From NCBI GenBank assembly GCA_003252395.1, contig QKEL01000008.1:372001-436000 (forward strand): 64,000 nucleotides of DNA, in the 5' to 3' direction. This DNA comes from Spirochaetales bacterium (GTDB taxonomy: Bacteria > Spirochaetota > Spirochaetia > Treponematales > Treponemataceae). A program made the translations under genes and the position numbers. Below, in pieces: positions 1 through 64,000 of this stretch. The notes under the pieces are model-generated. The model searched no databases and was not told the DNA's origin. It worked only from the letters and a program-made list of their open reading frames with translations. Within the stretch, counting starts at the first letter, position 1. Each line of letters opens with the position of its first letter.

Positions 1-1168
1 CGCACTCCACGATGGCCATTTGGTCGATCACCCGGTAATTCGCGTTATTCCAGTGCCCCCAAGAAATACCGTCCACGAACCCCCGGGTTTTCACGCGGAG
101 GAACAGGATTCGCTGCATGCCGAAATTTCCGCCGAAGACCCCATGGGATTTGGTGTCATCGCGCAGTTCCAGATCCATGATTCGCCAATCGCGCTTGTCG
201 GCTATGTCCAGGAAGGTACCCTCGTTTACCGTAATAAAAGGCGAGTCCCCGGTACCGAAGGCGCCGATGGTCACGGGCCCGCCGTTACTGGGCCATTGAT
301 CGCCGAGATCTGAAACGCTCCAGGAAGCGCCGCGCCGCAGGAGTATACGGATCCCGGCGGTCGCGTAGTGGGCGATTGAGGAAAGATCGTCCGTGACGAC
401 CCGCAACGCTCCCGGGGGAGCCCCGGAGAAATCGGAATCAGGCGACACGCACACCGTTTTCGATCCGGAATAGGCCGTGTCGGGGTCATCCACCGTTACG
501 GTAACCGAGGCGGTATCGATGGTCGTCCCCCCCTGCCGCACCGTGAGGTTCACGGTAAACGATCCCGGGCGTTCGTACACGTGGCCGGCGACGGGGCCCG
601 TGGCCTCGTTTTTCGAGAGGCCCGTGGTAGCCCACGTTTCGCCCGAGGAATCGCCAAAATCCCATTCAAACTCGTATTCATGGAACCATACCGCCGGATC
701 GTCGGGATCGGAAAACGAGGCGCTGAAGAACACGCTCAACGGGCCCACGCCCGTCGTCCTGCTCGCGGTGAGCGTAACCGAACCGGGATTGGCCAGGCTG
801 TAGGCGCTCACCGACACGGTATAGGAGCGCTCCTCGCCCGAGTCCTTCCATACCCGATAGGAGACGGGCGCGGAGAAATCCCGCTCTTCGCCCGCTTCGG
901 GGTCTATCCCGTCGCCCGTATGAAGGATGGTCGGCGTTTGGGTAAGGACGGCGGTATCCAAAAGCGATACCGCGATCGTTCCGGCGGAATCGTTAATGAT
1001 CACCCGCTCGCCGGGGAGCCCGAAGGAGAACAGCTCAATCCGCGGAGTTTTATCGACGGCTTCCGGCGTTTCGCCGTCCGTATTGAACAGGCGTATCGTG
1101 CAGGAAGGAAGCGAAAGGAGGCTCAGGATAACGGCCCCCGCATATATAGACAATAACTTTTTTCTCAT
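1..1168 (-). CDS. PKD-domain surface lipoprotein, 3' part beyond window
   Basis: This reading frame has no stop before the left edge, so only the N-terminal ~389 residues are visible. It starts at ATG 1168 behind a GGTGGAG ribosome site. Residues 1-23 form a lipoprotein signal ending in the lipobox LPSC. A central PKD domain is recognisable from WDFGDSSG and the later YERPGSFTVNLTV strand. After it come Gly- and Asp-rich segments (for example IGAFGTGDSPFITV, and DWRIMDLELRDD) of the kind found in right-handed beta-helix proteins, which often bind or cleave polysaccharide. It is the last visible gene of the polysaccharide unit, 12 bp after the glycosyltransferase. An outer-surface glycan-binding or glycan-modifying role is inferred; no catalytic residue can be assigned. 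Confidence 0.75.
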   Translation of the reverse strand, partial: MRKKLLSIYAGAVILSLLSLPSCTIRLFNTDGETPEAVDKTPRIELFSFGLPGERVIINDSAGTIAVSLLDTAVLTQTPTILHTGDGIDPEAGEERDFSAPVSYRVWKDSGEERSYTVSVSAYSLANPGSVTLTASRTTGVGPLSVFFSASFSDPDDPAVWFHEYEFEWDFGDSSGETWATTGLSKNEATGPVAGHVYERPGSFTVNLTVRQGGTTIDTASVTVTVDDPDTAYSGSKTVCVSPDSDFSGAPPGALRVVTDDLSSIAHYATAGIRILLRRGASWSVSDLGDQWPSNGGPVTIGAFGTGDSPFITVNEGTFLDIADKRDWRIMDLELRDDTKSHGVFGGNFGMQRILFLRVKTRGFVDGISWGHWNNANYRVIDQMAIVEC

Positions 1169-1180
1169 AACGGCTCCACC

Positions 1181-2125
1181 TTATCCGCGACGGGTCGCGG
1201 TTTTCGTTTTCCATATTCCGACGCATTCGCCCTTCGCCACCGGCTGGGGAAACCGGCCTAAGCCTTGCCGCATAAGGGAAAGGAAGCGGCCGAACAGCCA
1301 GCAAAGGTTCGCGAAGAGCCAACCGGCGTAGCCAAAGTGCTTTCGGTAATACCGGGACCGCGCGTGGTACACGTAATCCGGCAAGGGCTTTTTCGCGAGG
1401 GCACGGGCGTCGAAATCGGAGCTTTTGCCCTGAAGGTGGACAACCTTCGCCGCGGGCCAGTTAACGATGCCGAAGCCCGCGCCGCGCGTGCGCCGGCAAA
1501 AATCCTCGTCCTCGTAATACATGAAAAAACCGTCGTCCAGATACCCGATCGCGTCGAATACCGCCCTTCGAACGAGGACGCACGCGAAGCTCGTCCATTG
1601 CGGGAAGGAGATCGCCTCGACCGGTTGGAGGGGGATCTCGTAATTCCTCAATAGCCGCGTCACGGGGCCGGAATTCGCGGAATGGATGGTTTCCGAGGGA
1701 GGGCGATGAAAGCGGAAGCAAGAGACTTGGGGGACGCGGTCGGGCCATTCGAGGCGCGGGCTTACTATTCCCGCGTCGGGGTGGGCCAAGGCGCCCGCCA
1801 AGAGGGCTTTCACGGCCCCGTCCCGAAAAAGGGTATCGGAATTCGTGAGCAAATAATACTCGGCCTCGCAGGACCGGATTCCGGCGTTGTTGCCGGCGGA
1901 AAAACCGTCGTTGCCGGGCAGCGGAAGGATCGTCACGAGGCGTCCGAGGGAAAGCGAGCGGAGGGCCTGCTCAAGCCGGCGTACCTCTTCCCCGCCGGAA
2001 TCGTTATCTACCACGACGATGCGGTCCAGTTCAGCGTCGAGTTGGGACGCCAGCGACGCGACGCAGTCGCGCGTCATTTCCGCGGTTTTATAATTCACCA
2101 GTACGGCGCATACGCGGCGCTTCAT
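1181..2125 (-). CDS. Family 2 glycosyltransferase (rhamnosyltransferase-like)
   Basis: A 314-residue cytoplasmic GT-A enzyme expected to add a sugar from a nucleotide donor to a lipid-linked oligosaccharide. The N-terminus shows the GT2 pattern: the strand VCAVLVNYKTAEMTRDCVASL, then VVVDNDSGG, then LLTNSDTLF, where the Asp pair would bind nucleotide-sugar and metal. Later YEDEDFCRRTRGAG is the ED acceptor-site motif of the WbbL-type rhamnosyltransferase group. Its ATG overlaps the stop of the epimerase gene by four bases (ATGA), so the two are translationally coupled. The sugar transferred cannot be told from sequence. Family assignment is firm; rhamnose is only the commonest substrate of close relatives. 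Confidence 0.9.
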   Translation of the reverse strand: MKRRVCAVLVNYKTAEMTRDCVASLASQLDAELDRIVVVDNDSGGEEVRRLEQALRSLSLGRLVTILPLPGNDGFSAGNNAGIRSCEAEYYLLTNSDTLFRDGAVKALLAGALAHPDAGIVSPRLEWPDRVPQVSCFRFHRPPSETIHSANSGPVTRLLRNYEIPLQPVEAISFPQWTSFACVLVRRAVFDAIGYLDDGFFMYYEDEDFCRRTRGAGFGIVNWPAAKVVHLQGKSSDFDARALAKKPLPDYVYHARSRYYRKHFGYAGWLFANLCWLFGRFLSLMRQGLGRFPQPVAKGECVGIWKTKTATRRG

Positions 2126-3081
2126 TGGGATTTCCTCATCTCGAGGCCATAGGCCACCATCTTGCCGATCCCGGAAGGCAGGTCGATCTTCGCGGACCAG
2201 CCCATTTCGCGCTTGATGCGCGATACGTCGAGCACGTTTAAGGGAACGTCTACGTGGCGGGCCGGAAGGAAGTCCACCCGCAAGGAATGGCCTAAGGAGG
2301 TTTCGATCGAGCCAAGGATGTCCGTCAGCGAGTGCCCGTTCCCCGAACCCACGTTGAAGACCCGCTCTGACCCCTCGTAGCGCATGGCGAGCAAAAAGGC
2401 GTCAACGATATCCTCGACGCAAAGGTAATCGCGAATCACGCTGCCGTCTCCCCAGATTTCTATCCCCTCTCCCATGACGGCCTTGTACACGAAGCGCCCG
2501 ATCGCGCCCTGGCTTCGGTCCGAAATCTGGGCGACCCCGTAGGGGTTCGCGAGCCGCAGCACGCAGTAATCGATCCCGAAATTGTATTGGTACAGGAAGA
2601 GGTATTTCTCGATGGAAAGCTTATGGATGCCGTACCCGCATATCGGGTTCAGGTCATGGCTCTCGGGGATCGGGATGGTCTTCGGCACGCCGTATACGGT
2701 ACCGCCCGAGGAGGCGAAAAGTATCTTCTTTACGCCCGAGTTCCGTATGGCTTCAAGCAGGTTGAGCGTGGAAATCACGTTTTGCGAAAGGTCCGCCTGC
2801 AGGTCGCGGTTCGAGGTTTCGGGTATCGTGGTCGAGATAAGGTGAACAACGTAATCGGCGTCGCGGATAGCGTCGCGTAAGTCGCGGGCGCTCGAAAACT
2901 CGCCCGTTACCCACTCGGCTTCCCTGCCGACATTCCGCGCGATGCTGTTCGGCCCCGGTTTTCCCCGGTCAAAGCAGCGAACGTCCGCTCCCGCGAGCAG
3001 CAAGGCCCTGCACAGGTGTTGGCCGATAAACCCCGCGCCGCCGAGGATCAAAACCCGCTGTCCGGTAAAATCCGCGTTCAT
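2122..3081 (-). CDS. NAD-dependent epimerase/dehydratase (UDP-glucose 4-epimerase-like)
   Basis: A 319-residue extended short-chain dehydrogenase/reductase that remodels a nucleotide sugar for the neighbouring transferases. The Rossmann motif GGAGFIGQH lies at about residues 11-19. The catalytic Tyr/Lys pair is in YGIHKLSIEKY, with the Ser in FASSGGTVYG just before. The later NPYG and VEDIVDAFLLAM motifs are typical of GalE/WbpP-like enzymes. The open frame runs ~190 codons further upstream, but that stretch is antisense-type sequence inside the next gene. ATG 3081, which overlaps the preceding stop by four bases, is the sensible start and gives a normal family length. The exact substrate (UDP-Glc, UDP-GlcNAc or a dTDP sugar) is not resolved. 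Confidence 0.88.
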   Translation of the reverse strand: MNADFTGQRVLILGGAGFIGQHLCRALLLAGADVRCFDRGKPGPNSIARNVGREAEWVTGEFSSARDLRDAIRDADYVVHLISTTIPETSNRDLQADLSQNVISTLNLLEAIRNSGVKKILFASSGGTVYGVPKTIPIPESHDLNPICGYGIHKLSIEKYLFLYQYNFGIDYCVLRLANPYGVAQISDRSQGAIGRFVYKAVMGEGIEIWGDGSVIRDYLCVEDIVDAFLLAMRYEGSERVFNVGSGNGHSLTDILGSIETSLGHSLRVDFLPARHVDVPLNVLDVSRIKREMGWSAKIDLPSGIGKMVAYGLEMRKSQ

Positions 3082-3869
3082 GGCGTTTCTCCCGTTCCGG
3101 CAATATCGAAGCTTCGGTCGCGCTTCGGCACCGACATCATCCGCGCGAAAATGGGGATAATGCCAAGGTCTTGCACCAGATATCTCTTCGCGAGCCGTTT
3201 CGGGTCCTGCGACAGGCGGTACAGCCACTCCAATCCGATGTTGGACATCCAGCGGGGCGAACGTTTCACGGCGCCGGCGATAAAGTCGAGGCTCGCGCCG
3301 ATTCCGAGCATGACGGCGGGGCATCCTCTCGAGCGCCAGCGATGCATCAAGAGCTCCTGCTTGGGCGCTCCCAGGGCGATCAACGCGAGCGCGGGCCCGG
3401 CGCTGAGCATCCTGGCGTAAATTTCGTTTTCCGTCTCGGCGTCGGTCTCGAACCCGAGCGGCGGGGAATCGACCCCGACGATGCTCAGGCCGGGAATCTC
3501 GTCGCGTAGGATGTCCGCGGCTCGTTGGCCCACCCCCGGCGCGGAACCGAGAAAGTACACGGGCAGGGACCGTTCCGCCGCCCGCCGAAGGAGGGGGCGA
3601 ACGAGATCGGACCCGGATATTTTCTCCGGCAGGGGAATGCCCGCGATCTTGCTCATCCAAATCAGCGGCTTTCCGTCCGCGAGGGAAAGGCTCGAATCGG
3701 CGTAGGCGGCGCGAAGGGCCGGGTTCCTCTCCGCGATCACGATATGGTCGATGTTCGGCGTTACGACGTACCCGCCCTTCCCCTGCGAAGCCAAGTGGGT
3801 TATGCGCTCGAGGGCTTCCTCCATCGTAAGGCTATCCGCGTGAATGGATCCGAATTTCAGTTTCGTCAT
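3078..3869 (-). CDS. WecG/TagA/CpsF family glycosyltransferase
   Basis: A 263-residue GT26 enzyme. Family members add an N-acetylmannosamine(uronic) or related residue to an undecaprenyl-diphosphate-linked sugar at the inner face of the membrane. Diagnostic segments are VVTPNIDHIVIAERNPALRAAY, the donor-site loop LADGKPLIWMSK, IPLPEKISGSDLV, then VYFLGSAPGV and ALIALGAPKQE with the conserved GAPKQE. The C-terminal helix-rich part (RSPRWMSNIGLEWLYRLSQDPKRL) matches the membrane-associating tail of the family. It overlaps both neighbours by four bases. It probably makes the second or third linkage after the priming sugar transferase encoded at 17194-18387. Confidence 0.9.
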   Translation of the reverse strand: MTKLKFGSIHADSLTMEEALERITHLASQGKGGYVVTPNIDHIVIAERNPALRAAYADSSLSLADGKPLIWMSKIAGIPLPEKISGSDLVRPLLRRAAERSLPVYFLGSAPGVGQRAADILRDEIPGLSIVGVDSPPLGFETDAETENEIYARMLSAGPALALIALGAPKQELLMHRWRSRGCPAVMLGIGASLDFIAGAVKRSPRWMSNIGLEWLYRLSQDPKRLAKRYLVQDLGIIPIFARMMSVPKRDRSFDIAGTGETP

Positions 3870-5662
3870 GGTCTTCCTTCCAATAATAAGCCGAGAGAAA
3901 CCCGGCGCAACGCCAGGATGGGGGCATCGGTAATCTCCGTTTCGGTTGCCGGGGGAATGCCGATATCTGCCAGGCGATCACGGTTCCGCCGATTCACTTC
4001 CCCGAAAAAGGAAAGGTTATCGCCGTTCGCGAGATAGTTCCGCTGAAAGCCGTCGAGGTTCCCCCCGGCCGCCCCGCCGGATTTCATCCACCGGGGCAGG
4101 AGCGAAACGAGCTTTCGCGAGCCGGAGGTAGCGAGATGGGTGAGCCGGTAGGCGCTTACGCTTTGGGTTGCGTTGCCGCCGGTGTTTTCTTTGGGAAGCC
4201 TCGCCAACTCCGGGAACCGGCGGCGGTAAAAGGCGTTATAGACGCGGTCGCCCGCGCGTAATTTCTTGGATAGCCCCATACAGGCTTCGAAAATCCCCGC
4301 GTCGTAAAAAGGCGACAGCGTCGGGGCCCGCCGCATGAAACTGACCGGCCCCCCGGACGTGAGGGGCGCGCCCCGAAAACGGTGAAGCAGCAGCTCGGAA
4401 ATATCGGCGTCGGTTTCGCAGTGCGGCCGAACCGTGGCGATCATCTCGCGCAATCTCGCGTCCGACTCGGTATCCACGATCGAATCGAGGTTTCCGCCGA
4501 GGCCGCCAATCCTTCTGCCGTAACCCGTTTTCAGCCGCCGGAGATAGGCCTCGTCGCCTTGGGGAGGGTCGAGGTACTCGTCCAGCCCGAGCAAAATCCT
4601 GCCCAGCGGCTCCGTTCGGTCCTTGAGCTTATAATACCAGCCCCCGCCGAATATCACGTCGCCGATATGCCCGTCGATTAGGTACTCGGGGCCGGAATCC
4701 ATCAGAACCGCGAGATTGGCGAACATATGCCCGCTCTCCAGGCTATCCGACGTACTCGCGCCGTACACGAAATCGTCGGCGTACCGGGACGGCGCGTCGT
4801 CGGGTATCCCGAAAATCCGGGTTTGACTGCCCAGTGTCGCGGCCACGGCCCGCGCGTTTCGGGCCTCATTCGTGTGTGGATTGTCAAAGGTAACGAACGA
4901 GATCGGTTTGTCACGGCAGTACGCCGCGATGAGCCTGGAGTCATAGCCGCCGCTTAAGCCCGCGGCGAGGCGCTCGTCGCCGAGACGGGAGAAATAGGCC
5001 GAGAAGAGCGCGTCCATCCGATCCACCGCCTCGTTCTCGTCGCCGATTCGCTCGCCAAGCGCCGGGTACGTAGGCAGGGTTTCGCCGGTCACGCTGGCCG
5101 CGGAAGGGTTCGCCAAATCCAGGGATAAGAGCTGACCGGGGGCCAGGCGCGACGTTTCGGGAAACAACGAACCGTGAAAGGGCAGATATCCGTAGGCAAG
5201 ATACTCGGCGCACGCGCCGATTCCCGGCATGATGCCGTCGGAAAGATCGAACTGGTTTATGCCGAGCAGGAACCCATCGGGGATTGACCGGTAATAAATC
5301 GGCAGGCACGACAAAAAGTCCCCAGTCACGTACAACCGGCCCCGCGCCCGGTCCAGAACGAACAGGGCGAACATTCCCCCCCCAATGGCCTTCCGCGTTT
5401 CCTCGATTCCGGATTCCAGGTACACGTCGGCCAACAGAGACAGGGACTTTTCCACGTCAAAGCTATTCGCCGATCGGGCGTAAAGATGGCCGACTGAGGC
5501 CAAAACCAGCTGGCCCCGGTCAACGAACCGCGGTACGTGGCCCCGAACGGGAATAGTAATGGTTATGGACACGCGTTCCCGTCCCGTCTTCGCCGTTTTC
5601 ACGGAAAAGCCGCGATAACCCGCCGAAATTTCCTTTGAGATATCTATCGCGATATTATGCAT
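3866..5662 (-). CDS. Asparagine-synthetase-like protein (degenerate N-terminal domain)
   Basis: A 598-residue protein with the two-domain layout of asparagine synthetase B. The C-terminal ATP-pyrophosphatase domain has the PP-loop SGGYDS at residues 237-242. The N-terminal domain keeps the fold (for example GDFLSCLPIYY) but begins MHNIAI, with no Cys at position 2, so it cannot hydrolyse glutamine by the usual route. Such proteins occur as amidotransferases in polysaccharide loci and also as the macrolactam cyclases of lasso peptide clusters. Because a RiPP-like cluster lies 9 kb away in the divergent unit, both readings are open. The start at ATG 5662 overlaps the preceding glycosyltransferase stop by 8 bases; further upstream codons are discarded because they lie inside that gene. 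Confidence 0.85.
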   Translation of the reverse strand: MHNIAIDISKEISAGYRGFSVKTAKTGRERVSITITIPVRGHVPRFVDRGQLVLASVGHLYARSANSFDVEKSLSLLADVYLESGIEETRKAIGGGMFALFVLDRARGRLYVTGDFLSCLPIYYRSIPDGFLLGINQFDLSDGIMPGIGACAEYLAYGYLPFHGSLFPETSRLAPGQLLSLDLANPSAASVTGETLPTYPALGERIGDENEAVDRMDALFSAYFSRLGDERLAAGLSGGYDSRLIAAYCRDKPISFVTFDNPHTNEARNARAVAATLGSQTRIFGIPDDAPSRYADDFVYGASTSDSLESGHMFANLAVLMDSGPEYLIDGHIGDVIFGGGWYYKLKDRTEPLGRILLGLDEYLDPPQGDEAYLRRLKTGYGRRIGGLGGNLDSIVDTESDARLREMIATVRPHCETDADISELLLHRFRGAPLTSGGPVSFMRRAPTLSPFYDAGIFEACMGLSKKLRAGDRVYNAFYRRRFPELARLPKENTGGNATQSVSAYRLTHLATSGSRKLVSLLPRWMKSGGAAGGNLDGFQRNYLANGDNLSFFGEVNRRNRDRLADIGIPPATETEITDAPILALRRVSLGLLLEGRP

Positions 5663-6887
5663 ACGATCCCCTGTGTATCCGTCGCGGTTCCGCCACGGCG
5701 CTTTCAAAGAGCGATTTAAGGCCAAGCGCGGACTTTGTTTCGTCGAACTCCGCTCGTACCGCGGCGAAACCGAGGGCCCCCATCCGCGAAGCCTCATCCG
5801 GATCGGAAAGGACGAAGCCCATCGCGTCCGCGAGCTCGCCCGCGTCTCCGGGAGAGACGAGCAAGCCGTTCTGGCCGTGTATGACCAATTCGGGAATTCC
5901 GCCCACGCGCGTGGCCACCACGGGCCGTCCATGGGAAAAGGCCTCCATCAGAACGACGGGCACCCCTTCCGAAAAGCTCGCCAAGGCCACGAGCGAGGCC
6001 CGCGCGATCCGTTCGGCCACCGCCGCGGGATCAAGGGATCCGGTAAAGATAACCGAGGAAGGGTCGGCGAGTTCCCGGCATCGCCGTTCCAATTCTGCCC
6101 GTAAGGGGCCGTCGCCCACGAGGACGAGGCGAACCCCGGGAACCTTCCGCAGGAGCGCTTCGAAGGCGTCTAGCAGGATAAAGTGCCCCTTTTCGGCCGA
6201 CAAACGCCCCACGCACAGGATCTCCCGTTCTTGCGGCCCCGGATTCGGATAAGGATCGGGCGTGGTCTCGGAAATGCCGCAGCGCACCACGTGATACTTA
6301 TTCCAGCATTCCCGAGCGCTCGCGTGCATCAACCGGGCCCGGCCGAATTTGCTCACGCAGGCGATAAAGGCGGCGGACCGCGCCTTTTCGGGAAGCCGAA
6401 ACCCGACAGGGTCATTCAGTTCCGAGCCGTGGCAGGTTATGCTGAACGGAACGTTGGCTATCCTCGCCGCGATCCACGCCGTGTGGGACCCGCTGTTGCC
6501 GAAATGGCAGTGGAGATGTTCATAGCCGCCGTTAACGATCCACCGCGCGAGCACGATGCCTTCCACCGTATAGGCGAGCCATTTTACGGTACCCTTGAGA
6601 GAACCCGCGGCGAAAACCATTCTTCGCAAAACGTCCGTTAAAGCGCCGAATCGCCTGAACGCGCACCAGGCGAGGGAGGAAAACGCGTTCACGGGAGCGA
6701 GGGGCAAAATGGACCGGGTGTTTTCGGCCTCATCCCGCGCGGCGGACCCGAGGATATCGGACCCGCGCGCGCGGCGTACCGAGAACGTCCCGATTTCCAC
6801 GCCCAGCCGGCGCAAGGCGGCTATCTCGTTCAGGATGAACGTGTGCGATACCGCGGGATATAAACTGGTCACGTAGGCTATTTTCAT
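5655..6887 (-). CDS. Family 4 glycosyltransferase (WcaL/EpsD-like)
   Basis: A 410-residue GT-B retaining enzyme acting at the cytoplasmic face of the membrane. The N-terminal half starts with IAYVTSLYPAVSHTFILNEI, the acceptor-domain pattern of colanic-acid-type transferases (S-H-T-F-I-x-x-E). The middle contains the HCHFGN segment. The C-terminal donor domain has EILCVGRLSAEKGHFILLDAF and the EX7E motif in FSEGVPVVLMEAFSHGRPVVAT, followed by GGIPELV. It lies 10 bp after the deacetylase gene and overlaps the asparagine-synthetase-like gene. The donor sugar is not predictable. Confidence 0.92.
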   Translation of the reverse strand: MKIAYVTSLYPAVSHTFILNEIAALRRLGVEIGTFSVRRARGSDILGSAARDEAENTRSILPLAPVNAFSSLAWCAFRRFGALTDVLRRMVFAAGSLKGTVKWLAYTVEGIVLARWIVNGGYEHLHCHFGNSGSHTAWIAARIANVPFSITCHGSELNDPVGFRLPEKARSAAFIACVSKFGRARLMHASARECWNKYHVVRCGISETTPDPYPNPGPQEREILCVGRLSAEKGHFILLDAFEALLRKVPGVRLVLVGDGPLRAELERRCRELADPSSVIFTGSLDPAAVAERIARASLVALASFSEGVPVVLMEAFSHGRPVVATRVGGIPELVIHGQNGLLVSPGDAGELADAMGFVLSDPDEASRMGALGFAAVRAEFDETKSALGLKSLFESAVAEPRRIHRGSYA

Positions 6888-6897
6888 TACGGTATCC

Positions 6898-7944
6898 TTA
6901 TTTTTGGTTCCGCCCGAAGGCCCGATCGGCGAGGCCCGTCAATTCCATGCGGAAGAGCGCGGAAGAGGGTTTGCCGAAAAGGCCCGCCAAACGGTCCTCG
7001 CATATGAATCTCCTGCGCAGCTCGAGCGCGGGGGTCGAGCGGGGGTTATTGCCGGGAACGGTGGTGCACGCGTATTCATAGCCGGCGCCCTTTACGGCCC
7101 CAAGGGTCTGGCCGTCGTAATTCCCGTTGGGATAGCAGAACCCGCGAACGGCGTTGCCCGTCAGCGCTTCCAGCGCGCTTTTCGCCCCGGACACTTCCGC
7201 TTCGAGAGACTGCCCCGAAAGACCGGTCAGAATTTCGTGAGACACGCTGTGGGCCCCGATCTCATGTCCTTCGGCGATAAGCGCCCGCAATTCATCCGCT
7301 CCCATGATAAAATCGGTTTCGGGATTCGCCAGATCGGTCGCCGCCGCTTCCGAGAACGCTTCCACGATCCGCTTTCGATCCGCCGAGCCCAGTTCCTTCG
7401 CCCTCCGCACGATATCCCGGGGGGCGAGACCGTTGCCCGGCCCCGGAGAAAGGGCGATTCCGAGTGAGGAAACGAGATCGCGCAGCCGCCCCTGGGAGGC
7501 GAGATACCGTGAATCGCGGGCGAGCCGGTCGTACCACGGGCACGCGTTCTTTCCCGCGAGGCCCGATACGACGAAAAAGGTCGCCGTCAGGCCCGAAGAG
7601 CGCAACGCGGGCAGCGCGTACCGATAATTATCCAAGTACCCGTCGTCGAAGGTGATGGCCGCCAAGGGCCGCTCTCCCCGGTATCCGGACCGTAAAAGCG
7701 CGTAAGCTTCCCCCAGGGTACGGACTTCGTACCGCGAGGCCAGCACCCGGCATTGCGAATCAAAGGCCGCGGGGGTTACGGCGAGATCGGGAAAGGCATA
7801 CGCCCGTTTTTGGCTTTCGGGAAGGATACGGTGATAGCACAGGACCGTCAGCTCCGACGTAGCCGCCCTCTCGGCGCGCGAGAGGATCCCCGAGAAATCG
7901 CAGATGCGGGCCGCCCCGTTTCGTATTGTTTTTTTCAGCATCAT
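6898..7944 (-). CDS. Polysaccharide deacetylase (NodB domain)
   Basis: A 348-residue carbohydrate esterase family 4 protein likely to remove N-acetyl groups from the glycan made by this locus. The catalytic motif is TFDDGY, followed by TATFFVVSG. The metal-binding His pair is in GHEIGAHSVSHEILTGL, and a later substrate-groove motif is GFCYPNGNYD. The N-terminus has no convincing signal peptide, so it may act on lipid-linked intermediates inside the cell or be exported another way. Its ATG overlaps the stop of the upstream GT2 gene; a second ATG at 7941 is equally possible. Confidence 0.88.
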   Translation of the reverse strand: MMLKKTIRNGAARICDFSGILSRAERAATSELTVLCYHRILPESQKRAYAFPDLAVTPAAFDSQCRVLASRYEVRTLGEAYALLRSGYRGERPLAAITFDDGYLDNYRYALPALRSSGLTATFFVVSGLAGKNACPWYDRLARDSRYLASQGRLRDLVSSLGIALSPGPGNGLAPRDIVRRAKELGSADRKRIVEAFSEAAATDLANPETDFIMGADELRALIAEGHEIGAHSVSHEILTGLSGQSLEAEVSGAKSALEALTGNAVRGFCYPNGNYDGQTLGAVKGAGYEYACTTVPGNNPRSTPALELRRRFICEDRLAGLFGKPSSALFRMELTGLADRAFGRNQK

Positions 7945-8939
7945 TTATACTCGATAATCTCAATAGCCTGCCCCATCAGTTTCTTTCGCAAAAACGTGAT
8001 TTGACCCACCAATTGCGGCCATTTTCCCAAGACGGTAAAAAAGGCGTATCGGAAAGAAGCGCTCTTTCGGGGCGCGGTGGCCAGGGTACTTTTGTAGCTT
8101 CGGTAAAATTGGAGCGGGTACGCAAGCAACAACAGGAGCCCCCAGGGACCGAGGAATACGCACGAGGCGGCGGTCAGTACGGGCAAGGCGAAGGCCCAAG
8201 CCCAAATGCGGATAGCCGCGAGCCTGAGGTAGGTATCGTTGTCGCCGACGTGCAGGAAATAGCGATGCGCGTAGGCATAGCCCGTTCGCACGGTGCGCTT
8301 CCACCATTGGGAGAATCGCCGCATATCCGCGTCATGAAGGGTCATCAGCGCGTCGAGGTTATAGATTCTCCAACCGGCGCGGCGGAGCCTATAGCAATAC
8401 TCGGGCTCTTCGCCCGCGATCATGCCGGCATTGAACCCGCCGACGGCCTTAAACGCCTCGGCGCGCGCCATGAATATCCCGCCCGAGGAAAGGGACTCCC
8501 CGACGGGAAGATTCCATTCCATATCGCACAGCTCGTTGTAAATGCTGTTTTCGGGGTTTCGTTCCTTGACCCTGCCGGCGACCATCGCGTATTCGGGGCG
8601 CTCCGTGAGGAAGGCCGTTGCCCGGTCGACCCAGCCGTCGCACAGTTCGCAATCGCCGTCGATAAACTGGACGAAGGCCACGTCCGGCCTCGTTTCCGTA
8701 AGCGCCGTAAACCCCGCGTTTCGCGCACGCCCGGCGCTGAAGGGCCGGCTCATGTCCAGGTCGACGACCGTCACGCCGAGGGATCGCGCGAATTCAACGC
8801 TTCCGTCGGTGGAACCTGAATCCACGTACACTGCCGTTTCTATTTGCATCAATATGGAGCGCAGGCACCGCTTAAGCCGTTCACCCTCGTTCCGTCCGAT
8901 AACAACGGCGCCTACCGGAACCGCGCGCAACTCTTCCAT
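7941..8939 (-). CDS. Family 2 glycosyltransferase with C-terminal membrane segment
   Basis: A 332-residue GT2 enzyme. The nucleotide-binding strand GAVVIGRNEGERLKRCL is followed by VYVDSGSTDGSVE and FVQFIDGDCEL (the DGD metal triad), and EPEYCYRLRRAGW gives the ED/Q-type acceptor motif. Near residues 235-275 a hydrophobic stretch (ALPVLTAASCVFLGPWGLLLLL) anchors it in the membrane. It is 55 bp downstream of the repeat lipoprotein gene. It is related to transferases of EPS and succinoglycan loci; its acceptor is presumably the undecaprenyl-linked oligosaccharide. Confidence 0.9.
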   Translation of the reverse strand: MEELRAVPVGAVVIGRNEGERLKRCLRSILMQIETAVYVDSGSTDGSVEFARSLGVTVVDLDMSRPFSAGRARNAGFTALTETRPDVAFVQFIDGDCELCDGWVDRATAFLTERPEYAMVAGRVKERNPENSIYNELCDMEWNLPVGESLSSGGIFMARAEAFKAVGGFNAGMIAGEEPEYCYRLRRAGWRIYNLDALMTLHDADMRRFSQWWKRTVRTGYAYAHRYFLHVGDNDTYLRLAAIRIWAWAFALPVLTAASCVFLGPWGLLLLLAYPLQFYRSYKSTLATAPRKSASFRYAFFTVLGKWPQLVGQITFLRKKLMGQAIEIIEYK

Positions 8940-8994
8940 CGCATAACTCCCGATCAGATACTTTTTTTATCGCCTTAACCGCGCTTGCGCCGGC

Positions 8995-10977
8995 TTACCG
9001 CTTCGCTATTTCCGCGAGAAGGCGCCAATACGCCTTCGCCATCCGCAGCCTTCCGGTACTCGAAAGGTGCCCCCCGTCAGAGAGCGTATACGCGCCGGCG
9101 GCCGCGTCGTGCCCGTTAATATCGGCTACCTTCGTTCCGTTTACCGCGTAATTCTCGATATCCGCCATATCAATGAGCCATTTCCCGTTTGCCGCGCAGT
9201 AGGCGCGTATCGCCTCGTTATAGGAATCGCGGGCCGCGTACGCCTGGTCGGATTGCAGGGGCATCGTCCAGTACGGCATAACGACGCCGGGATTGCTCGC
9301 CTCGAACGCCTCGCGCTGGGCAATTTCGCTTGCCGCGTACCCCGCTCCGTCGGTGATATAGTCATCCGCCGCGCTATACACGTCTATCCAGCAGTATTTG
9401 TACATCGCCACGTCGACCGCGGCGAGTACGTCGGAATCCATTCCGAGAAAGAGGGACAGCTTGGTGGCGGGCGGCGGGTTGTTGCGCCGCCAGGATTGTA
9501 ACCCCGAATGGCTCGAGAACCAGTCGGCGTTGAGCGAATCATGCTCTGAAAGGGAAATGCGATCGAAGTTATACCGGGAATTGGAGTCGTACAATTGCTT
9601 AAGGCCGCAGGACTCCGAATTATCGTAATTCTCGCCGACGGAGCAGTCAGTGTCCGAATCGCCGACGATATCCTGACCGGTAGACGCATGCTCGAAAACC
9701 ACCTTTAACGCCGCGGCGGCGAGAATTTCCGAATCTGACAGCGACGAGGGATCGAAATTGGTATGGTCGATCGTTATCCCACCGGAAACGGTAGGAGCCG
9801 CGCGGTGCGCCGTGACCGTATAGGTTTTCTGGGTAACCCCGTCCTGAGCCGTAACGACCAGCGATATCGTGTTCTCCCCGACGCTTAGCGCCACCGCCTG
9901 TCCCGATTGCCCGCCGACGCTGGCCGAAGGGTCGGCGGCAATGCCGGTAACCGTTATGCTGGATATCGCGTTGGCGACATACACGGCATAGGTAAGCGTG
10001 GACGCGGAGAAAGCGGGGCTCAGCGTTCCCTGGCTGACCGTCAGGGAAGCGAGATTCGCGTTCGAGCTCGGCGGGGCCCGGGTCACCGTCGCCGTATAGT
10101 CTTTTACCGTAGTGCCGTTTTCGGCGGTTACGGAAATAACGATCGTGTTCTCCCCGACGCTCAGGGCGACCGGCGTCCCGGACTGCCCGCCTACGCTGGC
10201 GGCACTGTCTTCAGCCGTTCCCGTTATGGTTATGGAAGTGACCGCGTATCCGACGGAAACGGCGTACGACTCGATAGTAGGCGAGAACGCGGGGGTCAGG
10301 GTTCCCTGGCTGACCGTCAGGGAAGCGAGATTCGCGTTGGCGCTCGGCGCGGCCCGGGTCACCGTCACCGTATAGTTTTTAACCGTAGTGCCGTTTTCGG
10401 CGGTTACGGAAATAACGATCGTGTTCTCCCCGACGCTCAGGGCGACCGGCGTCCCGGACTGCCCGCCTACGCTGGCGGCAAGGTCTTCAGCCGTTCCCGT
10501 TACGGTAATGGAAGTGACCGCGTATCCGACGGAAACGGCGTACGATTCGATATCCGGCGAGAACGCGGGGGTCAGGGTTCCGGTATCCAGATCCATCGCG
10601 TACAGCAAAGCGTTAGCCGGATCCGGTTCCGCGCGATTTACCGTAACGGTATACGTCTTTTGCGTGGTTCCGTTTTCCGCCGTCACCACTATGGATATCG
10701 GGTTCTCTCCCGCGTTCAATGCCACGGGCTGTCCCGATTGCCCGCCAACGCTAGCCGAAGGGTCGGCGGCAACGCCGGTGACCGTTATGCTGGAAATCGC
10801 GTTGACTACGTTTACCGTATAGGAAAGAGTCGAGGAGGAGAAAGCGGGGGTCAGCGTTCCCTCACTGACCGTGAGAGCCGAAAGGTCGGCATTTGCCTCT
10901 TTCACCTCGAGATTATTGCATGCTCCGAAAAATAAGACCGCAAAAGCGAGAACGTAAACAAAATACTTTTTAAGCAT
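8995..10977 (-). CDS. Lipoprotein with four cadherin-like repeats and SGNH-like domain
   Basis: A 660-residue lipoprotein with the signal ending FFGAC (Cys20). Residues ~30-393 are four tandem ~92-residue beta-sandwich repeats of the cadherin-like (PF12733) type; each begins with an L-x-x-L-T-V-S-x-G-T-L-T-P-A-F pattern and ends in a K-x-Y-T-V-T-V strand. The C-terminal ~260 residues look like an SGNH/GDSL hydrolase: VGDSDT at ~438-443 as block I and SDGGHLSSTGRLRMAKAYW as block V with the D-x-x-H pair. Such a domain often adds or removes O-acetyl groups on polysaccharide. It would sit on the cell surface with the repeats as a stalk. Family calls come from motifs only. Confidence 0.8.
   Translation of the reverse strand: MLKKYFVYVLAFAVLFFGACNNLEVKEANADLSALTVSEGTLTPAFSSSTLSYTVNVVNAISSITVTGVAADPSASVGGQSGQPVALNAGENPISIVVTAENGTTQKTYTVTVNRAEPDPANALLYAMDLDTGTLTPAFSPDIESYAVSVGYAVTSITVTGTAEDLAASVGGQSGTPVALSVGENTIVISVTAENGTTVKNYTVTVTRAAPSANANLASLTVSQGTLTPAFSPTIESYAVSVGYAVTSITITGTAEDSAASVGGQSGTPVALSVGENTIVISVTAENGTTVKDYTATVTRAPPSSNANLASLTVSQGTLSPAFSASTLTYAVYVANAISSITVTGIAADPSASVGGQSGQAVALSVGENTISLVVTAQDGVTQKTYTVTAHRAAPTVSGGITIDHTNFDPSSLSDSEILAAAALKVVFEHASTGQDIVGDSDTDCSVGENYDNSESCGLKQLYDSNSRYNFDRISLSEHDSLNADWFSSHSGLQSWRRNNPPPATKLSLFLGMDSDVLAAVDVAMYKYCWIDVYSAADDYITDGAGYAASEIAQREAFEASNPGVVMPYWTMPLQSDQAYAARDSYNEAIRAYCAANGKWLIDMADIENYAVNGTKVADINGHDAAAGAYTLSDGGHLSSTGRLRMAKAYWRLLAEIAKR
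9799..10890 (-). repeat. Four tandem ~276-bp coding repeats
   Basis: The DNA for the four cadherin-like domains is a tandem array with a 276-bp (92-codon) period. The central two units are almost identical: the block beginning GTAGTGCCGTTTTCGGCGG recurs unchanged at about 10110 and 10386, and the block beginning GTTCCCTGGCTGACCG recurs at 10025 and 10301. The outer units are more diverged. This points to recent in-frame expansion, and copy number could vary between strains. Confidence 0.9.
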
Positions 10978-11009
10978 AAGGTAACTCCTGGAAATAATAG
11001 GACGGAGGA

Positions 11010-12284
11010 TTAACCCATCGGTTTCACGCCTCTGTCGTATCGAGTCCTGACCGAATCAATCAACATCCGGCGAAGACGGAGAAAAACCCGTACGGTAAAC
11101 CGCATTGGTTCCAAAAGGTATAAAAAAACGATCATTCGAGAGCGGTCCGGCAATCCGTAATCCGCCGTCAGTTGATACGCGCGCGGCAGGGCATGGGGCA
11201 CGATAAAAAGGGTTTTTAATCGGGCCTTAAGCGATCCTTTAAGGATGAACGGCGCGGATAGCCGATACAGAAAAGAATGCCACCGGTCATACGAGTCGAT
11301 ATCAATAAGGATACGGCAGAAAAGACCCTTCAACCATCGCTTTCCCCTCCCTAAACGGCGATTGAGGGTGGTTTGAAATTCGGCGGGAACCAATGCGCCC
11401 GTATACCGCTCACAGAGGGCGATCAAGGCGGCAAGGTGAAATTCCAGCCCGAAATGGCGGGCGCGGGCCGCCAATCGCTTCCAGTCGGGAGTGTGCGAGA
11501 CAAGGTTTGTATAATCCGTCAGATGCCGCAAAATAAACGACTTATTTACCGGAGAGCGTTTCAGTACGACGTGGAGGGCGAGTAGCAAAAAACGGTCCTC
11601 GATGCACAGATATCGGTTGCCGGTTTCGGCATCGATCGAGCTTGCGGCCCAAAAATCCGGCACCGATTTTTTTAGTCGCGAGAGGTTTTCATCGTATACG
11701 CGCGCTGTTTCGAAAAAGGCCGTATGAAGCTCGATGAGCGTACCCGATTCAGTATCCTTAAATTCGAACTGGTTCGACCACTTTTTCAGTTTGTCCCATC
11801 TTCGGTTCTCGCGCTTCCGGATGTGCAGATTGCGTTCGTACCCGACGTACGTATACCCTTTTGACTCCAGAAGCTCGATTATCGGCAGCAAATCCTTCTC
11901 GCGTATAAGCAAGTCAATGTCGCCTTCATCGCGGGGCGTTCCGAAGGAGAGGCTTGCGCCTTTCAGGACGATCGGGGGCTCGGCGATGGCCCCAATGAGG
12001 TTTATTGCCTTCTTCAGGGATTTTTCAATCTGTTGCCGATCCCGCTCACGGGCCATATCGGCCATCATCGCCCATACGATCCAAGGTTGGGGAACGGCGG
12101 GCGTACGCAGTATCGCAGCGGCAAGTAACCCGCTTACCTTATGCCGAATCGCGAGCCGCTCCAATAGTTCCTTTCGGCAGCCGGCTAAACCCGGCAATAC
12201 CGCGCCTCCTAGCACGAGGCGGGAGAGAAAGAGAAGCTCTGATTCAGCGTCTATAGCGCAATTACTTGAAAAAAAGGTTTTCAT
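11010..12284 (-). CDS. Nucleotidyltransferase-fold family protein (NTP_transf_5-like)
   Basis: A 424-residue protein with the minimal nucleotidyltransferase signature: IVLKGASLSFGTP followed by the two metal-binding Asp residues in DEGDIDLLI, about residue 125. A long alpha-helical C-terminal part follows. Members of this family are found beside PqqD-like proteins and HPr-kinase-like proteins in peptide-modification and polysaccharide clusters; their reaction is not established to my knowledge. ATG 12284 is chosen because the open frame upstream runs into the ABC permease gene. The stretch is richer in A+T than its neighbours, which may indicate separate acquisition. Part of the long minus-strand unit. 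Confidence 0.75.
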   Translation of the reverse strand: MKTFFSSNCAIDAESELLFLSRLVLGGAVLPGLAGCRKELLERLAIRHKVSGLLAAAILRTPAVPQPWIVWAMMADMARERDRQQIEKSLKKAINLIGAIAEPPIVLKGASLSFGTPRDEGDIDLLIREKDLLPIIELLESKGYTYVGYERNLHIRKRENRRWDKLKKWSNQFEFKDTESGTLIELHTAFFETARVYDENLSRLKKSVPDFWAASSIDAETGNRYLCIEDRFLLLALHVVLKRSPVNKSFILRHLTDYTNLVSHTPDWKRLAARARHFGLEFHLAALIALCERYTGALVPAEFQTTLNRRLGRGKRWLKGLFCRILIDIDSYDRWHSFLYRLSAPFILKGSLKARLKTLFIVPHALPRAYQLTADYGLPDRSRMIVFLYLLEPMRFTVRVFLRLRRMLIDSVRTRYDRGVKPMG

Positions 12285-12339
12285 TTTAGATTCTAGAGAT
12301 ATTTTACTGCACTCGGACGGAGTATTCAGGAAAAGTTCC

Positions 12340-13143
12340 CTAGAATTGAACCAAACTACCCTCTTTCTTGGCCCGAGAAAGGGCCAGCCGCAGAGACAGA
12401 AGACCCAGGGGAAAGAGTACAACGGCGAATACGGCGAGGTACGCCATCGTATACCGCCATTCCCCCGACGATCCAGAAACCAATAATAGTTCACGAACCG
12501 CCCGGGTCGCGTGTGAGATGGGCAAAATGAAGGAAAATCCCTGCAATACCTTGGGCAATACCTCTACGGGAAAGAAGATGCCGCCAAAAAAGTAGCTCGA
12601 CGCGCCAAAAATGAGGTTTATGGGATTCCCCTGCTTGAAGGTCATGATAAACGCCGCGGAGACCATTCCCAACGAAAGGAAACAAATGAAGGTGAGCACG
12701 AGGACCAGGAACACGAGAAGGATCCGAGCGACCGATACGTGAAGGCCCACGATCAGGATCGTCATGCCCAAATATAATACGGTCATGAGGAAGGCCTGAA
12801 TGAACGACCAAAGGGAATTCCCGAACAGGATAAGGTTCGCGGATGTGGGAGTAACCAGCAAAACCTCGAGCGTACCCTGCATCTGGGCCTCCCGGACGGA
12901 TGAAGAAAGGGAGTACAGTCCGGTGGAAACGAACGTGCTCACGCACATGCCCAAAAGCGCGAAGGCAAAATAATCGTTTCCGTATCGGGCGAGATACATC
13001 GAGAAACCGTTCTGAAACATTTTGCCCATAAAGAATAGCATGGCTATCGCGGCGACCATGCCCATGAGGCTCAGCAATAGCCTGAACCGGTAACTAAGGG
13101 TAATGAGAAAATCCCTATACAGAAACGCGAATAGTTTGGTCAT
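12340..13143 (-). CDS. ABC-2 type exporter permease
   Basis: A 267-residue integral membrane protein with about six predicted helices (for example FRLLLSLMGMVAAIAMLFFMG, ILLVFLVLVLTFICFLSLGMV, and a C-terminal AYLAVFAVVLFPLGLLSL). The layout matches the ABC-2/DrrB family, which exports glycans, peptides or drugs. The segment SSSVREAQMQGTLEVLLVTPTS is the conserved cytoplasmic coupling region. It overlaps the stop of the ATPase gene by four bases, so the two form one transporter. Position allows export either of the polysaccharide or of the modified peptide encoded at 16987-17136. Confidence 0.9.
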   Translation of the reverse strand: MTKLFAFLYRDFLITLSYRFRLLLSLMGMVAAIAMLFFMGKMFQNGFSMYLARYGNDYFAFALLGMCVSTFVSTGLYSLSSSVREAQMQGTLEVLLVTPTSANLILFGNSLWSFIQAFLMTVLYLGMTILIVGLHVSVARILLVFLVLVLTFICFLSLGMVSAAFIMTFKQGNPINLIFGASSYFFGGIFFPVEVLPKVLQGFSFILPISHATRAVRELLLVSGSSGEWRYTMAYLAVFAVVLFPLGLLSLRLALSRAKKEGSLVQF

Positions 13144-14117
13144 CGATTACCGACCTTCCTGCGCAAGAGCCGAAGAAGATCGTCTTGATCGGCAAAGGCT
13201 TCCCGTAATTCGCCGCCGGCGAGTATAAAATCGCGGAGTATCCGTTCCTGGCGAACGCGATCGCCGTCAAACAGCAGGCGAACCGTTCCCGGACCATCGA
13301 AAAGAATCGCGTCTCCCCATCCGGAAACCCAGTCTGCGGGCAAATCGCCGGAATACCGCAGTACAATCTCGCGCCGGTTCTCGAGCAACGAGCCCAATTC
13401 CCCGATTTGGCCCATGGCCACGACCTGGCCCGCGTCGAGCACGGCGACGAGGTCGGCTAAGTGGCGGGCTTCCTCGAGATCGTGGGTGCAGAGAAATACC
13501 GTGGCGCCGCGTTTATCGATAAGGACCTCCCTAATGAATTTCCGGAAATCCTCCCTCGCGAGCGGGTCAAGATGCGCGGCGGGCTCGTCGAGCAAAAAAA
13601 GCTCCGGTGACCCGAGCAGGGCCCGCGCGATGTTCAGCTTCTGTTTCATTCCGGCGGAGTAAAGTCGGTATGGCTTATCCGCGGACTCGCTCATTCCCGA
13701 CTCGCTTAGGGCCTCTTCAACCCGCCGCGCGAGCGCCCTGCCGCTAAGCCCGTAGAGGCTCCCGAAAAAATTCAGGTTCTCCCGACCGGTCAGGCGCCAA
13801 TAAAACGAACGCTCGTTCGGCGTCACGAGCCCGATGCTTCCCTGTATGGCCTTTCCGTCCCCGGAAACGACCGCTCCGCGAAAGCGAACTTCCCCCTCGT
13901 CAGGGGTTATCAGGCAAGAAAGGATTTTTATGAGCGTGGTTTTCCCGGCGCCGTTGGGACCGAGCAAGCACGTCACCTTCCCCGTGGGGATATCCATATC
14001 CACCGACGAAAGCGCCTGGAGCGATTTTCTCTTTCGGAAAGGGTTCGTAAGCGGTTCGGAAAACCGTTTTGAGATGCCTCGGAGGCTCACGATGCACTCG
14101 CGCTCGGGATATGCCAT
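13140..14117 (-). CDS. ABC exporter ATP-binding protein
   Basis: A 325-residue ATPase, partner of the adjacent permease. Walker A is GPNGAGKTTLIK, the signature LYSAGMKQKLNIARAL, and Walker B LFLLDEPAAHLDP with H-loop CTHDLEEARHL. A C-terminal extension of ~90 residues after the core resembles the regulatory tail of DrrA/CcmA-type exporters. I place the start at ATG 14117 rather than ATG 14123, because the -10 hexamer is only 2 nt from the latter. The first codon is then 8 nt from the -10 with no ribosome-binding site. This is the first gene of the long minus-strand polysaccharide unit. Confidence 0.92.
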   Translation of the reverse strand: MAYPERECIVSLRGISKRFSEPLTNPFRKRKSLQALSSVDMDIPTGKVTCLLGPNGAGKTTLIKILSCLITPDEGEVRFRGAVVSGDGKAIQGSIGLVTPNERSFYWRLTGRENLNFFGSLYGLSGRALARRVEEALSESGMSESADKPYRLYSAGMKQKLNIARALLGSPELFLLDEPAAHLDPLAREDFRKFIREVLIDKRGATVFLCTHDLEEARHLADLVAVLDAGQVVAMGQIGELGSLLENRREIVLRYSGDLPADWVSGWGDAILFDGPGTVRLLFDGDRVRQERILRDFILAGGELREAFADQDDLLRLLRRKVGNR

Positions 14118-14125
14118 ATACATAC

Positions 14126-14154
14126 ATACTATCCCGCGCCACGCGCTTTAACAA
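14126..14154 (-). promoter_or_regulatory. Promoter of the long minus-strand unit
   Basis: On the minus strand TTGTTA (14149-14154) is followed after 17 bp by TAGTAT (14126-14131), 8 nt before ATG 14117. It sits inside the 44-bp gap between the divergent exporter and signal-peptidase genes, so it must overlap any promoter for the plus-strand RiPP genes (a possible TACTAT -10 lies at 14127-14132). Confidence 0.6.
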
Positions 14155-14161
14155 GGTTATT

Positions 14162-14692
14162 ATGCTTGACAGCGAAAGGAAGCGCTTCTACGCTTACGTA
14201 AGACTTCACGCGAGGGTACGAAAAATGGACGAGCCATTATCCCCGAACGGTTTTCTGTCGCTTCTTGGGGGCAGGTCCACCGAACCGGTTTGGATTCCCG
14301 TTCTATCAGGCAGTATGAGCCCCACCCTTATCCCGGGAGACCAGGTCCTGATCGTTCCCGGAAATTGGAAAAAATGCGCGATAGGGGATATCATAGTATT
14401 TCGTGAGGGACACTCGCTCACGTCGCACCGGCTTATCGGGAAAATTCGGTTCCCGGGAAGGACTCTCTTTTTCCAGCAGGCCGACGGGATGAGTCATGGC
14501 GGGTTCATTCGCGTCGAGAGCGTTATCGGAACGTGCGCGGCCTTGAGGCGTCATGATACCGAAACGACCTTGCTGGACCGTAAAATTAATAAAGCGCTCG
14601 CCAATCGAAGCAGGATGAGAACGATTCTCTTCCTGGTAAGGAGCATTAAAAAATGGATATACCGCAAGATACGTACTTTCCCCTCGCCTTAG
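14162..14692 (+). CDS. S26-type signal peptidase
   Basis: A 176-residue serine peptidase. The motif LSGSMSPTLIPGDQV carries the predicted nucleophile Ser51 followed by Met. The second active-site region, DIIVFREGHSLTSHRLIGKI, has a His (His89) rather than the bacterial Lys, so it belongs to the ER/archaeal-like Ser-His branch. A hydrophobic segment follows only near the C-terminus (MRTILFLVRSIKKWI). It is the first gene of the plus-strand unit with the kinase, PqqD-like and radical SAM genes, which suggests a job in trimming the cluster peptide or an exported partner. ATG 14162 has an AAGG site; ATG 14225 with GAGGG upstream is an alternative start. Confidence 0.8.
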   Translation: MLDSERKRFYAYVRLHARVRKMDEPLSPNGFLSLLGGRSTEPVWIPVLSGSMSPTLIPGDQVLIVPGNWKKCAIGDIIVFREGHSLTSHRLIGKIRFPGRTLFFQQADGMSHGGFIRVESVIGTCAALRRHDTETTLLDRKINKALANRSRMRTILFLVRSIKKWIYRKIRTFPSP

Positions 14693-15510
14693 GGCCGGTC
14701 ATTATCGGTTTGCGATTCGACCAGAAAGGGTACACGCAAGCCCTAGCCGAGTACTTTAGCCCGGCTACCCCCGGCAACGCGCCGGACGTATTTATAGATT
14801 TTACGCTCGTAGAACACGACGATTTCCCGGAAATACCGCAAAGCCTCATTCAATCGAAAAAATGGACGAAGGGAACCTTTTCCATCGCGGAAAACCTGTT
14901 CCGGGGAAAGTCCGGCCCCACCGCGCAAACGTGGGAAATAGAGGTAAAAACGATCATGACCAAGGGCCAGATCACGCGGGTTTTCGAACAGTTCCTCTAC
15001 CAAGCCTTTTACACCGCCTGTTCAATCGCGCGTAAGCCCGGTATTTTGATCCACTCCTCGGGCATTGCCGTAGACGGACGGGGGTTCCTTTTCGTCGGGC
15101 CGTCGGGCATGGGCAAGAGCACGATCGCGGAAATGAGCCGAGGTTATGAGGTCTTCAACGACGAAATGAATATCCTCACCCCGGAAGGATCCGGGGGATA
15201 TCGCGTAAACCCAAGCCCGTTCAACGCGTATTTCGAGGGTAAAACCGCTTCTTCAGCCCCGCTTAAGGCGATCTTCCTGCTGCGGCACGCGGACGAATGC
15301 CGCCTCGAAACTATTTCCCCGGCAATGGCGGTGGCCGAAATAACGGGACAGGTCGTGCCGCCCCTCGGGCTTGAGGACGCGTATACCCAGGCGGTGGCTA
15401 CCCGGATGATGGAAATCGCCTTTGACCTAACGGCCAAGGTGCCCGTCCGTCTTTTGTACTTTCCGCGGGAGGGCGGTTTTTGGCCCCTCGTTCTCGATAC
15501 ATTTCGCTAA
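14653..15510 (+). CDS. HPr-kinase-like protein (RiPP cluster type)
   Basis: A 285-residue protein whose C-terminal half resembles HPr kinase/phosphorylase: IHSSGIAV, then P-loop GPSGMGKS at 149-156 and the following Glu/Asp-containing NDEMNIL at 169-175. The N-terminal half is specific to the HprK-related kinases that occur with PqqD-like proteins rather than with carbohydrate control. In some lasso peptide clusters a relative phosphorylates the precursor peptide. The gene overlaps the signal-peptidase gene by 40 bp and has its own AAGGAG site at 14637-14642. A peptide-tailoring role is inferred from the neighbourhood. Confidence 0.8.
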   Translation: MDIPQDTYFPLALGPVIIGLRFDQKGYTQALAEYFSPATPGNAPDVFIDFTLVEHDDFPEIPQSLIQSKKWTKGTFSIAENLFRGKSGPTAQTWEIEVKTIMTKGQITRVFEQFLYQAFYTACSIARKPGILIHSSGIAVDGRGFLFVGPSGMGKSTIAEMSRGYEVFNDEMNILTPEGSGGYRVNPSPFNAYFEGKTASSAPLKAIFLLRHADECRLETISPAMAVAEITGQVVPPLGLEDAYTQAVATRMMEIAFDLTAKVPVRLLYFPREGGFWPLVLDTFR

Positions 15511-15536
15511 CGAAATCTACTGAGGAGCAGCCCACA

Positions 15537-15809
15537 ATGGACGACACATTGGTTTTAGTCAAAAACGAGGCATTGACGGTGAGAGAACTTGGAGAGGAAA
15601 TACTTTTCCTGGACCCGGAGGGCACGTCCATTCACGTCGCCGACGAGGTTGGCGGTTTTATTTACCATCAGATAGACGGCATAAAAACCCTTGGGGACGT
15701 TTTACGATCGATACTCACGGAATATGAAGTGGACGAAAAGACGGCGCGGGAAGATTTATATGCCTTTATCGGGCAATTGATCGAGAAGAAAATCCTGAGC
15801 GCCCGCTAA
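15537..15809 (+). CDS. PqqD-like RiPP recognition element protein
   Basis: A 90-residue stand-alone PqqD-fold protein. It has the expected three beta strands (VKNEALTVRELGEEILFLDP, then SIHVADEVGGFIYHQIDG) followed by a winged-helix part (IKTLGDVLRSILTEYEVDEKTAREDLYAFIGQL). Proteins of this family grip the leader of a precursor peptide and present it to the modifying enzyme. ATG 15537 follows a GAGGAG site; an in-frame ATG at 15480 lies inside the kinase gene and is ignored. Its stop overlaps the start of the radical SAM gene (TAATG), a strong sign that the two products work together. Confidence 0.88.
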   Translation: MDDTLVLVKNEALTVRELGEEILFLDPEGTSIHVADEVGGFIYHQIDGIKTLGDVLRSILTEYEVDEKTAREDLYAFIGQLIEKKILSAR

Positions 15810-16819
15810 TGCCAGCATTACTCGACGAGATTTACGCCAAATACAAAAAAGGCAATCGCGCCTATGCGGTAATGCTGGAATTGACCTATCGCTGCGTCTG
15901 CCGTTGCGTTCACTGCTATATCGACGATTACGAATCCGAAGAGATGGGCACCTCGGAAATCGTCGATCTTTTAGACCAATTAAAGGACGAGGGCGTCCTC
16001 GACATCGGACTGACCGGCGGCGAGGTTTTCCTTCGCGACGATCTCGAAACCATTCTTGAGGAGACGTCGCGGCGGGGGTTTGTCACCTACGTCCTTACCA
16101 CCGGCATTCTCATAAACGAGAAGCGGGCCGACATGCTCAAGCGCAATAGAATACACCACGTCGAAATATCGCTTATGGGGGCGACCGCGGAGACCCACGA
16201 CCTCGTCATGCGCCACCCGGGAGCCTTCGACAAGACCATGAACGCGGTTCGATTGCTCGCGGAACGCGGCATACCGGTCGTTCTTAAAAACTCGGTCCTC
16301 CGGCAAAACTACCGGGAGCTTCCCGCGATGTTCAAACTGGCGGAAACCCTTAAGCTTCCTTTCAGCGCGAATATCAGCGTTTTGCCGAGAATTGACGGGA
16401 CGTTCGACAATCAGCATTGCGCGCTTGACTATCAAACCGCGCTGTCGATCGATTCGTCCCTCATGCAGGGGGGGCTTCTACCGAACGAGGACGCCCGCGG
16501 AGGCGCGAAACTCACGTGCAACGCCGGCAAGACGACATGCGGCATCTCCCCGACGGGCATCGTATACCCGTGCCTAATCTGGCGAATGCCCCTGGGTAAC
16601 GTTAGGGAAAACCGATTCCGGGATATTTGGAGAGACAAGCCAAACGAGAGCCTTAGGCGATTGCGCGCCATGAAAGGCGAAGACGCGAAGGAATGCTTTT
16701 CCTGCGACTTCGCGAAAAAATGCAAGAGATGCCCGGGGCTCGCCTTTTCCGAAACGGGCGACTACCTCAGCCCCGTCGAATCTTCGTGCATCCTCGCGGG
16801 TAAAAAGGCGATAAAATAA
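15809..16819 (+). CDS. Radical SAM/SPASM peptide-modifying enzyme
   Basis: A 336-residue radical SAM protein. The [4Fe-4S] motif CxxxCxxC is Cys29, Cys33 and Cys36, within CVCRCVHCY; an extra Cys31 lies in the motif. The SAM-binding GGE motif is TGGEVFLRDD. A C-terminal SPASM region carries further Cys residues in LTCNAGKTTCGISPTG, YPCLIW, CFSCDFAKKCKRCPG and a final SSC, enough for auxiliary clusters. Enzymes of this class make thioether, C-C or other crosslinks on peptides, or oxidise side chains. Fused start with the PqqD-like gene and the nearby 49-residue peptide point to RiPP maturation. The reaction cannot be read from sequence. Confidence 0.9.
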   Translation: MPALLDEIYAKYKKGNRAYAVMLELTYRCVCRCVHCYIDDYESEEMGTSEIVDLLDQLKDEGVLDIGLTGGEVFLRDDLETILEETSRRGFVTYVLTTGILINEKRADMLKRNRIHHVEISLMGATAETHDLVMRHPGAFDKTMNAVRLLAERGIPVVLKNSVLRQNYRELPAMFKLAETLKLPFSANISVLPRIDGTFDNQHCALDYQTALSIDSSLMQGGLLPNEDARGGAKLTCNAGKTTCGISPTGIVYPCLIWRMPLGNVRENRFRDIWRDKPNESLRRLRAMKGEDAKECFSCDFAKKCKRCPGLAFSETGDYLSPVESSCILAGKKAIK

Positions 16820-16820
16820 A

Positions 16821-16865
16821 GAACCGGTTCCGGCGAGCCTTCGAGCGGCGCATCGGAACCGGTTC
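16821..16865. terminator. Convergent terminator between RiPP maturation genes and peptide gene
   Basis: A perfect 12-bp stem pairs GAACCGGTTCCG (16821-16832) with 16854-16865, with a 21-nt loop. On the minus strand it is followed by CTTTATTTTAT, so it should end the peptide transcript. No T-run follows on the plus strand, although it may still act on the radical SAM transcript. Each arm is itself a palindrome (GAACCGGTTC). Confidence 0.65.
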
Positions 16866-16986
16866 CCCACCTGCAGCAAGTCAATGCTGAAACGTTAACG
16901 ATTTTTAAGAATCTTGCCATAAGCGTCTCGTGCTACCGGAACGGCGTCGATCATCTCGCGCGCCGATTCCACCGCAATACGCGCAA

Positions 16987-17136
16987 TCAGCCTCCGCAGC
17001 AAAGCCCGAAGAAGGGATTAAACCAGCCGATGACCGGGGCCCAGGCGCCGTCACCGCTGTCGCTTCCGTAGGCACCGAAAACGCCGATCGCGATCGTTTC
17101 CGTCTTAAGAGTCGGGCTCTTGTACACTTTTTTCAT
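16987..17136 (-). CDS. Candidate RiPP precursor peptide, 49 residues
   Basis: A short gene with a strong ribosome site (AGGAGG, 17141-17147) before ATG 17136. The peptide begins MKKVYKSPTLKTETIAIGVF, so it carries YKSPTL at 5-10. This fits the Y-x-x-P-x-L leader motif that PqqD-like proteins bind in lasso-type and related precursors. A Gly/Ser/Asp stretch follows (GAYGSDSGDG, 21-30), then a hydrophobic, aromatic tail AWAPVIGWFNPFFGLCCGG with two adjacent Cys, two Trp and a Gly-Gly end. It has no signal peptide. It lies 57 bp downstream of the sugar transferase gene and 167 bp from the convergent radical SAM gene. A role as substrate of that enzyme is inferred; the core boundary is unknown. 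Confidence 0.72.
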   Translation of the reverse strand: MKKVYKSPTLKTETIAIGVFGAYGSDSGDGAWAPVIGWFNPFFGLCCGG

Positions 17137-17193
17137 GTTGCCTCCTAAAAAAACTAACTTTTTTACGCCCCCAAACGGGGACGGAATCACACT

Positions 17194-18387
17194 TCAGGAA
17201 TTGACCAACTGATTCGCGTCTTGGGTAAACACGATCCCGGAATCGCCGACAGGCCCCTTGTCCTTCCGTTTCTTCTCGTTCCGTTTATCGATGACGGACT
17301 CGACGATCATTTTCGCGATCGCGAAGGGGGTACGCAAAATGATCGCCAAGTCGCCGAGGGGCGTGATATGCTGGCAATAGGTTATGTCCAGGCGGATCAT
17401 CTGCTTAAAGGTCAGTTTGTTTTTTCCGCTCACCTGCCAGAGGCCGGAAAGGCCGGGCATCGTGTCGAACCGGTGGGTATGCCAGCGAAGGTATTCCTGC
17501 GCTTCGTAGGGTATGCACGGGCGGGGCCCGACCAAACTCATATCGCCGCGGAGAATGTTCCATAACTGGGGTAACTCGTCTATGCAGGTTTTCCGCAAGA
17601 CGTGCCCGCCGAAGAAGATCCTCGGATCGCGGCCGTCCAGTTTTACCATGGGAACGTTTCCGTCCTTGATAAAGCTCTGCGCGTGCTTTCCGTGGAAGGT
17701 TTGGTTGTTTTCGTACTTCATGGTCCTGAATTTATAGAGCATGAAGGGTCTCCCCTTGTATCCTATCCGCGTTTGCTTAAAAAACACCGGCCCGGGAGAG
17801 ACGATTTTTATGAAAAGCGCCGTAAGCAAAAAAACGGGAGAAACGAAAACGAGCATAAGGGCCGACACGCAGATATCCAATGCCCGCTTCCAGCCAGGAA
17901 CCTTAACGACAAAGTAGGACTCGACCAATTCGCGAAAAGAACGGACCGATTTCACTTCAGCGCATTGGCCTTTATTGGGTTCGGCGGAATTGACGAGCCA
18001 ATGGTCAGGATACGAGTAGAGCTCTACCGTCATGTGGCAGCGGTAAAGCGTGTCCAAGCCGTCTAGCGCCTTTTGCGCGAAAGAGGAAGCGCCGTCGCCG
18101 GAGGTATCCGGAAGGAGGACGGAGATACGGCCGCCTTCGTCCATGCCGATGCAATCGATCGCGCGGGTAAACTTGGACATATCAATGACGAGGTTTGGCG
18201 GGATTTGACGCTGGTTTGCCGGAAAGCTGAACACCGCGACGGAAAAAACACTGCCGTTTCTGTCCGCCCTCATGCGCTCGTAACGCACCAGGGCCTTAAA
18301 CTCCTCGGGAGCGAATATATTGTTTCGGGTAGACAGTTGTACCTGAAAAATCTTCGGAATCCGATAACTTTTCTTCGAGCCTTTCAT
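17194..18387 (-). CDS. Undecaprenyl-phosphate priming sugar transferase, GGDEF-like N-terminus
   Basis: A 397-residue initiating transferase of the bacterial sugar transferase family. The C-terminal catalytic part starts with WKRALDICVSALMLVFVSPVFLLTALFI (membrane hairpin), followed by GPVFFKQTRIGYKGRPFMLYKFRTM, the DELPQLWNIL motif and MSLVGPRP. It loads the first sugar phosphate onto undecaprenyl phosphate. Residues ~25-150 resemble a degenerate GGDEF domain (YERMRADRNGSVFSVAVF) lacking the catalytic GGDEF, so it may be a regulatory fold. ATG 18387 has an AGAGGAG site; the 198-bp A+T-rich gap upstream presumably holds its promoter. Its product should start the glycan assembled by the enzymes at 1181-8939. 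Confidence 0.9.
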   Translation of the reverse strand: MKGSKKSYRIPKIFQVQLSTRNNIFAPEEFKALVRYERMRADRNGSVFSVAVFSFPANQRQIPPNLVIDMSKFTRAIDCIGMDEGGRISVLLPDTSGDGASSFAQKALDGLDTLYRCHMTVELYSYPDHWLVNSAEPNKGQCAEVKSVRSFRELVESYFVVKVPGWKRALDICVSALMLVFVSPVFLLTALFIKIVSPGPVFFKQTRIGYKGRPFMLYKFRTMKYENNQTFHGKHAQSFIKDGNVPMVKLDGRDPRIFFGGHVLRKTCIDELPQLWNILRGDMSLVGPRPCIPYEAQEYLRWHTHRFDTMPGLSGLWQVSGKNKLTFKQMIRLDITYCQHITPLGDLAIILRTPFAIAKMIVESVIDKRNEKKRKDKGPVGDSGIVFTQDANQLVNS

Positions 18388-18585
18388 AACAAATATCTCC
18401 TCTGTCCAGTACCAAAAAAAAGCAAATATCAGGTTAAACAACTACTATTTATCATGTTATCTCCAATCTCTTTAATTATCCATGGAACGCGGGTATGATT
18501 TTGCGTGATTTTAAGGGTAAATTTCTAAGCCCTAGCTACTACCATAGTATTAGACGTTCTCACCCTTTTCGGGGGGAAACCTTTA

Positions 18586-19263
18586 CTATACAGAGATATT
18601 CGCCGCGGCCCATTGAGAGGCTTGAAGCCGGCTGGAGACGTTTATTTTTTTATATATGTTGTACAGGTGGGTTTTTACGGTATTGGTACTGATGAACATC
18701 TTCCGCGCGATTTCATCGTTACTGGCGCCGCGGCACACGAGGGTCAGAATCTCGATCTCCCGCGCCGTGAGCGAGTTCTTGCTTTCTGCGGTATCCGTGT
18801 TTTCCCGTAAACCGTCGAGCACGCACTGAAGGAGCACCGATCGCGATATCCACACTTCGCCGGTAAGGATCGTGCGCACGCCCTTCAGGAAAATCTCGAG
18901 TTGGTCGTCCTTATAGAAAAAGCCCCTTACGTTTTTTTTGAGCGCCCTTTTTTCGATTCCCCCGTTTTCCTTCATATTGATCAGGGCGATAAAGGCGTCG
19001 GCAAAAAGCGGGCGCGAAGCGAGCAGAGGCAGGATATCCTCGAAACTATGTTCCTCATTATCGATGAGCAAAAGGACTCGATCGCCCTGATTTGCCTTGT
19101 CCGGGTCAATGCCGACGCGAACGGGCCGTAAATCCTTATCGAAGATGTAACAAGGGTAGGAGAGTTCTTTTTGAATGACATAGGTGTAAAATTCGTTTTG
19201 AAGGTTTTGGGGACCGACAATGTAAATGCTACACTTTTGTGATATCCCTGTGTCGTTACTCAA
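18586..19263 (-). CDS. CsgD/VpsT-like LuxR-family regulator
   Basis: A 225-residue transcription factor with a receiver-like N-terminal domain lacking the usual Asp pocket and a LuxR-type helix-turn-helix (LTAREIEILTLVCRGASNDEIARKMFISTNTVKTHLYNIYKKI). This architecture is that of CsgD and VpsT, which switch on matrix polysaccharide genes. Between the domains is WISR at 138-141, close to the W-[FLM]-[TS]-R motif with which VpsT binds cyclic di-GMP. The start is a TTG at 19263 preceded by GAGG at 7 nt. It lies directly upstream of the priming transferase, so it is the likely regulator of the locus. Confidence 0.85.
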   Translation of the reverse strand: MSNDTGISQKCSIYIVGPQNLQNEFYTYVIQKELSYPCYIFDKDLRPVRVGIDPDKANQGDRVLLLIDNEEHSFEDILPLLASRPLFADAFIALINMKENGGIEKRALKKNVRGFFYKDDQLEIFLKGVRTILTGEVWISRSVLLQCVLDGLRENTDTAESKNSLTAREIEILTLVCRGASNDEIARKMFISTNTVKTHLYNIYKKINVSSRLQASQWAAANISV

Positions 19264-19347
19264 ACGCCGTACCTCAACTTTTTACGGTTTAGTCTATCAC
19301 GGGGTACGGGGGTTTTCAGTTCACCCCAGGGATATTATTCATTTTCT

Positions 19348-20958
19348 CTAAAATCCCCAGACGTGCACGGTTTTACCGTTAACGTTTTTTTTGTCGCAGG
19401 GCAGTTTATCTTCCCATTGGAATTTCGGGTTGATGTTGATGGCGATGACGTGGACGTCCGCGTCGCAAGCCTCGATTTCCGGTGGCGGCGCCATTTCTTC
19501 CGGCGATACGGGCCCGATCTCGGGAACCTCGAGGGACGCGGTTTTCCAGTTTTCGCAGCTTTCGGCGAGGCCGGGAACCATCTGCTTATACCGCTCCAGG
19601 GATTGAATACGCACGAGCTTCACGAGGAAAGACGCGGCTTGCTCGCGGGGATAGCGCCAGTTGATACTGATATGGGTAAACCCCCGCTCGGCCGAAAAGT
19701 CGCGGGTAACGGTGCAGGTTCCGTCCTCCAGCTTTTGGAGCAGGGCCTGAAAGACCAGGGTATAGGCAGCGGGGCCGTAATCGATCCGCTCCACGAGCCG
19801 ATCGATATGGTTCCGGAAGAACAGCTGGAAGGACTTGATAAGCTTGATGGTGTCGATGGACTGGTCGGGAAGGAGAAAACGCTCGGTGGAGAGGTTGATC
19901 ATGTACGTCACCGGGGCATAGAGCGCCCGGGGCAAAACCTCGGTATAGAGCATATTATCGAAGTTGTTCCTGTTTTGGGAGAGAATTCCCAACTCACGGG
20001 TATAATTGAGGTCGATATCCGATACCTGGTCCGCGAGAAGCCCGCCGGTCAGGATGGGCATGAGCGCGCGTTTGACCCGTTCGTCCCTGAGCTTGGTCGT
20101 GAGGAATTCCAGGTGATTGCCCTGTCGCGCCAAAAGGTTTTGGAAGGCCTCGTCCACCGGGCGGGACATAATGCGGGTGATTTTCTTTGCCGGGACAATC
20201 ACGGAAAAAATCTCTTCCGCGAGGCTCGACACGATCCAGGGTTGCCCCGAAGTATAATGCCACACCCTATCCAGCGCGTCGTGAGTAAGCTTAAGCCCGT
20301 TATCGTCCGCGTACGAGGTAAACATCGCGTTGACCTCTTCCCGATGGAAAAACCCGATCTGAAGCGTCGCGTCCTTGATATTGAACTGTTTATCGATAAC
20401 GTCGTGGGTGGCGCAAAACACGATGCTCTGGGGAAAGTAAGCGGGCCTTTTATCGTACCCCGCCCGAATTTGGCTCAGTATCGGCGTAAGGACCGTACCG
20501 TCGAGGGTGTCAATTTCGTCAATAAAAAGAACGATGGGACGGTCGGAGCGTTTGGACCACTGCGTGAGGAATTCGTTGAAAGCCTGGTAGGGACCCCGTT
20601 TGGAGAGAATCTCGGGGACGAGATCTTCAAGGTATTCGTCGTCGAAGGTATCACGGGCCCGGGAAGATATTTCAAAAAGGATGCTTCTAATGCATTCGCT
20701 CACGTCTTCCTGCACGCCCCGGAGGGATTCAACGTTCATGTACAGGCATTTCACCTTCCCGTCGCGGTTAATCATTTCCGCCAGGGAAAGGAGAAACGAG
20801 GTTTTTCCGCATTGTTTCGGGCCGCGGATCAGGAAGTATTTCTTTTGAAGGATAAGCTGCCAAATTTTACGCGCGTCGAGACGGCGGATAGGCGGGACGC
20901 AGAAGTGGTCACGGGAGTTAACCGGGCCTGAATTATTGAAAAATTTAGAGGGAAGCAT
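19348..20958 (-). CDS. AAA-family ATPase, function unknown
   Basis: A 536-residue protein with an ORC/STAND-like ATPase core. Walker A is RGPKQCGKTSFLLSL (about residues 45-59), Walker B IVLFIDEIDTLDG, and a sensor segment SIVFCATHDV. A winged-helix-like section and a ~200-residue C-terminal region of mixed composition follow. Comparable AAA-like proteins occur scattered in bacterial genomes, often with a C-terminal nuclease or effector domain, but I see no recognisable catalytic motif here. It lies upstream of the CsgD-like gene with an 84-bp gap. Role not assigned. Confidence 0.75.
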   Translation of the reverse strand: MLPSKFFNNSGPVNSRDHFCVPPIRRLDARKIWQLILQKKYFLIRGPKQCGKTSFLLSLAEMINRDGKVKCLYMNVESLRGVQEDVSECIRSILFEISSRARDTFDDEYLEDLVPEILSKRGPYQAFNEFLTQWSKRSDRPIVLFIDEIDTLDGTVLTPILSQIRAGYDKRPAYFPQSIVFCATHDVIDKQFNIKDATLQIGFFHREEVNAMFTSYADDNGLKLTHDALDRVWHYTSGQPWIVSSLAEEIFSVIVPAKKITRIMSRPVDEAFQNLLARQGNHLEFLTTKLRDERVKRALMPILTGGLLADQVSDIDLNYTRELGILSQNRNNFDNMLYTEVLPRALYAPVTYMINLSTERFLLPDQSIDTIKLIKSFQLFFRNHIDRLVERIDYGPAAYTLVFQALLQKLEDGTCTVTRDFSAERGFTHISINWRYPREQAASFLVKLVRIQSLERYKQMVPGLAESCENWKTASLEVPEIGPVSPEEMAPPPEIEACDADVHVIAININPKFQWEDKLPCDKKNVNGKTVHVWGF

Positions 20959-20967
20959 ATGTAATTA

Positions 20968-20996
20968 AGGATAAGGGAGGGCATACAAGCTGTCAA
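20968..20996 (-). promoter_or_regulatory. Consensus promoter of the AAA ATPase gene
   Basis: On the minus strand TTGACA (20991-20996), 17 bp spacer, TATCCT (20968-20973). The ATG at 20958 is only 9 nt beyond the -10, and no ribosome-binding site intervenes, so the mRNA should be leaderless or nearly so. Confidence 0.65.
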
Positions 20997-21124
20997 GCGC
21001 ATTTCAAACGAGGTCACAGCTTGAAAAAAAGGTCGCTCAGGCCGAAATATAGGGGGCACGACAAATAAAAACAGGGCCACTGACCGTTTTTCCATGCGAT
21101 GGTCAATAAAAGAGGCCAATGGGC

Positions 21125-21152
21125 AAAAAAAATCCGGGGAAAAACCCCGGAT
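21125..21152 (-). terminator. Rho-independent terminator after efp
   Basis: Stem ATCCGGGG (21132-21139) with CCCCGGAT (21145-21152), loop of five. On the minus strand it is followed directly by a run of eight T residues, 22 bp after the efp stop. It closes the earP-efp unit. Confidence 0.85.
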
Positions 21153-21174
21153 ATGCTTTTAGTCGCAAGAAACG

Positions 21175-21741
21175 TTACTTTGCGCGCTCGGAGAACGAGC
21201 CATCCCGGGTATCGAGCAGGATTCGGGTGCCGATTTCGCAGAAAAGGGGAACCTGAACCACGTAGCCGGTATCGAGGGTGGCGTTCTTGGTCGCCTTTCC
21301 CGAGGTATCGCCTTTCAGGCCGGGCTCGCAGTAGGTGATCTCGCGTTCAATGAGTATCGGAAGGCTCACGCCGACGGGTTTTCCGTTATAGAAGGTGAGT
21401 TCCACGACGAATTCGTCGCCGTCCTTGATGAAATTGACGTTATCGCCCAGATCATCCTTGGAGATCTCGAACTGCTCGTAGGTTTCCTCTTCCATGAAAA
21501 CGTAATTGTCGCCATCGAGGTAGGAAAGCTTTACCTTGTGGATATCGAGTTCCGCTTCCTGGAATTTTTCGCTTGAATCGAAACCGACGTCCATAGTCTG
21601 GCCGGAAACGATATTCTTGATCCGAAGGCGGTACACCATGGAACCGCGGCCGCTTTTGTTGCCGAGCATGCGCTGAACGATCATGGGATCGTTGCCGTTC
21701 ATGAACACGGTGCCGACCCGTAACTGGGAAGCTGCTAACAT
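21175..21741 (-). CDS. efp: Elongation factor P with arginine at the modification site
   Basis: A 188-residue translation factor that relieves ribosome stalling at consecutive prolines. It has the KOW-like domain I and two OB domains, with the C-terminal signature region VPLFCEIGTRILLDTRDGSF. The tip of domain I reads GNKSGRGSMVYRLRIKN. Counting from ATG 21741, the residue that meets the peptidyl-tRNA is Arg32, not the Lys used for beta-lysylation. Arg32 is the site rhamnosylated by EarP in Pseudomonas and Shewanella. ATG 21741 follows GAGAGAAG; the GTG five codons upstream would shift the numbering. The earP gene lies 52 bp upstream in the same direction. Confidence 0.95.
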   Translation of the reverse strand: MLAASQLRVGTVFMNGNDPMIVQRMLGNKSGRGSMVYRLRIKNIVSGQTMDVGFDSSEKFQEAELDIHKVKLSYLDGDNYVFMEEETYEQFEISKDDLGDNVNFIKDGDEFVVELTFYNGKPVGVSLPILIEREITYCEPGLKGDTSGKATKNATLDTGYVVQVPLFCEIGTRILLDTRDGSFSERAK

Positions 21742-21793
21742 AGTATCTTCTCTCACATAAAAAAGGATTAGAGGTTATGCCGCACAGAGACGG

Positions 21794-23023
21794 CTATTGG
21801 GCATTGTACAGCGAAACGTCGATGAATGTCATTAGGTTGACGGCCAGGTTTCCCCGATCGCGGGCCATTTGGCTCAATTTCCGGAAGGCATTCCCTATTT
21901 CGGCTGCCCGCAAGACCCGTAAAAGGTCTCCGGGAAGGACCGCGTCGCCCTGAGGCTGGCATTCAACGGGCGAATCGGGGGTATCGTCGCACGCCCGGTT
22001 AAACCTCCGGGTTAGTTTTTCGTATACGGCGAATTCCCCCGGGTCGGAAAACTGCCGGAGCGCCTCGAGAAACGCCCTGATTTTTTCCAAATGGCCTGCG
22101 GTAACGCCGTCCGACTCGGTGAACGGATAGCATTCCCAAAGAAAGGGGCGACCGGCGAGAATGGCCCGGGAAAAGCTTTCCTCCCCGCGGATCACCGCGA
22201 AGTCGGTAGCCGCGAAAAGCCGGTCCCACAGGAGCTGACCGAGCATCGGGAGGGGAATGACGGGAAAGGGAGCGCCCGCGCGTTCCCAGGCCCGAAGAAA
22301 CGGGATCGCGCTGCGGCCTGCGGCGGCAAACGCCAAGACGGGCCGATCCCGTCCGAACTCCGCCAGATCCCCGACGAGCGATTCAAAATCGTGCTCGTAG
22401 CTGAAAACGAGAACCCAGTAAGCGGAAACCCAAGAATCGGCGATGGGCCGAACGGAGGATATTTCGCCCAGTAAGGCGGCTCGCATGGATTCCCGCGACG
22501 CTTGGCCAGAGGCTTCCGCGAGGGCCTGCGCGAACTGCGCGTCCTGGAGCAAACCGCCGGTGCCCGGAAGGATACCGGGCATGAAAATCGCCTTTTGGAC
22601 ATAAGGCGAACGGGTTAAGGACGGCAGAAGATGGTATTCAGCGGACCATTGCTCGACGGTGAAATATTCAAGATCGATCAAGAGGCGCCTTTCCCCGTCG
22701 GAAGGGTCGAACAGGATTCCTTCAAACCATTCGGGGCGGCCGCACGCGTAGCATTCGATCGCGACACGGGGGGGAGCGGCCCTATACAGACGGACTGCGG
22801 CCTCACCGGGATCGTTCCAGCGGAAAATCTCCCATCCATTGACGGTCTGGTAAGGCAAGGCCGGATCGATGCCGGGGCAGAGCGCGGCAAAGGAAGCGAG
22901 ATCGTCGACTACGACGCGGAGACGGGGAGGATCGCCCAATTCGGAGAGGGAACGGGCCAGGCGATAAGCGAAGCCGATGTCGCCGAGGTTATCGACCACC
23001 CGGCAGAGTATGTCGACGATCAT
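21794..23023 (-). CDS. earP: EF-P arginine rhamnosyltransferase EarP
   Basis: A 409-residue GT-B inverting glycosyltransferase (GT104, formerly DUF2331) that transfers rhamnose from dTDP-rhamnose to Arg32 of EF-P. The N-terminus MIVDILCRVVDNLGDIGF contains the D-N-x-G-D motif whose Asp residues (here 11 and 15) are catalytic. RGEESFSRAILAGRPFLWECYP near the C-terminal third is the nucleotide-binding region with the conserved Glu. ATG 23023 is preferred over GTG 23044 because a TATCAT hexamer sits exactly 6 nt before it. Adjacent to efp, its substrate gene. dTDP-rhamnose synthesis genes are not in the window. Confidence 0.93.
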   Translation of the reverse strand: MIVDILCRVVDNLGDIGFAYRLARSLSELGDPPRLRVVVDDLASFAALCPGIDPALPYQTVNGWEIFRWNDPGEAAVRLYRAAPPRVAIECYACGRPEWFEGILFDPSDGERRLLIDLEYFTVEQWSAEYHLLPSLTRSPYVQKAIFMPGILPGTGGLLQDAQFAQALAEASGQASRESMRAALLGEISSVRPIADSWVSAYWVLVFSYEHDFESLVGDLAEFGRDRPVLAFAAAGRSAIPFLRAWERAGAPFPVIPLPMLGQLLWDRLFAATDFAVIRGEESFSRAILAGRPFLWECYPFTESDGVTAGHLEKIRAFLEALRQFSDPGEFAVYEKLTRRFNRACDDTPDSPVECQPQGDAVLPGDLLRVLRAAEIGNAFRKLSQMARDRGNLAVNLMTFIDVSLYNAQ

Positions 23024-23029
23024 GGCCGC

Positions 23030-23035
23030 ATGATA
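23030..23035 (-). promoter_or_regulatory. Putative -10 element of earP
   Basis: TATCAT on the minus strand ends 6 nt before ATG 23023. No good -35 is visible at 17 bp (CTGCGT). The call rests on the same -10-to-ATG spacing as at other genes in the window. Confidence 0.4.
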
Positions 23036-23130
23036 GCAGATCACGGCGTTTTACGCAGGAGGGGCACAGTGCTTTTCCCTATGTTCCGCCCTTTCCTCCG
23101 ATGGTACTATTTTTATCGAGAGAGGGTACC

Positions 23131-24096
23131 ATGTTCCAAAACCATACCGCGACCGACTCCCAGGGTATTGAAATTCTTCCGTGGAACGGCCATTCCGCGG
23201 CCGTCTCCCTGACCTTCGACGACGCCCAACCGTCCCATATCGCCCACTTGAATGCCCTCACGGCTACGGGCGTTCCCATGACCTTTTTCGTGAATTCCAA
23301 CGTTTCCTTTCCCGGATCGGACGAAGCCTGGCGGCGAGCCGTCGCCTCCGGCCACGAGCTTGGCTGCCACACCGCGAGCCATCCCCATATGCCGTTGGGC
23401 CAGCCCATGGGCGAAGGCATTTTCGGGAAAACCGAGGCGAGCCCCGAAGACGAGATGGAGCGCTGCGACCGGTTTATCCTCGATACGGCGGGGCAAAGGC
23501 GGGTTTGGACCTTCGCGAGCCCGTACGGGGACGAAGGGTGGGAGCCCCTCGCCGGCTCGAGGTACGCATTGGTACGCTCGGTCGCGAACGGCACGGTACC
23601 GTCGGAGGATGACCCGGTGTACGAGGACATCGTGCCCACGCACCTCCCCTGCCACATGGCCATGCCGGGCGAATCCGCGCAAGAGACCTTCATTCCGCTG
23701 ATCGAAAGAAGCAGGGACGAACGGAGCTGGCTTATTTTCTGCTTTCACTCCATTCTCCCAACCGAGGAAAACTGGTTCGCCGGCGTGGGCATAGACGAGA
23801 TAACCGAGTCGGTCCGCCACGCGCTGGGCAGAAAGGACGTTTGGGTAGATACGTTCGCGAATATCGGATCGTATTGGCTCGCCCGCAAGGCGCTTCACGC
23901 CGCGTCGCCCGCGAGCAATGCCCGTGGACTGGAATGGAAGTGGGACCTTCTACCCGGGCTCATCGAGGAAACGTCTCTGCTCGTAAGGGCGCGGGGCGGC
24001 GATTTGTTTCAGGGCTCAACGCGGCTGAAAGCCCGGGAAAACGGCTTGTACGACGTTTTATTCAGCGCGGGAAATCTGCGTTTGGAGTTCCGGTAA
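23131..24096 (+). CDS. Polysaccharide deacetylase-fold protein
   Basis: A 321-residue protein with the NodB fold: AVSLTFDDAQPSHIAHLNAL with the catalytic Asp pair, PMTFFVNSN, and GHELGCHTASHPHM with the metal His residues. A later segment WTFASPYGDEGW fits the groove motif. There is no signal peptide, so it probably acts in the cytoplasm on small carbohydrates or amide-linked sugars rather than on cell wall. ATG 23131 is preceded by GAGAGGG; ten further codons upstream are possible but lack a better site. It converges with the GH1 gene, and the last 39 bp of the two overlap on opposite strands. Confidence 0.8.
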   Translation: MFQNHTATDSQGIEILPWNGHSAAVSLTFDDAQPSHIAHLNALTATGVPMTFFVNSNVSFPGSDEAWRRAVASGHELGCHTASHPHMPLGQPMGEGIFGKTEASPEDEMERCDRFILDTAGQRRVWTFASPYGDEGWEPLAGSRYALVRSVANGTVPSEDDPVYEDIVPTHLPCHMAMPGESAQETFIPLIERSRDERSWLIFCFHSILPTEENWFAGVGIDEITESVRHALGRKDVWVDTFANIGSYWLARKALHAASPASNARGLEWKWDLLPGLIEETSLLVRARGGDLFQGSTRLKARENGLYDVLFSAGNLRLEFR

Positions 24097-25308
24097 GCGC
24101 CCGGAGCGCGAAAGCTCCGCGAACCAACGACCCGACCGGCGAACGGTTCTCACCTGTGTCGCGTAATCGACGCCGATAAGCCCAAACCGCTTCGAGAACC
24201 CCTCGGCCCACTCGAAATTGTCCGTAAGCGCCCAATGCATGTACCCCACGACGCCTATGCCCTCTCGCAGGGCAGAAAGGACCGAACTCAAGTGGGCGCG
24301 CAGATACTCGATGCGAAACGCGTCGTTTTCCGTGGCGATTCCGTTTTCCGTTACCAATAGGGGCAGGCCATAGCGAGTCCAGGCCCACCGGAGGCCTTCG
24401 ACGAGGCCGGCAGGATCAATGGACCATCCCATATCCGTAACAGGATCGCCTTCCCGCGAGGGGCGAAGGGAAAAACCGCTAACGTAGTTGGGGCCATAGT
24501 AATTGATACCGAAAAAATCGAGGGAAGAACGGGGCATTCCCGCGAATACGAGGCCGTTCATGTGTGCCGATACGAGGGCGGCCAGGGCCTTTTCGAAAAG
24601 ATTTCCCCGATGCATGCCTTTCACGTACGTAAAGGCATGCGCGGCCCCGATTTTTACCTGAGGAACGGCCTCGCGCAGCATGCCCGAAGCGAGACGGTGC
24701 ATGGAAAGCAAGGTGTTCAGGGCGTATCGGTACGCGATATAGTTCTTCTTGAACGGTGGAAAGGTTCCCGCGAGATAGGAGCAAGTAGCGAGTATGCCGG
24801 GTTCGTTCACCGTCACCCACCAGGAAACCGAATTACCCAGGACATCAATCACCGATCGGACGAATCGACCGAATTCCGCGAGGACGAGACGTCGGGAGAG
24901 AAGGCCGCCCCGTTTGGCAATCCAGGCAGGCAGGGTAAAATGGTGCAGGCATACCATCGGTTCAATCCCGCGCTCCCTCATGGCCAATACCATGTCGCGG
25001 TACCGCAGCAGGGCCTCCCGGTTCAACGTATCGGGTGAGGGAACCACCCGGGACCACTCGATTGAAATTCGGTGTATACCCGAACCGACTTCGCGCGCCA
25101 GCACGAAATCGCTTCGGTACCTGTTCCAAAAATCCGCCGCCTCCCCGCAGGCTTCGGCGAGCTTCCGGCCCCGGGGAGCCGCGGTTCGGCCTTCCGCGGC
25201 TTCCGCTACGGCCCAATCGCTCCAGGAGTTTCCCCCCTCGCATTGATACGCCGAGGATGCGGTTCCAAAGAGAAAACCGCGGGGGAAGGTTTCGCTATCG
25301 TCTTTCAT
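24058..25308 (-). CDS. Family 1 glycoside hydrolase (beta-glycosidase)
   Basis: A 416-residue cytoplasmic retaining enzyme that cleaves beta-glucosides or beta-galactosides. The acid/base Glu169 is in WVTVNEPG and the nucleophile Glu321 in PLLVTENGIA. The start FPRGFLFGTASSAYQCEGG is the family's first loop, and ISIEWSRV and LHHFTLPAW are conserved substrate-site strands. It is slightly shorter than the usual 440-480 residues. The absence of an S/K-type phosphate-binding loop cannot be judged, so 6-phospho substrates remain possible. The start at 25308 agrees with a TAGAAT -10 hexamer exactly 6 nt upstream. Confidence 0.93.
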   Translation of the reverse strand: MKDDSETFPRGFLFGTASSAYQCEGGNSWSDWAVAEAAEGRTAAPRGRKLAEACGEAADFWNRYRSDFVLAREVGSGIHRISIEWSRVVPSPDTLNREALLRYRDMVLAMRERGIEPMVCLHHFTLPAWIAKRGGLLSRRLVLAEFGRFVRSVIDVLGNSVSWWVTVNEPGILATCSYLAGTFPPFKKNYIAYRYALNTLLSMHRLASGMLREAVPQVKIGAAHAFTYVKGMHRGNLFEKALAALVSAHMNGLVFAGMPRSSLDFFGINYYGPNYVSGFSLRPSREGDPVTDMGWSIDPAGLVEGLRWAWTRYGLPLLVTENGIATENDAFRIEYLRAHLSSVLSALREGIGVVGYMHWALTDNFEWAEGFSKRFGLIGVDYATQVRTVRRSGRWFAELSRSGRLPELQTQISRAE

Positions 25309-25314
25309 GGGACC

Positions 25315-25320
25315 ATTCTA
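25315..25320 (-). promoter_or_regulatory. -10 element of the GH1 gene
   Basis: TAGAAT on the minus strand, 6 nt before ATG 25308. The -35 position at 17 bp reads TATCCC, a weak match. No ribosome-binding site is present in the 6 nt. Confidence 0.5.
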
Positions 25321-25405
25321 CCCACGCTTCTGCCTTAGGGATAGCGTTGCCCGCTCGCGGTAAGGCCCATAGGCTTTTGCGATCGACGAAAAGACCCGGG
25401 ATCGT

Positions 25406-25434
25406 TTGCCCTGGTGAAGAAACTCCGGTAGAAT
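25406..25434 (+). promoter_or_regulatory. Promoter of the hybrid kinase gene
   Basis: TTGCCC (25406-25411), 17-bp spacer, TAGAAT (25429-25434). The ATG at 25446 lies 11 nt downstream, giving a 5' leader of about five nucleotides. Confidence 0.6.
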
Positions 25435-25445
25435 GGGGATCTACC

Positions 25446-27908
25446 ATGGAGATACGCGCATTGCAGAAAAATATTCGGCGGGTCCGCCTGCTCTCTCTCG
25501 TCGCCGGTATCGCGCTCGTTCAGGCGGCGTTTTCCCAAGAACCGATAACCTATCGAGTGGGCGTGTTCAGTTTTTACCCCGCCATTTACGCCCAAGACGA
25601 CGGGACCATCGGCGGTTTCTACACGGACATGCTCAAGGAAATCGAGGCCAGGGAAGCGGTACGGTTCGAATACGTGTACGGTTCCTGGGACGAGGGGCTA
25701 CAGCGGCTGAAAAACGGTACGGTGGACATGCTGACCAGCGTGGCGAAAACTGCCGAACGGGAGTCCTACATGACCTTCGGCGAGGTGCCGCTATTGACCG
25801 TGTGGGGCGAACTGTGCGTTCGAAAGCCGTCGGAATTTCCCGAGCATTCGGAAATCAAGACGGTTACCGACCTAAACGGCAAGACCGTCGCGGTCATGAT
25901 AAACGACTTTAACGCCCAGTCCTTTCGGTCCTACATCGAGAAATTCGACGTTTCGTGCCGGTACCTCGAGGTACCGGACTTTCGGTCCGTTCTCGCGGCC
26001 GTGCGGGACAAAGAGGCCGACGCCGGCGTGGTGAGCGCCCTGGTCGGGGACTCCCTGCAAGGCGAATACGGACTGGTTTCCAGCGGCCTCGCGTTTAATC
26101 CCTTCGATATCTATTTCACCGTCGCGCGGGGGAAGCATGCCGCGTTAATCCGCATGCTGGACAAATACCTGATCGAATGGAAGCAGAACCCCGCCTCGGT
26201 ATACTACTCCGCGCGGTTACAGTGGGGGCATGGGGCCGAACGCACGCGGATTCCTTCCTGGCTCCGTACCGTGCTTATCGCGCTCGCCGCAGTCCTTATC
26301 CTCGCCGCCGCCTTCATCATACTCCTGCGGTTACGGGTCCGCGCGGTCACCCGAGCGCTCGCAGAATCGAAAGACATGCTCAAACTCATTTTGAATTCCA
26401 CGGCCGAAGGGATATACGGCGTGGACGGCGAGGGAAACTGCGTGTTCTGCAACGCGTCGGCCCTCGCCATGCTCGGGTACCGGGCCGAGGAAGAGCTATT
26501 GGGGCGCAATATCCACGAACGGGTCCATCTTTCCCCCGGACATGCCGGCGCCGACGAAGACCCATGCGATCTGGACGGCAATCGGAACGTAAAAATCCAC
26601 GTTCGCGAACGTTTTTTTTACCGGGCCGACGGGGCCCCGCTTCCCGTTGAGGTCTGGTCCTGGCCCCTTTACGGCCCCCGCGGCTTCAACGGCGCCGTAA
26701 TCACCTTTTACGACAGTACGGAGCAAAAACGGGCTGAGGCGGACAGGATCGGCAGGGCCGCGGCCGAACGGGCAAACAAGGCGAAAAGCGCCTTTCTCGC
26801 GAATATGAGCCATGAACTGCGAACGCCCCTCAATTCGGTCATCGTCCTCTCGAATGTCCTGGGACGCCGGTTGGCGGGAAAGATTCCCGAGGAGGAGCAT
26901 TCGTACCTCGGCGTTATAGAGAGAAACGGCAAGCGGCTTTTGGGCCTCATCAACGAAGTGCTCGACTTGACCAGGATTGAGGCGGGACGAGAACGGGTCA
27001 ATGCGGTCGAGTTCGCGATCGACGCGTTAGTGAACGAAATCGTGGAGACGATAGCCCCGCAGGCCATGGAAAAGAACATACGGCTGCTGCTCACCCTCGC
27101 GCCGGATATTCCCCCGCTGCGTACCGACCGGGAAAAGTGCATGCACGTTATCATGAACCTTGCGGGGAACGCCGTTAAGTTCACCGATACGGGTTCGGTT
27201 TCCGTTACCGTCGGCGTTAGCGGCCATGCGTGCGTGATTGAGGTGGCGGATACCGGAATCGGCATATCCGAGGAATTCCTGCCCCGGGCGTTCGAGGAAT
27301 TCAGCCAGGGAGACGAGAGCGCGTCACGGCAACGGAAGGGAACGGGACTGGGACTCGCGATCGCCAAGCGGTACGCGATCCTCCTGGGAGGGGACATCAC
27401 CGTGGAAAGCCGGGAGGGGGAAGGAAGCCGCTTCGTTTTCACTTTTCCCCTCGAATACCGCCCAGAAGGCGGCGCTCTGGACAGCCCCCTGGGCAAGGCC
27501 TTCGCGCCGCCCGGGAAGGAACGGGCGATCCTCCCCGGGGACTCGAGTCGCCCCATTATCCTCATCGTCGAGGACAATCCCGATAACCGGCTCACCGCGA
27601 AAAGCCTTCTGCAGGAGGGCTATAGGCTACTGGAAGCCGAAAACGGGGAGGAAGGCATTGCCGCGGCGCGGAGGTTCAAGCCCGACCTCATACTCATGGA
27701 CCTTTCTATGCCGGTTATGGACGGGTTCATTGCCCTCAAACGCCTCAAGGAAGACCCCGAAACCGCCGACATTCCTGTCATAGCCGTTTCCTCAAGCGCC
27801 ATGAAGGGCGACCCGGAATCGATAATCAGGAGGGGCTTTACCGGGTATATCCCGAAACCCCTGAATCCAGACACCTTTGCGGAAGATATTCGGAGAATTC
27901 TCGAATGA
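25446..27908 (+). CDS. Hybrid histidine kinase with periplasmic SBP_bac_3 sensor
   Basis: An 820-residue BvgS-like sensor kinase. Residues 1-30 form a signal peptide (LLSLVAGIALVQAAFSQEP). Residues ~34-260 are a periplasmic solute-binding domain of the amino-acid-binding (SBP_bac_3) type. A transmembrane helix follows (LIALAAVLILAAAFIILL), then a PAS domain (~310-410). The dimerisation and phosphoacceptor box is FLANMSHELRTPLNS with His456. The ATPase domain shows NLAGNAVKF and GTGLGLAI. A C-terminal receiver has its phospho-acceptor near Asp752 (LILMDLSMP). It senses a small molecule outside and passes phosphate internally. Its stop overlaps the next response regulator gene by four bases. 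Confidence 0.92.
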   Translation: MEIRALQKNIRRVRLLSLVAGIALVQAAFSQEPITYRVGVFSFYPAIYAQDDGTIGGFYTDMLKEIEAREAVRFEYVYGSWDEGLQRLKNGTVDMLTSVAKTAERESYMTFGEVPLLTVWGELCVRKPSEFPEHSEIKTVTDLNGKTVAVMINDFNAQSFRSYIEKFDVSCRYLEVPDFRSVLAAVRDKEADAGVVSALVGDSLQGEYGLVSSGLAFNPFDIYFTVARGKHAALIRMLDKYLIEWKQNPASVYYSARLQWGHGAERTRIPSWLRTVLIALAAVLILAAAFIILLRLRVRAVTRALAESKDMLKLILNSTAEGIYGVDGEGNCVFCNASALAMLGYRAEEELLGRNIHERVHLSPGHAGADEDPCDLDGNRNVKIHVRERFFYRADGAPLPVEVWSWPLYGPRGFNGAVITFYDSTEQKRAEADRIGRAAAERANKAKSAFLANMSHELRTPLNSVIVLSNVLGRRLAGKIPEEEHSYLGVIERNGKRLLGLINEVLDLTRIEAGRERVNAVEFAIDALVNEIVETIAPQAMEKNIRLLLTLAPDIPPLRTDREKCMHVIMNLAGNAVKFTDTGSVSVTVGVSGHACVIEVADTGIGISEEFLPRAFEEFSQGDESASRQRKGTGLGLAIAKRYAILLGGDITVESREGEGSRFVFTFPLEYRPEGGALDSPLGKAFAPPGKERAILPGDSSRPIILIVEDNPDNRLTAKSLLQEGYRLLEAENGEEGIAAARRFKPDLILMDLSMPVMDGFIALKRLKEDPETADIPVIAVSSSAMKGDPESIIRRGFTGYIPKPLNPDTFAEDIRRILE

Positions 27909-28468
27909 GCCATCGTTTCCTCGTCGTCGACGACAATCCAGACAATTTGATCGCCCTCACCGCGCAAATGCGCGACTGCTTTCCGGACTGCGCGATTTTC
28001 GAGGCGGATACGGGACTGAAAGCGCTCTCTATCGCCCACGAGCATACCCCCGACTTAATCCTGCTCGATATACTCATGCCGGGCATGGACGGCTTCGAAA
28101 CGTGCCGGAGGCTCAAGGCCGATCCGCTCACGGGGAACATACCCATCATTTTCCTCACCGCGCTTCGCGATAGCCGCGAGATGAAACTGGAGGCCATGAA
28201 GGCCGGGGCCGACGCCTTTCTCACGAAGCCCGCGGATAACGCCGAAATAACGGCAGTCATGCTGAAAGTCCAGAAAGCGGCCATGGCCGCGACGGACGAC
28301 CTGCGCTCCGCGGAAAACCAGCTGGCATTTCGGAACAGGGAGCTGGAGGAAAGCAATAAGGGGCTCATGGATACCATAGCTCGCCTGCGGGCGGAGAACG
28401 AGAGCCTGAAGCGGCGCGAAGCCGAGCTTCTCAAGGCCTTGGCCGCGCTTGGGGCCCAAGAGCCGTAA
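27905..28468 (+). CDS. Response regulator with C-terminal coiled coil
   Basis: A 187-residue protein with one receiver domain (residues 1-125) and no DNA-binding domain. Asp9, Asp10 and the acceptor Asp55 (LILLDILMP) and the Lys in FLTKPAD are present. Residues ~130-185 are a charged coiled coil (ENQLAFRNRELEESNKGLMD and on). Such output-less regulators dimerise or contact a partner enzyme. The ATGA overlap with the hybrid kinase gene makes it the probable partner of that kinase. Confidence 0.9.
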   Translation: MSHRFLVVDDNPDNLIALTAQMRDCFPDCAIFEADTGLKALSIAHEHTPDLILLDILMPGMDGFETCRRLKADPLTGNIPIIFLTALRDSREMKLEAMKAGADAFLTKPADNAEITAVMLKVQKAAMAATDDLRSAENQLAFRNRELEESNKGLMDTIARLRAENESLKRREAELLKALAALGAQEP

Positions 28469-28494
28469 AATACCGGAGCGCGCGCCGCCGCCGA

Positions 28495-28524
28495 TTGACA
28501 CGGGCGTCCGCCAGTCCCTATCAT
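28495..28524 (+). promoter_or_regulatory. Promoter of the rhodanese gene
   Basis: A perfect TTGACA (28495-28500), 18-bp spacer and TATCAT (28519-28524). The ATG at 28531 is 6 nt after the -10, so the transcript should begin at or next to the start codon. Confidence 0.7.
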
Positions 28525-28530
28525 CGCGTC

Positions 28531-29001
28531 ATGAAATTCCAACCCCGCACTATCGCCACGGTCGCCTTCGGCCTGATCGCCGCCGTTTCCGTCGTACTCG
28601 CCTCCGAGTACCGCGGAAAGTATGAATCGTCCAAGACGGCGTATCGCTCCGTCTCGGACGCCGCGGAATTCGACCGGCTCATCGCGGAAGCCGAGGACGG
28701 CGCGCTTTTCGTGGACCTTCGCGACCGGCAGGATTACGTTACCGGACACGTCGCCCGGTTTGACAATATCGCCTGGAAAGACGACGGGGCGCTCTTGGAA
28801 ACGTGGATCGCCCCGCATCGCCGAAACAAAGAGGTGTACCTGATCTGTTACGGGGGGAACCGTAGCGCGCGGGCTTTCGAACGCCTCGTATCCATGGGGT
28901 TCACGCGGGTAACCGACTTCACCCCGGGATGGAACGGCTATACCGCCGCCAAGGGCGAAGGCTATGCCCCGGAAACGGGAGATTGCGGTTGCCCCGAATA
29001 A
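28531..29001 (+). CDS. Exported rhodanese-like protein
   Basis: A 156-residue protein with an N-terminal hydrophobic signal or anchor (TIATVAFGLIAAVSVVLAS) and one rhodanese domain. The active-site loop is CYGGNRS with the sulfur-carrying Cys, preceded by VDLRDRQDYVTGHV, the CH2A-like motif. The C-terminal tail carries two Cys in a GDCGCPE end, which may bind metal or receive sulfur. Single-domain periplasmic rhodaneses handle sulfane sulfur; the precise acceptor is unknown. It converges on the CheA-like kinase gene with a 17-bp gap. Confidence 0.85.
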   Translation: MKFQPRTIATVAFGLIAAVSVVLASEYRGKYESSKTAYRSVSDAAEFDRLIAEAEDGALFVDLRDRQDYVTGHVARFDNIAWKDDGALLETWIAPHRRNKEVYLICYGGNRSARAFERLVSMGFTRVTDFTPGWNGYTAAKGEGYAPETGDCGCPE

Positions 29002-29018
29002 GGGGGGCCCGAGGCGGC

Positions 29019-31019
29019 TTACGAGGCGCTGGCGACCCCTGAGGCGGGAACCTCGAAGGGGATCGATATCCTGAACGAGGTGCCCTTGCCCTCCTCGGAC
29101 TGCAGTCGGATGGTGCCTTTGAGCTCCTTAACCCGCTCCTTGACCAGGTTCAACCCGATTCCCCGGCCGGCGTGCATGTCTATGGCGGCCGCGGTACTGA
29201 AGCCGGGATGGAACAGGGCTTGGAGCAGGGCGTTCCGGTCATCGAGCTTAGCCCGTTCGGTGATAAGCCCGGTTTGCTCGGCGCGCTCGCGGATCGCGAC
29301 GAAATCGATTCCGTGCCCGTCATCGGTGAGCTGTATGGTGATACTGCCCGAGGCTTGCTCGATGGATAGGAGTATCGAGCCCGATTCTGACTTGCCCGAG
29401 GCTTCCCGGCGCTCGGGCGACTCGATCCCGTGCACCATGGCGTTGCGCACGAGCTGCATAAGCACCTCTTTCATGGCCCGGCGCGGCCCGTATTCCATCG
29501 CGACGGGATCGATTCCGCGCACGACCAACTCGGCTTTCTTTCCCAAGTCGGCCCCCGCCTTCTCTATGACCCGTTGCAGGGTCTGAACGAGGACCTGTTC
29601 TTCCTTCATCCGGTTTTCGGTCTTGCTGAATGCGCGAATACGATCGATCAAGTCCCGGTATCCGTCCTTTACGGTCATCAGTTTGTCCAGCTCGAAGGTA
29701 ACGTGCAGCACGTCGTCAAAGGACACTCGTTCGCCCTCCCGCAAAACCTTCAGCTCGTCCTCTAGGGCGTGCAGTTTCGCGGCGAAGCCGTTCAGCCCGA
29801 GAATTACCGCGTTCGACTTGATCGCGTGCACGCCCTGGTACATTTCCACCATCAATTCGCGGCCGTCCCGGCCCTTGTCCTTGAGGTTCTTGTTGATTCG
29901 GTCGAATTCCCAGTCCGCGTCCTCGATAAAGTCGTTGAGCACCCGCGGCTCGACGTGTATTACCTCAAAGAGGGAACGCATCTCTTCCTGGCGCTTGTTT
30001 TCCTCGGCGGAAAGCTGTTCCTGAAGCGCGACCTCGCGGGTCGTATCGGTGATATTGGCGAGGATATAGGTTTTTCCGTCCTCCCGATCGATGGGCGCGA
30101 AGGTCGCCCTGAGGATCTTCGGTTCGGAACCGCCATGGGATACGTAGGTGAATTGGTGCAGGGGATTGATATCGTTGAGCATGGCTTGATCGAAGGAACG
30201 GTTATAGACCATCCCAAAGTAATCCTTGAGGGTTTCGCGCTCCTTCTCCTGCAGGGAATTCGTCAAAAGGTCCACGAAATTGTGCCCGGCCAACTCGCTC
30301 CCGCCGAGCAACGCGCCGAGGGCCTTGGAATATTGGGGCTGAATGAGGAATTCGCCGTCCATGAGGAAAAGGCCCGAATCCAGATTGTCCTTCATCGCGG
30401 CGATCTCGTCGCGCTCGGATTGCAGTTCCCTCGTTAGCCGCGCCACCAAACGGTCCTTGGTGATCTTCGTCTGCTCGTACACGATCGTGCAGGTGAGCAC
30501 GAGCAGGTACACGCCCGCCGTGCGCCCCGCGAAGGCCCCCTCGTAGGGCATCGCCGCCGCGCCGGGAACGAATAGGGCCGCGAGCACCGCGACGAATAGG
30601 AGCGCCGAAAACAGGGTACCCACGGTCATGCCGAGAAGGAAAATGGAAAGGAGGGGAAAGGAGTATATCCATAGCACGCCCGAACCCTGTACGCCGCCCG
30701 AGAAAGTGAGAAAGAGGCAGAGAAAGCCGAAGGGCGTTACCGTCATCAGGCTGGAAACGATGAAGGGCGCGTCGGTCCGCAGGACGAAAAAGGCGATAAG
30801 GGTCATGGCCGCCATGGTCAGGTCGGCGGCCCCCTGCACGCTCGCCCCTACGCGAAGGCTTTCAACGCCGAACAGGGTAAGCAGGCTCGCGCCGAGGAAA
30901 ATCATGGAATTGAGGAGGATAATCCGCACGGCGGTGTCCATGCGCGCCTCGTCCTGCATATCGAACGGCTTTCCGCTGGTAATGAGATTAAGGAAGAAAT
31001 TCGACGTGCCCTTCCCCAT
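29019..31019 (-). CDS. Membrane-bound CheA-like histidine kinase
   Basis: A 666-residue sensor kinase. Residues ~28-190 contain six or so transmembrane helices. A PAS domain follows (DNLDSGLFLMDGEFLIQPQYSKALG). Then comes an Hpt-like domain with the acceptor His in VHAIKSNAVILGLNGFA. The ATPase domain is CheA-type (EVLMQLVRNAMVHGIESPERRE, DDGHGIDFVAIRERA, HAGRGIGLNLVKERVKELKG). No CheW-like P5 domain is present, so it is not a classical chemotaxis array kinase. It is 1 bp from cheX and in one unit with cheY, which is therefore the likely phosphate acceptor. Confidence 0.9.
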   Translation of the reverse strand: MGKGTSNFFLNLITSGKPFDMQDEARMDTAVRIILLNSMIFLGASLLTLFGVESLRVGASVQGAADLTMAAMTLIAFFVLRTDAPFIVSSLMTVTPFGFLCLFLTFSGGVQGSGVLWIYSFPLLSIFLLGMTVGTLFSALLFVAVLAALFVPGAAAMPYEGAFAGRTAGVYLLVLTCTIVYEQTKITKDRLVARLTRELQSERDEIAAMKDNLDSGLFLMDGEFLIQPQYSKALGALLGGSELAGHNFVDLLTNSLQEKERETLKDYFGMVYNRSFDQAMLNDINPLHQFTYVSHGGSEPKILRATFAPIDREDGKTYILANITDTTREVALQEQLSAEENKRQEEMRSLFEVIHVEPRVLNDFIEDADWEFDRINKNLKDKGRDGRELMVEMYQGVHAIKSNAVILGLNGFAAKLHALEDELKVLREGERVSFDDVLHVTFELDKLMTVKDGYRDLIDRIRAFSKTENRMKEEQVLVQTLQRVIEKAGADLGKKAELVVRGIDPVAMEYGPRRAMKEVLMQLVRNAMVHGIESPERREASGKSESGSILLSIEQASGSITIQLTDDGHGIDFVAIRERAEQTGLITERAKLDDRNALLQALFHPGFSTAAAIDMHAGRGIGLNLVKERVKELKGTIRLQSEEGKGTSFRISIPFEVPASGVASAS

Positions 31020-31020
31020 G

Positions 31021-31497
31021 TCAGGCTCCGCCCGAGGCTTCGATCGCGACGGAAAGGCAGAACGTCTCGTTTCCGAAAATCCTGAAGGGAATGCAAATGA
31101 TCCGCGCGAGATCGTTGGGCCACATAATCTCGTGCCCCGCGCCCCGGACGATCGTGGGAAGGGAAATGACCAGCCGAAACGATTCCTCGAGCCCGCGCTT
31201 CGCGTTGCCGGCGACGATATTCACGATCTCCCCGATGGCGTCCACCACCTCGTCGTCGACGTCCGTATGCTCCGCCCCGGTTAGAATGCCGGTAAGGCGC
31301 AGCGCCAAGTCACGGCGCATGGAGATAACCACGGCGCCGCGGGCCTCGCCGGTGAGCCCGATAATGGCCGAAATATCCCAATTATGCGCCTCGTTTCGAT
31401 CGACGAAATGGGGGTTCTCTACCACCAAATCCTCGCCGATGAACTCCTTGAAGACGTTCTCGCATACCTCGATGAACGGTTTAACGTACTTTTCCAT
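31021..31497 (-). CDS. cheX: CheX-type CheY phosphatase
   Basis: A 158-residue CheC/CheX-family protein that dephosphorylates CheY. The catalytic helix DEVVDAIGEIVNIVAGNAKR shows the E-x2-N signature (Glu-Ile-Val-Asn). It is single-helix like CheX rather than the two-helix CheC. A GAGCG-type ribosome site (TAGGAGCG) precedes ATG 31497, 9 bp after the cheY stop. The pair cheY-cheX is a hallmark of spirochaetes. Here the third partner is a membrane kinase instead of soluble CheA. Confidence 0.9.
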   Translation of the reverse strand: MEKYVKPFIEVCENVFKEFIGEDLVVENPHFVDRNEAHNWDISAIIGLTGEARGAVVISMRRDLALRLTGILTGAEHTDVDDEVVDAIGEIVNIVAGNAKRGLEESFRLVISLPTIVRGAGHEIMWPNDLARIICIPFRIFGNETFCLSVAIEASGGA

Positions 31498-31506
31498 GGG
31501 TCGCTC

Positions 31507-31881
31507 CTAGAATTGAACCTTCAGGATTTTCTCGCGAAAACTCTTTTCGTTCACGGGCTTAATGATATAGTCGGTCGCCCCGTTTTTAAGCGCCTCTATC
31601 ACGTTGTATCGGGCGGCCTCGCTGGTGACCATGATTATGGGCAGGTCCTTGTATTTTTCCGTCCCGCGAACCTGCTTGAGAAAGTCCAGGCCGGAAAGTT
31701 CGGGCATGTTCCAGTCAAGCAACACCAAATTGACGTTGTTTTTTTCCAATTGGAAGAGGGCTTCCTTTCCATTGCCCGCTTCCACGAATTCGCAGGGGAT
31801 ATTGAGGCTGGTGAAGGTATTCTTCACGATGTTCCTCATTATCCGGGAATCGTCCACGACTAATACGGTTTTTGCGCTCAT
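31507..31881 (-). CDS. cheY: CheY-type response regulator
   Basis: A 124-residue single-domain receiver. Asp10 and Asp11 bind Mg2+, Asp56 (LVLLDWNMPELSG) is the phosphoacceptor, and Thr/Ser and Lys are in MVTSEAA and IIKPVNEKS. It is most like chemotaxis CheY and would be phosphorylated by the kinase two genes downstream and dephosphorylated by CheX. Its ATG lies 7 nt from a TATACT hexamer, with no ribosome-binding site. Confidence 0.88.
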   Translation of the reverse strand: MSAKTVLVVDDSRIMRNIVKNTFTSLNIPCEFVEAGNGKEALFQLEKNNVNLVLLDWNMPELSGLDFLKQVRGTEKYKDLPIIMVTSEAARYNVIEALKNGATDYIIKPVNEKSFREKILKVQF

Positions 31882-31888
31882 GAAAAAA

Positions 31889-31916
31889 AGTATACTTCAT
31901 ATAACCGCGATTTCAA
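31889..31916 (-). promoter_or_regulatory. cheY promoter
   Basis: Minus strand: TTGAAA (31911-31916), 16-bp spacer, TATACT (31889-31894), then 7 nt to ATG 31881. It is back to back with the HD-gene promoter within a 95-bp gap. Confidence 0.65.
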
Positions 31917-31941
31917 ACGATTATTCTCGATTCGCACGCGG

Positions 31942-31970
31942 TTGATTCCGCCCCGGGCCTTGCGTATATT
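31942..31970 (+). promoter_or_regulatory. HD-phosphohydrolase gene promoter
   Basis: TTGATT (31942-31947), 17-bp spacer, TATATT (31965-31970), then 6 nt to ATG 31977. Confidence 0.7.
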
Positions 31971-31976
31971 CGAAGT

Positions 31977-32783
31977 ATGAAATCGCCAAAAGAAGTATCG
32001 ATAGAAAAGAAAATCCTCGAGGAATTGACCCCTGAAACCGATCCCTACCGCGTGGCGGAGCAGCTGGTAAACGACGCCGAAGTGCAGCATTTACAGGAAT
32101 ACGCCAATACGGTTTCGATCCTCCGGCTCGGGTTTAACGACCATGGACCGGTCCACATGCGAACGGTCACCCGAAACGCGGTACTCATGATGAACCTCCT
32201 CCATCAGGCCGGCATTAAGACCAGTTTGGAGCACGAAAACGCCGGGACCCTGGACGACAGCCTGAGCGCGGTCATTCTCGCCTCGTTCCTCCACGATCTG
32301 GGCATGTCCATCGGGCGGCAGGATCACGAGCTCTACAGCATGACCTTGGCCCTTCCCGTGATAGAACGAGTCTTGCGGGCCGTATATCCCGACCAGGAGC
32401 AAAAGAGGGTGGTGATTCGGTCCCTCGCCATGGAAGGAATCATTGGCCATATGGCCACGCGGCGCATTCATTCCCTGGAGGCGGGGCTGATTCTCATCGC
32501 CGACGGCTGCGACATGGAAAAGGGCCGCGCGCGCATTCCCCTGGTGCTCAATACCGAGCCCAAGGCCGGGGATATCCACAAGTATTCGGCAAACTCCATA
32601 GAAAGGGTGCGGATTCTCGGGGGCGACCCGAAACCGGTACGGATAGAGGTGGAAATGTCCAGCGACGTGGGCTTTTTCCAGATAGAGGAAGTGCTGCTTC
32701 CGAAGATGAATATGAGCCCGGCGAAGCAGTACATGGAACTGTACGCGGGAATCGCCGGCCAGGAATTGAAGAAGTACCTTTAA
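31977..32783 (+). CDS. HD-domain phosphohydrolase
   Basis: A 268-residue metal-dependent hydrolase. The first metal His is in NDHGPVHMRTVTRNA, the HD doublet in LASFLHDLGM, and the last Asp in LILIADGCDM. This order fits the HD superfamily that acts on nucleotides or phosphorylated signals. The C-terminal ~70 residues (PKPVRIEVEMSSDVGFFQIEEVLL) form a separate small domain. The substrate is not predictable. It is a monocistronic gene divergent from cheY. Confidence 0.82.
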   Translation: MKSPKEVSIEKKILEELTPETDPYRVAEQLVNDAEVQHLQEYANTVSILRLGFNDHGPVHMRTVTRNAVLMMNLLHQAGIKTSLEHENAGTLDDSLSAVILASFLHDLGMSIGRQDHELYSMTLALPVIERVLRAVYPDQEQKRVVIRSLAMEGIIGHMATRRIHSLEAGLILIADGCDMEKGRARIPLVLNTEPKAGDIHKYSANSIERVRILGGDPKPVRIEVEMSSDVGFFQIEEVLLPKMNMSPAKQYMELYAGIAGQELKKYL

Positions 32784-33016
32784 AACGCAAAATCGGGAAC
32801 GGCATCAGGAAACCGGGTTGTAGCCGCGCACAGACGAATGGCCCTTAAATGGTTTCAACTGATCCTTCCCGATCGGACCGGCGCGAATCCGCATCGCGGA
32901 CCCTTATAAAAGCGCCGGTATATCTATACTATACAACGGTTAGTCCCGAAAGGCAAATTTCACGGGACGATTTTTGCCGCTTTTCATCGAAATTTAACCT
33001 TTAGCTAACATTTGCC

Positions 33017-33577
33017 TCACAGAAACGCCCAACCCGCCGCCGCGCCGAAAAGAATGAACACGATGGGGTGCCAGCGGAATCTTCGGTAAGCAATCGCGAT
33101 GACCGCGAAAAGAACCGCGGCTTTCCAGTCCACCAAGGCCAGGAAGGATCCCGTTTCACGAAAGCGCGGTAGGGATATCACCGAAACCAGGAACACGTTC
33201 CACGCCGCTACCGCTATCATGCCGGTAGACCCGGATCGAAGACCGTAAAACGCCTCCTTCACCAGGGGCCGGTCCTGGAATCGGGTAAAATAGCGGGCGA
33301 TCAGCACGATCACGATCAGAGAGGGAAGCACGGTACCCACGGTGGTGATTACGCCCCCCCAGACGCCGTAAAGCTCGTTGCCGATATACGTCGCCATGTT
33401 CACGCCGATGGGCCCCGGGGTAGATTCCGACACCGCGACCATCGATATGAAGCGTTCCGGGGTGATGAGACCCCGGGCGACGATCTCCTGCTGCATGAGC
33501 GAAATGGCCACCAGCCCGCCGCCGACCGTGAAAAGCCCCACGTAAAAAAAGACCGCGAAAAGCATCGGCAAGCTCAT
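33017..33577 (-). CDS. Chromate transporter, C-terminal-half subunit (ChrA family)
   Basis: A 186-residue membrane protein with the CHR-domain start FFYVGLFTVGGGLVAISLMQQEIV and ESTPGPIGVNMATYIG. It is the second member of a short-chain CHR pair, in which two separate proteins of opposite topology replace the single long ChrA. The family exports chromate in exchange for sulfate, though many pairs have never been tested. The start overlaps the stop of the partner gene by four bases. Confidence 0.88.
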   Translation of the reverse strand: MSLPMLFAVFFYVGLFTVGGGLVAISLMQQEIVARGLITPERFISMVAVSESTPGPIGVNMATYIGNELYGVWGGVITTVGTVLPSLIVIVLIARYFTRFQDRPLVKEAFYGLRSGSTGMIAVAAWNVFLVSVISLPRFRETGSFLALVDWKAAVLFAVIAIAYRRFRWHPIVFILFGAAAGWAFL

Positions 33578-34143
33578 TTCCTTCCCCCCGAATCGCCCTT
33601 CCGCGCGCGGAATCGGCTTACCGCGACCCCGACCGCGCCGGAACCGAGCACGATGAAAACGCCGGATACGTTGAAAACCGCCATGCCCACGAAGGCGCCC
33701 GCGGCGATAAAAAAGGTAGGCAGGTCGGTTATCGTTTTTTTGCCGAGACCGAGCACCGCGTCCAAAAGGAGCACCGACACCGCGACGTTAATCCCCGCAA
33801 GGGCATGCCGCATCCAGGGAATGCCGTCGGCCTGCCCGAGCAAGCCCGCCAGGGCCGTAATTACGATTATGGACGGGGTTATGATACCGAGCGTCGCGAC
33901 CACCGCGCCCACGATTCCGCGCCGGGAATAGCCGATAAAGGTGGACACGTTTACCGCGATAATGCCCGGCGTGCATTGGCCGATGGCGAACCAGTCAACC
34001 ATTTGGGTGCCGGTCATCCAGCCGCGTTTCGTTACCAACTCGCGCTCCAAAATGGGGAGCATGGCGAGCCCGCCCCCGAAGGTGACCGAACCGATCATGA
34101 AAAAAACCGAAAAAAGCCGGAAAAGCTCGAGAAAGGAATTCAT
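33574..34143 (-). CDS. Chromate transporter, N-terminal-half subunit (ChrA family)
   Basis: A 189-residue CHR-domain protein: FFMIGSVTFGGGLAMLPILERELV with the conserved GGG, then AIGQCTPGIIAVNVSTFIGY with QCTPG in place of ESTPG. About six hydrophobic helices. It forms the transporter with the overlapping downstream subunit. GGGAGG stands just before ATG 34143. Upstream, on the same strand, is the peroxiredoxin gene, separated by a hairpin. Confidence 0.88.
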   Translation of the reverse strand: MNSFLELFRLFSVFFMIGSVTFGGGLAMLPILERELVTKRGWMTGTQMVDWFAIGQCTPGIIAVNVSTFIGYSRRGIVGAVVATLGIITPSIIVITALAGLLGQADGIPWMRHALAGINVAVSVLLLDAVLGLGKKTITDLPTFFIAAGAFVGMAVFNVSGVFIVLGSGAVGVAVSRFRARKGDSGGRK

Positions 34144-34216
34144 GGGAGGAAGTATAGATAGATTCAGGACGAGTCACAAGACGACGGGGGGGGCCGGCGG
34201 CGCGCGTAAGGGCCAC

Positions 34217-34263
34217 GCCGCCCGGTACCGTGCGGAACCATCGGTCATGCCGAACCGGGCGGC
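34217..34263. repeat. Inverted repeat between peroxiredoxin and chromate genes
   Basis: GCCGCCCGGT (34217-34226) and ACCGGGCGGC (34254-34263), 10-bp arms with a 27-nt loop, directly after the peroxiredoxin stop. No T-run follows on either strand, so it is at best an imperfect terminator or an mRNA-stabilising hairpin. Confidence 0.55.
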
Positions 34264-34270
34264 CCCAAAC

Positions 34271-34993
34271 TTATTTCTTCGTTACCGCTTTCAGAACCTC
34301 CTCTTTCGGGATTTTCTTGGTGCAGAAGAACCAGTCATGGCAAGTAACGCCCGCTTCCTTGCCTTCCATACGCTCCTTGGCCACGCCGCAGGAACCGGCG
34401 GTCGGGACGATCACGTCGTCGCCGGGGCGCCAGTCAGCCGGGGTGGCGATACCGAACTCGTCGGCGGCTTTCAGGGCTTGGACAACCCGGATAAGCTCGT
34501 CGAAATTGCGACCCATGGAAAGCGGATAGTAGATGATGGTGCGGATCACGCCCTTCGGATCGATGACGAACACCGCGCGGACGGCCTTGGTGTTCGATTC
34601 GCCCGGCTGGATCATGCCGTAGAGCTTGGCCACGTTCATGGTGATATCCTCGATAAGGGGGAACGTGACTTCCACGTTTTTCATCCCCTTGTAATCGATT
34701 TTATCCTTGATGGTACGGAGCCAGGCAATGTGACTGTAAAGGCCGTCCACGGAAAGGCCGACGAGCTTGCAGTTCAGCTCGTTAAAATCCTTTTCCCGGG
34801 TGGCGAAGGTCATGAACTCGCTCGTGCATACGGGGGTAAAGTCCGCCGGATGGCTGAAGAGGATAACCCAGCTTCCCTTGTAGTCGCCGGGAAAGTTTAT
34901 TTCTCCCTGGGTAGTGACGGCCTTGAAGGCCGGGGCGGCTTCACCGATACGGGGCATGTGGACGGGGGCGGCGACGGTTTCGTTGTTTTCCAT
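34271..34993 (-). CDS. Peroxiredoxin (Prx6-like, archaeal type)
   Basis: A 240-residue thiol peroxidase that reduces hydrogen and alkyl peroxides. The peroxidatic Cys56 is in HPADFTPVCTSEF. The long C-terminal arm ends with TCHDWFFCTKK, the extra pair of Cys seen in archaeal thioredoxin peroxidases, where it takes part in a relay. An AAGGAG ribosome site precedes ATG 34993. A perfect 17-bp palindrome lies about 80 bp upstream and may control it. Monocistronic or weakly coupled to the chromate genes. Confidence 0.93.
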   Translation of the reverse strand: MENNETVAAPVHMPRIGEAAPAFKAVTTQGEINFPGDYKGSWVILFSHPADFTPVCTSEFMTFATREKDFNELNCKLVGLSVDGLYSHIAWLRTIKDKIDYKGMKNVEVTFPLIEDITMNVAKLYGMIQPGESNTKAVRAVFVIDPKGVIRTIIYYPLSMGRNFDELIRVVQALKAADEFGIATPADWRPGDDVIVPTAGSCGVAKERMEGKEAGVTCHDWFFCTKKIPKEEVLKAVTKK

Positions 34994-35069
34994 AGCGTTT
35001 TCTCCTTGTGCCGGTGTTGCCCGACCGGCTGCGGGCGTTTTTTTCGGTGCCTTAATGCAAGGACAAACG

Positions 35070-35086
35070 GGAACTCGACGAGTTCC
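35070..35086. promoter_or_regulatory. 17-bp palindrome upstream of peroxiredoxin gene
   Basis: GGAACTCG (35070-35077), central A, CGAGTTCC (35079-35086): a perfect dyad. A TTATAG-like hexamer lies next to it on the minus strand. It could be an operator for a redox regulator of the peroxiredoxin gene, or the leftover of a hairpin once downstream of the dps remnant. Confidence 0.4.
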
Positions 35087-35112
35087 TATAAATCACTGCT
35101 GAATAATAGTAA

Positions 35113-35217
35113 TTACCCAATAGTAGCATCGATCATCCAAAGCTGCTTTTCAAGCCGCGCGACCATGTCTACGTAGAGGGCCTCGGTGGTGGAGTCCCCC
35201 GACTCGGCGGCCTCGGC
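35113..35217 (-). pseudogene. 3' remnant of a Dps-family ferritin gene
   Basis: The minus strand encodes, before TAA at 35113-35115, the tail ALYVDMVARLEKQLWMIDAT preceded by RAEAAESGDSTTE. This is the final helix of Dps proteins (E. coli Dps has LDKFLWFIESNIE at the same place). Nothing of the ferroxidase helices remains upstream: the similarity ends at about 35217, where a fragment of an unrelated gene on the other strand begins. I read it as a truncated, dead gene. Confidence 0.5.
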
Positions 35218-35222
35218 GCGGT

Positions 35223-35406
35223 GAACTGTTCGCGGCGAAACTCCGCGCGCGTTCCGGCTGGGAATCGCTCTCCTTTTCGTCCGACGCGCTTGATGCCCTG
35301 GCGGAGCGCCGCTGGCAGGGAAACGTGCGGGAACTAATCGGCCCGACTGCGGCTCGGGTTAAAACCGACCACCCTGCAAAGCAAGATGAAGCGGCTCGGG
35401 ATATAA
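35223..35406 (+). pseudogene. Remnant of a sigma-54 activator (NtrC family)
   Basis: The plus strand from 35223 reads GWESLSFSSDALDALAERRW then QGNVRELIGP, the C-terminal end of an AAA+ sigma-54 activator domain with its WxGNVREL motif. Immediately after, in another frame, comes LRLGLKPTTLQSKMKRLGI and a stop at 35404-35406, the recognition helix of a Fis-type DNA-binding domain. The linker between them and the whole N-terminal part are gone, and the frames no longer match, so the gene is broken by deletion and frameshift. Confidence 0.65.
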
Positions 35407-35422
35407 GAAACGGCGGGTCCAT

Positions 35423-35449
35423 AAAAAAAGACCGGCCCATGGGCCGGTC
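35423..35449 (-). terminator. Terminator of the small lipoprotein gene
   Basis: A perfect 20-bp palindrome centred on CCATGG (35430-35449, arms GACCGGCCCA/TGGGCCGGTC), followed on the minus strand by seven T residues. It lies 31 bp after the lipoprotein stop. Confidence 0.85.
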
Positions 35450-35480
35450 GTATAGGTGTTTTCGCGTTACGAAAAGCGCT

Positions 35481-36035
35481 TTACTGCTTCGTGTACGTCA
35501 TTGCGTACGTTCCGTCCTCATCGGTCGTCGTAATTCTCAGCTGGGTTCCGTCGGGACTTTTCTCGACAACGGTCCCCGGCGCGAAAGCCTGGTCCTCGGT
35601 CATGGAAACCGCTACTGACGCCGTCCAAGGAGAGGTCGTTGAGAACGTGACGGGAACGCCCATCATCGTATCGTCCATTTCGTCCTGTATTCCGGACCAA
35701 ACACTATCCTCGGTGACGGCAGGGTTTATTTGAGCCATCATATTCGTCATCGCGACGACCATTTCGGTACAGTCTTGGACCATCGAATACGAGACCGGCC
35801 ACGTTCCGCTATTTACTACCGTGCTTGTCGTGGTAATGGTATACGTGTCGCCGCTACTACCAATGGATCCATCAGACGTTTCCAGGCTTATCCAGGTACC
35901 GACGAATCCATCGATCGACGTTACCGACGTCCAAGGGGTTTCTTTCGGCGTATCCGTACCCTGATCGCAGGCGACGAACGCGAAAAGAACCGTAAGGGAA
36001 GCCACAACCGCGGAAACCGTTCTCTTGAAATGCAT
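35481..36035 (-). CDS. Small lipoprotein, function unknown
   Basis: A 184-residue lipoprotein with signal MHFKRTVSAVVASLTVLFAF ending at VAC (Cys23). The body has alternating Thr/Ser-rich strands (GSSGDTYTITTTSTVVNSGT, TQLRITTTDEDGTYAMTYTKQ), a lipocalin-like or beta-barrel pattern comparable to small spirochaete surface lipoproteins that start with FVGTWIS. ATG 36035 has a GGAGG site; upstream in-frame codons are rejected. I do not recognise a family with confidence. A strong terminator follows; it is monocistronic. Confidence 0.8.
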   Translation of the reverse strand: MHFKRTVSAVVASLTVLFAFVACDQGTDTPKETPWTSVTSIDGFVGTWISLETSDGSIGSSGDTYTITTTSTVVNSGTWPVSYSMVQDCTEMVVAMTNMMAQINPAVTEDSVWSGIQDEMDDTMMGVPVTFSTTSPWTASVAVSMTEDQAFAPGTVVEKSPDGTQLRITTTDEDGTYAMTYTKQ

Positions 36036-36166
36036 ATTTTTTCCTCCATTTGGAAATCGCACTCTATACTTATACAAGTACTTACGTAAAAGAGCCACAC
36101 TTTTTTATTATTTTTCTATGCCATTTTCTGGTTTTTAAGTATGACCTTATCCGTACTTTCCTCATA

Positions 36167-36199
36167 CTCGGCGCTTAGCCCGTCTCGGCTATTAGCCCG
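36167..36199. repeat. Tandem 16-bp repeats upstream of leuS
   Basis: CTCGGCGCTTAGCCCG (36167-36182) and CTCGGCTATTAGCCCG (36184-36199) differ at three positions and are offset by 17 bp; a third, degenerate copy follows from 36201. The 293-bp gap 36036-36328 otherwise holds the leuS promoter and the divergent lipoprotein promoter. Confidence 0.6.
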
Positions 36200-36258
36200 A
36201 CTCGGGCCGGGCTCCGCCGAACCCGAGAACGCACGCCATGGCCCGTTCTGCCTCATTC

Positions 36259-36287
36259 TTGTAAAAAACGGTTCGTTTCTATAGAAT
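36259..36287 (+). promoter_or_regulatory. leuS promoter
   Basis: TTGTAA (36259-36264), 17-bp spacer, TAGAAT (36282-36287). Unlike most units here, a ~35-nt leader with a GAGGAG ribosome site (36310-36315) separates it from ATG 36329. Confidence 0.65.
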
Positions 36288-36328
36288 GGGGGCCATCATT
36301 AATTCCGCGCGAGGAGCGTTGCACGATC

Positions 36329-38929
36329 ATGGCTAAGTACCCCTTCGAAACGATTGAGCCCAAATGGCAGAAATTCTGGGAGACGAACAAGACCTTCAAG
36401 GCGGTCGAAGACGCGTCGATCCCTAAGGACAAACGGGCCTACGTGCTCGACATGTTCCCCTACCCCTCTGCCGCTGGCCTTCACGTGGGGCATCCGGAAG
36501 GGTATACCGCGACGGACATTTGGTGCCGGTACCTCCGCATGAACGGCTACAACGTGCTGCACCCCATGGGCTTCGATTCCTTCGGGCTTCCGGCGGAAAA
36601 CTACGCGATAAAGACGGGTACGCACCCGAGAGCCACCACGGTGGCGAATATCAATAAATTCCGCGAGCAGATCAAGGCCTTCGGCTTTTCATACGATTGG
36701 GACCGTGAGATTTCCACCTGCGACGACGATTACTACCACTGGACCCAGTGGATTTTCCTGAAGCTATTCGAGCGCGGGCTCGCCTACGAGGCGGAAACGC
36801 CGATCAACTGGTGCCCGAGCTGCCTGACCGGGCTCGCGAACGAGGAAGTGAAGGACGGCTCCTGCGACCGCTGCGGCAGCCAGGTGGAGCGGCGGAATAT
36901 CCGCCAGTGGATCCTGAAGATTACGGCCTACGCCGAGCGCCTGATCGAGGACCTCGACGGGCTTGAGTGGCCCGAGTCGGTAAAGGCCATGCAGCGGAAC
37001 TGGATCGGGAAGAGCGAGGGCGCGGAAGTGAGCTTCCGGATCGCGGCGAACGATAAGGCCGGCGACCGGGGCGAAACCGGGGACGAGCTCCTCATTTACA
37101 CGACCCGGGCCGACACCCTTTTTGGCGCGACCTATATGGTCCTGGCGCCGGAACATCCCTTGGTGGCGAAAATTACCACGGCGGGGCAGAAGGCCGACGT
37201 GGACGCCTATATCGAGGCGGCCGCCAAGAAAAGCGACCTTGAGCGTACCGACCTGGCGAAAGACAAAACCGGCGTGTTTACCGGCGCCTACGCGATTAAC
37301 CCCGTTAACGGCGCGAAGATCCCGATATGGGTCTCGGACTATATCCTCATTTCCTACGGCACCGGCGCGATTATGGCCGTTCCCGCGCACGACGACCGCG
37401 ACTGGGCCTTCGCCAAGAAGTTCGGCCTGCCCGTCATTCAGGTGGTGGCGAGCGAGGCAGAATGGGCCCAAAAGGGACCGAACGGGGATTATTCGGCCGA
37501 ACCCAGCGAATGCACGCCCGCCGACGGCCGCGCGGTGAACTCCCCCGGCTTCAACGGCCTGGGAACGCAGGAATGCATCGACAAAATGATCGCCTGGCTT
37601 TCGGAAAAGAAAATCGGGCGAAAGGCGACCAATTACAAGCTCCGCGACTGGGTGTTCAGCCGGCAACGGTACTGGGGCGAGCCCATTCCGCTGGTACACT
37701 GCGAGAAGTGCGGTATCGTGCCGCTGAAGGAAAGCGATCTGCCCCTCAAACTGCCCGAGGTAGAGACCTACCAGCCCACCGGAACCGGAGAAAGCCCGCT
37801 GGCGGGAATAGACGAGTGGGTGAACTGTACCTGCCCGGCGTGCGGCGGAAAGGCTAAGCGCGAGACCAACACGATGCCCCAGTGGGCCGGTTCCTGCTGG
37901 TACTACCTCCGCTACGTGGATCCGAAAAACGATACGGCCTTCGCGGACCCTGAAAAGGCGGACTACTGGCTTCCCGTGGACCTCTACGTGGGAGGCGCGG
38001 AGCATGCGGTGCTCCATCTCCTGTACTCGCGGTTCTGGCACAAGGTGCTCTATGACCTGGGGCTCGTGAGCACGAAAGAGCCCTTCCATCGGCTGGTGAA
38101 CCAGGGCATGATCACGAGCTTCGCGTATCAGCGGAAAAACAAGAGCCTGGTTCCCACCGACGAGGTGCGCGAAGTGCCGGGCGAGACTGACGCCTTCGAG
38201 GAAATCGCGACGGGCGAACGCCTAGAACGGGTTATCGCGAAGATGTCCAAGAGCCTCAAGAACGTTATTAACCCCGACGACGTGATCCGGGACTACGGCG
38301 CCGACTCCTGCCGCATGTACGAGATGTTCATGGGGCCGCTGGAAGTGTCGAAACCCTGGAGCACCCAGGGACTCATCGGCGTGAGCCGCTTTTTGGAGAG
38401 GGTTTGGGCCCTTTCGGAGCGCCCCATGACCGACGGGCCGGCAACGGACCGCTCTACCCCCGCCGCGGAAGGGCTCACCCGGCTTCTCCACAAAACGATC
38501 AAGAAGGTGACCGACGATACGGCGAGCCTCAATTTCAACACGGCAATAAGCCAGATGATGATTTTCACCAACGAGCTTTCCAAGGCGGAAGCCTTCCCGA
38601 AGGCGCTCTGGGCGGAATTCGTAAAGCTCCTCGCGCCCTACGCCCCGCACCTGGGAGAGGAACTGTGGGAACGCCTCGGAAACGGGGGGACCGTCGCCTA
38701 TGAATCCTGGCCAAAATACGAAAGCGAACTCACGGTGGATAACACCGTGACCATCGTGGTTCAGGTAAACGGCAAGATTCGCGACAAGTTCGAGGCCGCC
38801 TTGGGAACCGATAAGGCGGAACTCGAAAAGACGGCCCTGGGCCTAAGCGGCGCCGTGAAGTTCCTGGACGGAAAGGCGCCAAAAAAGGTAATCGTGGTAC
38901 CGAACAAACTCGTGAATATCGTAGTGTAA
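36329..38929 (+). CDS. leuS: Leucyl-tRNA synthetase
   Basis: An 866-residue class I aminoacyl-tRNA synthetase that charges tRNA-Leu. The HIGH-like motif is [15 protein letters not shown] near residues 37-51, and the KMSKS loop is [16 protein letters not shown]. The CP1 editing domain contains the usual Thr-rich [20 protein letters not shown] and the [15 protein letters not shown] loop. Two zinc-type CxxC pairs flank it (CPSC and CDRC; CEKC and CPAC). The C-terminal end [12 protein letters not shown] is the tRNA-binding domain. Length and order are standard for bacteria. Confidence 0.98.
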
Positions 38930-38934
38930 CCTGC

Positions 38935-38963
38935 AAACCCGGCCCTTCGGCCGGGTTTTTTTT
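38935..38963 (+). terminator. leuS terminator
   Basis: AAACCCGGCC (38935-38944) pairs with GGCCGGGTTT (38949-38958) across a CTTC loop; a run of eight T residues begins within the second arm. It starts 6 bp after the leuS stop. Confidence 0.95.
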
Positions 38964-39023
38964 CGCCCCCTGACCGGCGACCGAAAGAACAGCGGCCAAT
39001 GCGCTTTCTTCGCGCGGTTCATC

Positions 39024-39051
39024 TTGACTTCAGTGAGTAATTTAGTTAGAT
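39024..39051 (+). promoter_or_regulatory. marR-MATE promoter
   Basis: TTGACT (39024-39029), 16-bp spacer, TTAGAT (39046-39051); ATG 39062 follows 10 nt later with no ribosome-binding site. Confidence 0.55.
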
Positions 39052-39063
39052 TTCTAACTAAAT
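39040..39063. promoter_or_regulatory. Putative MarR operator
   Basis: A perfect inverted repeat: ATTTAGTTAG (39040-39049), spacer ATTT, CTAACTAAAT (39054-39063). It covers the -10 hexamer and the first bases of the marR start codon. This is the size and position expected for autorepression by a MarR dimer. Confidence 0.7.
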
Positions 39064-39505
39064 GAACGGTCACGGCCTTTTTTACAACTTTGCCCTCACG
39101 GGACGGATTAAGACCCTTCTTTTCTGCGGTAAAGAGCGGGCTCCGGTAGAAATTCCCATGTCCGCAACGCAGGAAAAGATTCTCATGATGACCTGCCAAC
39201 GGGGTTCCGTTTCCATGAAGATTCTCAGCGAGGAAGCGGGCCTGGAAAAGGGATCGCTCACGCCCGTAGTGGACTCGCTCGAGGAACTCGGCCTGGTAAA
39301 ACGGGTTCGATCGCAAAAGGACCTTCGATCCTTCGAGATATATCCCACGGTCGCGGGCCTGCGGCAGGCGGAAATCGTCGAAAGCTTTTTCGACTCCCGT
39401 ATCGAGAAGATGCTAAACGGACTGACCGAACGGGAGCGCGCGGAATTTACCGCCGCGCTTCAAACACTGGGGAGCATGATTCCCCGACTGAAAGGAGACA
39501 ACTAA
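39062..39505 (+). CDS. MarR-family transcriptional repressor
   Basis: A 147-residue winged-helix regulator. The DNA-recognition part is VSMKILSEEAGLEKGSLTPVVDSLEELGLVKRVRSQKDLRSFEIY, with the wing at DLRS. A C-terminal helix (ERERAEFTAALQTLGSMIPRL) supplies the dimer interface. The start at 39062 gives the usual family length; no later ATG keeps the first helix. It sits on its own operator and its stop overlaps the start of the MATE gene (TAATG), so it most likely represses that exporter until a ligand binds. Confidence 0.92.
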   Translation: MNGHGLFYNFALTGRIKTLLFCGKERAPVEIPMSATQEKILMMTCQRGSVSMKILSEEAGLEKGSLTPVVDSLEELGLVKRVRSQKDLRSFEIYPTVAGLRQAEIVESFFDSRIEKMLNGLTERERAEFTAALQTLGSMIPRLKGDN

Positions 39506-40926
39506 TGTCGAAGAACGACGCGCGCATAAAAACGCTAGCCGAAGAGCCGGTGTTCACGGCTATTATGAAAATGTCGCTGCCGGTGATGATGGGCATGATT
39601 ATTCAGGTACTCTACAACATGGTGGATACCTACTTTATCGGGCGCATGAACGACGTGAACCAGCTTGCGGCGTCGAGCGTGGGCTTTCCCGTGTTCATGC
39701 TTTTCATGTCCGTGGGCGGCGTGATCGGCACCGGCGCCTCGTCGCTGATCTCGCGCTACCTCGGAATGAAGAAAATACGCGAAGCGGGAGAAATCGTCGG
39801 CCTATCGCTGATCCTCAACGTCGCATTCGCCCTCCTGGTGACCGGCTTCGGGCTCGCCTTTCTGGACCCGCTCGTCAGTTTGCTCGGCGCCACGGGAGGC
39901 GTATTCGACGCCACGAAGGACTACCTTCTGCCGCTCATCGTCGGCTCGGTGATCATCCTGGGCAATTTTTCCTTCGGAATGATTCTTCGGGCCGAGGGCG
40001 CGGCCATGCGGGCCATGGTAGGCATGATTATCGGCACGGTCGTCAACATCGTCCTCGATCCTATCATGATCTTTTCCATGGGCTTAGGGATTCGAGGCGC
40101 CGCGATCGCCACGGTGATCGGGAATCTCGCGGGCTTGATCTGGTATCTGTCCAGCTATGCGGGCCACTCCCTCATTTCCCCGGTAATCGACCGCGCCAGC
40201 GTCAAGCTTGAGCATATCAGGGACGTCCTGGTTATCGGTATCCCGTCAGGCCTCAACCAGGGGCTCATGTCGGTGGCCGGAATCGTGACGAACAATCTCG
40301 CCGCCGCGTACGGCGCCGCCGCCCTGGGAGGGATGGGGGTATCGCAGCGGATATTCAGCATGGTTATACTCCTCCTGATCGGCCTCGCGGTGGGAACGCA
40401 ACCCCTGATAGGCTATAACTACGGGGCAAAAAACCGCCAGCGCGTGCTCGCGATACTGAAAACCGGCATGATTATGGCCATTACCCTCGGCACCGCCTTG
40501 TTCGGCCTTATGCGATTGATCGGAAAGCCCCTGGTCTCCGTCTTTACGGACCTGAGCGAGGTTGTGGCCCGGGGAGACTGGGTACTCTTCGCCATTTCCT
40601 GCTCGGCGCCCATTATCGGGGTCATCATGATTACCATGAACTCGCTCCAAGCCCTGGGAAAGGCAAAACCCTCGCTCCTTATCTCGGCGGGCAGACAGGG
40701 GCTGTTCTACATCCCGATCGTCTTCCTGCTGAACGGGCTCTTCGGGTTCAACGGACTGGTATTCACCCAGCCCCTGGTAGACGTTTTCACCGCGATCCTG
40801 GCCGTGATCATTCTTCGGCGCACCATAATTCGGGACCCCATGCTCGGCAATCCCGACTATAATGGCGCTATTGCTGATTCTGGAGAAACTCGACAAAAAC
40901 CCTTGCCCAGGGAAAGCTCGATATAG
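39505..40926 (+). CDS. MATE-family multidrug/metabolite exporter
   Basis: A 473-residue protein with twelve predicted membrane helices in two homologous halves. It starts with the family pattern [34 protein letters not shown]; the second half repeats it around [25 protein letters not shown]. These exporters exchange Na+ or H+ for cationic drugs or metabolites. Control by the overlapping marR gene points to a toxic-compound efflux role. The substrate is unknown. Confidence 0.95.
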
Positions 40927-40935
40927 TACATTTTT

Positions 40936-41982
40936 ATGATCATGAACGTAATTGATCTGAGAAGCGATACCGTAACCTGGCCGACGGATGAAATGCGCGC
41001 GGCCATGGCGGCGGCCCCCGTCGGAGACGACGTGTACGGCGACGACCCCACGGTTCGGGAACTTGAAGCCTATGCGGCGAGCATTTCGGGCAAGGAAGCG
41101 GCGCTGTTCGTCCCTTCGGGGACCTTTGGCAACCAACTGGCACTGTTTACGCACTGTCCGCGCGGCAGCGAAGTAATACTCGACGAGCATTGTCACATTA
41201 TCCAGCACGAGGGGGGCGCCTCCGCGGTCCTCGCCGCCGTTCAATTGCGGCCGGTCGATTGCGGGTTAGGCCATTTGGAGGCCGCCGCCCTCGAGCGGCG
41301 TATTCGCCTCGGCGACGACATACACGAACCGAAAACGAGCCTGATATGCCTGGAAAACGCCCATTCTAACGGCACGGTACTGCCGCTGGCCGAAATGGAA
41401 GCGATCAGAAGGGTTGCGGACCGGCACCACTTACCGATACATCTGGACGGCGCGCGCCTTTTCAACGCGGCTACCGCCCTCGGCGTACAGGCGCGGGAGA
41501 TTACCCAATACGCCGATTCGGTCATGTTCTGCCTTTCGAAGGGACTTTGCGCCCCGGTGGGCTCCATCCTGGCGGGTTCCTGCAAATTCATAGACCAGGC
41601 GCGGCGGAACCGAAAACTCATGGGAGGCGGCTTGCGACAGGCGGGCATCCTGGCCGCCGCGGGCTTGATCGCCCTGAAGGAAATGAGGCTCAGGCTCGAC
41701 GCCGATCACGAAAACGCGAAGCTCTTGGCGGCTCGTTTGGCCGAAATTCCCGGAATGATGGTCGAAATCGAAAAAGTCCAAATTAATATGGTATACTTCA
41801 GCCATGAGAAACAGGCTTCAATCGATGAGGAAGCCTTTATCGAGTACATGAAGGACCATGGCATACTCATGAACGGGAGCGATGCCTCGGGCAAGTTCCG
41901 GTTCGTGACCCATTATTGGATTACCAGGGACCATGTTGCCTCCATAGCGCAGGCAATAAAGGATTTTTACACGGGAGACTGA
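40936..41982 (+). CDS. Low-specificity L-threonine aldolase
   Basis: A 348-residue PLP enzyme of the aspartate aminotransferase fold that splits threonine or allo-threonine into glycine and acetaldehyde. It begins [19 protein letters not shown], with the conserved [19 protein letters not shown] and [10 protein letters not shown] are cofactor-site motifs, and the Lys that binds PLP is in [13 protein letters not shown]. Two ATG codons (40936, 40942) compete. A TATAGT hexamer at 40922-40927 lies 8 nt before the first, inside the end of the MATE gene, so it may have its own promoter. Confidence 0.95.
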
Positions 41983-41987
41983 CGTAC

Positions 41988-42947
41988 ATGACAGGGAAAC
42001 AGGCGGTGACCGCAGCCGATGGGCGGACAAAACTCGTCAGGCAGGCAGCCGTTATCGCACTGTTCGGGAACCTGTTCCTCGCCCTGGCGAAAATTACCGT
42101 CGGACTCGTTTCAGGGAGCCTGGCGGTCCTCGGGGACGGCATCGATTCCTCCACCGACGTGGCTATCGCGGTCATGACGCTCGCGGTAGGGTTCATTATC
42201 AATCAGCCTTCTGACAAAGAGCATCCCTGGGGACATAGCCGCGCGGAGACGGTGGCGACGATTATCCTCGCCTTCGTGATCGTGTTCGCGGGCATTCAAC
42301 TCTTCCATTCGTCCTTCGAACAGCTCAGGGACGGCACCCCCCGACCCTTGCCCTCGGCCCTCGCCCTATCGGTCACGGTGGTCTCCATCGCGGGAAAACT
42401 CGGCCTCGCGGCGAGCCAGCGATCCCTCGGAAAGCGCGCCGGCAGCGCCATGGTCCTCGCGAACGCCCGCAATATGGCGAACGACGTGCTGATCTCGGCG
42501 GCGGTTTTGTTCGGCTTGGGCGCGTCGCGCATTTTCGCGCTGCCCTTTCTCGATTCGCTCACGGCCCTCGCGGTAAGCCTATGGGTAATGAAGTCGGGTC
42601 TGGGAATATTCCTGGAATTGAACTCCGAGCTCATGGACGGCAACGCGGACGACGAACTGTACCGCGCCCTGTTCGAGGCGGTGAAATCCGTACCGGGAGC
42701 GGGGAATCCGCACCGGGCCCGAATCAGGAAAATGGCCAGCCTTTGGGATATTGACCTCGATATCGAGGTAGACGCGGCGCGTACCGTCCGGGAAGGGCAC
42801 CGGATTGCCGAAGCCGTAGCCCAGGCCGTTCGCGGGGCCATTCCCGACGTTTACGACATAATGGTGCATGTCGAGCCCGCGGGCGCCGGGGAACACGACG
42901 AACAGTTCGGGCTGAACGCCCGCGACGTGGATCAGCGCCCGGAATAA
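41988..42947 (+). CDS. Cation diffusion facilitator transporter
   Basis: A 319-residue metal efflux protein with about six helices and a C-terminal cytoplasmic metallochaperone-like domain. Helix 2 has DGIDSSTDVAIAVM and the loop HPWGHSRAETV; helix 5 has ANDVLISAAV, the second metal-site pattern. The family exports Zn2+, Fe2+, Mn2+ or Co2+ against protons. ATG 41988, 6 bp after the aldolase stop, has GGGAG upstream. Its final 16 bp overlap the end of the convergent vanY-like gene. Confidence 0.93.
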   Translation: MTGKQAVTAADGRTKLVRQAAVIALFGNLFLALAKITVGLVSGSLAVLGDGIDSSTDVAIAVMTLAVGFIINQPSDKEHPWGHSRAETVATIILAFVIVFAGIQLFHSSFEQLRDGTPRPLPSALALSVTVVSIAGKLGLAASQRSLGKRAGSAMVLANARNMANDVLISAAVLFGLGASRIFALPFLDSLTALAVSLWVMKSGLGIFLELNSELMDGNADDELYRALFEAVKSVPGAGNPHRARIRKMASLWDIDLDIEVDAARTVREGHRIAEAVAQAVRGAIPDVYDIMVHVEPAGAGEHDEQFGLNARDVDQRPE

Positions 42948-43744
42948 GGGCTTTTTAGCCAGGCGTCAACGCATTCGAGCATGTATTGCTGCACGCCGTC
43001 GAACCATTTTTCCTGAAAGGCCGCGGCTTTAACCCCGACGTACCGCCAATGCCAGCTTTCCCAACGATATCCCGTAACGGACTCATACCCGTCGGGGAAG
43101 GAAAGCGACCAGCCCCACTCGCCTCCATGCTCCCGAATCCACCTGCCCGCCTTGGTTAACGCGAATTCGTCGGTTATGGAGCCGAAATCCACGGCGGTTC
43201 CGAGTTGGTGCTGACTGGTCCCGGGCCGCGCCGATTCCCGATCCGCCGCCTCTTGGCCGAGCTCACTCACGTTGCGCTCGTACACGGTTTTCTGATAGTC
43301 GTAGGAGCGATAACTCGAGCTGACTACCAGGGTAACGCCGTCGGCCAAGGCGGCCGCGGCCATGCGTTCAAGCGCCCGCTCCGCGGGGTCCCGCAAGGAT
43401 AGGCCCTGTCGGTTCGCCAAATAGGACCGCGCCACGCCCGGCCGGGAAAGGGATATCAAATCGGAAGGCTCATAGCCCGGAGGAAGGGGGTGGCCCTTAT
43501 CCGTCAGGATCAAAAGACCGTCCGCATCGGAGTCGATAACCGCGCGGAGATCGGCAAAAAAGGCCGCGCGTTCCGCGTTTATGCGCGATACTACGGCGGC
43601 GGGAACCGAATCCGGCACCACGACCGCTTTCGCGGTACCGGGTGCGGGAAGGTCCGATTGCCGGCGCAACGGGGGCTCGCCCGCGACGGCGCATCCCCCG
43701 AAAAAAATCAAGCCTGCTACCGCTACAAATGCGTACGTTCTCAT
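42932..43744 (-). CDS. VanY-family D,D-carboxypeptidase lipoprotein
   Basis: A 270-residue lipoprotein with lipobox FFGGC, so it works outside the cytoplasm. The peptidase M15 core has SSYRSYDYQKTVYERNV, the metal-binding SQHQLGTAVDF (S-x-H-x-x-G-x-A-x-D) and the last His in WHWRYVGV. It trims the terminal D-Ala of peptidoglycan stem peptides. The start ATG 43744 overlaps the HAD gene by four bases, making it the last gene of the partner-switching unit. Confidence 0.93.
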   Translation of the reverse strand: MRTYAFVAVAGLIFFGGCAVAGEPPLRRQSDLPAPGTAKAVVVPDSVPAAVVSRINAERAAFFADLRAVIDSDADGLLILTDKGHPLPPGYEPSDLISLSRPGVARSYLANRQGLSLRDPAERALERMAAAALADGVTLVVSSSYRSYDYQKTVYERNVSELGQEAADRESARPGTSQHQLGTAVDFGSITDEFALTKAGRWIREHGGEWGWSLSFPDGYESVTGYRWESWHWRYVGVKAAAFQEKWFDGVQQYMLECVDAWLKSPYSGR

Positions 43745-44409
43745 TTCTCGAAGTCCTTTATGGTCCATCCCCGCCGTCGCGCTATCCGTCGAAGCCTCCA
43801 ATCCGGGTTTGCCGCCACGGGATGCCCCACCGATTCCAGTAAGGGCAAATCGTGAACGCTGTCGGAAAAGAATGAGCAGAAATGCTCGTCGGTACCGCTA
43901 CGTTCGATGAAGGTCTGGATGATATCCCGCTTATACCGCGAGAAAACGGGCATGCCCACGAGCCGGCCGTCGAATTTCCCGTCGGTATAGGAGAACTGGG
44001 TGCATACTACGTCGTCTGCCCCGATTCCGCAATACTGCGCCAGGGGATAGACCGCCTCGAAGGGAGACGACGTCGCCAGGATCACGCGAATCCCGTTGCG
44101 CCTGAGCGCCTCGATCTCCCGAAGGGCGCCGAGGTAAAGCCTGCCCCGGAGATGCCGCTCGAAGGCGACCCGGCCGATTTCGTCGAATTCCTCGCGGGAA
44201 ATGCCTTTCAGTTTGGGAAGCGTTCTGGAGAAGATAAAGTCCATTTCCAGGCTGAAAAGCCGATAGAGGATGAATATTACCGGAACGCCCAAAAGATAGG
44301 GCCAAAAGACGTATCCGCGCCGTATCAACTCAAAAACGAGCGCCAAGGGCGTGGCCCGCCGGGAAATGGTATGGTCCACGTCGAAAAAAGCGATAACTTC
44401 GCGCCGCAT
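43741..44409 (-). CDS. HAD-IB family phosphatase
   Basis: A 222-residue HAD hydrolase of the phosphoserine-phosphatase-like subfamily IB. Motif I is FFDVDHTISRRA with the nucleophilic Asp, motif II ILATSSPF, and the final Asp pair is in CSFFSDSVHDLPLLESVGHPVAANPD. Residues ~35-60 include a hydrophobic segment (YVFWPYLLGVPVIFILYRLF) that may anchor it to the membrane. Relatives act on small phosphorylated metabolites, sometimes on lysophosphatidic acid; the substrate is not assigned. Spacing on both sides is very tight. Confidence 0.9.
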   Translation of the reverse strand: MRREVIAFFDVDHTISRRATPLALVFELIRRGYVFWPYLLGVPVIFILYRLFSLEMDFIFSRTLPKLKGISREEFDEIGRVAFERHLRGRLYLGALREIEALRRNGIRVILATSSPFEAVYPLAQYCGIGADDVVCTQFSYTDGKFDGRLVGMPVFSRYKRDIIQTFIERSGTDEHFCSFFSDSVHDLPLLESVGHPVAANPDWRLRRIARRRGWTIKDFEK

Positions 44410-44411
44410 GG

Positions 44412-44813
44412 TTATAGGGTAACGATGATTGAACCCCGGAACAAGCCCCGCCGGAAAACCACGGAGGCCGCGAGGTTTCGGCACATACGGAGCCCGATAC
44501 CGCGGTATCTTCCGGATTGCCGGTCAAAATGGGGCGTTACGACCCGGTTCGCCCGAATCATCTCCCCGAAATTGCAGGTGCCATACGCGATCCGGAGCCG
44601 GGTCGAACCTTCCCGGGATACGCTGAAGCGAACGGCGTTCTTGAAGGGGAAGCGATTATGCGAGACGATATTATCGAATATCTCCGTCGCGATAAGGGTT
44701 AACCTGTTTTTCGCGTCGTCGCTCAGGAAATCGCAGGTGTTAATGAACGATTCAAGCACCGGAATGTTGGCGTATTCCGGTACCAGCCGAAGTAGTCGCG
44801 TTTTAACGGACAA
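44412..44813 (-). CDS. RsbW-like ATPase-domain protein, degenerate G1 box
   Basis: A 133-residue GHKL-fold protein of the anti-sigma-factor kinase type (HATPase_c_2). The N box is LIATEIFDNIVSH with Glu, Asn and His in place. The C-terminal G2 region RYRGIGLRMCRNLAASV also fits. But the strand that should end in D-x-G (usually D-D-G-P-P-F) reads IAYGTCNFGEM, so the adenine-binding Asp is missing. It may bind ATP poorly or act only as a scaffold. It lies 4 bp after the STAS gene, the classical place for its antagonist. Confidence 0.82.
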   Translation of the reverse strand: MSVKTRLLRLVPEYANIPVLESFINTCDFLSDDAKNRLTLIATEIFDNIVSHNRFPFKNAVRFSVSREGSTRLRIAYGTCNFGEMIRANRVVTPHFDRQSGRYRGIGLRMCRNLAASVVFRRGLFRGSIIVTL

Positions 44814-44817
44814 GATA

Positions 44818-45144
44818 TCAAACGACCTCGGTCAGTGAATAGATCACCGTGAACATTTCGCTGAAGCCCGTTGACTCGATGGCCAGGCGGACCACCTCGG
44901 AGGGTTTCATGATGTAGAGCTTGTTTCCCTGTGCCTCTCCGTCATCCAAGGCCGCCATCAGGACGCCGAGCCCGGACGACGAAAGGTTCGATACCCGGGA
45001 AAGGTCAAGCACCAGATTGGTGCGGAGAATGAGCGAGTATACCTTATTCTGGAATTCGGTGTAGGTATACGAGTTAATCGTTCCCGCGACTTCCAACAAG
45101 GAGTAGTTTGAGCCGCTCTTCTCGACAATCGATATGTTTTCCAT
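44818..45144 (-). CDS. STAS-domain anti-sigma antagonist (RsbV-like)
   Basis: A 108-residue STAS protein. The phosphorylatable Ser is within the motif VSNLSSSGLGVLMAAL, preceded by LVLDLSRV, as in RsbV and SpoIIAA. In partner switching the unphosphorylated form captures the RsbW-type protein and frees the target; a SpoIIE-type phosphatase resets it. Both phosphatases and the RsbW-like gene are adjacent. I see no sigma factor gene next to them, so the downstream target lies elsewhere. Confidence 0.92.
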   Translation of the reverse strand: MENISIVEKSGSNYSLLEVAGTINSYTYTEFQNKVYSLILRTNLVLDLSRVSNLSSSGLGVLMAALDDGEAQGNKLYIMKPSEVVRLAIESTGFSEMFTVIYSLTEVV

Positions 45145-45153
45145 AAAGTATCC

Positions 45154-47280
45154 TTATTTGGCGAGGTATTTAATCACGAGCACCGTAATATCGTCGTCCA
45201 ATTCCCGCGAAACGAATTCGGTCAGGCTCTCGTGCAGGAACCGCGCGATACGGCTGGAAGCGTAGGCGCGGTTGTCGAGCAGCATGCGCTGAACGCGATC
45301 CTTGCCGAACCGCTCGCCCCGGAGGTTCATCGAGTCGACGAGACCGTCGGTGGTCATCAGGATCACGTCTTCCGGATTGAGGGCGATTTTTTTCACCTTC
45401 AGGAATTTACCGATATCCCGCACGAAGCCGAGAACCTTCCCGTCGCCCTGAATCTCGATGGCGTTATTGTACGTCGCGGTATAGAGGAACATCGCCGGAA
45501 CGCCGCAATTGATGTAGTACAGCACGTTGTTCTTGAAGTCCAGCAATCCAAAGACGCCGGCGAAGAAGGTGCCCTTGGGGAGATTGTTCTTAATGAAGGA
45601 ATTAACCTTTACGACAAGCTGCTTGAAATCGCCGGTTTCGCTGAGGAAGGTGCGGAGCACGGATTTTAGGATGACCATGGACATGCTCGCGTTCAGGCCC
45701 TTTCCCGAAACGTCGCCCATGACGAACAGCGATTTATCCGGCCCGAGCTGGATAAAGTCGATAAAGTCGCCGCCGAGCTTACGCGCGGAACGGGTAATGA
45801 AATCGACGTCGACCTTATCGTTGCTGATACGGTCGATATTGTCCTGTATCGACGAAATGATCTGGCCGGAAAACTCCAGCTCGCGGTCTACCGTGAGCAC
45901 CACCGACTCATTGGCGATATTCTTCAGGTAGTAGAGCACGAGGAAAAAGTTCGAATACAGCCGCGAAAGCACGCCGAAATCGTAAGCGGTATAATCGGCG
46001 CCGCGCTTCTTGGGCCCGAGCAAGACCAAGCCGATGATCTTGTGCCCCTCGCGAAGCAGGATCAAGGCGTCGGCGCGCGCCAGGTCAAACACCTTAAGGA
46101 GGTCTTCCTTGATTTCCTCGTAGGCATGGAGCGTAATGGCCTGGGTCTTGAGGACGATGGAGTCGGTGTGACCGAGGAGAAAGTCGATCGCCTTATTGTC
46201 GCTTTTAATCTCGTTTTTCGCGCCCGTGGAGGAGAACACCGTCGAAAGCCGGCCCTTTTCGTCGGCGACCATGATTTCCACGGTAGAGGCTTCCATGAAA
46301 TTCTCAAGGAGACTCACGGTCGACTTTATTACCTCGTCGCCGCCCGCGTTAAAATTGATCGCGTCCAGACCCGCCTCGAGGTCCTCTTCGTATTCCGAAC
46401 CCACGCGCACGTACCGGTGCAGCGGACGCGCGATGAGCGTCCGCAGGCTGAGCATAACGGCGGCGACCGCGACCATAACCAGGGCAGAAAGGGGGGAATG
46501 GGGAATAAACTCGTACAGAACGGCGATAGCCAAGCCGGTCACCGCGCTGAAAAGAACGCCGAGCACGAGAAAATTGACGAGCGAGGCGATGGTTCGGTTC
46601 GCGTCCAACAGGGTCGACATTTGGTTCGACTGGTATACCAGCATGATCAGTACGGCGAACGCGAACGGGACCAGGGGAAGCGCCCAGTAATACCACAGGG
46701 ATAGCTGCCAAAGCCCCCACCCGGAAAGGTAGCCCGCGATTATGGACAGGGCGATGAACAGAAGCCGCTGCCGATAGATCCGGCTTTTAAGCGCGAAGGC
46801 GCGAAGGACAAGGGAGAGAACGGTAAGACCGGGCAGCGCGATGAAATAAACAAGCGAAAAGAGGGTAAAACCGTCCATTATCCCGTAGAAGGGTGTCGAA
46901 CTGATACGGAAACCCGAAGGGCCCCATTCCGCGGCGAAGGAGGAGACGAAAACGAGGTAAACCGCGAATCCGGTCAGAAGCCAGCCGATTAGGCGCACGA
47001 AGGTGATCTTGTCGTCGTACGGCACGGAATGCACGTACGTGTGAATCGACACCACCGTAAAGGCAAGGACGATTAGGCACAGGCGAAAAATCAATACGCT
47101 GATCGAGGTATTGCCCAGGTACAACAGATGGGCGGAAACCGCCGCGAAGAGGGCCACGAACGCGGAAGACATGCTGATCGTGGTGAAGAGGGTCGTGTTT
47201 TTGTCCCCGCGGGAATCGAGATAGTACGAAAAAAAGAAAAGGAAGGCCGCGAGTACGTAGCTGAAAATTAGCAGGGTCAT
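45154..47280 (-). CDS. Membrane SpoIIE-type serine phosphatase
   Basis: A 708-residue protein. About nine N-terminal helices (residues 1-285) form a membrane sensor region. A GAF-like domain follows (~305-440). The C-terminal PP2C/SpoIIE domain begins after LEFSGQIISSIQDNIDR. Its metal sites are LFVMGDVSGKGLNASMSM and VILMTTDGLVDSMN, and the final Asp is in ELDDDITVLVIKY. It should dephosphorylate the STAS antagonist encoded 9 bp downstream in response to a membrane signal. It is 2 bp from the paralogous phosphatase gene. Confidence 0.92.
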   Translation of the reverse strand: MTLLIFSYVLAAFLFFFSYYLDSRGDKNTTLFTTISMSSAFVALFAAVSAHLLYLGNTSISVLIFRLCLIVLAFTVVSIHTYVHSVPYDDKITFVRLIGWLLTGFAVYLVFVSSFAAEWGPSGFRISSTPFYGIMDGFTLFSLVYFIALPGLTVLSLVLRAFALKSRIYRQRLLFIALSIIAGYLSGWGLWQLSLWYYWALPLVPFAFAVLIMLVYQSNQMSTLLDANRTIASLVNFLVLGVLFSAVTGLAIAVLYEFIPHSPLSALVMVAVAAVMLSLRTLIARPLHRYVRVGSEYEEDLEAGLDAINFNAGGDEVIKSTVSLLENFMEASTVEIMVADEKGRLSTVFSSTGAKNEIKSDNKAIDFLLGHTDSIVLKTQAITLHAYEEIKEDLLKVFDLARADALILLREGHKIIGLVLLGPKKRGADYTAYDFGVLSRLYSNFFLVLYYLKNIANESVVLTVDRELEFSGQIISSIQDNIDRISNDKVDVDFITRSARKLGGDFIDFIQLGPDKSLFVMGDVSGKGLNASMSMVILKSVLRTFLSETGDFKQLVVKVNSFIKNNLPKGTFFAGVFGLLDFKNNVLYYINCGVPAMFLYTATYNNAIEIQGDGKVLGFVRDIGKFLKVKKIALNPEDVILMTTDGLVDSMNLRGERFGKDRVQRMLLDNRAYASSRIARFLHESLTEFVSRELDDDITVLVIKYLAK

Positions 47281-47282
47281 GA

Positions 47283-48665
47283 TCAGTCCTCTATCTTGGC
47301 GACGAGCATGGTAACGTCGTCGCGCAGTTTTTTGTCGCCGTTGTACTCAAGCACGAGATCCGCTATATCGTTGACGAAATGCCGGGCCGTCTTGTACGCG
47401 CTGTTCCGGACGGTAGTCATGTACAGCTCGGTATCGCCGAGCTCGACGCCCTCGTCGTTCATCACTTCGGATACGCCGTCGGAGGCCATGAGCACCACGT
47501 CGCCGCGGTACAGGGGCATCTCTTCCTGCACGATTTCGTCCAGATCGATAATGCCGACGAGGCTGCAGGTAGACTGCAGGGGCCGGACCTTCCACCCGGA
47601 GGGGGCCTTGGTTACGATGATCGGGTCGGCCATGGAGGCGTTCACGTACCGTATTTTCATCTTCTTGGTATCGATAATGCCGATGAAGAGCACCGCGTAT
47701 TTGTCCTGAAGGTGCATGGACTTAATGGCGACGTCGATGGCGCGGATAACCCCGGGAAGGTCTTCCTTGTTTTCGATAATCTTGACGGTATTGATGATGA
47801 CGCCCATGACCAGGGCGGCGGCGAGTCCCTTGCCCGACACGTCGCCGAGAAGGAAGAACGTTCGGTCCTCGTCCAGGGGAATAACGTCGTAGAAGTCGCC
47901 GGATACGTTAACGAGGGGACGGAAGTAGGCGGCCACGTCGACGCCGCGGATCTGCGGCATTTTTTGCGGCAAAAAGGAAACCTGGGTTTCCGCGACCATG
48001 TCCCATTCCTTGGAAAGCTCCGAAATCGCGGTCAGCTCGGTGACGGTCTTGGTTCGCTTGAGGAAGTTTTCGAATTCGTACTGCATGGTCTTGAATATCT
48101 GTTCCTCGAAAACCTTCATGTACCGGCACAGCACGTAGAAATGGAGCTTTCCGTAGGAGAGGAAAAAGCCCCGGGCATGCTTAAAGTCCGAAACGAGCCC
48201 GAGCTTCTCGTCGACGAGGTAAAAGCCGTCGGGCCAGGTTTCGGGAAAATTCCGGGAAAGGACCTCGAGGGTTTCGGGGTCCGTGGCGATGCGGGTGGGG
48301 CTATTGTAAATGACGTACCGGTTTTCCATGTTCACGTACAATACCGACGCGTCCGCATCGTGTTCGAGCACCGTCTGGATAGAGTCGATGAGGTCGTCGA
48401 TGGTGTAAGAAAACCGGAGCTGGTCGACGAAGCGGACCATGAAGCGGGTATCGAGTACCTGGAACACCTGATGCTCCAGGCGTCGCCAGAAATTGCCGGT
48501 TAATAAGGTAGAAACCGTCGCGGCGAGGAAGAACACGATCGCGGCGGTGGCGAACCGGCCGATGAACTTGAACTCCGGCACGATAATGTACAAGAAAAAG
48601 GAAAACGCCAGGCCGACGCCAAGGTCGACCCCCAGTTTGATAAGCCGTTTCCGAGAATGGATCAT
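47283..48665 (-). CDS. SpoIIE-type serine phosphatase with GAF-like sensor
   Basis: A 460-residue phosphatase, first gene of the partner-switching unit. Two N-terminal membrane helices (VDLGVGLAFSFFLYIIVPEF; FATAAIVFFLAATVSTLLTG) precede a GAF-like domain (~80-205). The PP2C domain has QVSFLPQKMPQIRGVDVAAY as entry, then FLLGDVSGKGLAAALVMG and VVLMASDGVSEVMN, and ends DDVTMLVAKIED. A TATACT hexamer on the minus strand upstream and a GAGGTG site precede ATG 48665, so this unit is transcribed separately from dnaJ, beyond the terminator at 48731-48773. Confidence 0.92.
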   Translation of the reverse strand: MIHSRKRLIKLGVDLGVGLAFSFFLYIIVPEFKFIGRFATAAIVFFLAATVSTLLTGNFWRRLEHQVFQVLDTRFMVRFVDQLRFSYTIDDLIDSIQTVLEHDADASVLYVNMENRYVIYNSPTRIATDPETLEVLSRNFPETWPDGFYLVDEKLGLVSDFKHARGFFLSYGKLHFYVLCRYMKVFEEQIFKTMQYEFENFLKRTKTVTELTAISELSKEWDMVAETQVSFLPQKMPQIRGVDVAAYFRPLVNVSGDFYDVIPLDEDRTFFLLGDVSGKGLAAALVMGVIINTVKIIENKEDLPGVIRAIDVAIKSMHLQDKYAVLFIGIIDTKKMKIRYVNASMADPIIVTKAPSGWKVRPLQSTCSLVGIIDLDEIVQEEMPLYRGDVVLMASDGVSEVMNDEGVELGDTELYMTTVRNSAYKTARHFVNDIADLVLEYNGDKKLRDDVTMLVAKIED

Positions 48666-48730
48666 CCTGCAGCACCTCTAGGGGAAAAATAGCTCGCACA
48701 GTATACCATGAAATTATCGGCATTTCACGG

Positions 48731-48773
48731 AAAAAAAAGCGGTCCTTCGCGCCAAAAAAGCGCGTAGGACCGC
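48731..48773 (-). terminator. Terminator after dnaJ
   Basis: GCGGTCCT (48739-48746) pairs with AGGACCGC (48766-48773), extended by a GCGC inner stem; on the minus strand eight T residues follow. It starts about 20 bp after the dnaJ stop and separates the chaperone unit from the phosphatase unit. Confidence 0.9.
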
Positions 48774-48794
48774 ATTATTTAGAGAAAACGGGCC

Positions 48795-49919
48795 TTATTC
48801 AAGTTCGGAGAGGGGTACCGGCGTGGGCTCCTGATTCTCTCCCTCCAGTCGGGAGACTTCGTCGAGAAGGCTTCGGGCCCGCGAGGAGAGCTTGGTGGGA
48901 ACCTTCACGATGATTTTAATGTAAAGGTCTCCCTTGCGGCCGTTCACCAGGGGAACGCCCTCGTCGCGGATTCTCAGGAGCTTTCCGTTTTGCGTGCCCG
49001 CGGGAATCTTTAGCTTCAGTTTTTTGTCGTCCAATGCCGTAACCACGATCTCGGCGCCCAGCGCCGCCTGCGTGATTGAAATGGGAACGGCGCAATAGAG
49101 ATCGGAGCCCGATCTCTCGAAATAGGGGTGCGGCTTGACCCGGATGAATACCACCAGGTCGCCGTAGGGACCGCCGCCCGAGCCCGCGTCGCCCTGCCGG
49201 GGAATGGTTATCCGCTTGCCGTCCTCGACCCCCGCGGGAATCGTGACCAGGATCTTCTGCCGCTTTTTCTGCACGCCCGAGCCGCCGCATTCACGGCAGG
49301 GATTCTCTATGATGGAACCTTCGCCATGGCAGGTGGGACAGGGCGACGCGATGGAAAAGAAGCCGGAACTGCGGCGCACTTGTCCGGCGCCCTGACAGGT
49401 GGAGCAGGTCTTGCGGCCGGTACCGCCCGCGGCTCCGGTTCCCTTGCAGGAAGAACAGGACTCATTGCGCGAATATTGCACTTCGGACTTGGTGCCGTAC
49501 ACCGCGTCGTGAAACGATATCTGCAGGTCATAGCGCAGGCTGGATCCCTGATTGGGACCGCCGCCCCGGCGCCGACCGCCGCCGCCGCCGAAAAGGTTTT
49601 CGAAAATGCCGCCGAAATCGCCGAAAATGTCCTCGAAGCCCTGGAAGGCGCTGGGGTCAAAGCCGCCCGGACCGCCGGGACCGCCCATGCCTTCGAGCCC
49701 GGCATGGCCGTACTGATCGTAGATCTGCCGTTTCTGGTCGTCGGAAAGAACTTCATAGGCTTCGGTAGCCTCTTTAAACTTCTCTTCCGCAGTATGGTCA
49801 CCGGGATTCTTGTCCGGATGGTACTGGACCGCGAGTTTGCGGTATCCTTTTTTGACCTCGTCTTTCGACGCGCCTTTTTGCACGCCGAGAACTTCGTAAT
49901 AATCGCGTTTGGTGGCCAC
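48795..49919 (-). CDS. dnaJ: Chaperone DnaJ
   Basis: A 374-residue type I Hsp40. Its J domain has YHPDKNPGD (the HPD that stimulates DnaK), followed by a Gly/Phe-rich linker. Four zinc repeats follow: [24 protein letters not shown] and CRECGGSG. The C-terminal substrate-binding domains and dimerisation tail complete the protein. It is the last gene of the nudC-grpE-dnaK-dnaJ unit, separated from dnaK by a hairpin. Confidence 0.98.
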
Positions 49920-49950
49920 GGAGTTACTCCAGCATTAGGTATTCGGAAAC

Positions 49951-49985
49951 GGAAAATCCGGCTCGCCTTTCAAGACGGCCGGATT
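49951..49985 (-). terminator. Hairpin between dnaK and dnaJ
   Basis: AATCCGGC (49955-49962) pairs with GCCGGATT (49978-49985) across a 15-nt loop; on the minus strand it continues TTTTCC. A weak terminator or RNA-processing hairpin that could lower dnaJ relative to dnaK. Confidence 0.5.
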
Positions 49986-50012
49986 CCCCGGAAAATCACG
50001 TATTACGGGCGG

Positions 50013-51959
50013 TTATTTATCGTCGTCGACCACTTCGTAATCGACGTCGTCGGCGGAGCCCTTATTCGGGCCCGCGCTGCCGGACGCGGAACCGGTTCCG
50101 CCCATGTCGGGCCCGGCCGCGCCGCCCATATCGGGTCCCGCGCCGCCGCCCTGAGCGGCCTGCTGCTTGTACATCTCTTCGGCGATCTTGTAGGAAGCCT
50201 GCTTGAGTTCCTCGGTCTTCGCCTTGATGGTTTCCACGGAACCGCCTTCAAGCTCTTTCTTGAGGGCCGCGACGGCTTCCTCGATCTTGGCTTTCTCGGA
50301 GGCATCCACCTTGTCGCCGAGGTCTTTGAGCGTCTTCTCGGTCTGGTAGATCATCGAGTCGGCCTCGTTCCTGGTTTCGACCTTTTCGCGTTCGGCCTTA
50401 TCGGACGCGGCATTGGCCTCCGCTTCCTTAACCATGCGCTCAACCTCGCTCTCCGAGAGACCGGAGGAGCTTTCGATGCGGATCTTCTGCTCCTTGCCCG
50501 TACCGAGGTCTTTGGCGGTTACGTGAACGATGCCGTTGGCGTCGATATCGAAGGTTACCTCGATCTGCGGCACGCCGCGGGGGGCCGGGGGAATGCCGAC
50601 GAGGTCGAATTTGCCGAGGGTTCGGTTCTGGCTGGCCATTTCGCGCTCGCCCTGCATGACGTGGATGGAAACGGCGGTTTGACCGTCCGCGGCGGTGGAA
50701 AATACCTGGCTCTTGCGGGTCGGTATGGTGGTGTTGCGGTTAATAAGCCTGGTGAACACGCCGCCCATGGTCTCGATACCCAGTGAAAGGGGGGTAACGT
50801 CCAAGAGGAGCACGTCTTTCACGTCGCCGCCGAGAATGCCTCCCTGGATCGCGGCGCCCACGGCGACGGCCTCGTCGGGGTTAACGCCCTTCGAGCCTTC
50901 CTTGCCGAACAATTCCTTCACGATCTGCATAACCTTAGGCATGCGGGTGGAACCGCCGACGAGGAGCACTTCGTCTATCTGGTCTACCGAAACGCCCGCG
51001 TCGCGGAGCGCCTTGCGGCAGGGTTCCTTGGTCCGCTCGAAAAGATCGTCGGTCATCTGCTCGAACTTGGCGCGGGAAAGGCTCTTTTGGAGGTGCTTCG
51101 GCCCGGAAGCGTCGGCGGTAATGAACGGAAGGTTGATTTCCGCGTTGGCCACGGCAGACAATTCGATCTTGGCCTTTTCTGCGGCCTCGCGAAGGCGCTG
51201 GAGGGCCATGCGGTCCTTGGAGAGGTCGATTCCGGTGTCGTTCTTGAACTCGTCCACGAGCCAGTTCATAATGCGGCGGTCCCAGTCGTCGCCGCCGAGG
51301 TGGGTGTCGCCGTTGGTGGACTTAACCTCGAATACGCCGTCGCCCAATTCCAGTATGGAAATATCGAAGGTACCGCCGCCGAGGTCGTATACGGCGATGG
51401 TCTTCTCCTTCTTGGAGTCCTTGTTAAACCCGAAGGCGAGGGAGGCGGCGGTCGGCTCGTTGATGATTCTCTTCACCTCGAGGCCCGCGATCTTTCCCGC
51501 GTCTTTGGTGGCCTGGCGCTGGGCGTCGTTGAAGTACGCGGGTACGGTAATGACCGCCTCGGTTACCGTTTCGCCGAGATAGTCTTCGGCGGTCTTCTTC
51601 ATCTTTTGCAGGATGAAGGCGCTGATTTCCTGGGGAGAATAGAGCTTCCCGTCGATATCGACGCGGACGTCGTCGGCCTGGGGCTCAACCTTGTAGGGAA
51701 CGAGCTTGGCTTCGCCAGAAAGCTCGTTATACCGGTGACCGATGAATCGCTTGATCGAGTAAACGGTCTTTTCCGGGTTGGTGATCATCTGGTTTTTCGC
51801 GGGCTGACCGACCACCCGTTCGCCCTTAGCGGTAAAACCGACGATTGAGGGCGTGGTGCGTCCGCCTTCCGCGTTCTGGATAACGACGGGTTCGCCGCCT
51901 TCCATCACCGCGACGCATGAATTGGTCGTTCCAAGGTCAATTCCGATAATCTTTCCCAT
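50013..51959 (-). CDS. dnaK: Chaperone DnaK (Hsp70)
   Basis: A 648-residue Hsp70. The three signatures are present: [12 protein letters not shown] at the N-terminus, [14 protein letters not shown], and [13 protein letters not shown]. The interdomain linker is [15 protein letters not shown]. The C-terminus is Gly- and Asp-rich and ends with the usual acidic tail ([12 protein letters not shown]). It refolds client proteins together with DnaJ and GrpE from this operon. AAAGGAG precedes ATG 51959. Confidence 0.99.
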
Positions 51960-52033
51960 AAATCTCTATGCTCCTTTCTCGTCTCATCAACGCGCCTTTC
52001 ACTCGCGCGATTTGTTTTCAATAAATTGCGAAA

Positions 52034-52049
52034 CCCCGCGCAATCGGGG
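52034..52049. terminator. Weak hairpin between grpE and dnaK
   Basis: CCCCG (52034-52038) with CGGGG (52045-52049) and a CTTTT tail on the plus strand. It is short and, if it works at all, attenuates rather than ends transcription. No CIRCE inverted repeat was found in this 147-bp gap. Confidence 0.3.
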
Positions 52050-52106
52050 CTTTTGGCCTACTCGGGGTCTCGCGCGGCGACACTCCCAAGCTCAACAATA
52101 AAAAAC

Positions 52107-52784
52107 CTATTTTTCTTGCTCGGCGGGCATCCGTACCATGACTTTCGCGGGACGGATAATCCGGTCTTTCAGTTTGTAGCCCTTCATGTACTCTTCCGCC
52201 ACGGTTGGCTCGCTCACGTCGGGGGACGGAACGGTGCCGATCGCCTCGTGAACGTTGGGATCGAAGGTCGTATCCTTCGACGGGTAGTACGTGAGGCCGT
52301 ATTTGCTGTCGAGCATGTTGCCCAGCTGGGTCCGTATCATGGTCACCCCTTCAGCCAGGGCAGCCGCGGGCGAACCCGCCTCAAACTGGTCCGCGTGTCC
52401 AATCGCGCGGTCAAAATCGTCAAGCACCTGAACCAAATCAACCAGAAGGTTGGTGTTCGCGAAGTCAATGGCGTCCTGCTTTTCCCGGATCATGCGCTTT
52501 CTGTAGTTGTCAAAATCCGCAGCCTTGCGCAAATACTGATCCTGCAGGTCAGCGTTCAGCTTTTCAAGCTCGGCTATTCGGGCCTGAAAATCCGCGGCGC
52601 CGTTACTGGCCGTCGCGGAGGGCCCTTCCGCCGCCGGTTTTCCTTCGGCGTCGGCCTTCTCCGTTTCCGAGGTCGCGGCAGTGGCCGCCTCGGGAGCGTC
52701 GGGAGCGGCGCCCTTCTTCGTTTCCGTTTCCTTCTGCGCGTCCGTCGCTTCTTTTTGTGATTCTTGTTCAGCGTGCTTCTTCAT
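52107..52784 (-). CDS. grpE: Nucleotide exchange factor GrpE
   Basis: A 225-residue partner of DnaK that releases ADP. A long charged N-terminal tail (about 65 residues, rich in Glu, Lys and Ala) precedes the coiled coil (IAELEKLNADLQDQYLRKAA DFDNYRK region). The C-terminal beta domain carries FDPNVHEAIGTVPSPDV and GYKLKDRIIRPAKVMV. Order grpE-dnaK-dnaJ is standard. It lies 28 bp after nudC. Confidence 0.97.
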   Translation of the reverse strand: MKKHAEQESQKEATDAQKETETKKGAAPDAPEAATAATSETEKADAEGKPAAEGPSATASNGAADFQARIAELEKLNADLQDQYLRKAADFDNYRKRMIREKQDAIDFANTNLLVDLVQVLDDFDRAIGHADQFEAGSPAAALAEGVTMIRTQLGNMLDSKYGLTYYPSKDTTFDPNVHEAIGTVPSPDVSEPTVAEEYMKGYKLKDRIIRPAKVMVRMPAEQEK

Positions 52785-52812
52785 TCATAACCTCGAAAAA
52801 AAGATACTGATA

Positions 52813-53643
52813 TTACGGGCGAGGGGTCAACACAAACCGTTCACTTTCTGTACGATCGGGATTCTCCGATTCATGGAGCGCCGCGTTGATCAAACCCCAG
52901 GCGACGGTCCCCGGAGGGGGTATGGCCGGAAGGGAATCGGCGCCGAACCAGCGGGCCTCCGCGATTTCCGACGGGTCCGGGACGATGTCGCCGGAAACCC
53001 ATTCCGCGAAAAACGCTACCATAAATTGATCGGGAAACGGCCAGCTTTGGCTGCCGGCATACCGGATATTCCCTACCGTGAGGCCCGTTTCCTCTTTTAC
53101 TTCCCGCGCCACGCATTCTTCCAGGCTCTCGCCATGCTCGAGATACCCCGCGATGCACGCCCACGTGCCCGTGTTGCGGGCGGCATGCCGCGCGAGGAGA
53201 ATTTCGCTCCCCTTTCGAACCAGCACTATTATCGCCGGGGAAAGGCGGGGAAAGAGCAGGTTATCGCATTCCTGGCAGTATCGGGCGGTTTCCCGCCCGT
53301 GATCGCGCAAGGCGCCGCCGCACCGGGGGCAAAACCGGGTATCCCTATGCCAGTTCGCCAGGCCGAGGGCCCTGCAGGCCGGGGCCGCGAGAAGGGCGAG
53401 CGCGGGTTCGGTCGAACCGAGAACGGAACGCAACGGCGCCCAGTAACCGCCTTCATGGAAGGGTGCCGGCGTATCCGGCGTTCGTTTCAGCGTTACGACG
53501 GTCGCTTTACCGGAAAGCGAGCGATAACTGAATTCATCGGCCTTGAGGGCATCGAATTCCGCGGGAATAGACCGCGGAAGCGTGTTATTCTTGAGAATAA
53601 AGAGCTCGGAAGAGCTATAAATGAAAAGATTATCGGTATTCAT
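52813..53643 (-). CDS. nudC: NADH pyrophosphatase / NAD-cap hydrolase (NudC-like)
   Basis: A 276-residue Nudix hydrolase that splits NAD(H) and can remove NAD caps from RNA. The zinc ribbon is FCPRCGG and YCQECDN. The Nudix box is GYLEHGESLEECVAREVKEE followed by TGL, and the subfamily tag SQSWPFPDQFM (S-Q-P-W-P-F-P-x-S in the classical form) follows 17-18 residues later. The variant Ser-Trp in place of Pro-Trp is minor. ATG 53643 is 15 nt beyond a TATTAT hexamer. It precedes grpE with 28 bp between, so it heads the chaperone unit. Confidence 0.93.
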   Translation of the reverse strand: MNTDNLFIYSSSELFILKNNTLPRSIPAEFDALKADEFSYRSLSGKATVVTLKRTPDTPAPFHEGGYWAPLRSVLGSTEPALALLAAPACRALGLANWHRDTRFCPRCGGALRDHGRETARYCQECDNLLFPRLSPAIIVLVRKGSEILLARHAARNTGTWACIAGYLEHGESLEECVAREVKEETGLTVGNIRYAGSQSWPFPDQFMVAFFAEWVSGDIVPDPSEIAEARWFGADSLPAIPPPGTVAWGLINAALHESENPDRTESERFVLTPRP

Positions 53644-53715
53644 GGTTTGGTGAACGCCATAATAGCGGAATACCGCTATCCCGTTAAGGCGTACGTATAC
53701 GAGAAGGAGAAAGAT

Positions 53716-54231
53716 GTGAAAAAAATGCTGCTTTCGTTGTGCCTGGCAATCCTCGCGGGCATCTCGGCCTTCGCCGCGGATCCGGTCGTCGGGTTATGGA
53801 AAAGCGTGGACGAACAGGGAAAGACTACCGCGGCGTGGCGAATTTACGAATCGAAAGGCTTGCTTTTCGGCGAAATCGTAACGGTTCCCAACCAACGGGA
53901 GGATATTCTGGCAGAAAGCTGTAAGCCCTCCTACAAGGATTTTCCCGTCGCGGGCGACGTGAGGAAAATGAAGGTTCTGGGTACCCCATTCATATTCAAT
54001 CTGAGGCAAAAGGCCGCGGGACAATGGGCCGACGGTAGTATAATTGACCCGAAAGACGGAAAGCTCTACAAGTGTAAAATTACCTTCCATCCGGCAGACG
54101 GGAAAAAGTACCCGGTGGATACCTTGGAGATGCGGGGAGAAATCGGAATGGGAATCGGACGGAGCCAGGAGTGGGTAGCCACCGACGACGCCGAGATCGA
54201 CGCTTTACGTAAGCTGCCGAAAACGAAATAA
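53716..54231 (+). CDS. DUF2147-family exported protein
   Basis: A 171-residue protein with a signal peptide (MLLSLCLAILAGISAFA) and a mature part of the DUF2147 type: DPVVGLWKSVDEQGKTTAAW, then IYESKGLLFGEIV and WADGSIIDPKDGKLYKCKI. The family is common in proteobacteria and spirochaetes and has no established function; the fold is probably a small lipocalin-like barrel. The start is a GTG at 53716 after AAGGAG; ATG 53725 is the alternative. Confidence 0.85.
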   Translation: MKKMLLSLCLAILAGISAFAADPVVGLWKSVDEQGKTTAAWRIYESKGLLFGEIVTVPNQREDILAESCKPSYKDFPVAGDVRKMKVLGTPFIFNLRQKAAGQWADGSIIDPKDGKLYKCKITFHPADGKKYPVDTLEMRGEIGMGIGRSQEWVATDDAEIDALRKLPKTK

Positions 54232-54254
54232 GAAATCGATAGCGCCGGTTACCG

Positions 54255-54286
54255 GGCTGCCTTTCGCGAAAGGCAGCCTTCTTTTT
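54255..54286 (+). terminator. Terminator of the DUF2147 gene
   Basis: GGCTGCCTTTCG (54255-54266) and CGAAAGGCAGCC (54267-54278), a 24-bp palindrome that folds with a CGCG loop, then TTCTTTTT. Confidence 0.92.
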
Positions 54287-54334
54287 GGCAAGCATAGGTA
54301 AAATCCCCTATCTTTCAGTCCTGTTTTCTGCGGA

Positions 54335-54384
54335 TACAATGATGGCAGACCATGGTCTATCGTAATGGTACGCGTGAGTCACGC
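54335..54384 (+). promoter_or_regulatory. Putative promoter and operators of the sugar importer
   Basis: A TACAAT -10 at 54335-54340 is followed by two dyads: AGACCATGGTCT (54347-54358) and GCGTGAGTCACGC (54372-54384). Dyads just downstream of a -10 fit a LacI- or GntR-type repressor. The -35 is poor. The first permease starts at 54420. Confidence 0.4.
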
Positions 54385-54419
54385 AACTAAAATACTAGTA
54401 TATTTGTTCAGGAGCAACA

Positions 54420-55367
54420 ATGAACGGATCGCCCATGCTTCGTTCTGCAAGAAGGAAAAACCTAGCCAACTACTTGAGCCGTTATTGGACGCTCTATCTT
54501 TTGTTGGCTTTGCCGCTTGCATATTTTACGGTCTTCAAGTACGTCCCCATGACGTATATCCAAATCGCCTTCAAGAAATACAGTCTCGTGAAAAACGTGT
54601 GGGAAATGCCCTGGGCCGCCAATCACGGCTTCGAGTACTTTATCAAGGCGTTCTCCAACCGCGATTTCCTGTATGCCCTGAGGAATACCATCGTCTTGAA
54701 TCTCCTTGACTTGGTTATAGGATTCCCGGCGCCGATTATTCTCGCGATTCTCCTCAACGAGCTCGCCTTCCCTACCCTCAAGAAAATCACGCAAACCGTG
54801 GCGTATATGCCGCACTTTCTCTCGTGGATCATCATTTCGGGCATGGCCTTACAGCTTTTCGCCCCTACCACGGGTTTGGTCAATATCCTGCTCGGCCGAC
54901 TGGGCATTCCGCCGGTTCCCTTCCTGAACGAACCCAATCACTGGGTGGCGACCTACGTTGGGTTGGGTATTTGGCAAAGCGTCGGGTGGAATACGATTAT
55001 CTATCTGGCGGCCATAACCGCCATCAACCCCGAACTGTATGAATCGGCCGCGATAGACGGGGCGGGGCGAATGGGCCGCATTTGGCACGTTACCCTCCCG
55101 GGCATCAAGTCCACCATCGTGGTTCTCCTGATCCTCAGCCTCGGACGGCTTTTGGGAAGCGAATTCGACCGGCCGTACGCATTGGGCAACGCCCTGGTAA
55201 AAACGAACTCGAACGTTATCGCGACCTTTATCTATATAAACGGCGTACGGGGGCTTCAATTCTCCCTCACGACGGCCGTGGGCCTTTTCCAGTCGTTCGT
55301 ATGCGTTATCTTCCTGCTTGGCGCCGACTTTCTCGCGAAGAAGTCCGGCGAACGCGGAATCGTGTAA
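54420..55367 (+). CDS. ABC sugar importer permease (LplB type)
   Basis: A 315-residue inner-membrane permease of the MalF-like family. The entry LYLLLALPLAYFTVFKYVPMTYIQIAFKKY is typical of LplB proteins, which import oligosaccharides. The EAA-type coupling loop reads SAAIDGAGRMGRIWHVTLPG. Six predicted helices. GGAGCAAC precedes the ATG. It pairs with the second permease 12 bp downstream and the solute-binding protein at 56350. No ATPase gene is nearby, so a shared one elsewhere must supply energy. Confidence 0.93.
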   Translation: MNGSPMLRSARRKNLANYLSRYWTLYLLLALPLAYFTVFKYVPMTYIQIAFKKYSLVKNVWEMPWAANHGFEYFIKAFSNRDFLYALRNTIVLNLLDLVIGFPAPIILAILLNELAFPTLKKITQTVAYMPHFLSWIIISGMALQLFAPTTGLVNILLGRLGIPPVPFLNEPNHWVATYVGLGIWQSVGWNTIIYLAAITAINPELYESAAIDGAGRMGRIWHVTLPGIKSTIVVLLILSLGRLLGSEFDRPYALGNALVKTNSNVIATFIYINGVRGLQFSLTTAVGLFQSFVCVIFLLGADFLAKKSGERGIV

Positions 55368-55379
55368 GGGGTTATCGGT

Positions 55380-56249
55380 ATGGTTAAATCATCCAGATCA
55401 AAGCTTGGGGACCGGACCATCGCGTTCCTCTGTCTCATTATTATCGCCGTGTGCATTATTCCCATCCTGAACGTTGCCGCCAGGTCCTTCAGTTCCTCGG
55501 AAGCCCTCATAAAGAACGAGGTAACGCTGTGGCCGAAGGGCTTCAACCTACAAGCCTATCAACTCGTCTTAGGGGACGTGAAATACACCTGGTCCCTTAC
55601 CTGGACCGCGCTTTTGACCGTTATCTGCACCTTCATTTCGCTGTTCATGACGACCATCGCGGCCTTTCCCCTTACCTATGACCATCTGCGGGGACGGAAA
55701 TTCATCAATACCTTCATCATCTTCACGATGTATTTCAACGCGGGTACCATACCCATGTACCTGTTGCTGAAAGACCTGGGAATGCTGAATAAGCCGTCGG
55801 TGCTTATCATTCCGTATACCCTGAGCGTATTCAACATGATCATCATGCGGAGTTTCATGTTCGGCATTCCGGACAGCCTTCGCGAGTCGGCGGAAATAGA
55901 CGGGGCGGGGCCCATCCGCACGCTGATCCACATTTACCTTCCGCTTTCTACCCCGGTCCTGGCGACCTTGGCGCTCTTCTACGCGGTGGGCCGATGGAAC
56001 GGCTTTTCCGACGCACTTATGTTCATGAACGACCGCACGTATTTTCCGATTCAGCTTCTGCTCTATAACCTGATCAACGCGATTTCCAACGTGGAAGTGG
56101 CGACCCTGGAAGGCTTCTCGCCTCCCGGGCTTTCGGAAACCCTCAAGGCCGCCACCATCATGTTCGCCACGGTGCCGATTCTCGTCGTGTATCCCTGGCT
56201 TCAGCGGTATTTCATCGCCGGCGCGACCCTCGGGGCCGAAAAGGGCTAA
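55380..56249 (+). CDS. ABC sugar importer permease (YtcP type)
   Basis: A 289-residue MalG-like permease. The start carries IAFLCLIIIAVCIIPILNVAARSFSS, and the coupling loop is ESAEIDGAGPIRTLIHIYLPLSTPVL. It ends with the family's short cytoplasmic tail (YPWLQRYFIAGATLGAEKG). It forms the heterodimeric channel with the LplB-type protein. The gene order permease-permease-binding protein is normal for this oligosaccharide importer type. Confidence 0.93.
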   Translation: MVKSSRSKLGDRTIAFLCLIIIAVCIIPILNVAARSFSSSEALIKNEVTLWPKGFNLQAYQLVLGDVKYTWSLTWTALLTVICTFISLFMTTIAAFPLTYDHLRGRKFINTFIIFTMYFNAGTIPMYLLLKDLGMLNKPSVLIIPYTLSVFNMIIMRSFMFGIPDSLRESAEIDGAGPIRTLIHIYLPLSTPVLATLALFYAVGRWNGFSDALMFMNDRTYFPIQLLLYNLINAISNVEVATLEGFSPPGLSETLKAATIMFATVPILVVYPWLQRYFIAGATLGAEKG

Positions 56250-56349
56250 ACCCGACGGGGCTGCCGATCCTTCGTGTGTATCCGCGCCGCTTGCCGGAAT
56301 AGGTACGGCGCTGATTATATTCGGATTTTTTTCGATCAAGGGGGAAAAA

Positions 56350-57984
56350 ATGAAAAGAATTATCACCGCCGCAGCGTGCGCCCTGCTCGCCGCGGGGCTC
56401 GTCTTTGCGGGCGGGACCAAGGATTCGGGCGGTTCGGCCGCAACGAAAGATTCAGGACTCGTGAACGGCAAGTTCACCCAGACGAGGAGCATTACCGTCG
56501 AGGTGTATGACCGAAGCAACGACGGCGGTTCCAAGCCGGAGGACAACTTTTACACCAATTTTATCAAGGAAGGGATGCTGAGGGACCACAACGTGGCCGT
56601 TACCTTCAAGCCCGTTCCCCGCTGGACCGAGGTCGAGGCGATCAACAACCTGCTCGCCGCCGGCGACGCGCCCGACGTTTGCGTTACCTATAGCTACCCG
56701 ACCATCCAGACCTACGCGAACATGGGCGGCGTGACCGACATGGCCCCGTACCTGAAGCAGTACAAGGACCAGCTTCCCAATCTGTGGAACCTTCTCGGCG
56801 ACACGAACATCTACTACGACAGGAACCCCGCCACCGGCGAGGTATGGGCCGTGGAAGCCCTGCTCTTCCAGAACAACCGCACCAGCGTGTTCGTCCGCGA
56901 AGACTGGCTCAAGAAACTCAATATGAAAGAACCCACTTCCATGAAGGAGTTCGAGGCCATGCTCGTGGCGTTCAAGAACAACGCCAAGACCCTTCTCGGC
57001 GACAGCGCCGACAAGATGATTCCCTTCTCCATCGGCGTGGACGTCGGTTGGCGCGCGGATATCCTGACCACTTCCTTCGTGCCGGAGAAACTTACCGACG
57101 CCGAAGCCTGGATCAACGGGTTTGACGACCGCCGCCTGCTGTGGCCGAACTACAAAGAGGGCATCAAGGTTCTCAACAAGTGGTATAACGACGGCCTGAT
57201 CTGGAAAGACTTCCCGCTCTATCCCATCGGCGACAAGACCGAGGATAACCTGATGAAAGCCGGTTACGTGGGCGCGTTCATCCATAACTGGGACTACCCC
57301 TACCGCGACGGAGACAACGGTATCGCCGCGAACCTGAAAAAGCTCGTGGGCCCCGATGCCGCCTATATCGCCGTGGAGCCCTTCAAGAACGACGCGGGCA
57401 AGTACCGCAAGTACCTCTCCGCTCCCGTTGACCGCAAGGTATTCTTCCCGGCCTCCAACAAGGAACCCGTGGCCTCCCTGCTCTACCTCGACTTCCTGAG
57501 CAAGCTGGAGAACCGGAAGTTCCTCCAGATCGGCGAAGAGGGCGTGACCCACGAGAAGCAGGCCGACGGCTCCGTGAAGACCATCAAGGCGACCGGCGCG
57601 AAGATCATGAACTCGCCGAGCAACATCGACTACACCATCACGATCAACGGCCTTGACCTGGGCGACCCCGCCCTCACCACCAAGTCTCTCGCCCTGGCCT
57701 ACGCGGGCGTGGACAAGCGCTACATCGAGAAATCGTGGAACATCCAGCACCATGACGCGAGAATTTCGGCGAGCTACAACTTCGGCGAAATCAAGGCGGA
57801 AGAAGGCATGGGCCCGGCGCTGCAGGAGAAGAGAAACAACCTGCTCGTTCAGTCCATCGTCGCCAAGCCCGCGCAGTTCGAGTCCGTATGGACCGCAGGC
57901 TTCCAGGACTACCTCAATTCCGGCGGACAGGCGATCATCAACGAGCGCCGCGCCAAGATGGAAGCGGCCGGTATCAAGAAATAA
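56350..57984 (+). CDS. Extracellular solute-binding protein (oligosaccharide type)
   Basis: A 544-residue binding protein of the family-1 type paired with LplB/YtcP permeases. The signal is MKRIITAAACALLAAGLVFA, cut before GGTKDSG. There is no lipobox Cys, a form common in spirochaetes, so the protein would be free in the periplasm. FVREDWLKKLNMKEPTSMKE is a typical sugar-site segment. Codon use is strongly biased to C-ending codons compared with neighbours, which suggests high expression. The gene is followed by a strong terminator. Confidence 0.93.
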   Translation: MKRIITAAACALLAAGLVFAGGTKDSGGSAATKDSGLVNGKFTQTRSITVEVYDRSNDGGSKPEDNFYTNFIKEGMLRDHNVAVTFKPVPRWTEVEAINNLLAAGDAPDVCVTYSYPTIQTYANMGGVTDMAPYLKQYKDQLPNLWNLLGDTNIYYDRNPATGEVWAVEALLFQNNRTSVFVREDWLKKLNMKEPTSMKEFEAMLVAFKNNAKTLLGDSADKMIPFSIGVDVGWRADILTTSFVPEKLTDAEAWINGFDDRRLLWPNYKEGIKVLNKWYNDGLIWKDFPLYPIGDKTEDNLMKAGYVGAFIHNWDYPYRDGDNGIAANLKKLVGPDAAYIAVEPFKNDAGKYRKYLSAPVDRKVFFPASNKEPVASLLYLDFLSKLENRKFLQIGEEGVTHEKQADGSVKTIKATGAKIMNSPSNIDYTITINGLDLGDPALTTKSLALAYAGVDKRYIEKSWNIQHHDARISASYNFGEIKAEEGMGPALQEKRNNLLVQSIVAKPAQFESVWTAGFQDYLNSGGQAIINERRAKMEAAGIKK

Positions 57985-58006
57985 CGCTTCTATAACCTAG
58001 AACGCG

Positions 58007-58042
58007 AAGGGCAGCCTGGCCGAGCCGGGCTGCCCTTTTTTT
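58007..58042 (+). terminator. Terminator after the binding-protein gene
   Basis: AAGGGCAGCC (58007-58016) pairs with GGCTGCCCTT (58028-58037) across an 11-nt loop, with a run of seven T residues. About 22 bp after the stop. Confidence 0.93.
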
Positions 58043-58145
58043 GTCCTTCAATCGGCAAAACGAACTCGACACCGACGGATTCGGCCGACGTGGACACGGC
58101 ATGCGTAAAACGGGTAGCATGGCGCATCCGAAACGGGGGGCAGAA

Positions 58146-58694
58146 ATGGAACGAAAGGCGTTGCTCATTATCGATATGCAAAAAGGATCCTTCGCCAACG
58201 CGGTAAGGCTGGATGCCTTCGCGGTAATGAAGCGGATAGATCGGGTCGCCCGTGAATTCAGGGCGCGGGGTTTGCCGGTGCTGCATATTCGTCATGACGG
58301 GACCAAGGAAAATTTCCTGATCCCCGGGACCGTCGAATGGGAAATCGTGGACGAACTACGCCCGGAGGCGAAAGACATCGTCGTCGAAAAGGCGGCGAAC
58401 GACGCCTTTTACCGGACGGAACTCGACGCGACCTTACGCGATTTAAACGCGGGCGAGCTTTTGATAACCGGTTGCGCCACGGATTTTTGCGTCAACGCGA
58501 CCGTTCACGGCGCCCTTACGCGGGACTGGCGGGTAACGATCCTTTCCGATTGCCATACCACCGCCGACCGCCCGGGGCTCGGCGCCCGATCCCTCATCGA
58601 CTTTCATAATTGGCTTTGGGCCGAGCTTACCCCTACCGGAGGCGCAATCCGCGTTTTGGATTCGGAGTCGGCCTTGGCGGCGATAGAAAGTTAA
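58146..58694 (+). CDS. Isochorismatase-family cysteine hydrolase
   Basis: A 182-residue alpha/beta hydrolase. The triad is Asp in LLIIDMQKGSF, Lys in VEKAANDAFYRTEL, and Cys in LITGCATDFCVNATVHGAL (the nucleophilic second Cys). Family members hydrolyse isochorismate, nicotinamide, carbamates or related amides; the compact size and CATDFCV motif fit the nicotinamidase/N-carbamoylsarcosine-like branch. The substrate is not assigned. ATG 58146 is the first start after a GGGGGCAG site. Confidence 0.92.
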   Translation: MERKALLIIDMQKGSFANAVRLDAFAVMKRIDRVAREFRARGLPVLHIRHDGTKENFLIPGTVEWEIVDELRPEAKDIVVEKAANDAFYRTELDATLRDLNAGELLITGCATDFCVNATVHGALTRDWRVTILSDCHTTADRPGLGARSLIDFHNWLWAELTPTGGAIRVLDSESALAAIES

Positions 58695-58728
58695 AAAAAC
58701 GCCCCCTGAAGCGTCTCCTTCAGGGGGC
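58692..58728 (-). terminator. Terminator after hppA
   Basis: GCCCCCTGAAG (58701-58711) pairs with CTTCAGGGGGC (58718-58728), six-nt loop; on the minus strand a run of seven T residues follows. It serves hppA and may also act on the convergent isochorismatase transcript. Confidence 0.92.
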
Positions 58729-58770
58729 ATACGCTCACGACCGGGTATTCCCCGTCCACGCCACGGGTCG

Positions 58771-60939
58771 TTAGCGAAACAGGTTCAGGAATACCGCGTT
58801 CAGAACCATGGTCGTGGAAACGAATACGATCGAAACCATGCTCATGAGCTTGAGCAGTATATTGAGCGCCGGTCCCGACGTATCCTTGAAGGGATCGCCC
58901 ACCGTGTCGCCCACGACCGCGGCCTTGTGCGGATCGCTCCCCTTGCCGCCGTTGTTTCCCCGCTCGATGTATTTCTTCGCGTTATCCCAGGCGCCGCCCG
59001 CGTTGGCCATCATGATGGCAAGGACGAACCCCGAGGCGAGGGCGCCCGCGAGGGAGGCCATGACGCCCACCGGCCCGACGAAAATGCCGATAACGATCGG
59101 CGTAAAGATCGCAAGAAGCGCGGGAACGAGCATTTCGCGCTGGGCGCCCTTCGTCGATATGGCGACGCAGGCGGCGTAGTCGGGCTTCGAGGTGCCTTCC
59201 ATGATGCCGGGATCGGCCTTGAATTGCCTGCGCACTTCCTGGACCATGGCCCCCGCGGCGCGGCCGACGGCTTGCATGGTCAGGGCGCTGAACAGGAAGG
59301 GAAGCATGGATCCCACGAATAGGCAGGCGATAACGTAGGGATTCGTGAGGCCCGAGTCGAAGCCGCCCGCGAAATGCCGGGCGTACTCGGCGAAAATGCC
59401 GCCCATTTTGGGAAGGAGTCCGAGGGCCGCTTCCTCGATCTTCTGATCGTACTCCGCGATGAGCGCGAGCGCGGTCAGGGCGGCGGAACCGATGGCGAAA
59501 CCCTTACCGGTGGCGGCGGTGGTATTGCCAAGCGAATCCAGGGCGTCGGTACGGGCGCGCACCTCGCTCTCGAGCCCCGCCATTTCCGAGATGCCCCCGG
59601 CATTGTCCGCCACGGGGCCGTACGCGTCGGTGGCCAGGGTAATGCCCAACGTGGCGAGCATGCCCACCGCGGCGATTCCGATTCCGTAAAGCCCGAGTAT
59701 CGGGTTGATGTGCCCTTCCGCGAGGAAGTACGCCCCGAGTATGCTGGCCGCCACGGTGACCACCGGAATGACGGTGCTCTTCATGCCCACGGCGATACCG
59801 CCGATTATTACCGTCGCCGGTCCCGTCAGGGTCGCGTCGGCGAGCTGCCGGGTGGGCTGGTAGGTATCGGAGGTGTAATACTCGGTAAAGTACGCGATAA
59901 CGTTTCCCGCCACAAGGCCGCACATCATGGCCATCCAGATGCCGAGATAGGCCGTGCCCAGTCCGGGGAAGAACCTAATATAGAGGAAACTCGCGATGGC
60001 GATGCCGATGGTCGAGAACCATACCCCCCTTCTGAGCGCGGCGAGTAGGACGCTTTGCGTCGCGTCTTCTTTCGCCTGAACCAGGAAGGTTCCCGCAATG
60101 GAAAGGATCACGCCGACGGTCGCGATGGCGAGCGGGATCTGGATCATGGTGATCGGCTGAAGCCCCCGGAGGGAGTGTTGCGCCGCGGAGACGCCGAGCG
60201 CCATGGTGGCGACGATGGACCCGACGTAGCTTTCGTAGAGGTCGGCTCCCATGCCCGCCACGTCGCCGACGTTATCGCCCACGTTGTCCGCGATTACCGC
60301 CGGATTGCGGGGATCGTCCTCGGGAATGCCCGCCTCGACCTTTCCTACCAGATCGGCGCCCACGTCGGCGGCCTTGGTGAAAATACCGCCCCCAACGCGC
60401 GCGAAGAGCGCCATGGTCGAGGCGCCCATGCCGAAGGTTATCATGATGGGGGGAATGCCCTGATCGGGTACACGAAAGACGAGCTTGAGAAGGCTATACC
60501 AAAGGGTCAGATCGAGCAGTCCAAGGCCCACGACCGTCATGCCCATTACGGTTCCGGTAGAGAAAGCCACGCGCAAGCCCGAGTTGAGGCTCTTTCTTGC
60601 GGCCCAGGACGTTTTCGCGTTCGCCTTGGTGGCGACTGTCATTCCGATAAACCCCGCGAGACCCGAAAAAAAGCCTCCGGTTATAAAGGCGAAGGGAACG
60701 AAGATCGAAATAAGCTGAAACCCGTAGGCCAGAACCGAAAGAAGGGCGAAAAGGCCGATAAAAATGAGGCCCACAACCTTGTACTGCTGAGAGAGATAGG
60801 CGCGCGCTCCACGTTGGATCGCTTCCGAGATCTCTTTCATTTTGTCGGTTCCCGAGTCCTGCGCGAGGACGAATCGCGCCAAAATGAACGCGAAGGTCAA
60901 AGCGCACATGGAACCGATCAGCGTGTAAATGATCGTCAT
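58771..60939 (-). CDS. hppA: Membrane ion-translocating pyrophosphatase
   Basis: A 722-residue protein with about 16 helices that pumps H+ and/or Na+ with energy from pyrophosphate. Substrate-site motifs are [25 protein letters not shown] and the Asp-rich [21 protein letters not shown]. The loop reads [10 protein letters not shown], with Ala at the position that is Lys in K+-independent enzymes, so it belongs to the K+-dependent group. That group contains both H+ and Na+ pumps and the ion cannot be settled here. AAGGAAGG precedes ATG 60939; it is monocistronic. Confidence 0.97.
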
Positions 60940-61111
60940 AATCCTTCCTTTAGTGAGACGATCATGGGGAAACCCCGCACAAACTTAACGTATACTGCCG
61001 AAGCTACAGTTTCACCCAAAATCGCTTCAATGCATTATCCGGCTCGAAAAACGGGCTGTCAATCAAAAAGACATTTTTTTAATTATTGTCAAATTAACAA
61101 GACGAAAACCT

Positions 61112-62149
61112 TCAAGAAAAATATTGGCGCTCCGTCGCGCGGCGCCGATAGGAATATTCCAGCATGGCCCCGACCAAGGCGGGAACCGTGACGATGAACG
61201 TAAAAAACGCGAATGAAGCGGCGGGATCGGCATTTGTTCCCGGATGCCGCGAAAGATACACGCCGGCGGCGGCGACCAAAACCGAGAAGGCGAGAAGAAA
61301 CCGGGCAATGACCGCCTTCCACGGCTGCCGCTCCGGTTTCAGGAAGACGCGCCCGTCCTCGTCGCTGGCAAGGCTCTGTGCCCCGTATTTTTTCATAATC
61401 CGCTCGAGCTCTTCGGACGGGGTATCGATGAGCATGGGCGGGGCCGATCCGGGTTTATCCCAGCGGGAACGTGAGCTCAGCGAGCCCTTGAGGACGAACC
61501 GTCGCCCCGAAATAAAGAGCGCGAGAACGATGAGGACGACGAAGAGGCCCCCTCCCTCCGCCAGGGCGAAGGTATCGTAAAGCCCGTGAATGGCCCAAGC
61601 CAGAACGAACCCGATGAACACCAAACGGCGGCTCGTCTTCCGATCGGGGGCAAACCGCGCCTTACCCACGAAAGAACCCATGATCACCCCGCAAAAGGTA
61701 TGCAGGGGTATGGACGTGACGGCCCGGACCAAACCGGTGCCGAACCCGTATTGCAGCACGTAGAATACGTTCTCAAACAGGGCAAAGCCGATAGCGCTCA
61801 GGGTAACGTATACGATACCGTCGTTTTCCTCGTTGAAATTCCGGTTTTTCCACACGAAGAGCAGCACGACGGCGAGCTTGCAGAATTCCTCTACCGGGGC
61901 GATCTGCACGAACGAGGCGATGAAAGCGGCGACGAGGCCCGCCTCAGTCGCCCCTGAGCGCAGGAAGGGAACGGCGAGGGAAAGAAGCGATTCCAAGACC
62001 AGGGAAGGGACGGTGGAGAGCATGCCCAAGGCGAGGGTAAACAATACCATGTGCAGGGGTTCCGGCTCCCGACGGTCCGCGGCCATCAGGTAGAGAAGAT
62101 AGGCGACCGGCGGCAATACCGCCAGAATGAGCGAAACGAGCTGAACCAT
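61112..62149 (-). CDS. PrsW-family intramembrane metalloprotease
   Basis: A 345-residue membrane protein with eight or so helices. Catalytic motifs of the family are PVEEFCKLAVVLLF (E-E-x-x-K), IPLHTFCGVIMGSFVG (first His) and VLAWAIHGLYDTFAL (second His). PrsW in Bacillus makes the first cut in an anti-sigma factor; other members have unknown substrates. The C-terminal ~130 residues contain a soluble stretch and two more helices. It lies 6 bp after the FecR-domain lipoprotein gene, so that protein or a shared partner is a plausible substrate. Confidence 0.9.
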   Translation of the reverse strand: MVQLVSLILAVLPPVAYLLYLMAADRREPEPLHMVLFTLALGMLSTVPSLVLESLLSLAVPFLRSGATEAGLVAAFIASFVQIAPVEEFCKLAVVLLFVWKNRNFNEENDGIVYVTLSAIGFALFENVFYVLQYGFGTGLVRAVTSIPLHTFCGVIMGSFVGKARFAPDRKTSRRLVFIGFVLAWAIHGLYDTFALAEGGGLFVVLIVLALFISGRRFVLKGSLSSRSRWDKPGSAPPMLIDTPSEELERIMKKYGAQSLASDEDGRVFLKPERQPWKAVIARFLLAFSVLVAAAGVYLSRHPGTNADPAASFAFFTFIVTVPALVGAMLEYSYRRRATERQYFS

Positions 62150-62155
62150 CGGGCC

Positions 62156-62875
62156 TTACTCTTCCACTACGGACCAATCCATGGTCTCGCCTATTCGGGC
62201 AGCGAGGTTTTCGAGGTCAGCGTCCACGTGGCGGGGGTCCATATCGGCGGGAGCGGGAACGAAGGACACGGTCTCTCCCGTGCCGGTAAAGAGCAGGGCC
62301 TCGTGATGGCTCGCTTCCGCGATAACGGACTCGCTTGTTCCCCCGGGGATAAACTCGATTCGGCCGTTGCACGTGCAAAAATAGGTTTCCGCCGCCGTTC
62401 CGCTCACCCAAACGCAGAAGCTCGTTCCGCGCACGCCCGCGACGAGGGAAGGAGTCCGTACGTCGAGCTTGCCGCCCGAAAGCTTATTTAGTTTCCGCAA
62501 TACCGCGGTAACCTTCCCGCGCTCCACGTTTACCGATTTTTCAAGGTCAGAAAGCCGAACCCGCAATGAAGCGGAAGGGCCGATACTCAGGGCATTCTTC
62601 CCGTCGAACACGATCTCGGCCAGGCCGTCCCGGTCGGTTTCAATCAGGGCTCCGTCTCTAATCCCGTCCCCGATGGCCAAGGCCTTGCCGTCCTGGGTTA
62701 CCGAACCTTCGAAATAGACTATCGAGGCGAATGGAGCAGCCGCATTGCCGTCCGCCGTACCGCCCCGTATCGATTCCGTCGAGACGCCGTTCGAGCCTGC
62801 CGATTTCCCGTGGCAGGAAGCGAGAAGGAGGACCGTTATGGCGAGGATCGCGACGATACCATAATTCTTTTTCAT
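62156..62875 (-). CDS. FecR-domain lipoprotein
   Basis: A 239-residue lipoprotein with lipobox LLASC. The FecR domain spans residues ~50-160: IVYFEGSVTQDGKALAIGDG, DGLAEIVFDGKNALSIGPSA, and VRTPSLVAGVRGTSFCVWV, the last being the family hallmark (RTPS-x-x-x-x-VRGT). It is a surface or periplasmic beta-helix-like domain used for sensing or for binding partners. ATG 62875 follows GGGAGAGTG. Upstream in-frame codons to 63004 are rejected because they lie before this site. Cotranscribed with the PrsW gene. Confidence 0.9.
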   Translation of the reverse strand: MKKNYGIVAILAITVLLLASCHGKSAGSNGVSTESIRGGTADGNAAAPFASIVYFEGSVTQDGKALAIGDGIRDGALIETDRDGLAEIVFDGKNALSIGPSASLRVRLSDLEKSVNVERGKVTAVLRKLNKLSGGKLDVRTPSLVAGVRGTSFCVWVSGTAAETYFCTCNGRIEFIPGGTSESVIAEASHHEALLFTGTGETVSFVPAPADMDPRHVDADLENLAARIGETMDWSVVEE

Positions 62876-63049
62876 GGAAACACTCTCCCTATCTCTCACG
62901 CATTCCCAGTATACCCCGTTTTTCAACCGATTTGGCCTCGCGCGCGGAATTTTCCAAAAAAAAAGGGAGGGTGCCGAGCGTGATTCACCATACGGGACGA
63001 ACACCCCTTCTTTTCTCCCCGAAGCGGCCCGGATTGACCCGTTCCCATC

Positions 63050-63078
63050 TTGAATGCGCGAAGGCTTTCATGCTAGGT
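63050..63078 (+). promoter_or_regulatory. Putative purE promoter
   Basis: TTGAAT (63050-63055), 17-bp spacer, CTAGGT (63073-63078), then 6 nt to ATG 63085. The -10 is a modest match, but the spacing repeats that of other leaderless starts in the window. Confidence 0.45.
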
Positions 63079-63084
63079 TCACGT

Positions 63085-63567
63085 ATGAAAGTCACCATCT
63101 TTTTCGGTTCCAAATCAGACACAGAGGTTATGAAGAAAGCGGCCGCCGTGCTTCGCGAATTCGGCGTGGACTATTCTTCTTATATTATCTCGGCCCATCG
63201 CGCGGGAGATCTTCTCGCCGAGACCGTCGCGAAAGCGGAATCGGAGGGATGCGAGGTTATCATCGCCGGGGCGGGACTCGCGGCCCACTTGCCCGGCGTC
63301 ATCGCTTCCATGACCACGCTTCCCGTCATCGGCGTTCCGCTGGACGGGGGCAAGGTAGGCGGGCTCGACGCGCTCCTTTCCATCGTGCAAATGCCGAAAC
63401 AGATCCCGGTCGCCACCGTCGGCCTGGACAACGCCGCCAACGCGGGCTACCTGGCATGCCAAATCCTTTCCATCAAATATCCGGAACTCAAGAGCAAACT
63501 CATCGCATTTCGGGACAAATTAAAGAAAGAAATAGCCGCAGAGGGCGGCAGGGGGATCGATTTATGA
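63085..63567 (+). CDS. purE: N5-carboxyaminoimidazole ribonucleotide mutase (PurE)
   Basis: A 160-residue enzyme of purine synthesis that moves the carboxyl group to give CAIR. The start [15 protein letters not shown] is the phosphate loop; [11 protein letters not shown] carries the active-site His; [20 protein letters not shown] is the family block with AAHLPG, found in class I PurE. Class I enzymes need PurK, which is not in the window. The ATG has no ribosome site and the stop overlaps purC by four bases. Confidence 0.95.
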
Positions 63568-64000
63568 GCAAGAAAGCGGACGCGATCGCGAAGGGCATCG
63601 TCAAGGGCGAGCAAATGTACGAGGGCAAGGCGAAGAGGGTCTACGCGACCAACGATAGCGGCCTCGTCGTGATCGATTACAAGGACGACGCAACCGCGTT
63701 TAACGGCGAGAAAAAGGGCCAGATCGAGTCGAAGGGCGAGTTGAACAACGCCATCGCCTCCGGGCTTTTCGAGCTTCTCGCGAGCCAGGGCGTCAAGAGC
63801 CATTATATCGCGAAGCTTTCGGACCGCGAGATGCTCTGCCGCAAGGTAAGCATCGTACCCCTCGAGGTAATCGTGCGGAACGTGGCCGCGGGCAGCTTTT
63901 CCAAGCGGCTCGGCGTGGCCGAGGGCTCAGAGCTCAAAACCACGGTTTTCGAGATTTCCTACAAGGACGATTCCCTCGGAGACCCCCTTATCAACGATTA
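63564..64000 (+). CDS. purC: SAICAR synthetase (PurC), 3' end beyond window
   Basis: The first ~145 residues of phosphoribosylaminoimidazole-succinocarboxamide synthase, which joins CAIR and aspartate. [15 protein letters not shown] is the nucleotide-binding Gly-Lys loop; [22 protein letters not shown] and [19 protein letters not shown] are the conserved core motifs. The frame is open to the window edge. ATGA overlap with purE shows translational coupling and a purE-purC operon. Confidence 0.96.

What the first reader, a model, noticed from the sequence alone, without database searches (positions are those of the whole stretch)
14162..17136. Possible undescribed RiPP system: signal peptidase, HPr-kinase-like, PqqD-like and radical SAM genes with a convergent 49-residue peptide
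Seen: four plus-strand genes overlap tightly (40-bp and 1-bp overlaps, one 26-bp gap) and converge on a short minus-strand gene with a good ribosome site. The peptide has YKSPTL near its start, a Gly/Ser/Asp-rich middle and an aromatic tail ending in Cys-Cys-Gly-Gly. Established: PqqD-like proteins bind leaders (Y-x-x-P-x-L is the lasso-type leader motif), SPASM radical SAM enzymes modify peptides, and HprK-related kinases can phosphorylate lasso-type precursors. Inference: these genes make a modified peptide. The combination of a SPASM enzyme, an HprK-like kinase and a Ser-His S26 peptidase is not one I recognise as a described RiPP class.
Basis: partly seen in the sequence, partly recalled or inferred. 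Interest (0 to 1): 0.88.

Follow-up and report, generated by a model that had tools for sequence, protein, structure and literature searches.

The report
Radical-SAM peptide cluster with phosphorylation genes
A spirochaete-like bacterium carries genes that probably make, trim, phosphorylate and export a small modified peptide; among the genomes compared, the extra radical enzyme appears only where a peptide has cysteine near its end, so this looks like a new branch of a peptide family described in 2026.

Summary
Four tightly packed genes (S26 peptidase, HprK-like kinase, PqqD/RRE, radical SAM/SPASM) converge on a 49-aa gene with a strong ribosome site. The peptide is real: 38 homologous precursors, all with YxxP...GV[FY]GxY, were read in 31 genomes, the window's included (Spirochaetota, Latescibacterota, Krumholzibacteriota). 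In 80 Krumholzibacteriota genomes peptide and kinase co-occur (18 both, 2 and 3 alone, 57 neither).

New here: a radical SAM orthologue occurs in 9 of the 31 genomes, and exactly those 9 have a peptide with Cys near its C-terminus (8 Cys-Cys; 7 with P-[LF]-F-x-[LIW]-C-C); the other 22 have none (Fisher p 5e-8; six changes on the kinase tree). So the enzyme most likely acts on that tail, probably making thioether crosslinks (bond type inferred).

The core gene set is not undescribed. It matches the linear polyphosphorylated peptides (LPPs) of Popov et al. 2026, said there to be restricted to Bacillota; the text mentions no radical enzyme. Leader consensus and transporter differ, so I call this an LPP-like new variant, not an LPP. 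Lasso is disfavoured: no B2-type protease over cut-off in 30 of 31 genomes.

The parts
16987..17136 (-). Precursor peptide, 49 aa: leader MKKVYKSPTLKTETIAIGVFGA, core YGSDSGDGAWAPVIGWFNPFFGLCCGG (boundary inferred)
   Evidence: Homologues in 30 other genomes with the same leader motif; out-of-sample HMM score 47.9 bits; AGGAGG before the ATG
15809..16819 (+). Radical SAM/SPASM enzyme, proposed to act on the C-terminal Cys tail
   Evidence: PF04055, PF13186; CxxxCxxC and seven SPASM-region Cys invariant in 7 of 7 aligned orthologues; orthologues only in genomes with C-terminal-Cys peptides among those searched
15537..15809 (+). PqqD-type RRE, leader-binding
   Evidence: PF05402; nearest solved chains by single sequence LppB 9x8z (E 4.4e-5) and PbaB1 9x90 (E 4.7e-5); Asp73, equivalent to LppB D70 by my count, invariant in 10 of 10
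14653..15510 (+). HprK-like P-loop kinase
14162..14692 (+). S26 (archaeal/SipW-type signal peptidase-like) peptidase, proposed leader peptidase
   Evidence: TIGR02228 E 2e-8, SipW model E 6e-4, both below cut-off; Ser51 and Asp108 in 9 of 9 and His89 in 8 of 9 aligned
13140..14123 (-). ABC transporter ATPase (DrrA-like), export
   Evidence: homologues beside the same genes in relatives
12340..13143 (-). ABC-2 permease
   Evidence: PF01061 E 6e-21
11010..12494 (-). NTP_transf_5 nucleotidyltransferase (true start probably near 12284)
   Evidence: PF14907 E 6e-24; homologues beside the cluster in several relatives
17194..18441 (-). Initiating sugar-phosphate transferase gene directly upstream of the peptide; context, may or may not act on it
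   Evidence: PF02397 E 8e-58; same order sugar transferase-peptide in G002, where the peptide is 32 kb from the maturation genes

Best explanation
A RiPP (ribosomally made, post-translationally modified peptide) cluster that works like an LPP cluster plus a radical SAM step. The PqqD protein binds the YxxPx[LV] part of the leader and presents the precursor. The radical SAM/SPASM enzyme oxidises the C-terminal segment, most likely forming Cys-sulfur-to-carbon thioether links from the cysteines to nearby residues. The HprK-like kinase (poly)phosphorylates a hydroxyl residue and the NTP_transf_5 protein may add to that phosphate. The S26 peptidase cuts in or just after GVFGxY, and the ABC transporter exports the product. 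The setting suggests a link to surface polysaccharide. Shown by sequence: gene content, conserved leader, variable core, pairing of enzyme with C-terminal Cys. Inferred: bond type, phosphorylation site, cleavage site, order of steps, function.
For: All 38 precursors read have YxxP and GV[FY]GxY. 18 of 20 peptide-bearing Krumholzibacteriota genomes carry the kinase against 3 of 60 others, p 6.5e-13. Radical SAM orthologue (283 bits or more; the next listed score in these genomes is 78) in 9 of 31 peptide-bearing genomes; C-terminal Cys in 9 of 9 of these and 0 of 22 others (Fisher). Reverse test: of 392 Spirochaetota genomes only 4 hold an orthologue (550-559 bits, next 204), all among the 5 with the peptide. 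Enzyme presence changes at least 6 times on the best kinase tree; 3 independent pairs on supported branches, all concordant. G541, G672, G654 and 17 enzyme-free Krumholzibacteriota genomes were read after the pattern was noted and fit it. RRE closest by single sequence to LppB and PbaB1; LPP biochemistry.
Against: No product or mass shift is known. Enzyme absence rests on partly incomplete assemblies, though in five loci (L029, L030, L031, L033, L044) the stretch between kinase or PqqD and the peptide has no room for it. G298, read after the pattern was noted, has a single terminal Cys, not Cys-Cys, so strict Cys-Cys is 8 of 9 (p 1e-6; then 2 to 3 of 3 supported pairs concordant), and its S26 has Tyr for the catalytic His. 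Three supported pairs cannot reach significance (sign test p 0.25). The phosphorylated Ser3 of LPP is not conserved: Ser at core +3 (core counted from the invariant Tyr) in 5 of 9 Cys-type and 1 of 29 other peptides. Two peptide-bearing Krumholzibacteriota genomes lack a found kinase and three kinase genomes lack a found peptide. With a family profile LppB ranks only third among solved RREs, after TbiB1 and PbaB1.
Confidence: 0.75

Rival explanations
1. It is simply an LPP cluster; the radical SAM gene is a passenger or acts on something else.
For: Shared S26, RRE, HprK-like kinase, NTP transferase, YxxP leader, polysaccharide setting; 22 of 31 peptide-bearing genomes show no orthologue of the enzyme.
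Against: 9 of 9 versus 0 of 22 pairing with C-terminal Cys, mirrored in the reverse test; 1-bp overlap with the pqqD-like gene.
Confidence: 0.12
2. A lasso peptide cluster that has lost or hidden its cyclase parts.
For: YxxPxL leader, PqqD, HprK-like and nucleotidyltransferase genes also occur in phosphorylated lasso clusters (PMC9266682 passages; PMC13381572 section 6). An asparagine-synthase-like gene (3866-5932) lies about 5 kb beyond the nucleotidyltransferase gene, 11 kb from the peptide.
Against: PF13471 (B2 protease) over cut-off in 1 of 31 genomes, G552, on another contig; 4 more have sub-threshold hits in long frames; none in G000. The Asn-synthase-like gene matches XrtA-type polysaccharide amidotransferase and asparagine synthase models weakly. 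A genome-wide search for the cyclase was not made.
Confidence: 0.03
3. The Cys-Cys tail binds metal or forms disulfides, and the radical SAM enzyme modifies another residue of the Cys-type core, such as the Phe or Pro next to it.
For: All nine Cys-type tails also have a Phe one to three residues before the first tail Cys, and 7 of 9 have P-[LF]-F-x-[LIW]-C-C, so the target could be a neighbour of the Cys.
Against: Phe, Trp and Pro also occur near the C-terminus of enzyme-free peptides (for example L031, L030), whereas tail Cys does not.
Confidence: 0.2

Closest known systems
Linear polyphosphorylated peptides (LPP; lppA-K-B-S-D-N), Popov et al. 2026, PMC13381572
   Same: S26/SipW-like leader peptidase, discrete RRE, HprK-like kinase, NTP transferase, ABC transporter, YxxP leader with variable core, polysaccharide loci
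   Different: Outside Bacillota (the Discussion says LPPs are restricted to Bacillota; section 6 says predominantly); leader continues ...GVFGxY rather than HQxIxFETxxS; ABC-2 transporter pair here instead of MsbA-like (MsbA-like genes do precede Krumholzibacteriota peptides); Ser3 not conserved; added radical SAM/SPASM with Cys tail
Paeninodin/pseudomycoidin-type phosphorylated lasso peptides
   Same: PqqD-type B1, HprK-like kinase (His-Lys-Asp-Asp; here His-Lys-Asp-Glu), nucleotidyltransferase
   Different: No B2 protease over cut-off in 30 of 31 genomes; no cyclase seen among the cluster genes
Sactipeptides and other SPASM-modified RiPPs (SkfB, AlbA; CteB and SuiB recalled)
   Same: Radical SAM + SPASM with RRE; Cys in the core; SkfB and PqqE are the best PDB sequence matches
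   Different: Below the cut-off of all 25 shown of 73 NCBIfam hits; kinase, nucleotidyltransferase and S26 partners
SynChlorMet cassette (ScmC, ScmD, ScmE, ScmF)
   Same: HprK-like, PqqD-like and radical SAM proteins hit these models
   Different: All below cut-offs (45.6/125, 27.5/100, 121.9/400, 75.5/400 bits); no paper found under that name

Membership tests
LPP | S26/SpI-like peptidase with Ser-His-Asp | tested here: met
   S51, H89, D108 in the window; Ser and Asp 9 of 9, His 8 of 9 aligned, window included; no S26 seen in loci L030 and L032
LPP | Discrete RRE of the YxxP-binding kind | tested here: met
   PqqD; LppB and PbaB1 are the top single-sequence PDB matches; D70 equivalent invariant 10 of 10, N33 equivalent D or N in 5 of 10; binding itself untested
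LPP | HprK-like kinase | tested here: met
   (sequence models below cut-off; fold and conserved residues agree)
LPP | NTP transferase | tested here: met
   PF14907 at 11010-12494; that LppN is of the same Pfam family is not stated in the text read
LPP | MsbA-like transporter | tested here: not met
   Window has an ABC-2 permease + ATPase pair. In Krumholzibacteriota, 12 of 27 peptide loci have an ABC gene directly upstream; the 4 of these scanned are MsbA-like (PF00664+PF00005)
LPP | Leader consensus YxxPxVLxHQxIxFETxxS | tested here: not met
   YxxP met in 38 of 38; the rest is replaced by ...GV[FY]GxY
LPP | Polyphosphorylation of core Ser3 | not testable with these tools
   Ser at core +3 in the window but in only 6 of 38 peptides
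LPP | RRE within the monophyletic LPP clade | not tested
   No LPP RRE set was at hand
Lasso peptide | B2 transglutaminase-like leader protease | tested here: not met
   PF13471 over cut-off in 1 of 31 genomes, none in G000
Lasso peptide | Macrolactam synthetase (protein C) | tested here: inconclusive
   Only an XrtA-amidotransferase-like Asn_synthase gene 11 kb away; no genome-wide search
SPASM-modified RiPP | CxxxCxxC radical SAM motif plus SPASM cysteines | tested here: met
   Invariant in 7 of 7; PF13186
Sactipeptide | Cys-S to alpha-carbon thioether | not testable with these tools
   Needs mass spectrometry/NMR
SynChlorMet cassette | Proteins above the NCBIfam cut-offs of ScmC/D/E/F | tested here: not met

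The most novel reading that the evidence does not exclude
A RiPP class in which one precursor receives both a radical SAM crosslink at a C-terminal Cys tail and HprK-type polyphosphorylation extended by sugar or nucleotide, exported as a surface phospho-glycopeptide tied to polysaccharide synthesis, with interchangeable cores (Cys-type, Trp-rich, acidic) behind one leader in three phyla.
Probability: 0.35. Interest if true: 0.82.

Novelty: new variant of a known kind. Interest (0 to 1): 0.62.

Why it matters
It extends an LPP-like pathway, reported so far from Bacillota, to three further phyla, shows that it is modular (same leader and kinase, different cores), and gives a specific enzyme-substrate pairing: an unassigned SPASM enzyme and a tail that is usually P-[LF]-F-x-[LIW]-C-C. 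That pairing can be tested with two or three genes and could reveal what the radical step makes and what LPP-like peptides do in polysaccharide loci.

Tried and rejected
Considered and rejected: lasso peptide; SynChlorMet member; chance ORF. A first, narrower idea that enzyme presence requires Cys-Cys was weakened by G298 (single terminal Cys) and restated as C-terminal Cys. A conserved +3 Ser as kinase target, as in LPP, failed (6 of 38). Each of the 38 cores has at least one Ser or Thr; by my estimate that is near expectation and I draw nothing from it. Promoter and terminator scans were uninformative (2 promoter-like sites against 3.2 in shuffles, 10 terminator-like against 6.5). The cadherin-domain lipoprotein as a cluster partner: of the 23 relative loci compared, homologues appeared only in those of G002 and G054, so dropped. 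PDB sequence search with the kinase profile gave only weak P-loop hits.

Rows dropped before counts: weak peptide hits G052 (E 0.007, a stop inside) and G076, G338, G217 (E 9e-4 to 0.01), which match from residue 8 or position 13 onwards only; L077 (G654), which my leader HMM did not recover, so 27 of the 28 hits were read. L004 and L014 (G052) were fetched and not used further. Kinase rows L089, L103, L092, L101 (no peptide found) and L102 (second kinase of G672) were left out of the paired test. The radical SAM search in Krumholzibacteriota covered only the 20 peptide-bearing genomes of 80. In the kinase alignment some rows are match ranges, not whole ORFs (L022-L027). Searches are taken to be the same draw of 392 genomes.

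Full report
WHAT IS THERE. Left of them, divergently transcribed, lie an ABC-2 transporter pair and an NTP_transf_5 nucleotidyltransferase; upstream of the peptide on its own strand is an initiating sugar-phosphate transferase gene (57 bp gap), then a VpsT/LuxR-type regulator. Further left is a polysaccharide locus: glycosyltransferases, epimerase, deacetylase, an Asn-synthase-like amidotransferase. The window's genome is 3.4 Mb in 15 contigs.

IS THE PEPTIDE REAL. Searching 59 related genomes with the peptide gave 4 matches at E 0.01 or better: the window, G002 (E 2e-10), G054 (E 9e-5) and G052 (E 0.007, dropped); within the genus 2 of 12 genomes have it. The kinase was found in 3 of 241 genomes of the order. 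A kinase-profile scan of genome contigs gave 14 loci. A leader HMM from four peptides (two of them from loci among the 14, one from G002) found a peptide in each Spirochaetota or Latescibacterota locus among them, five of them new; for L034 (G002) it lies 32 kb away on the same contig. Further genomes came from Spirochaetota (8 of 392 over threshold, 5 counted after dropping 3 weak hits), Latescibacterota (1 of 64) and Krumholzibacteriota (20 of 80). In all, 38 peptides from 31 genomes were read; all 38 have YxxP followed by GV[FY]GxY. In the 12-row alignment K3, Y5, P8, E13, GVFG and Y23 are invariant. The tails vary freely. In 11 of 12 loci where the peptide abuts cluster genes it faces them; L033 is co-directional. 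Control: the HMM built without the window peptide gives it 47.9 bits against 3.3 for the next ORF and at most 7.4 in 20 shuffles.

CO-OCCURRENCE. In 80 Krumholzibacteriota genomes, peptide and kinase are both present in 18, peptide alone in 2 (G652, G658), kinase alone in 3 (G665, G671, G679), neither in 57; Fisher p 6.5e-13. Six of the 18 (G541-G546) had supplied kinase rows to the profile. There the peptide often lies apart from the kinase but directly after an ABC transporter gene (12 of 27 peptide loci read); four of those 12 were scanned and all four are MsbA-like, membrane domain plus ATPase. One peptide (L076) follows an NTP_transf_5 gene.

THE RADICAL SAM ENZYME TRACKS C-TERMINAL CYSTEINE. 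With the window enzyme as query, orthologues at 42-52% identity and 283 bits or more occur in G553 (G002), G547 (L028), G298, G540 (L021), G551 (L032), G541, G672 and G654, besides the window; every other hit listed at E 1e-10 in the 31 genomes is under 80 bits. The nine peptides end ...PFFGLCCGG (window)...PLFGLCCS (G002)...PFFGLCCS (L028)...HPWFLFFC (G298)...LFFSACCAKSIF (L021)...PLFGWCCS (L032)...PLFGICCGGGGC (G541)...PFFRLCCS (G672) and ...PLFTLCCGG (G654). None of the 29 other peptides has Cys within its last 16 residues; many end in aromatic-rich tails or in acidic tails such as ...PSPVxVIxxLxLHME. At genome level 9 of 9 against 0 of 22 (p 5e-8; strict Cys-Cys 8 of 9, p 1e-6). Against: G541, G672 and G654 also carry Cys-free precursors (L073; L070 and L076; L072), so the enzyme does not imply that all precursors of a genome are Cys-type; and G298, read after the pattern was noted, had one terminal Cys. 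In 7 of 9 the enzyme gene is next to the peptide; in G002 it is 32 kb away and in G654 on another contig. On a 34-row kinase tree enzyme presence changes at least 6 times; deep branches are weakly supported. Of independent pairs, 6 exist on the best tree and 3 on strongly supported branches; the 3 are concordant, too few for a sign test to reach 0.05. In the reverse direction, of 392 Spirochaetota genomes exactly 4 hold the orthologue (550-559 bits; next 204), all among the 5 with the peptide, p 5e-9. All four sequences were in the profile; the single-query search gives them 311-770 bits.

COMPARISON WITH THE KNOWN. I read the abstract, passages and sections 6, 7, 11 and 12 of PMC13381572 and passages of PMC9266682; other papers only as search listings. 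The LPP paper defines the core found here; its Discussion says LPPs are restricted to Bacillota (section 6: predominantly). The word 'radical' does not occur in its main text. Two tested LPP features are not met by the window (leader consensus beyond YxxP; MsbA-like transporter), so I do not file it as an LPP, but it very likely works like one. Searches that showed no radical SAM version: (open-licence PubMed Central library only).

VERDICT. A sound observation, a partly right interpretation, and a new branch rather than a new kind. The most useful result is the enzyme-to-Cys pairing, which makes a cheap decisive test possible.

Noticed in passing
window 8995-10977(-): 660-aa lipoprotein-like protein with four cadherin-like beta-sandwich domains (PF12733, E 7e-61); homologues near the cluster in G002 and, N-terminal part only, G054.
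   Followed up: partly
window 18586-19263(-): LuxR/VpsT-CsgD-like regulator next to the sugar transferase, conserved in G002 (E 4e-102); may control the locus.
   Followed up: no
L070 (G672), L072 (G654): Precursors with the same leader but unusual cores: a Gly-Arg-His repeat and a Gly-Trp repeat (GWSWGWGWGWFWGWWRR); several different cores behind one leader in one genome.
   Followed up: partly
G552 contig C37, 319918-320259 (L104): A lasso-type PF13471 protease in a genome that also carries the L033 peptide cluster, on another contig.
   Followed up: no
window 21175-23044(-): Elongation factor P next to its rhamnosyltransferase EarP.
   Followed up: no
L043 (G298) 7414-7920: S26 peptidase with Tyr in place of the conserved catalytic His, in the one genome whose Cys-type peptide has a single terminal Cys.
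   Followed up: no
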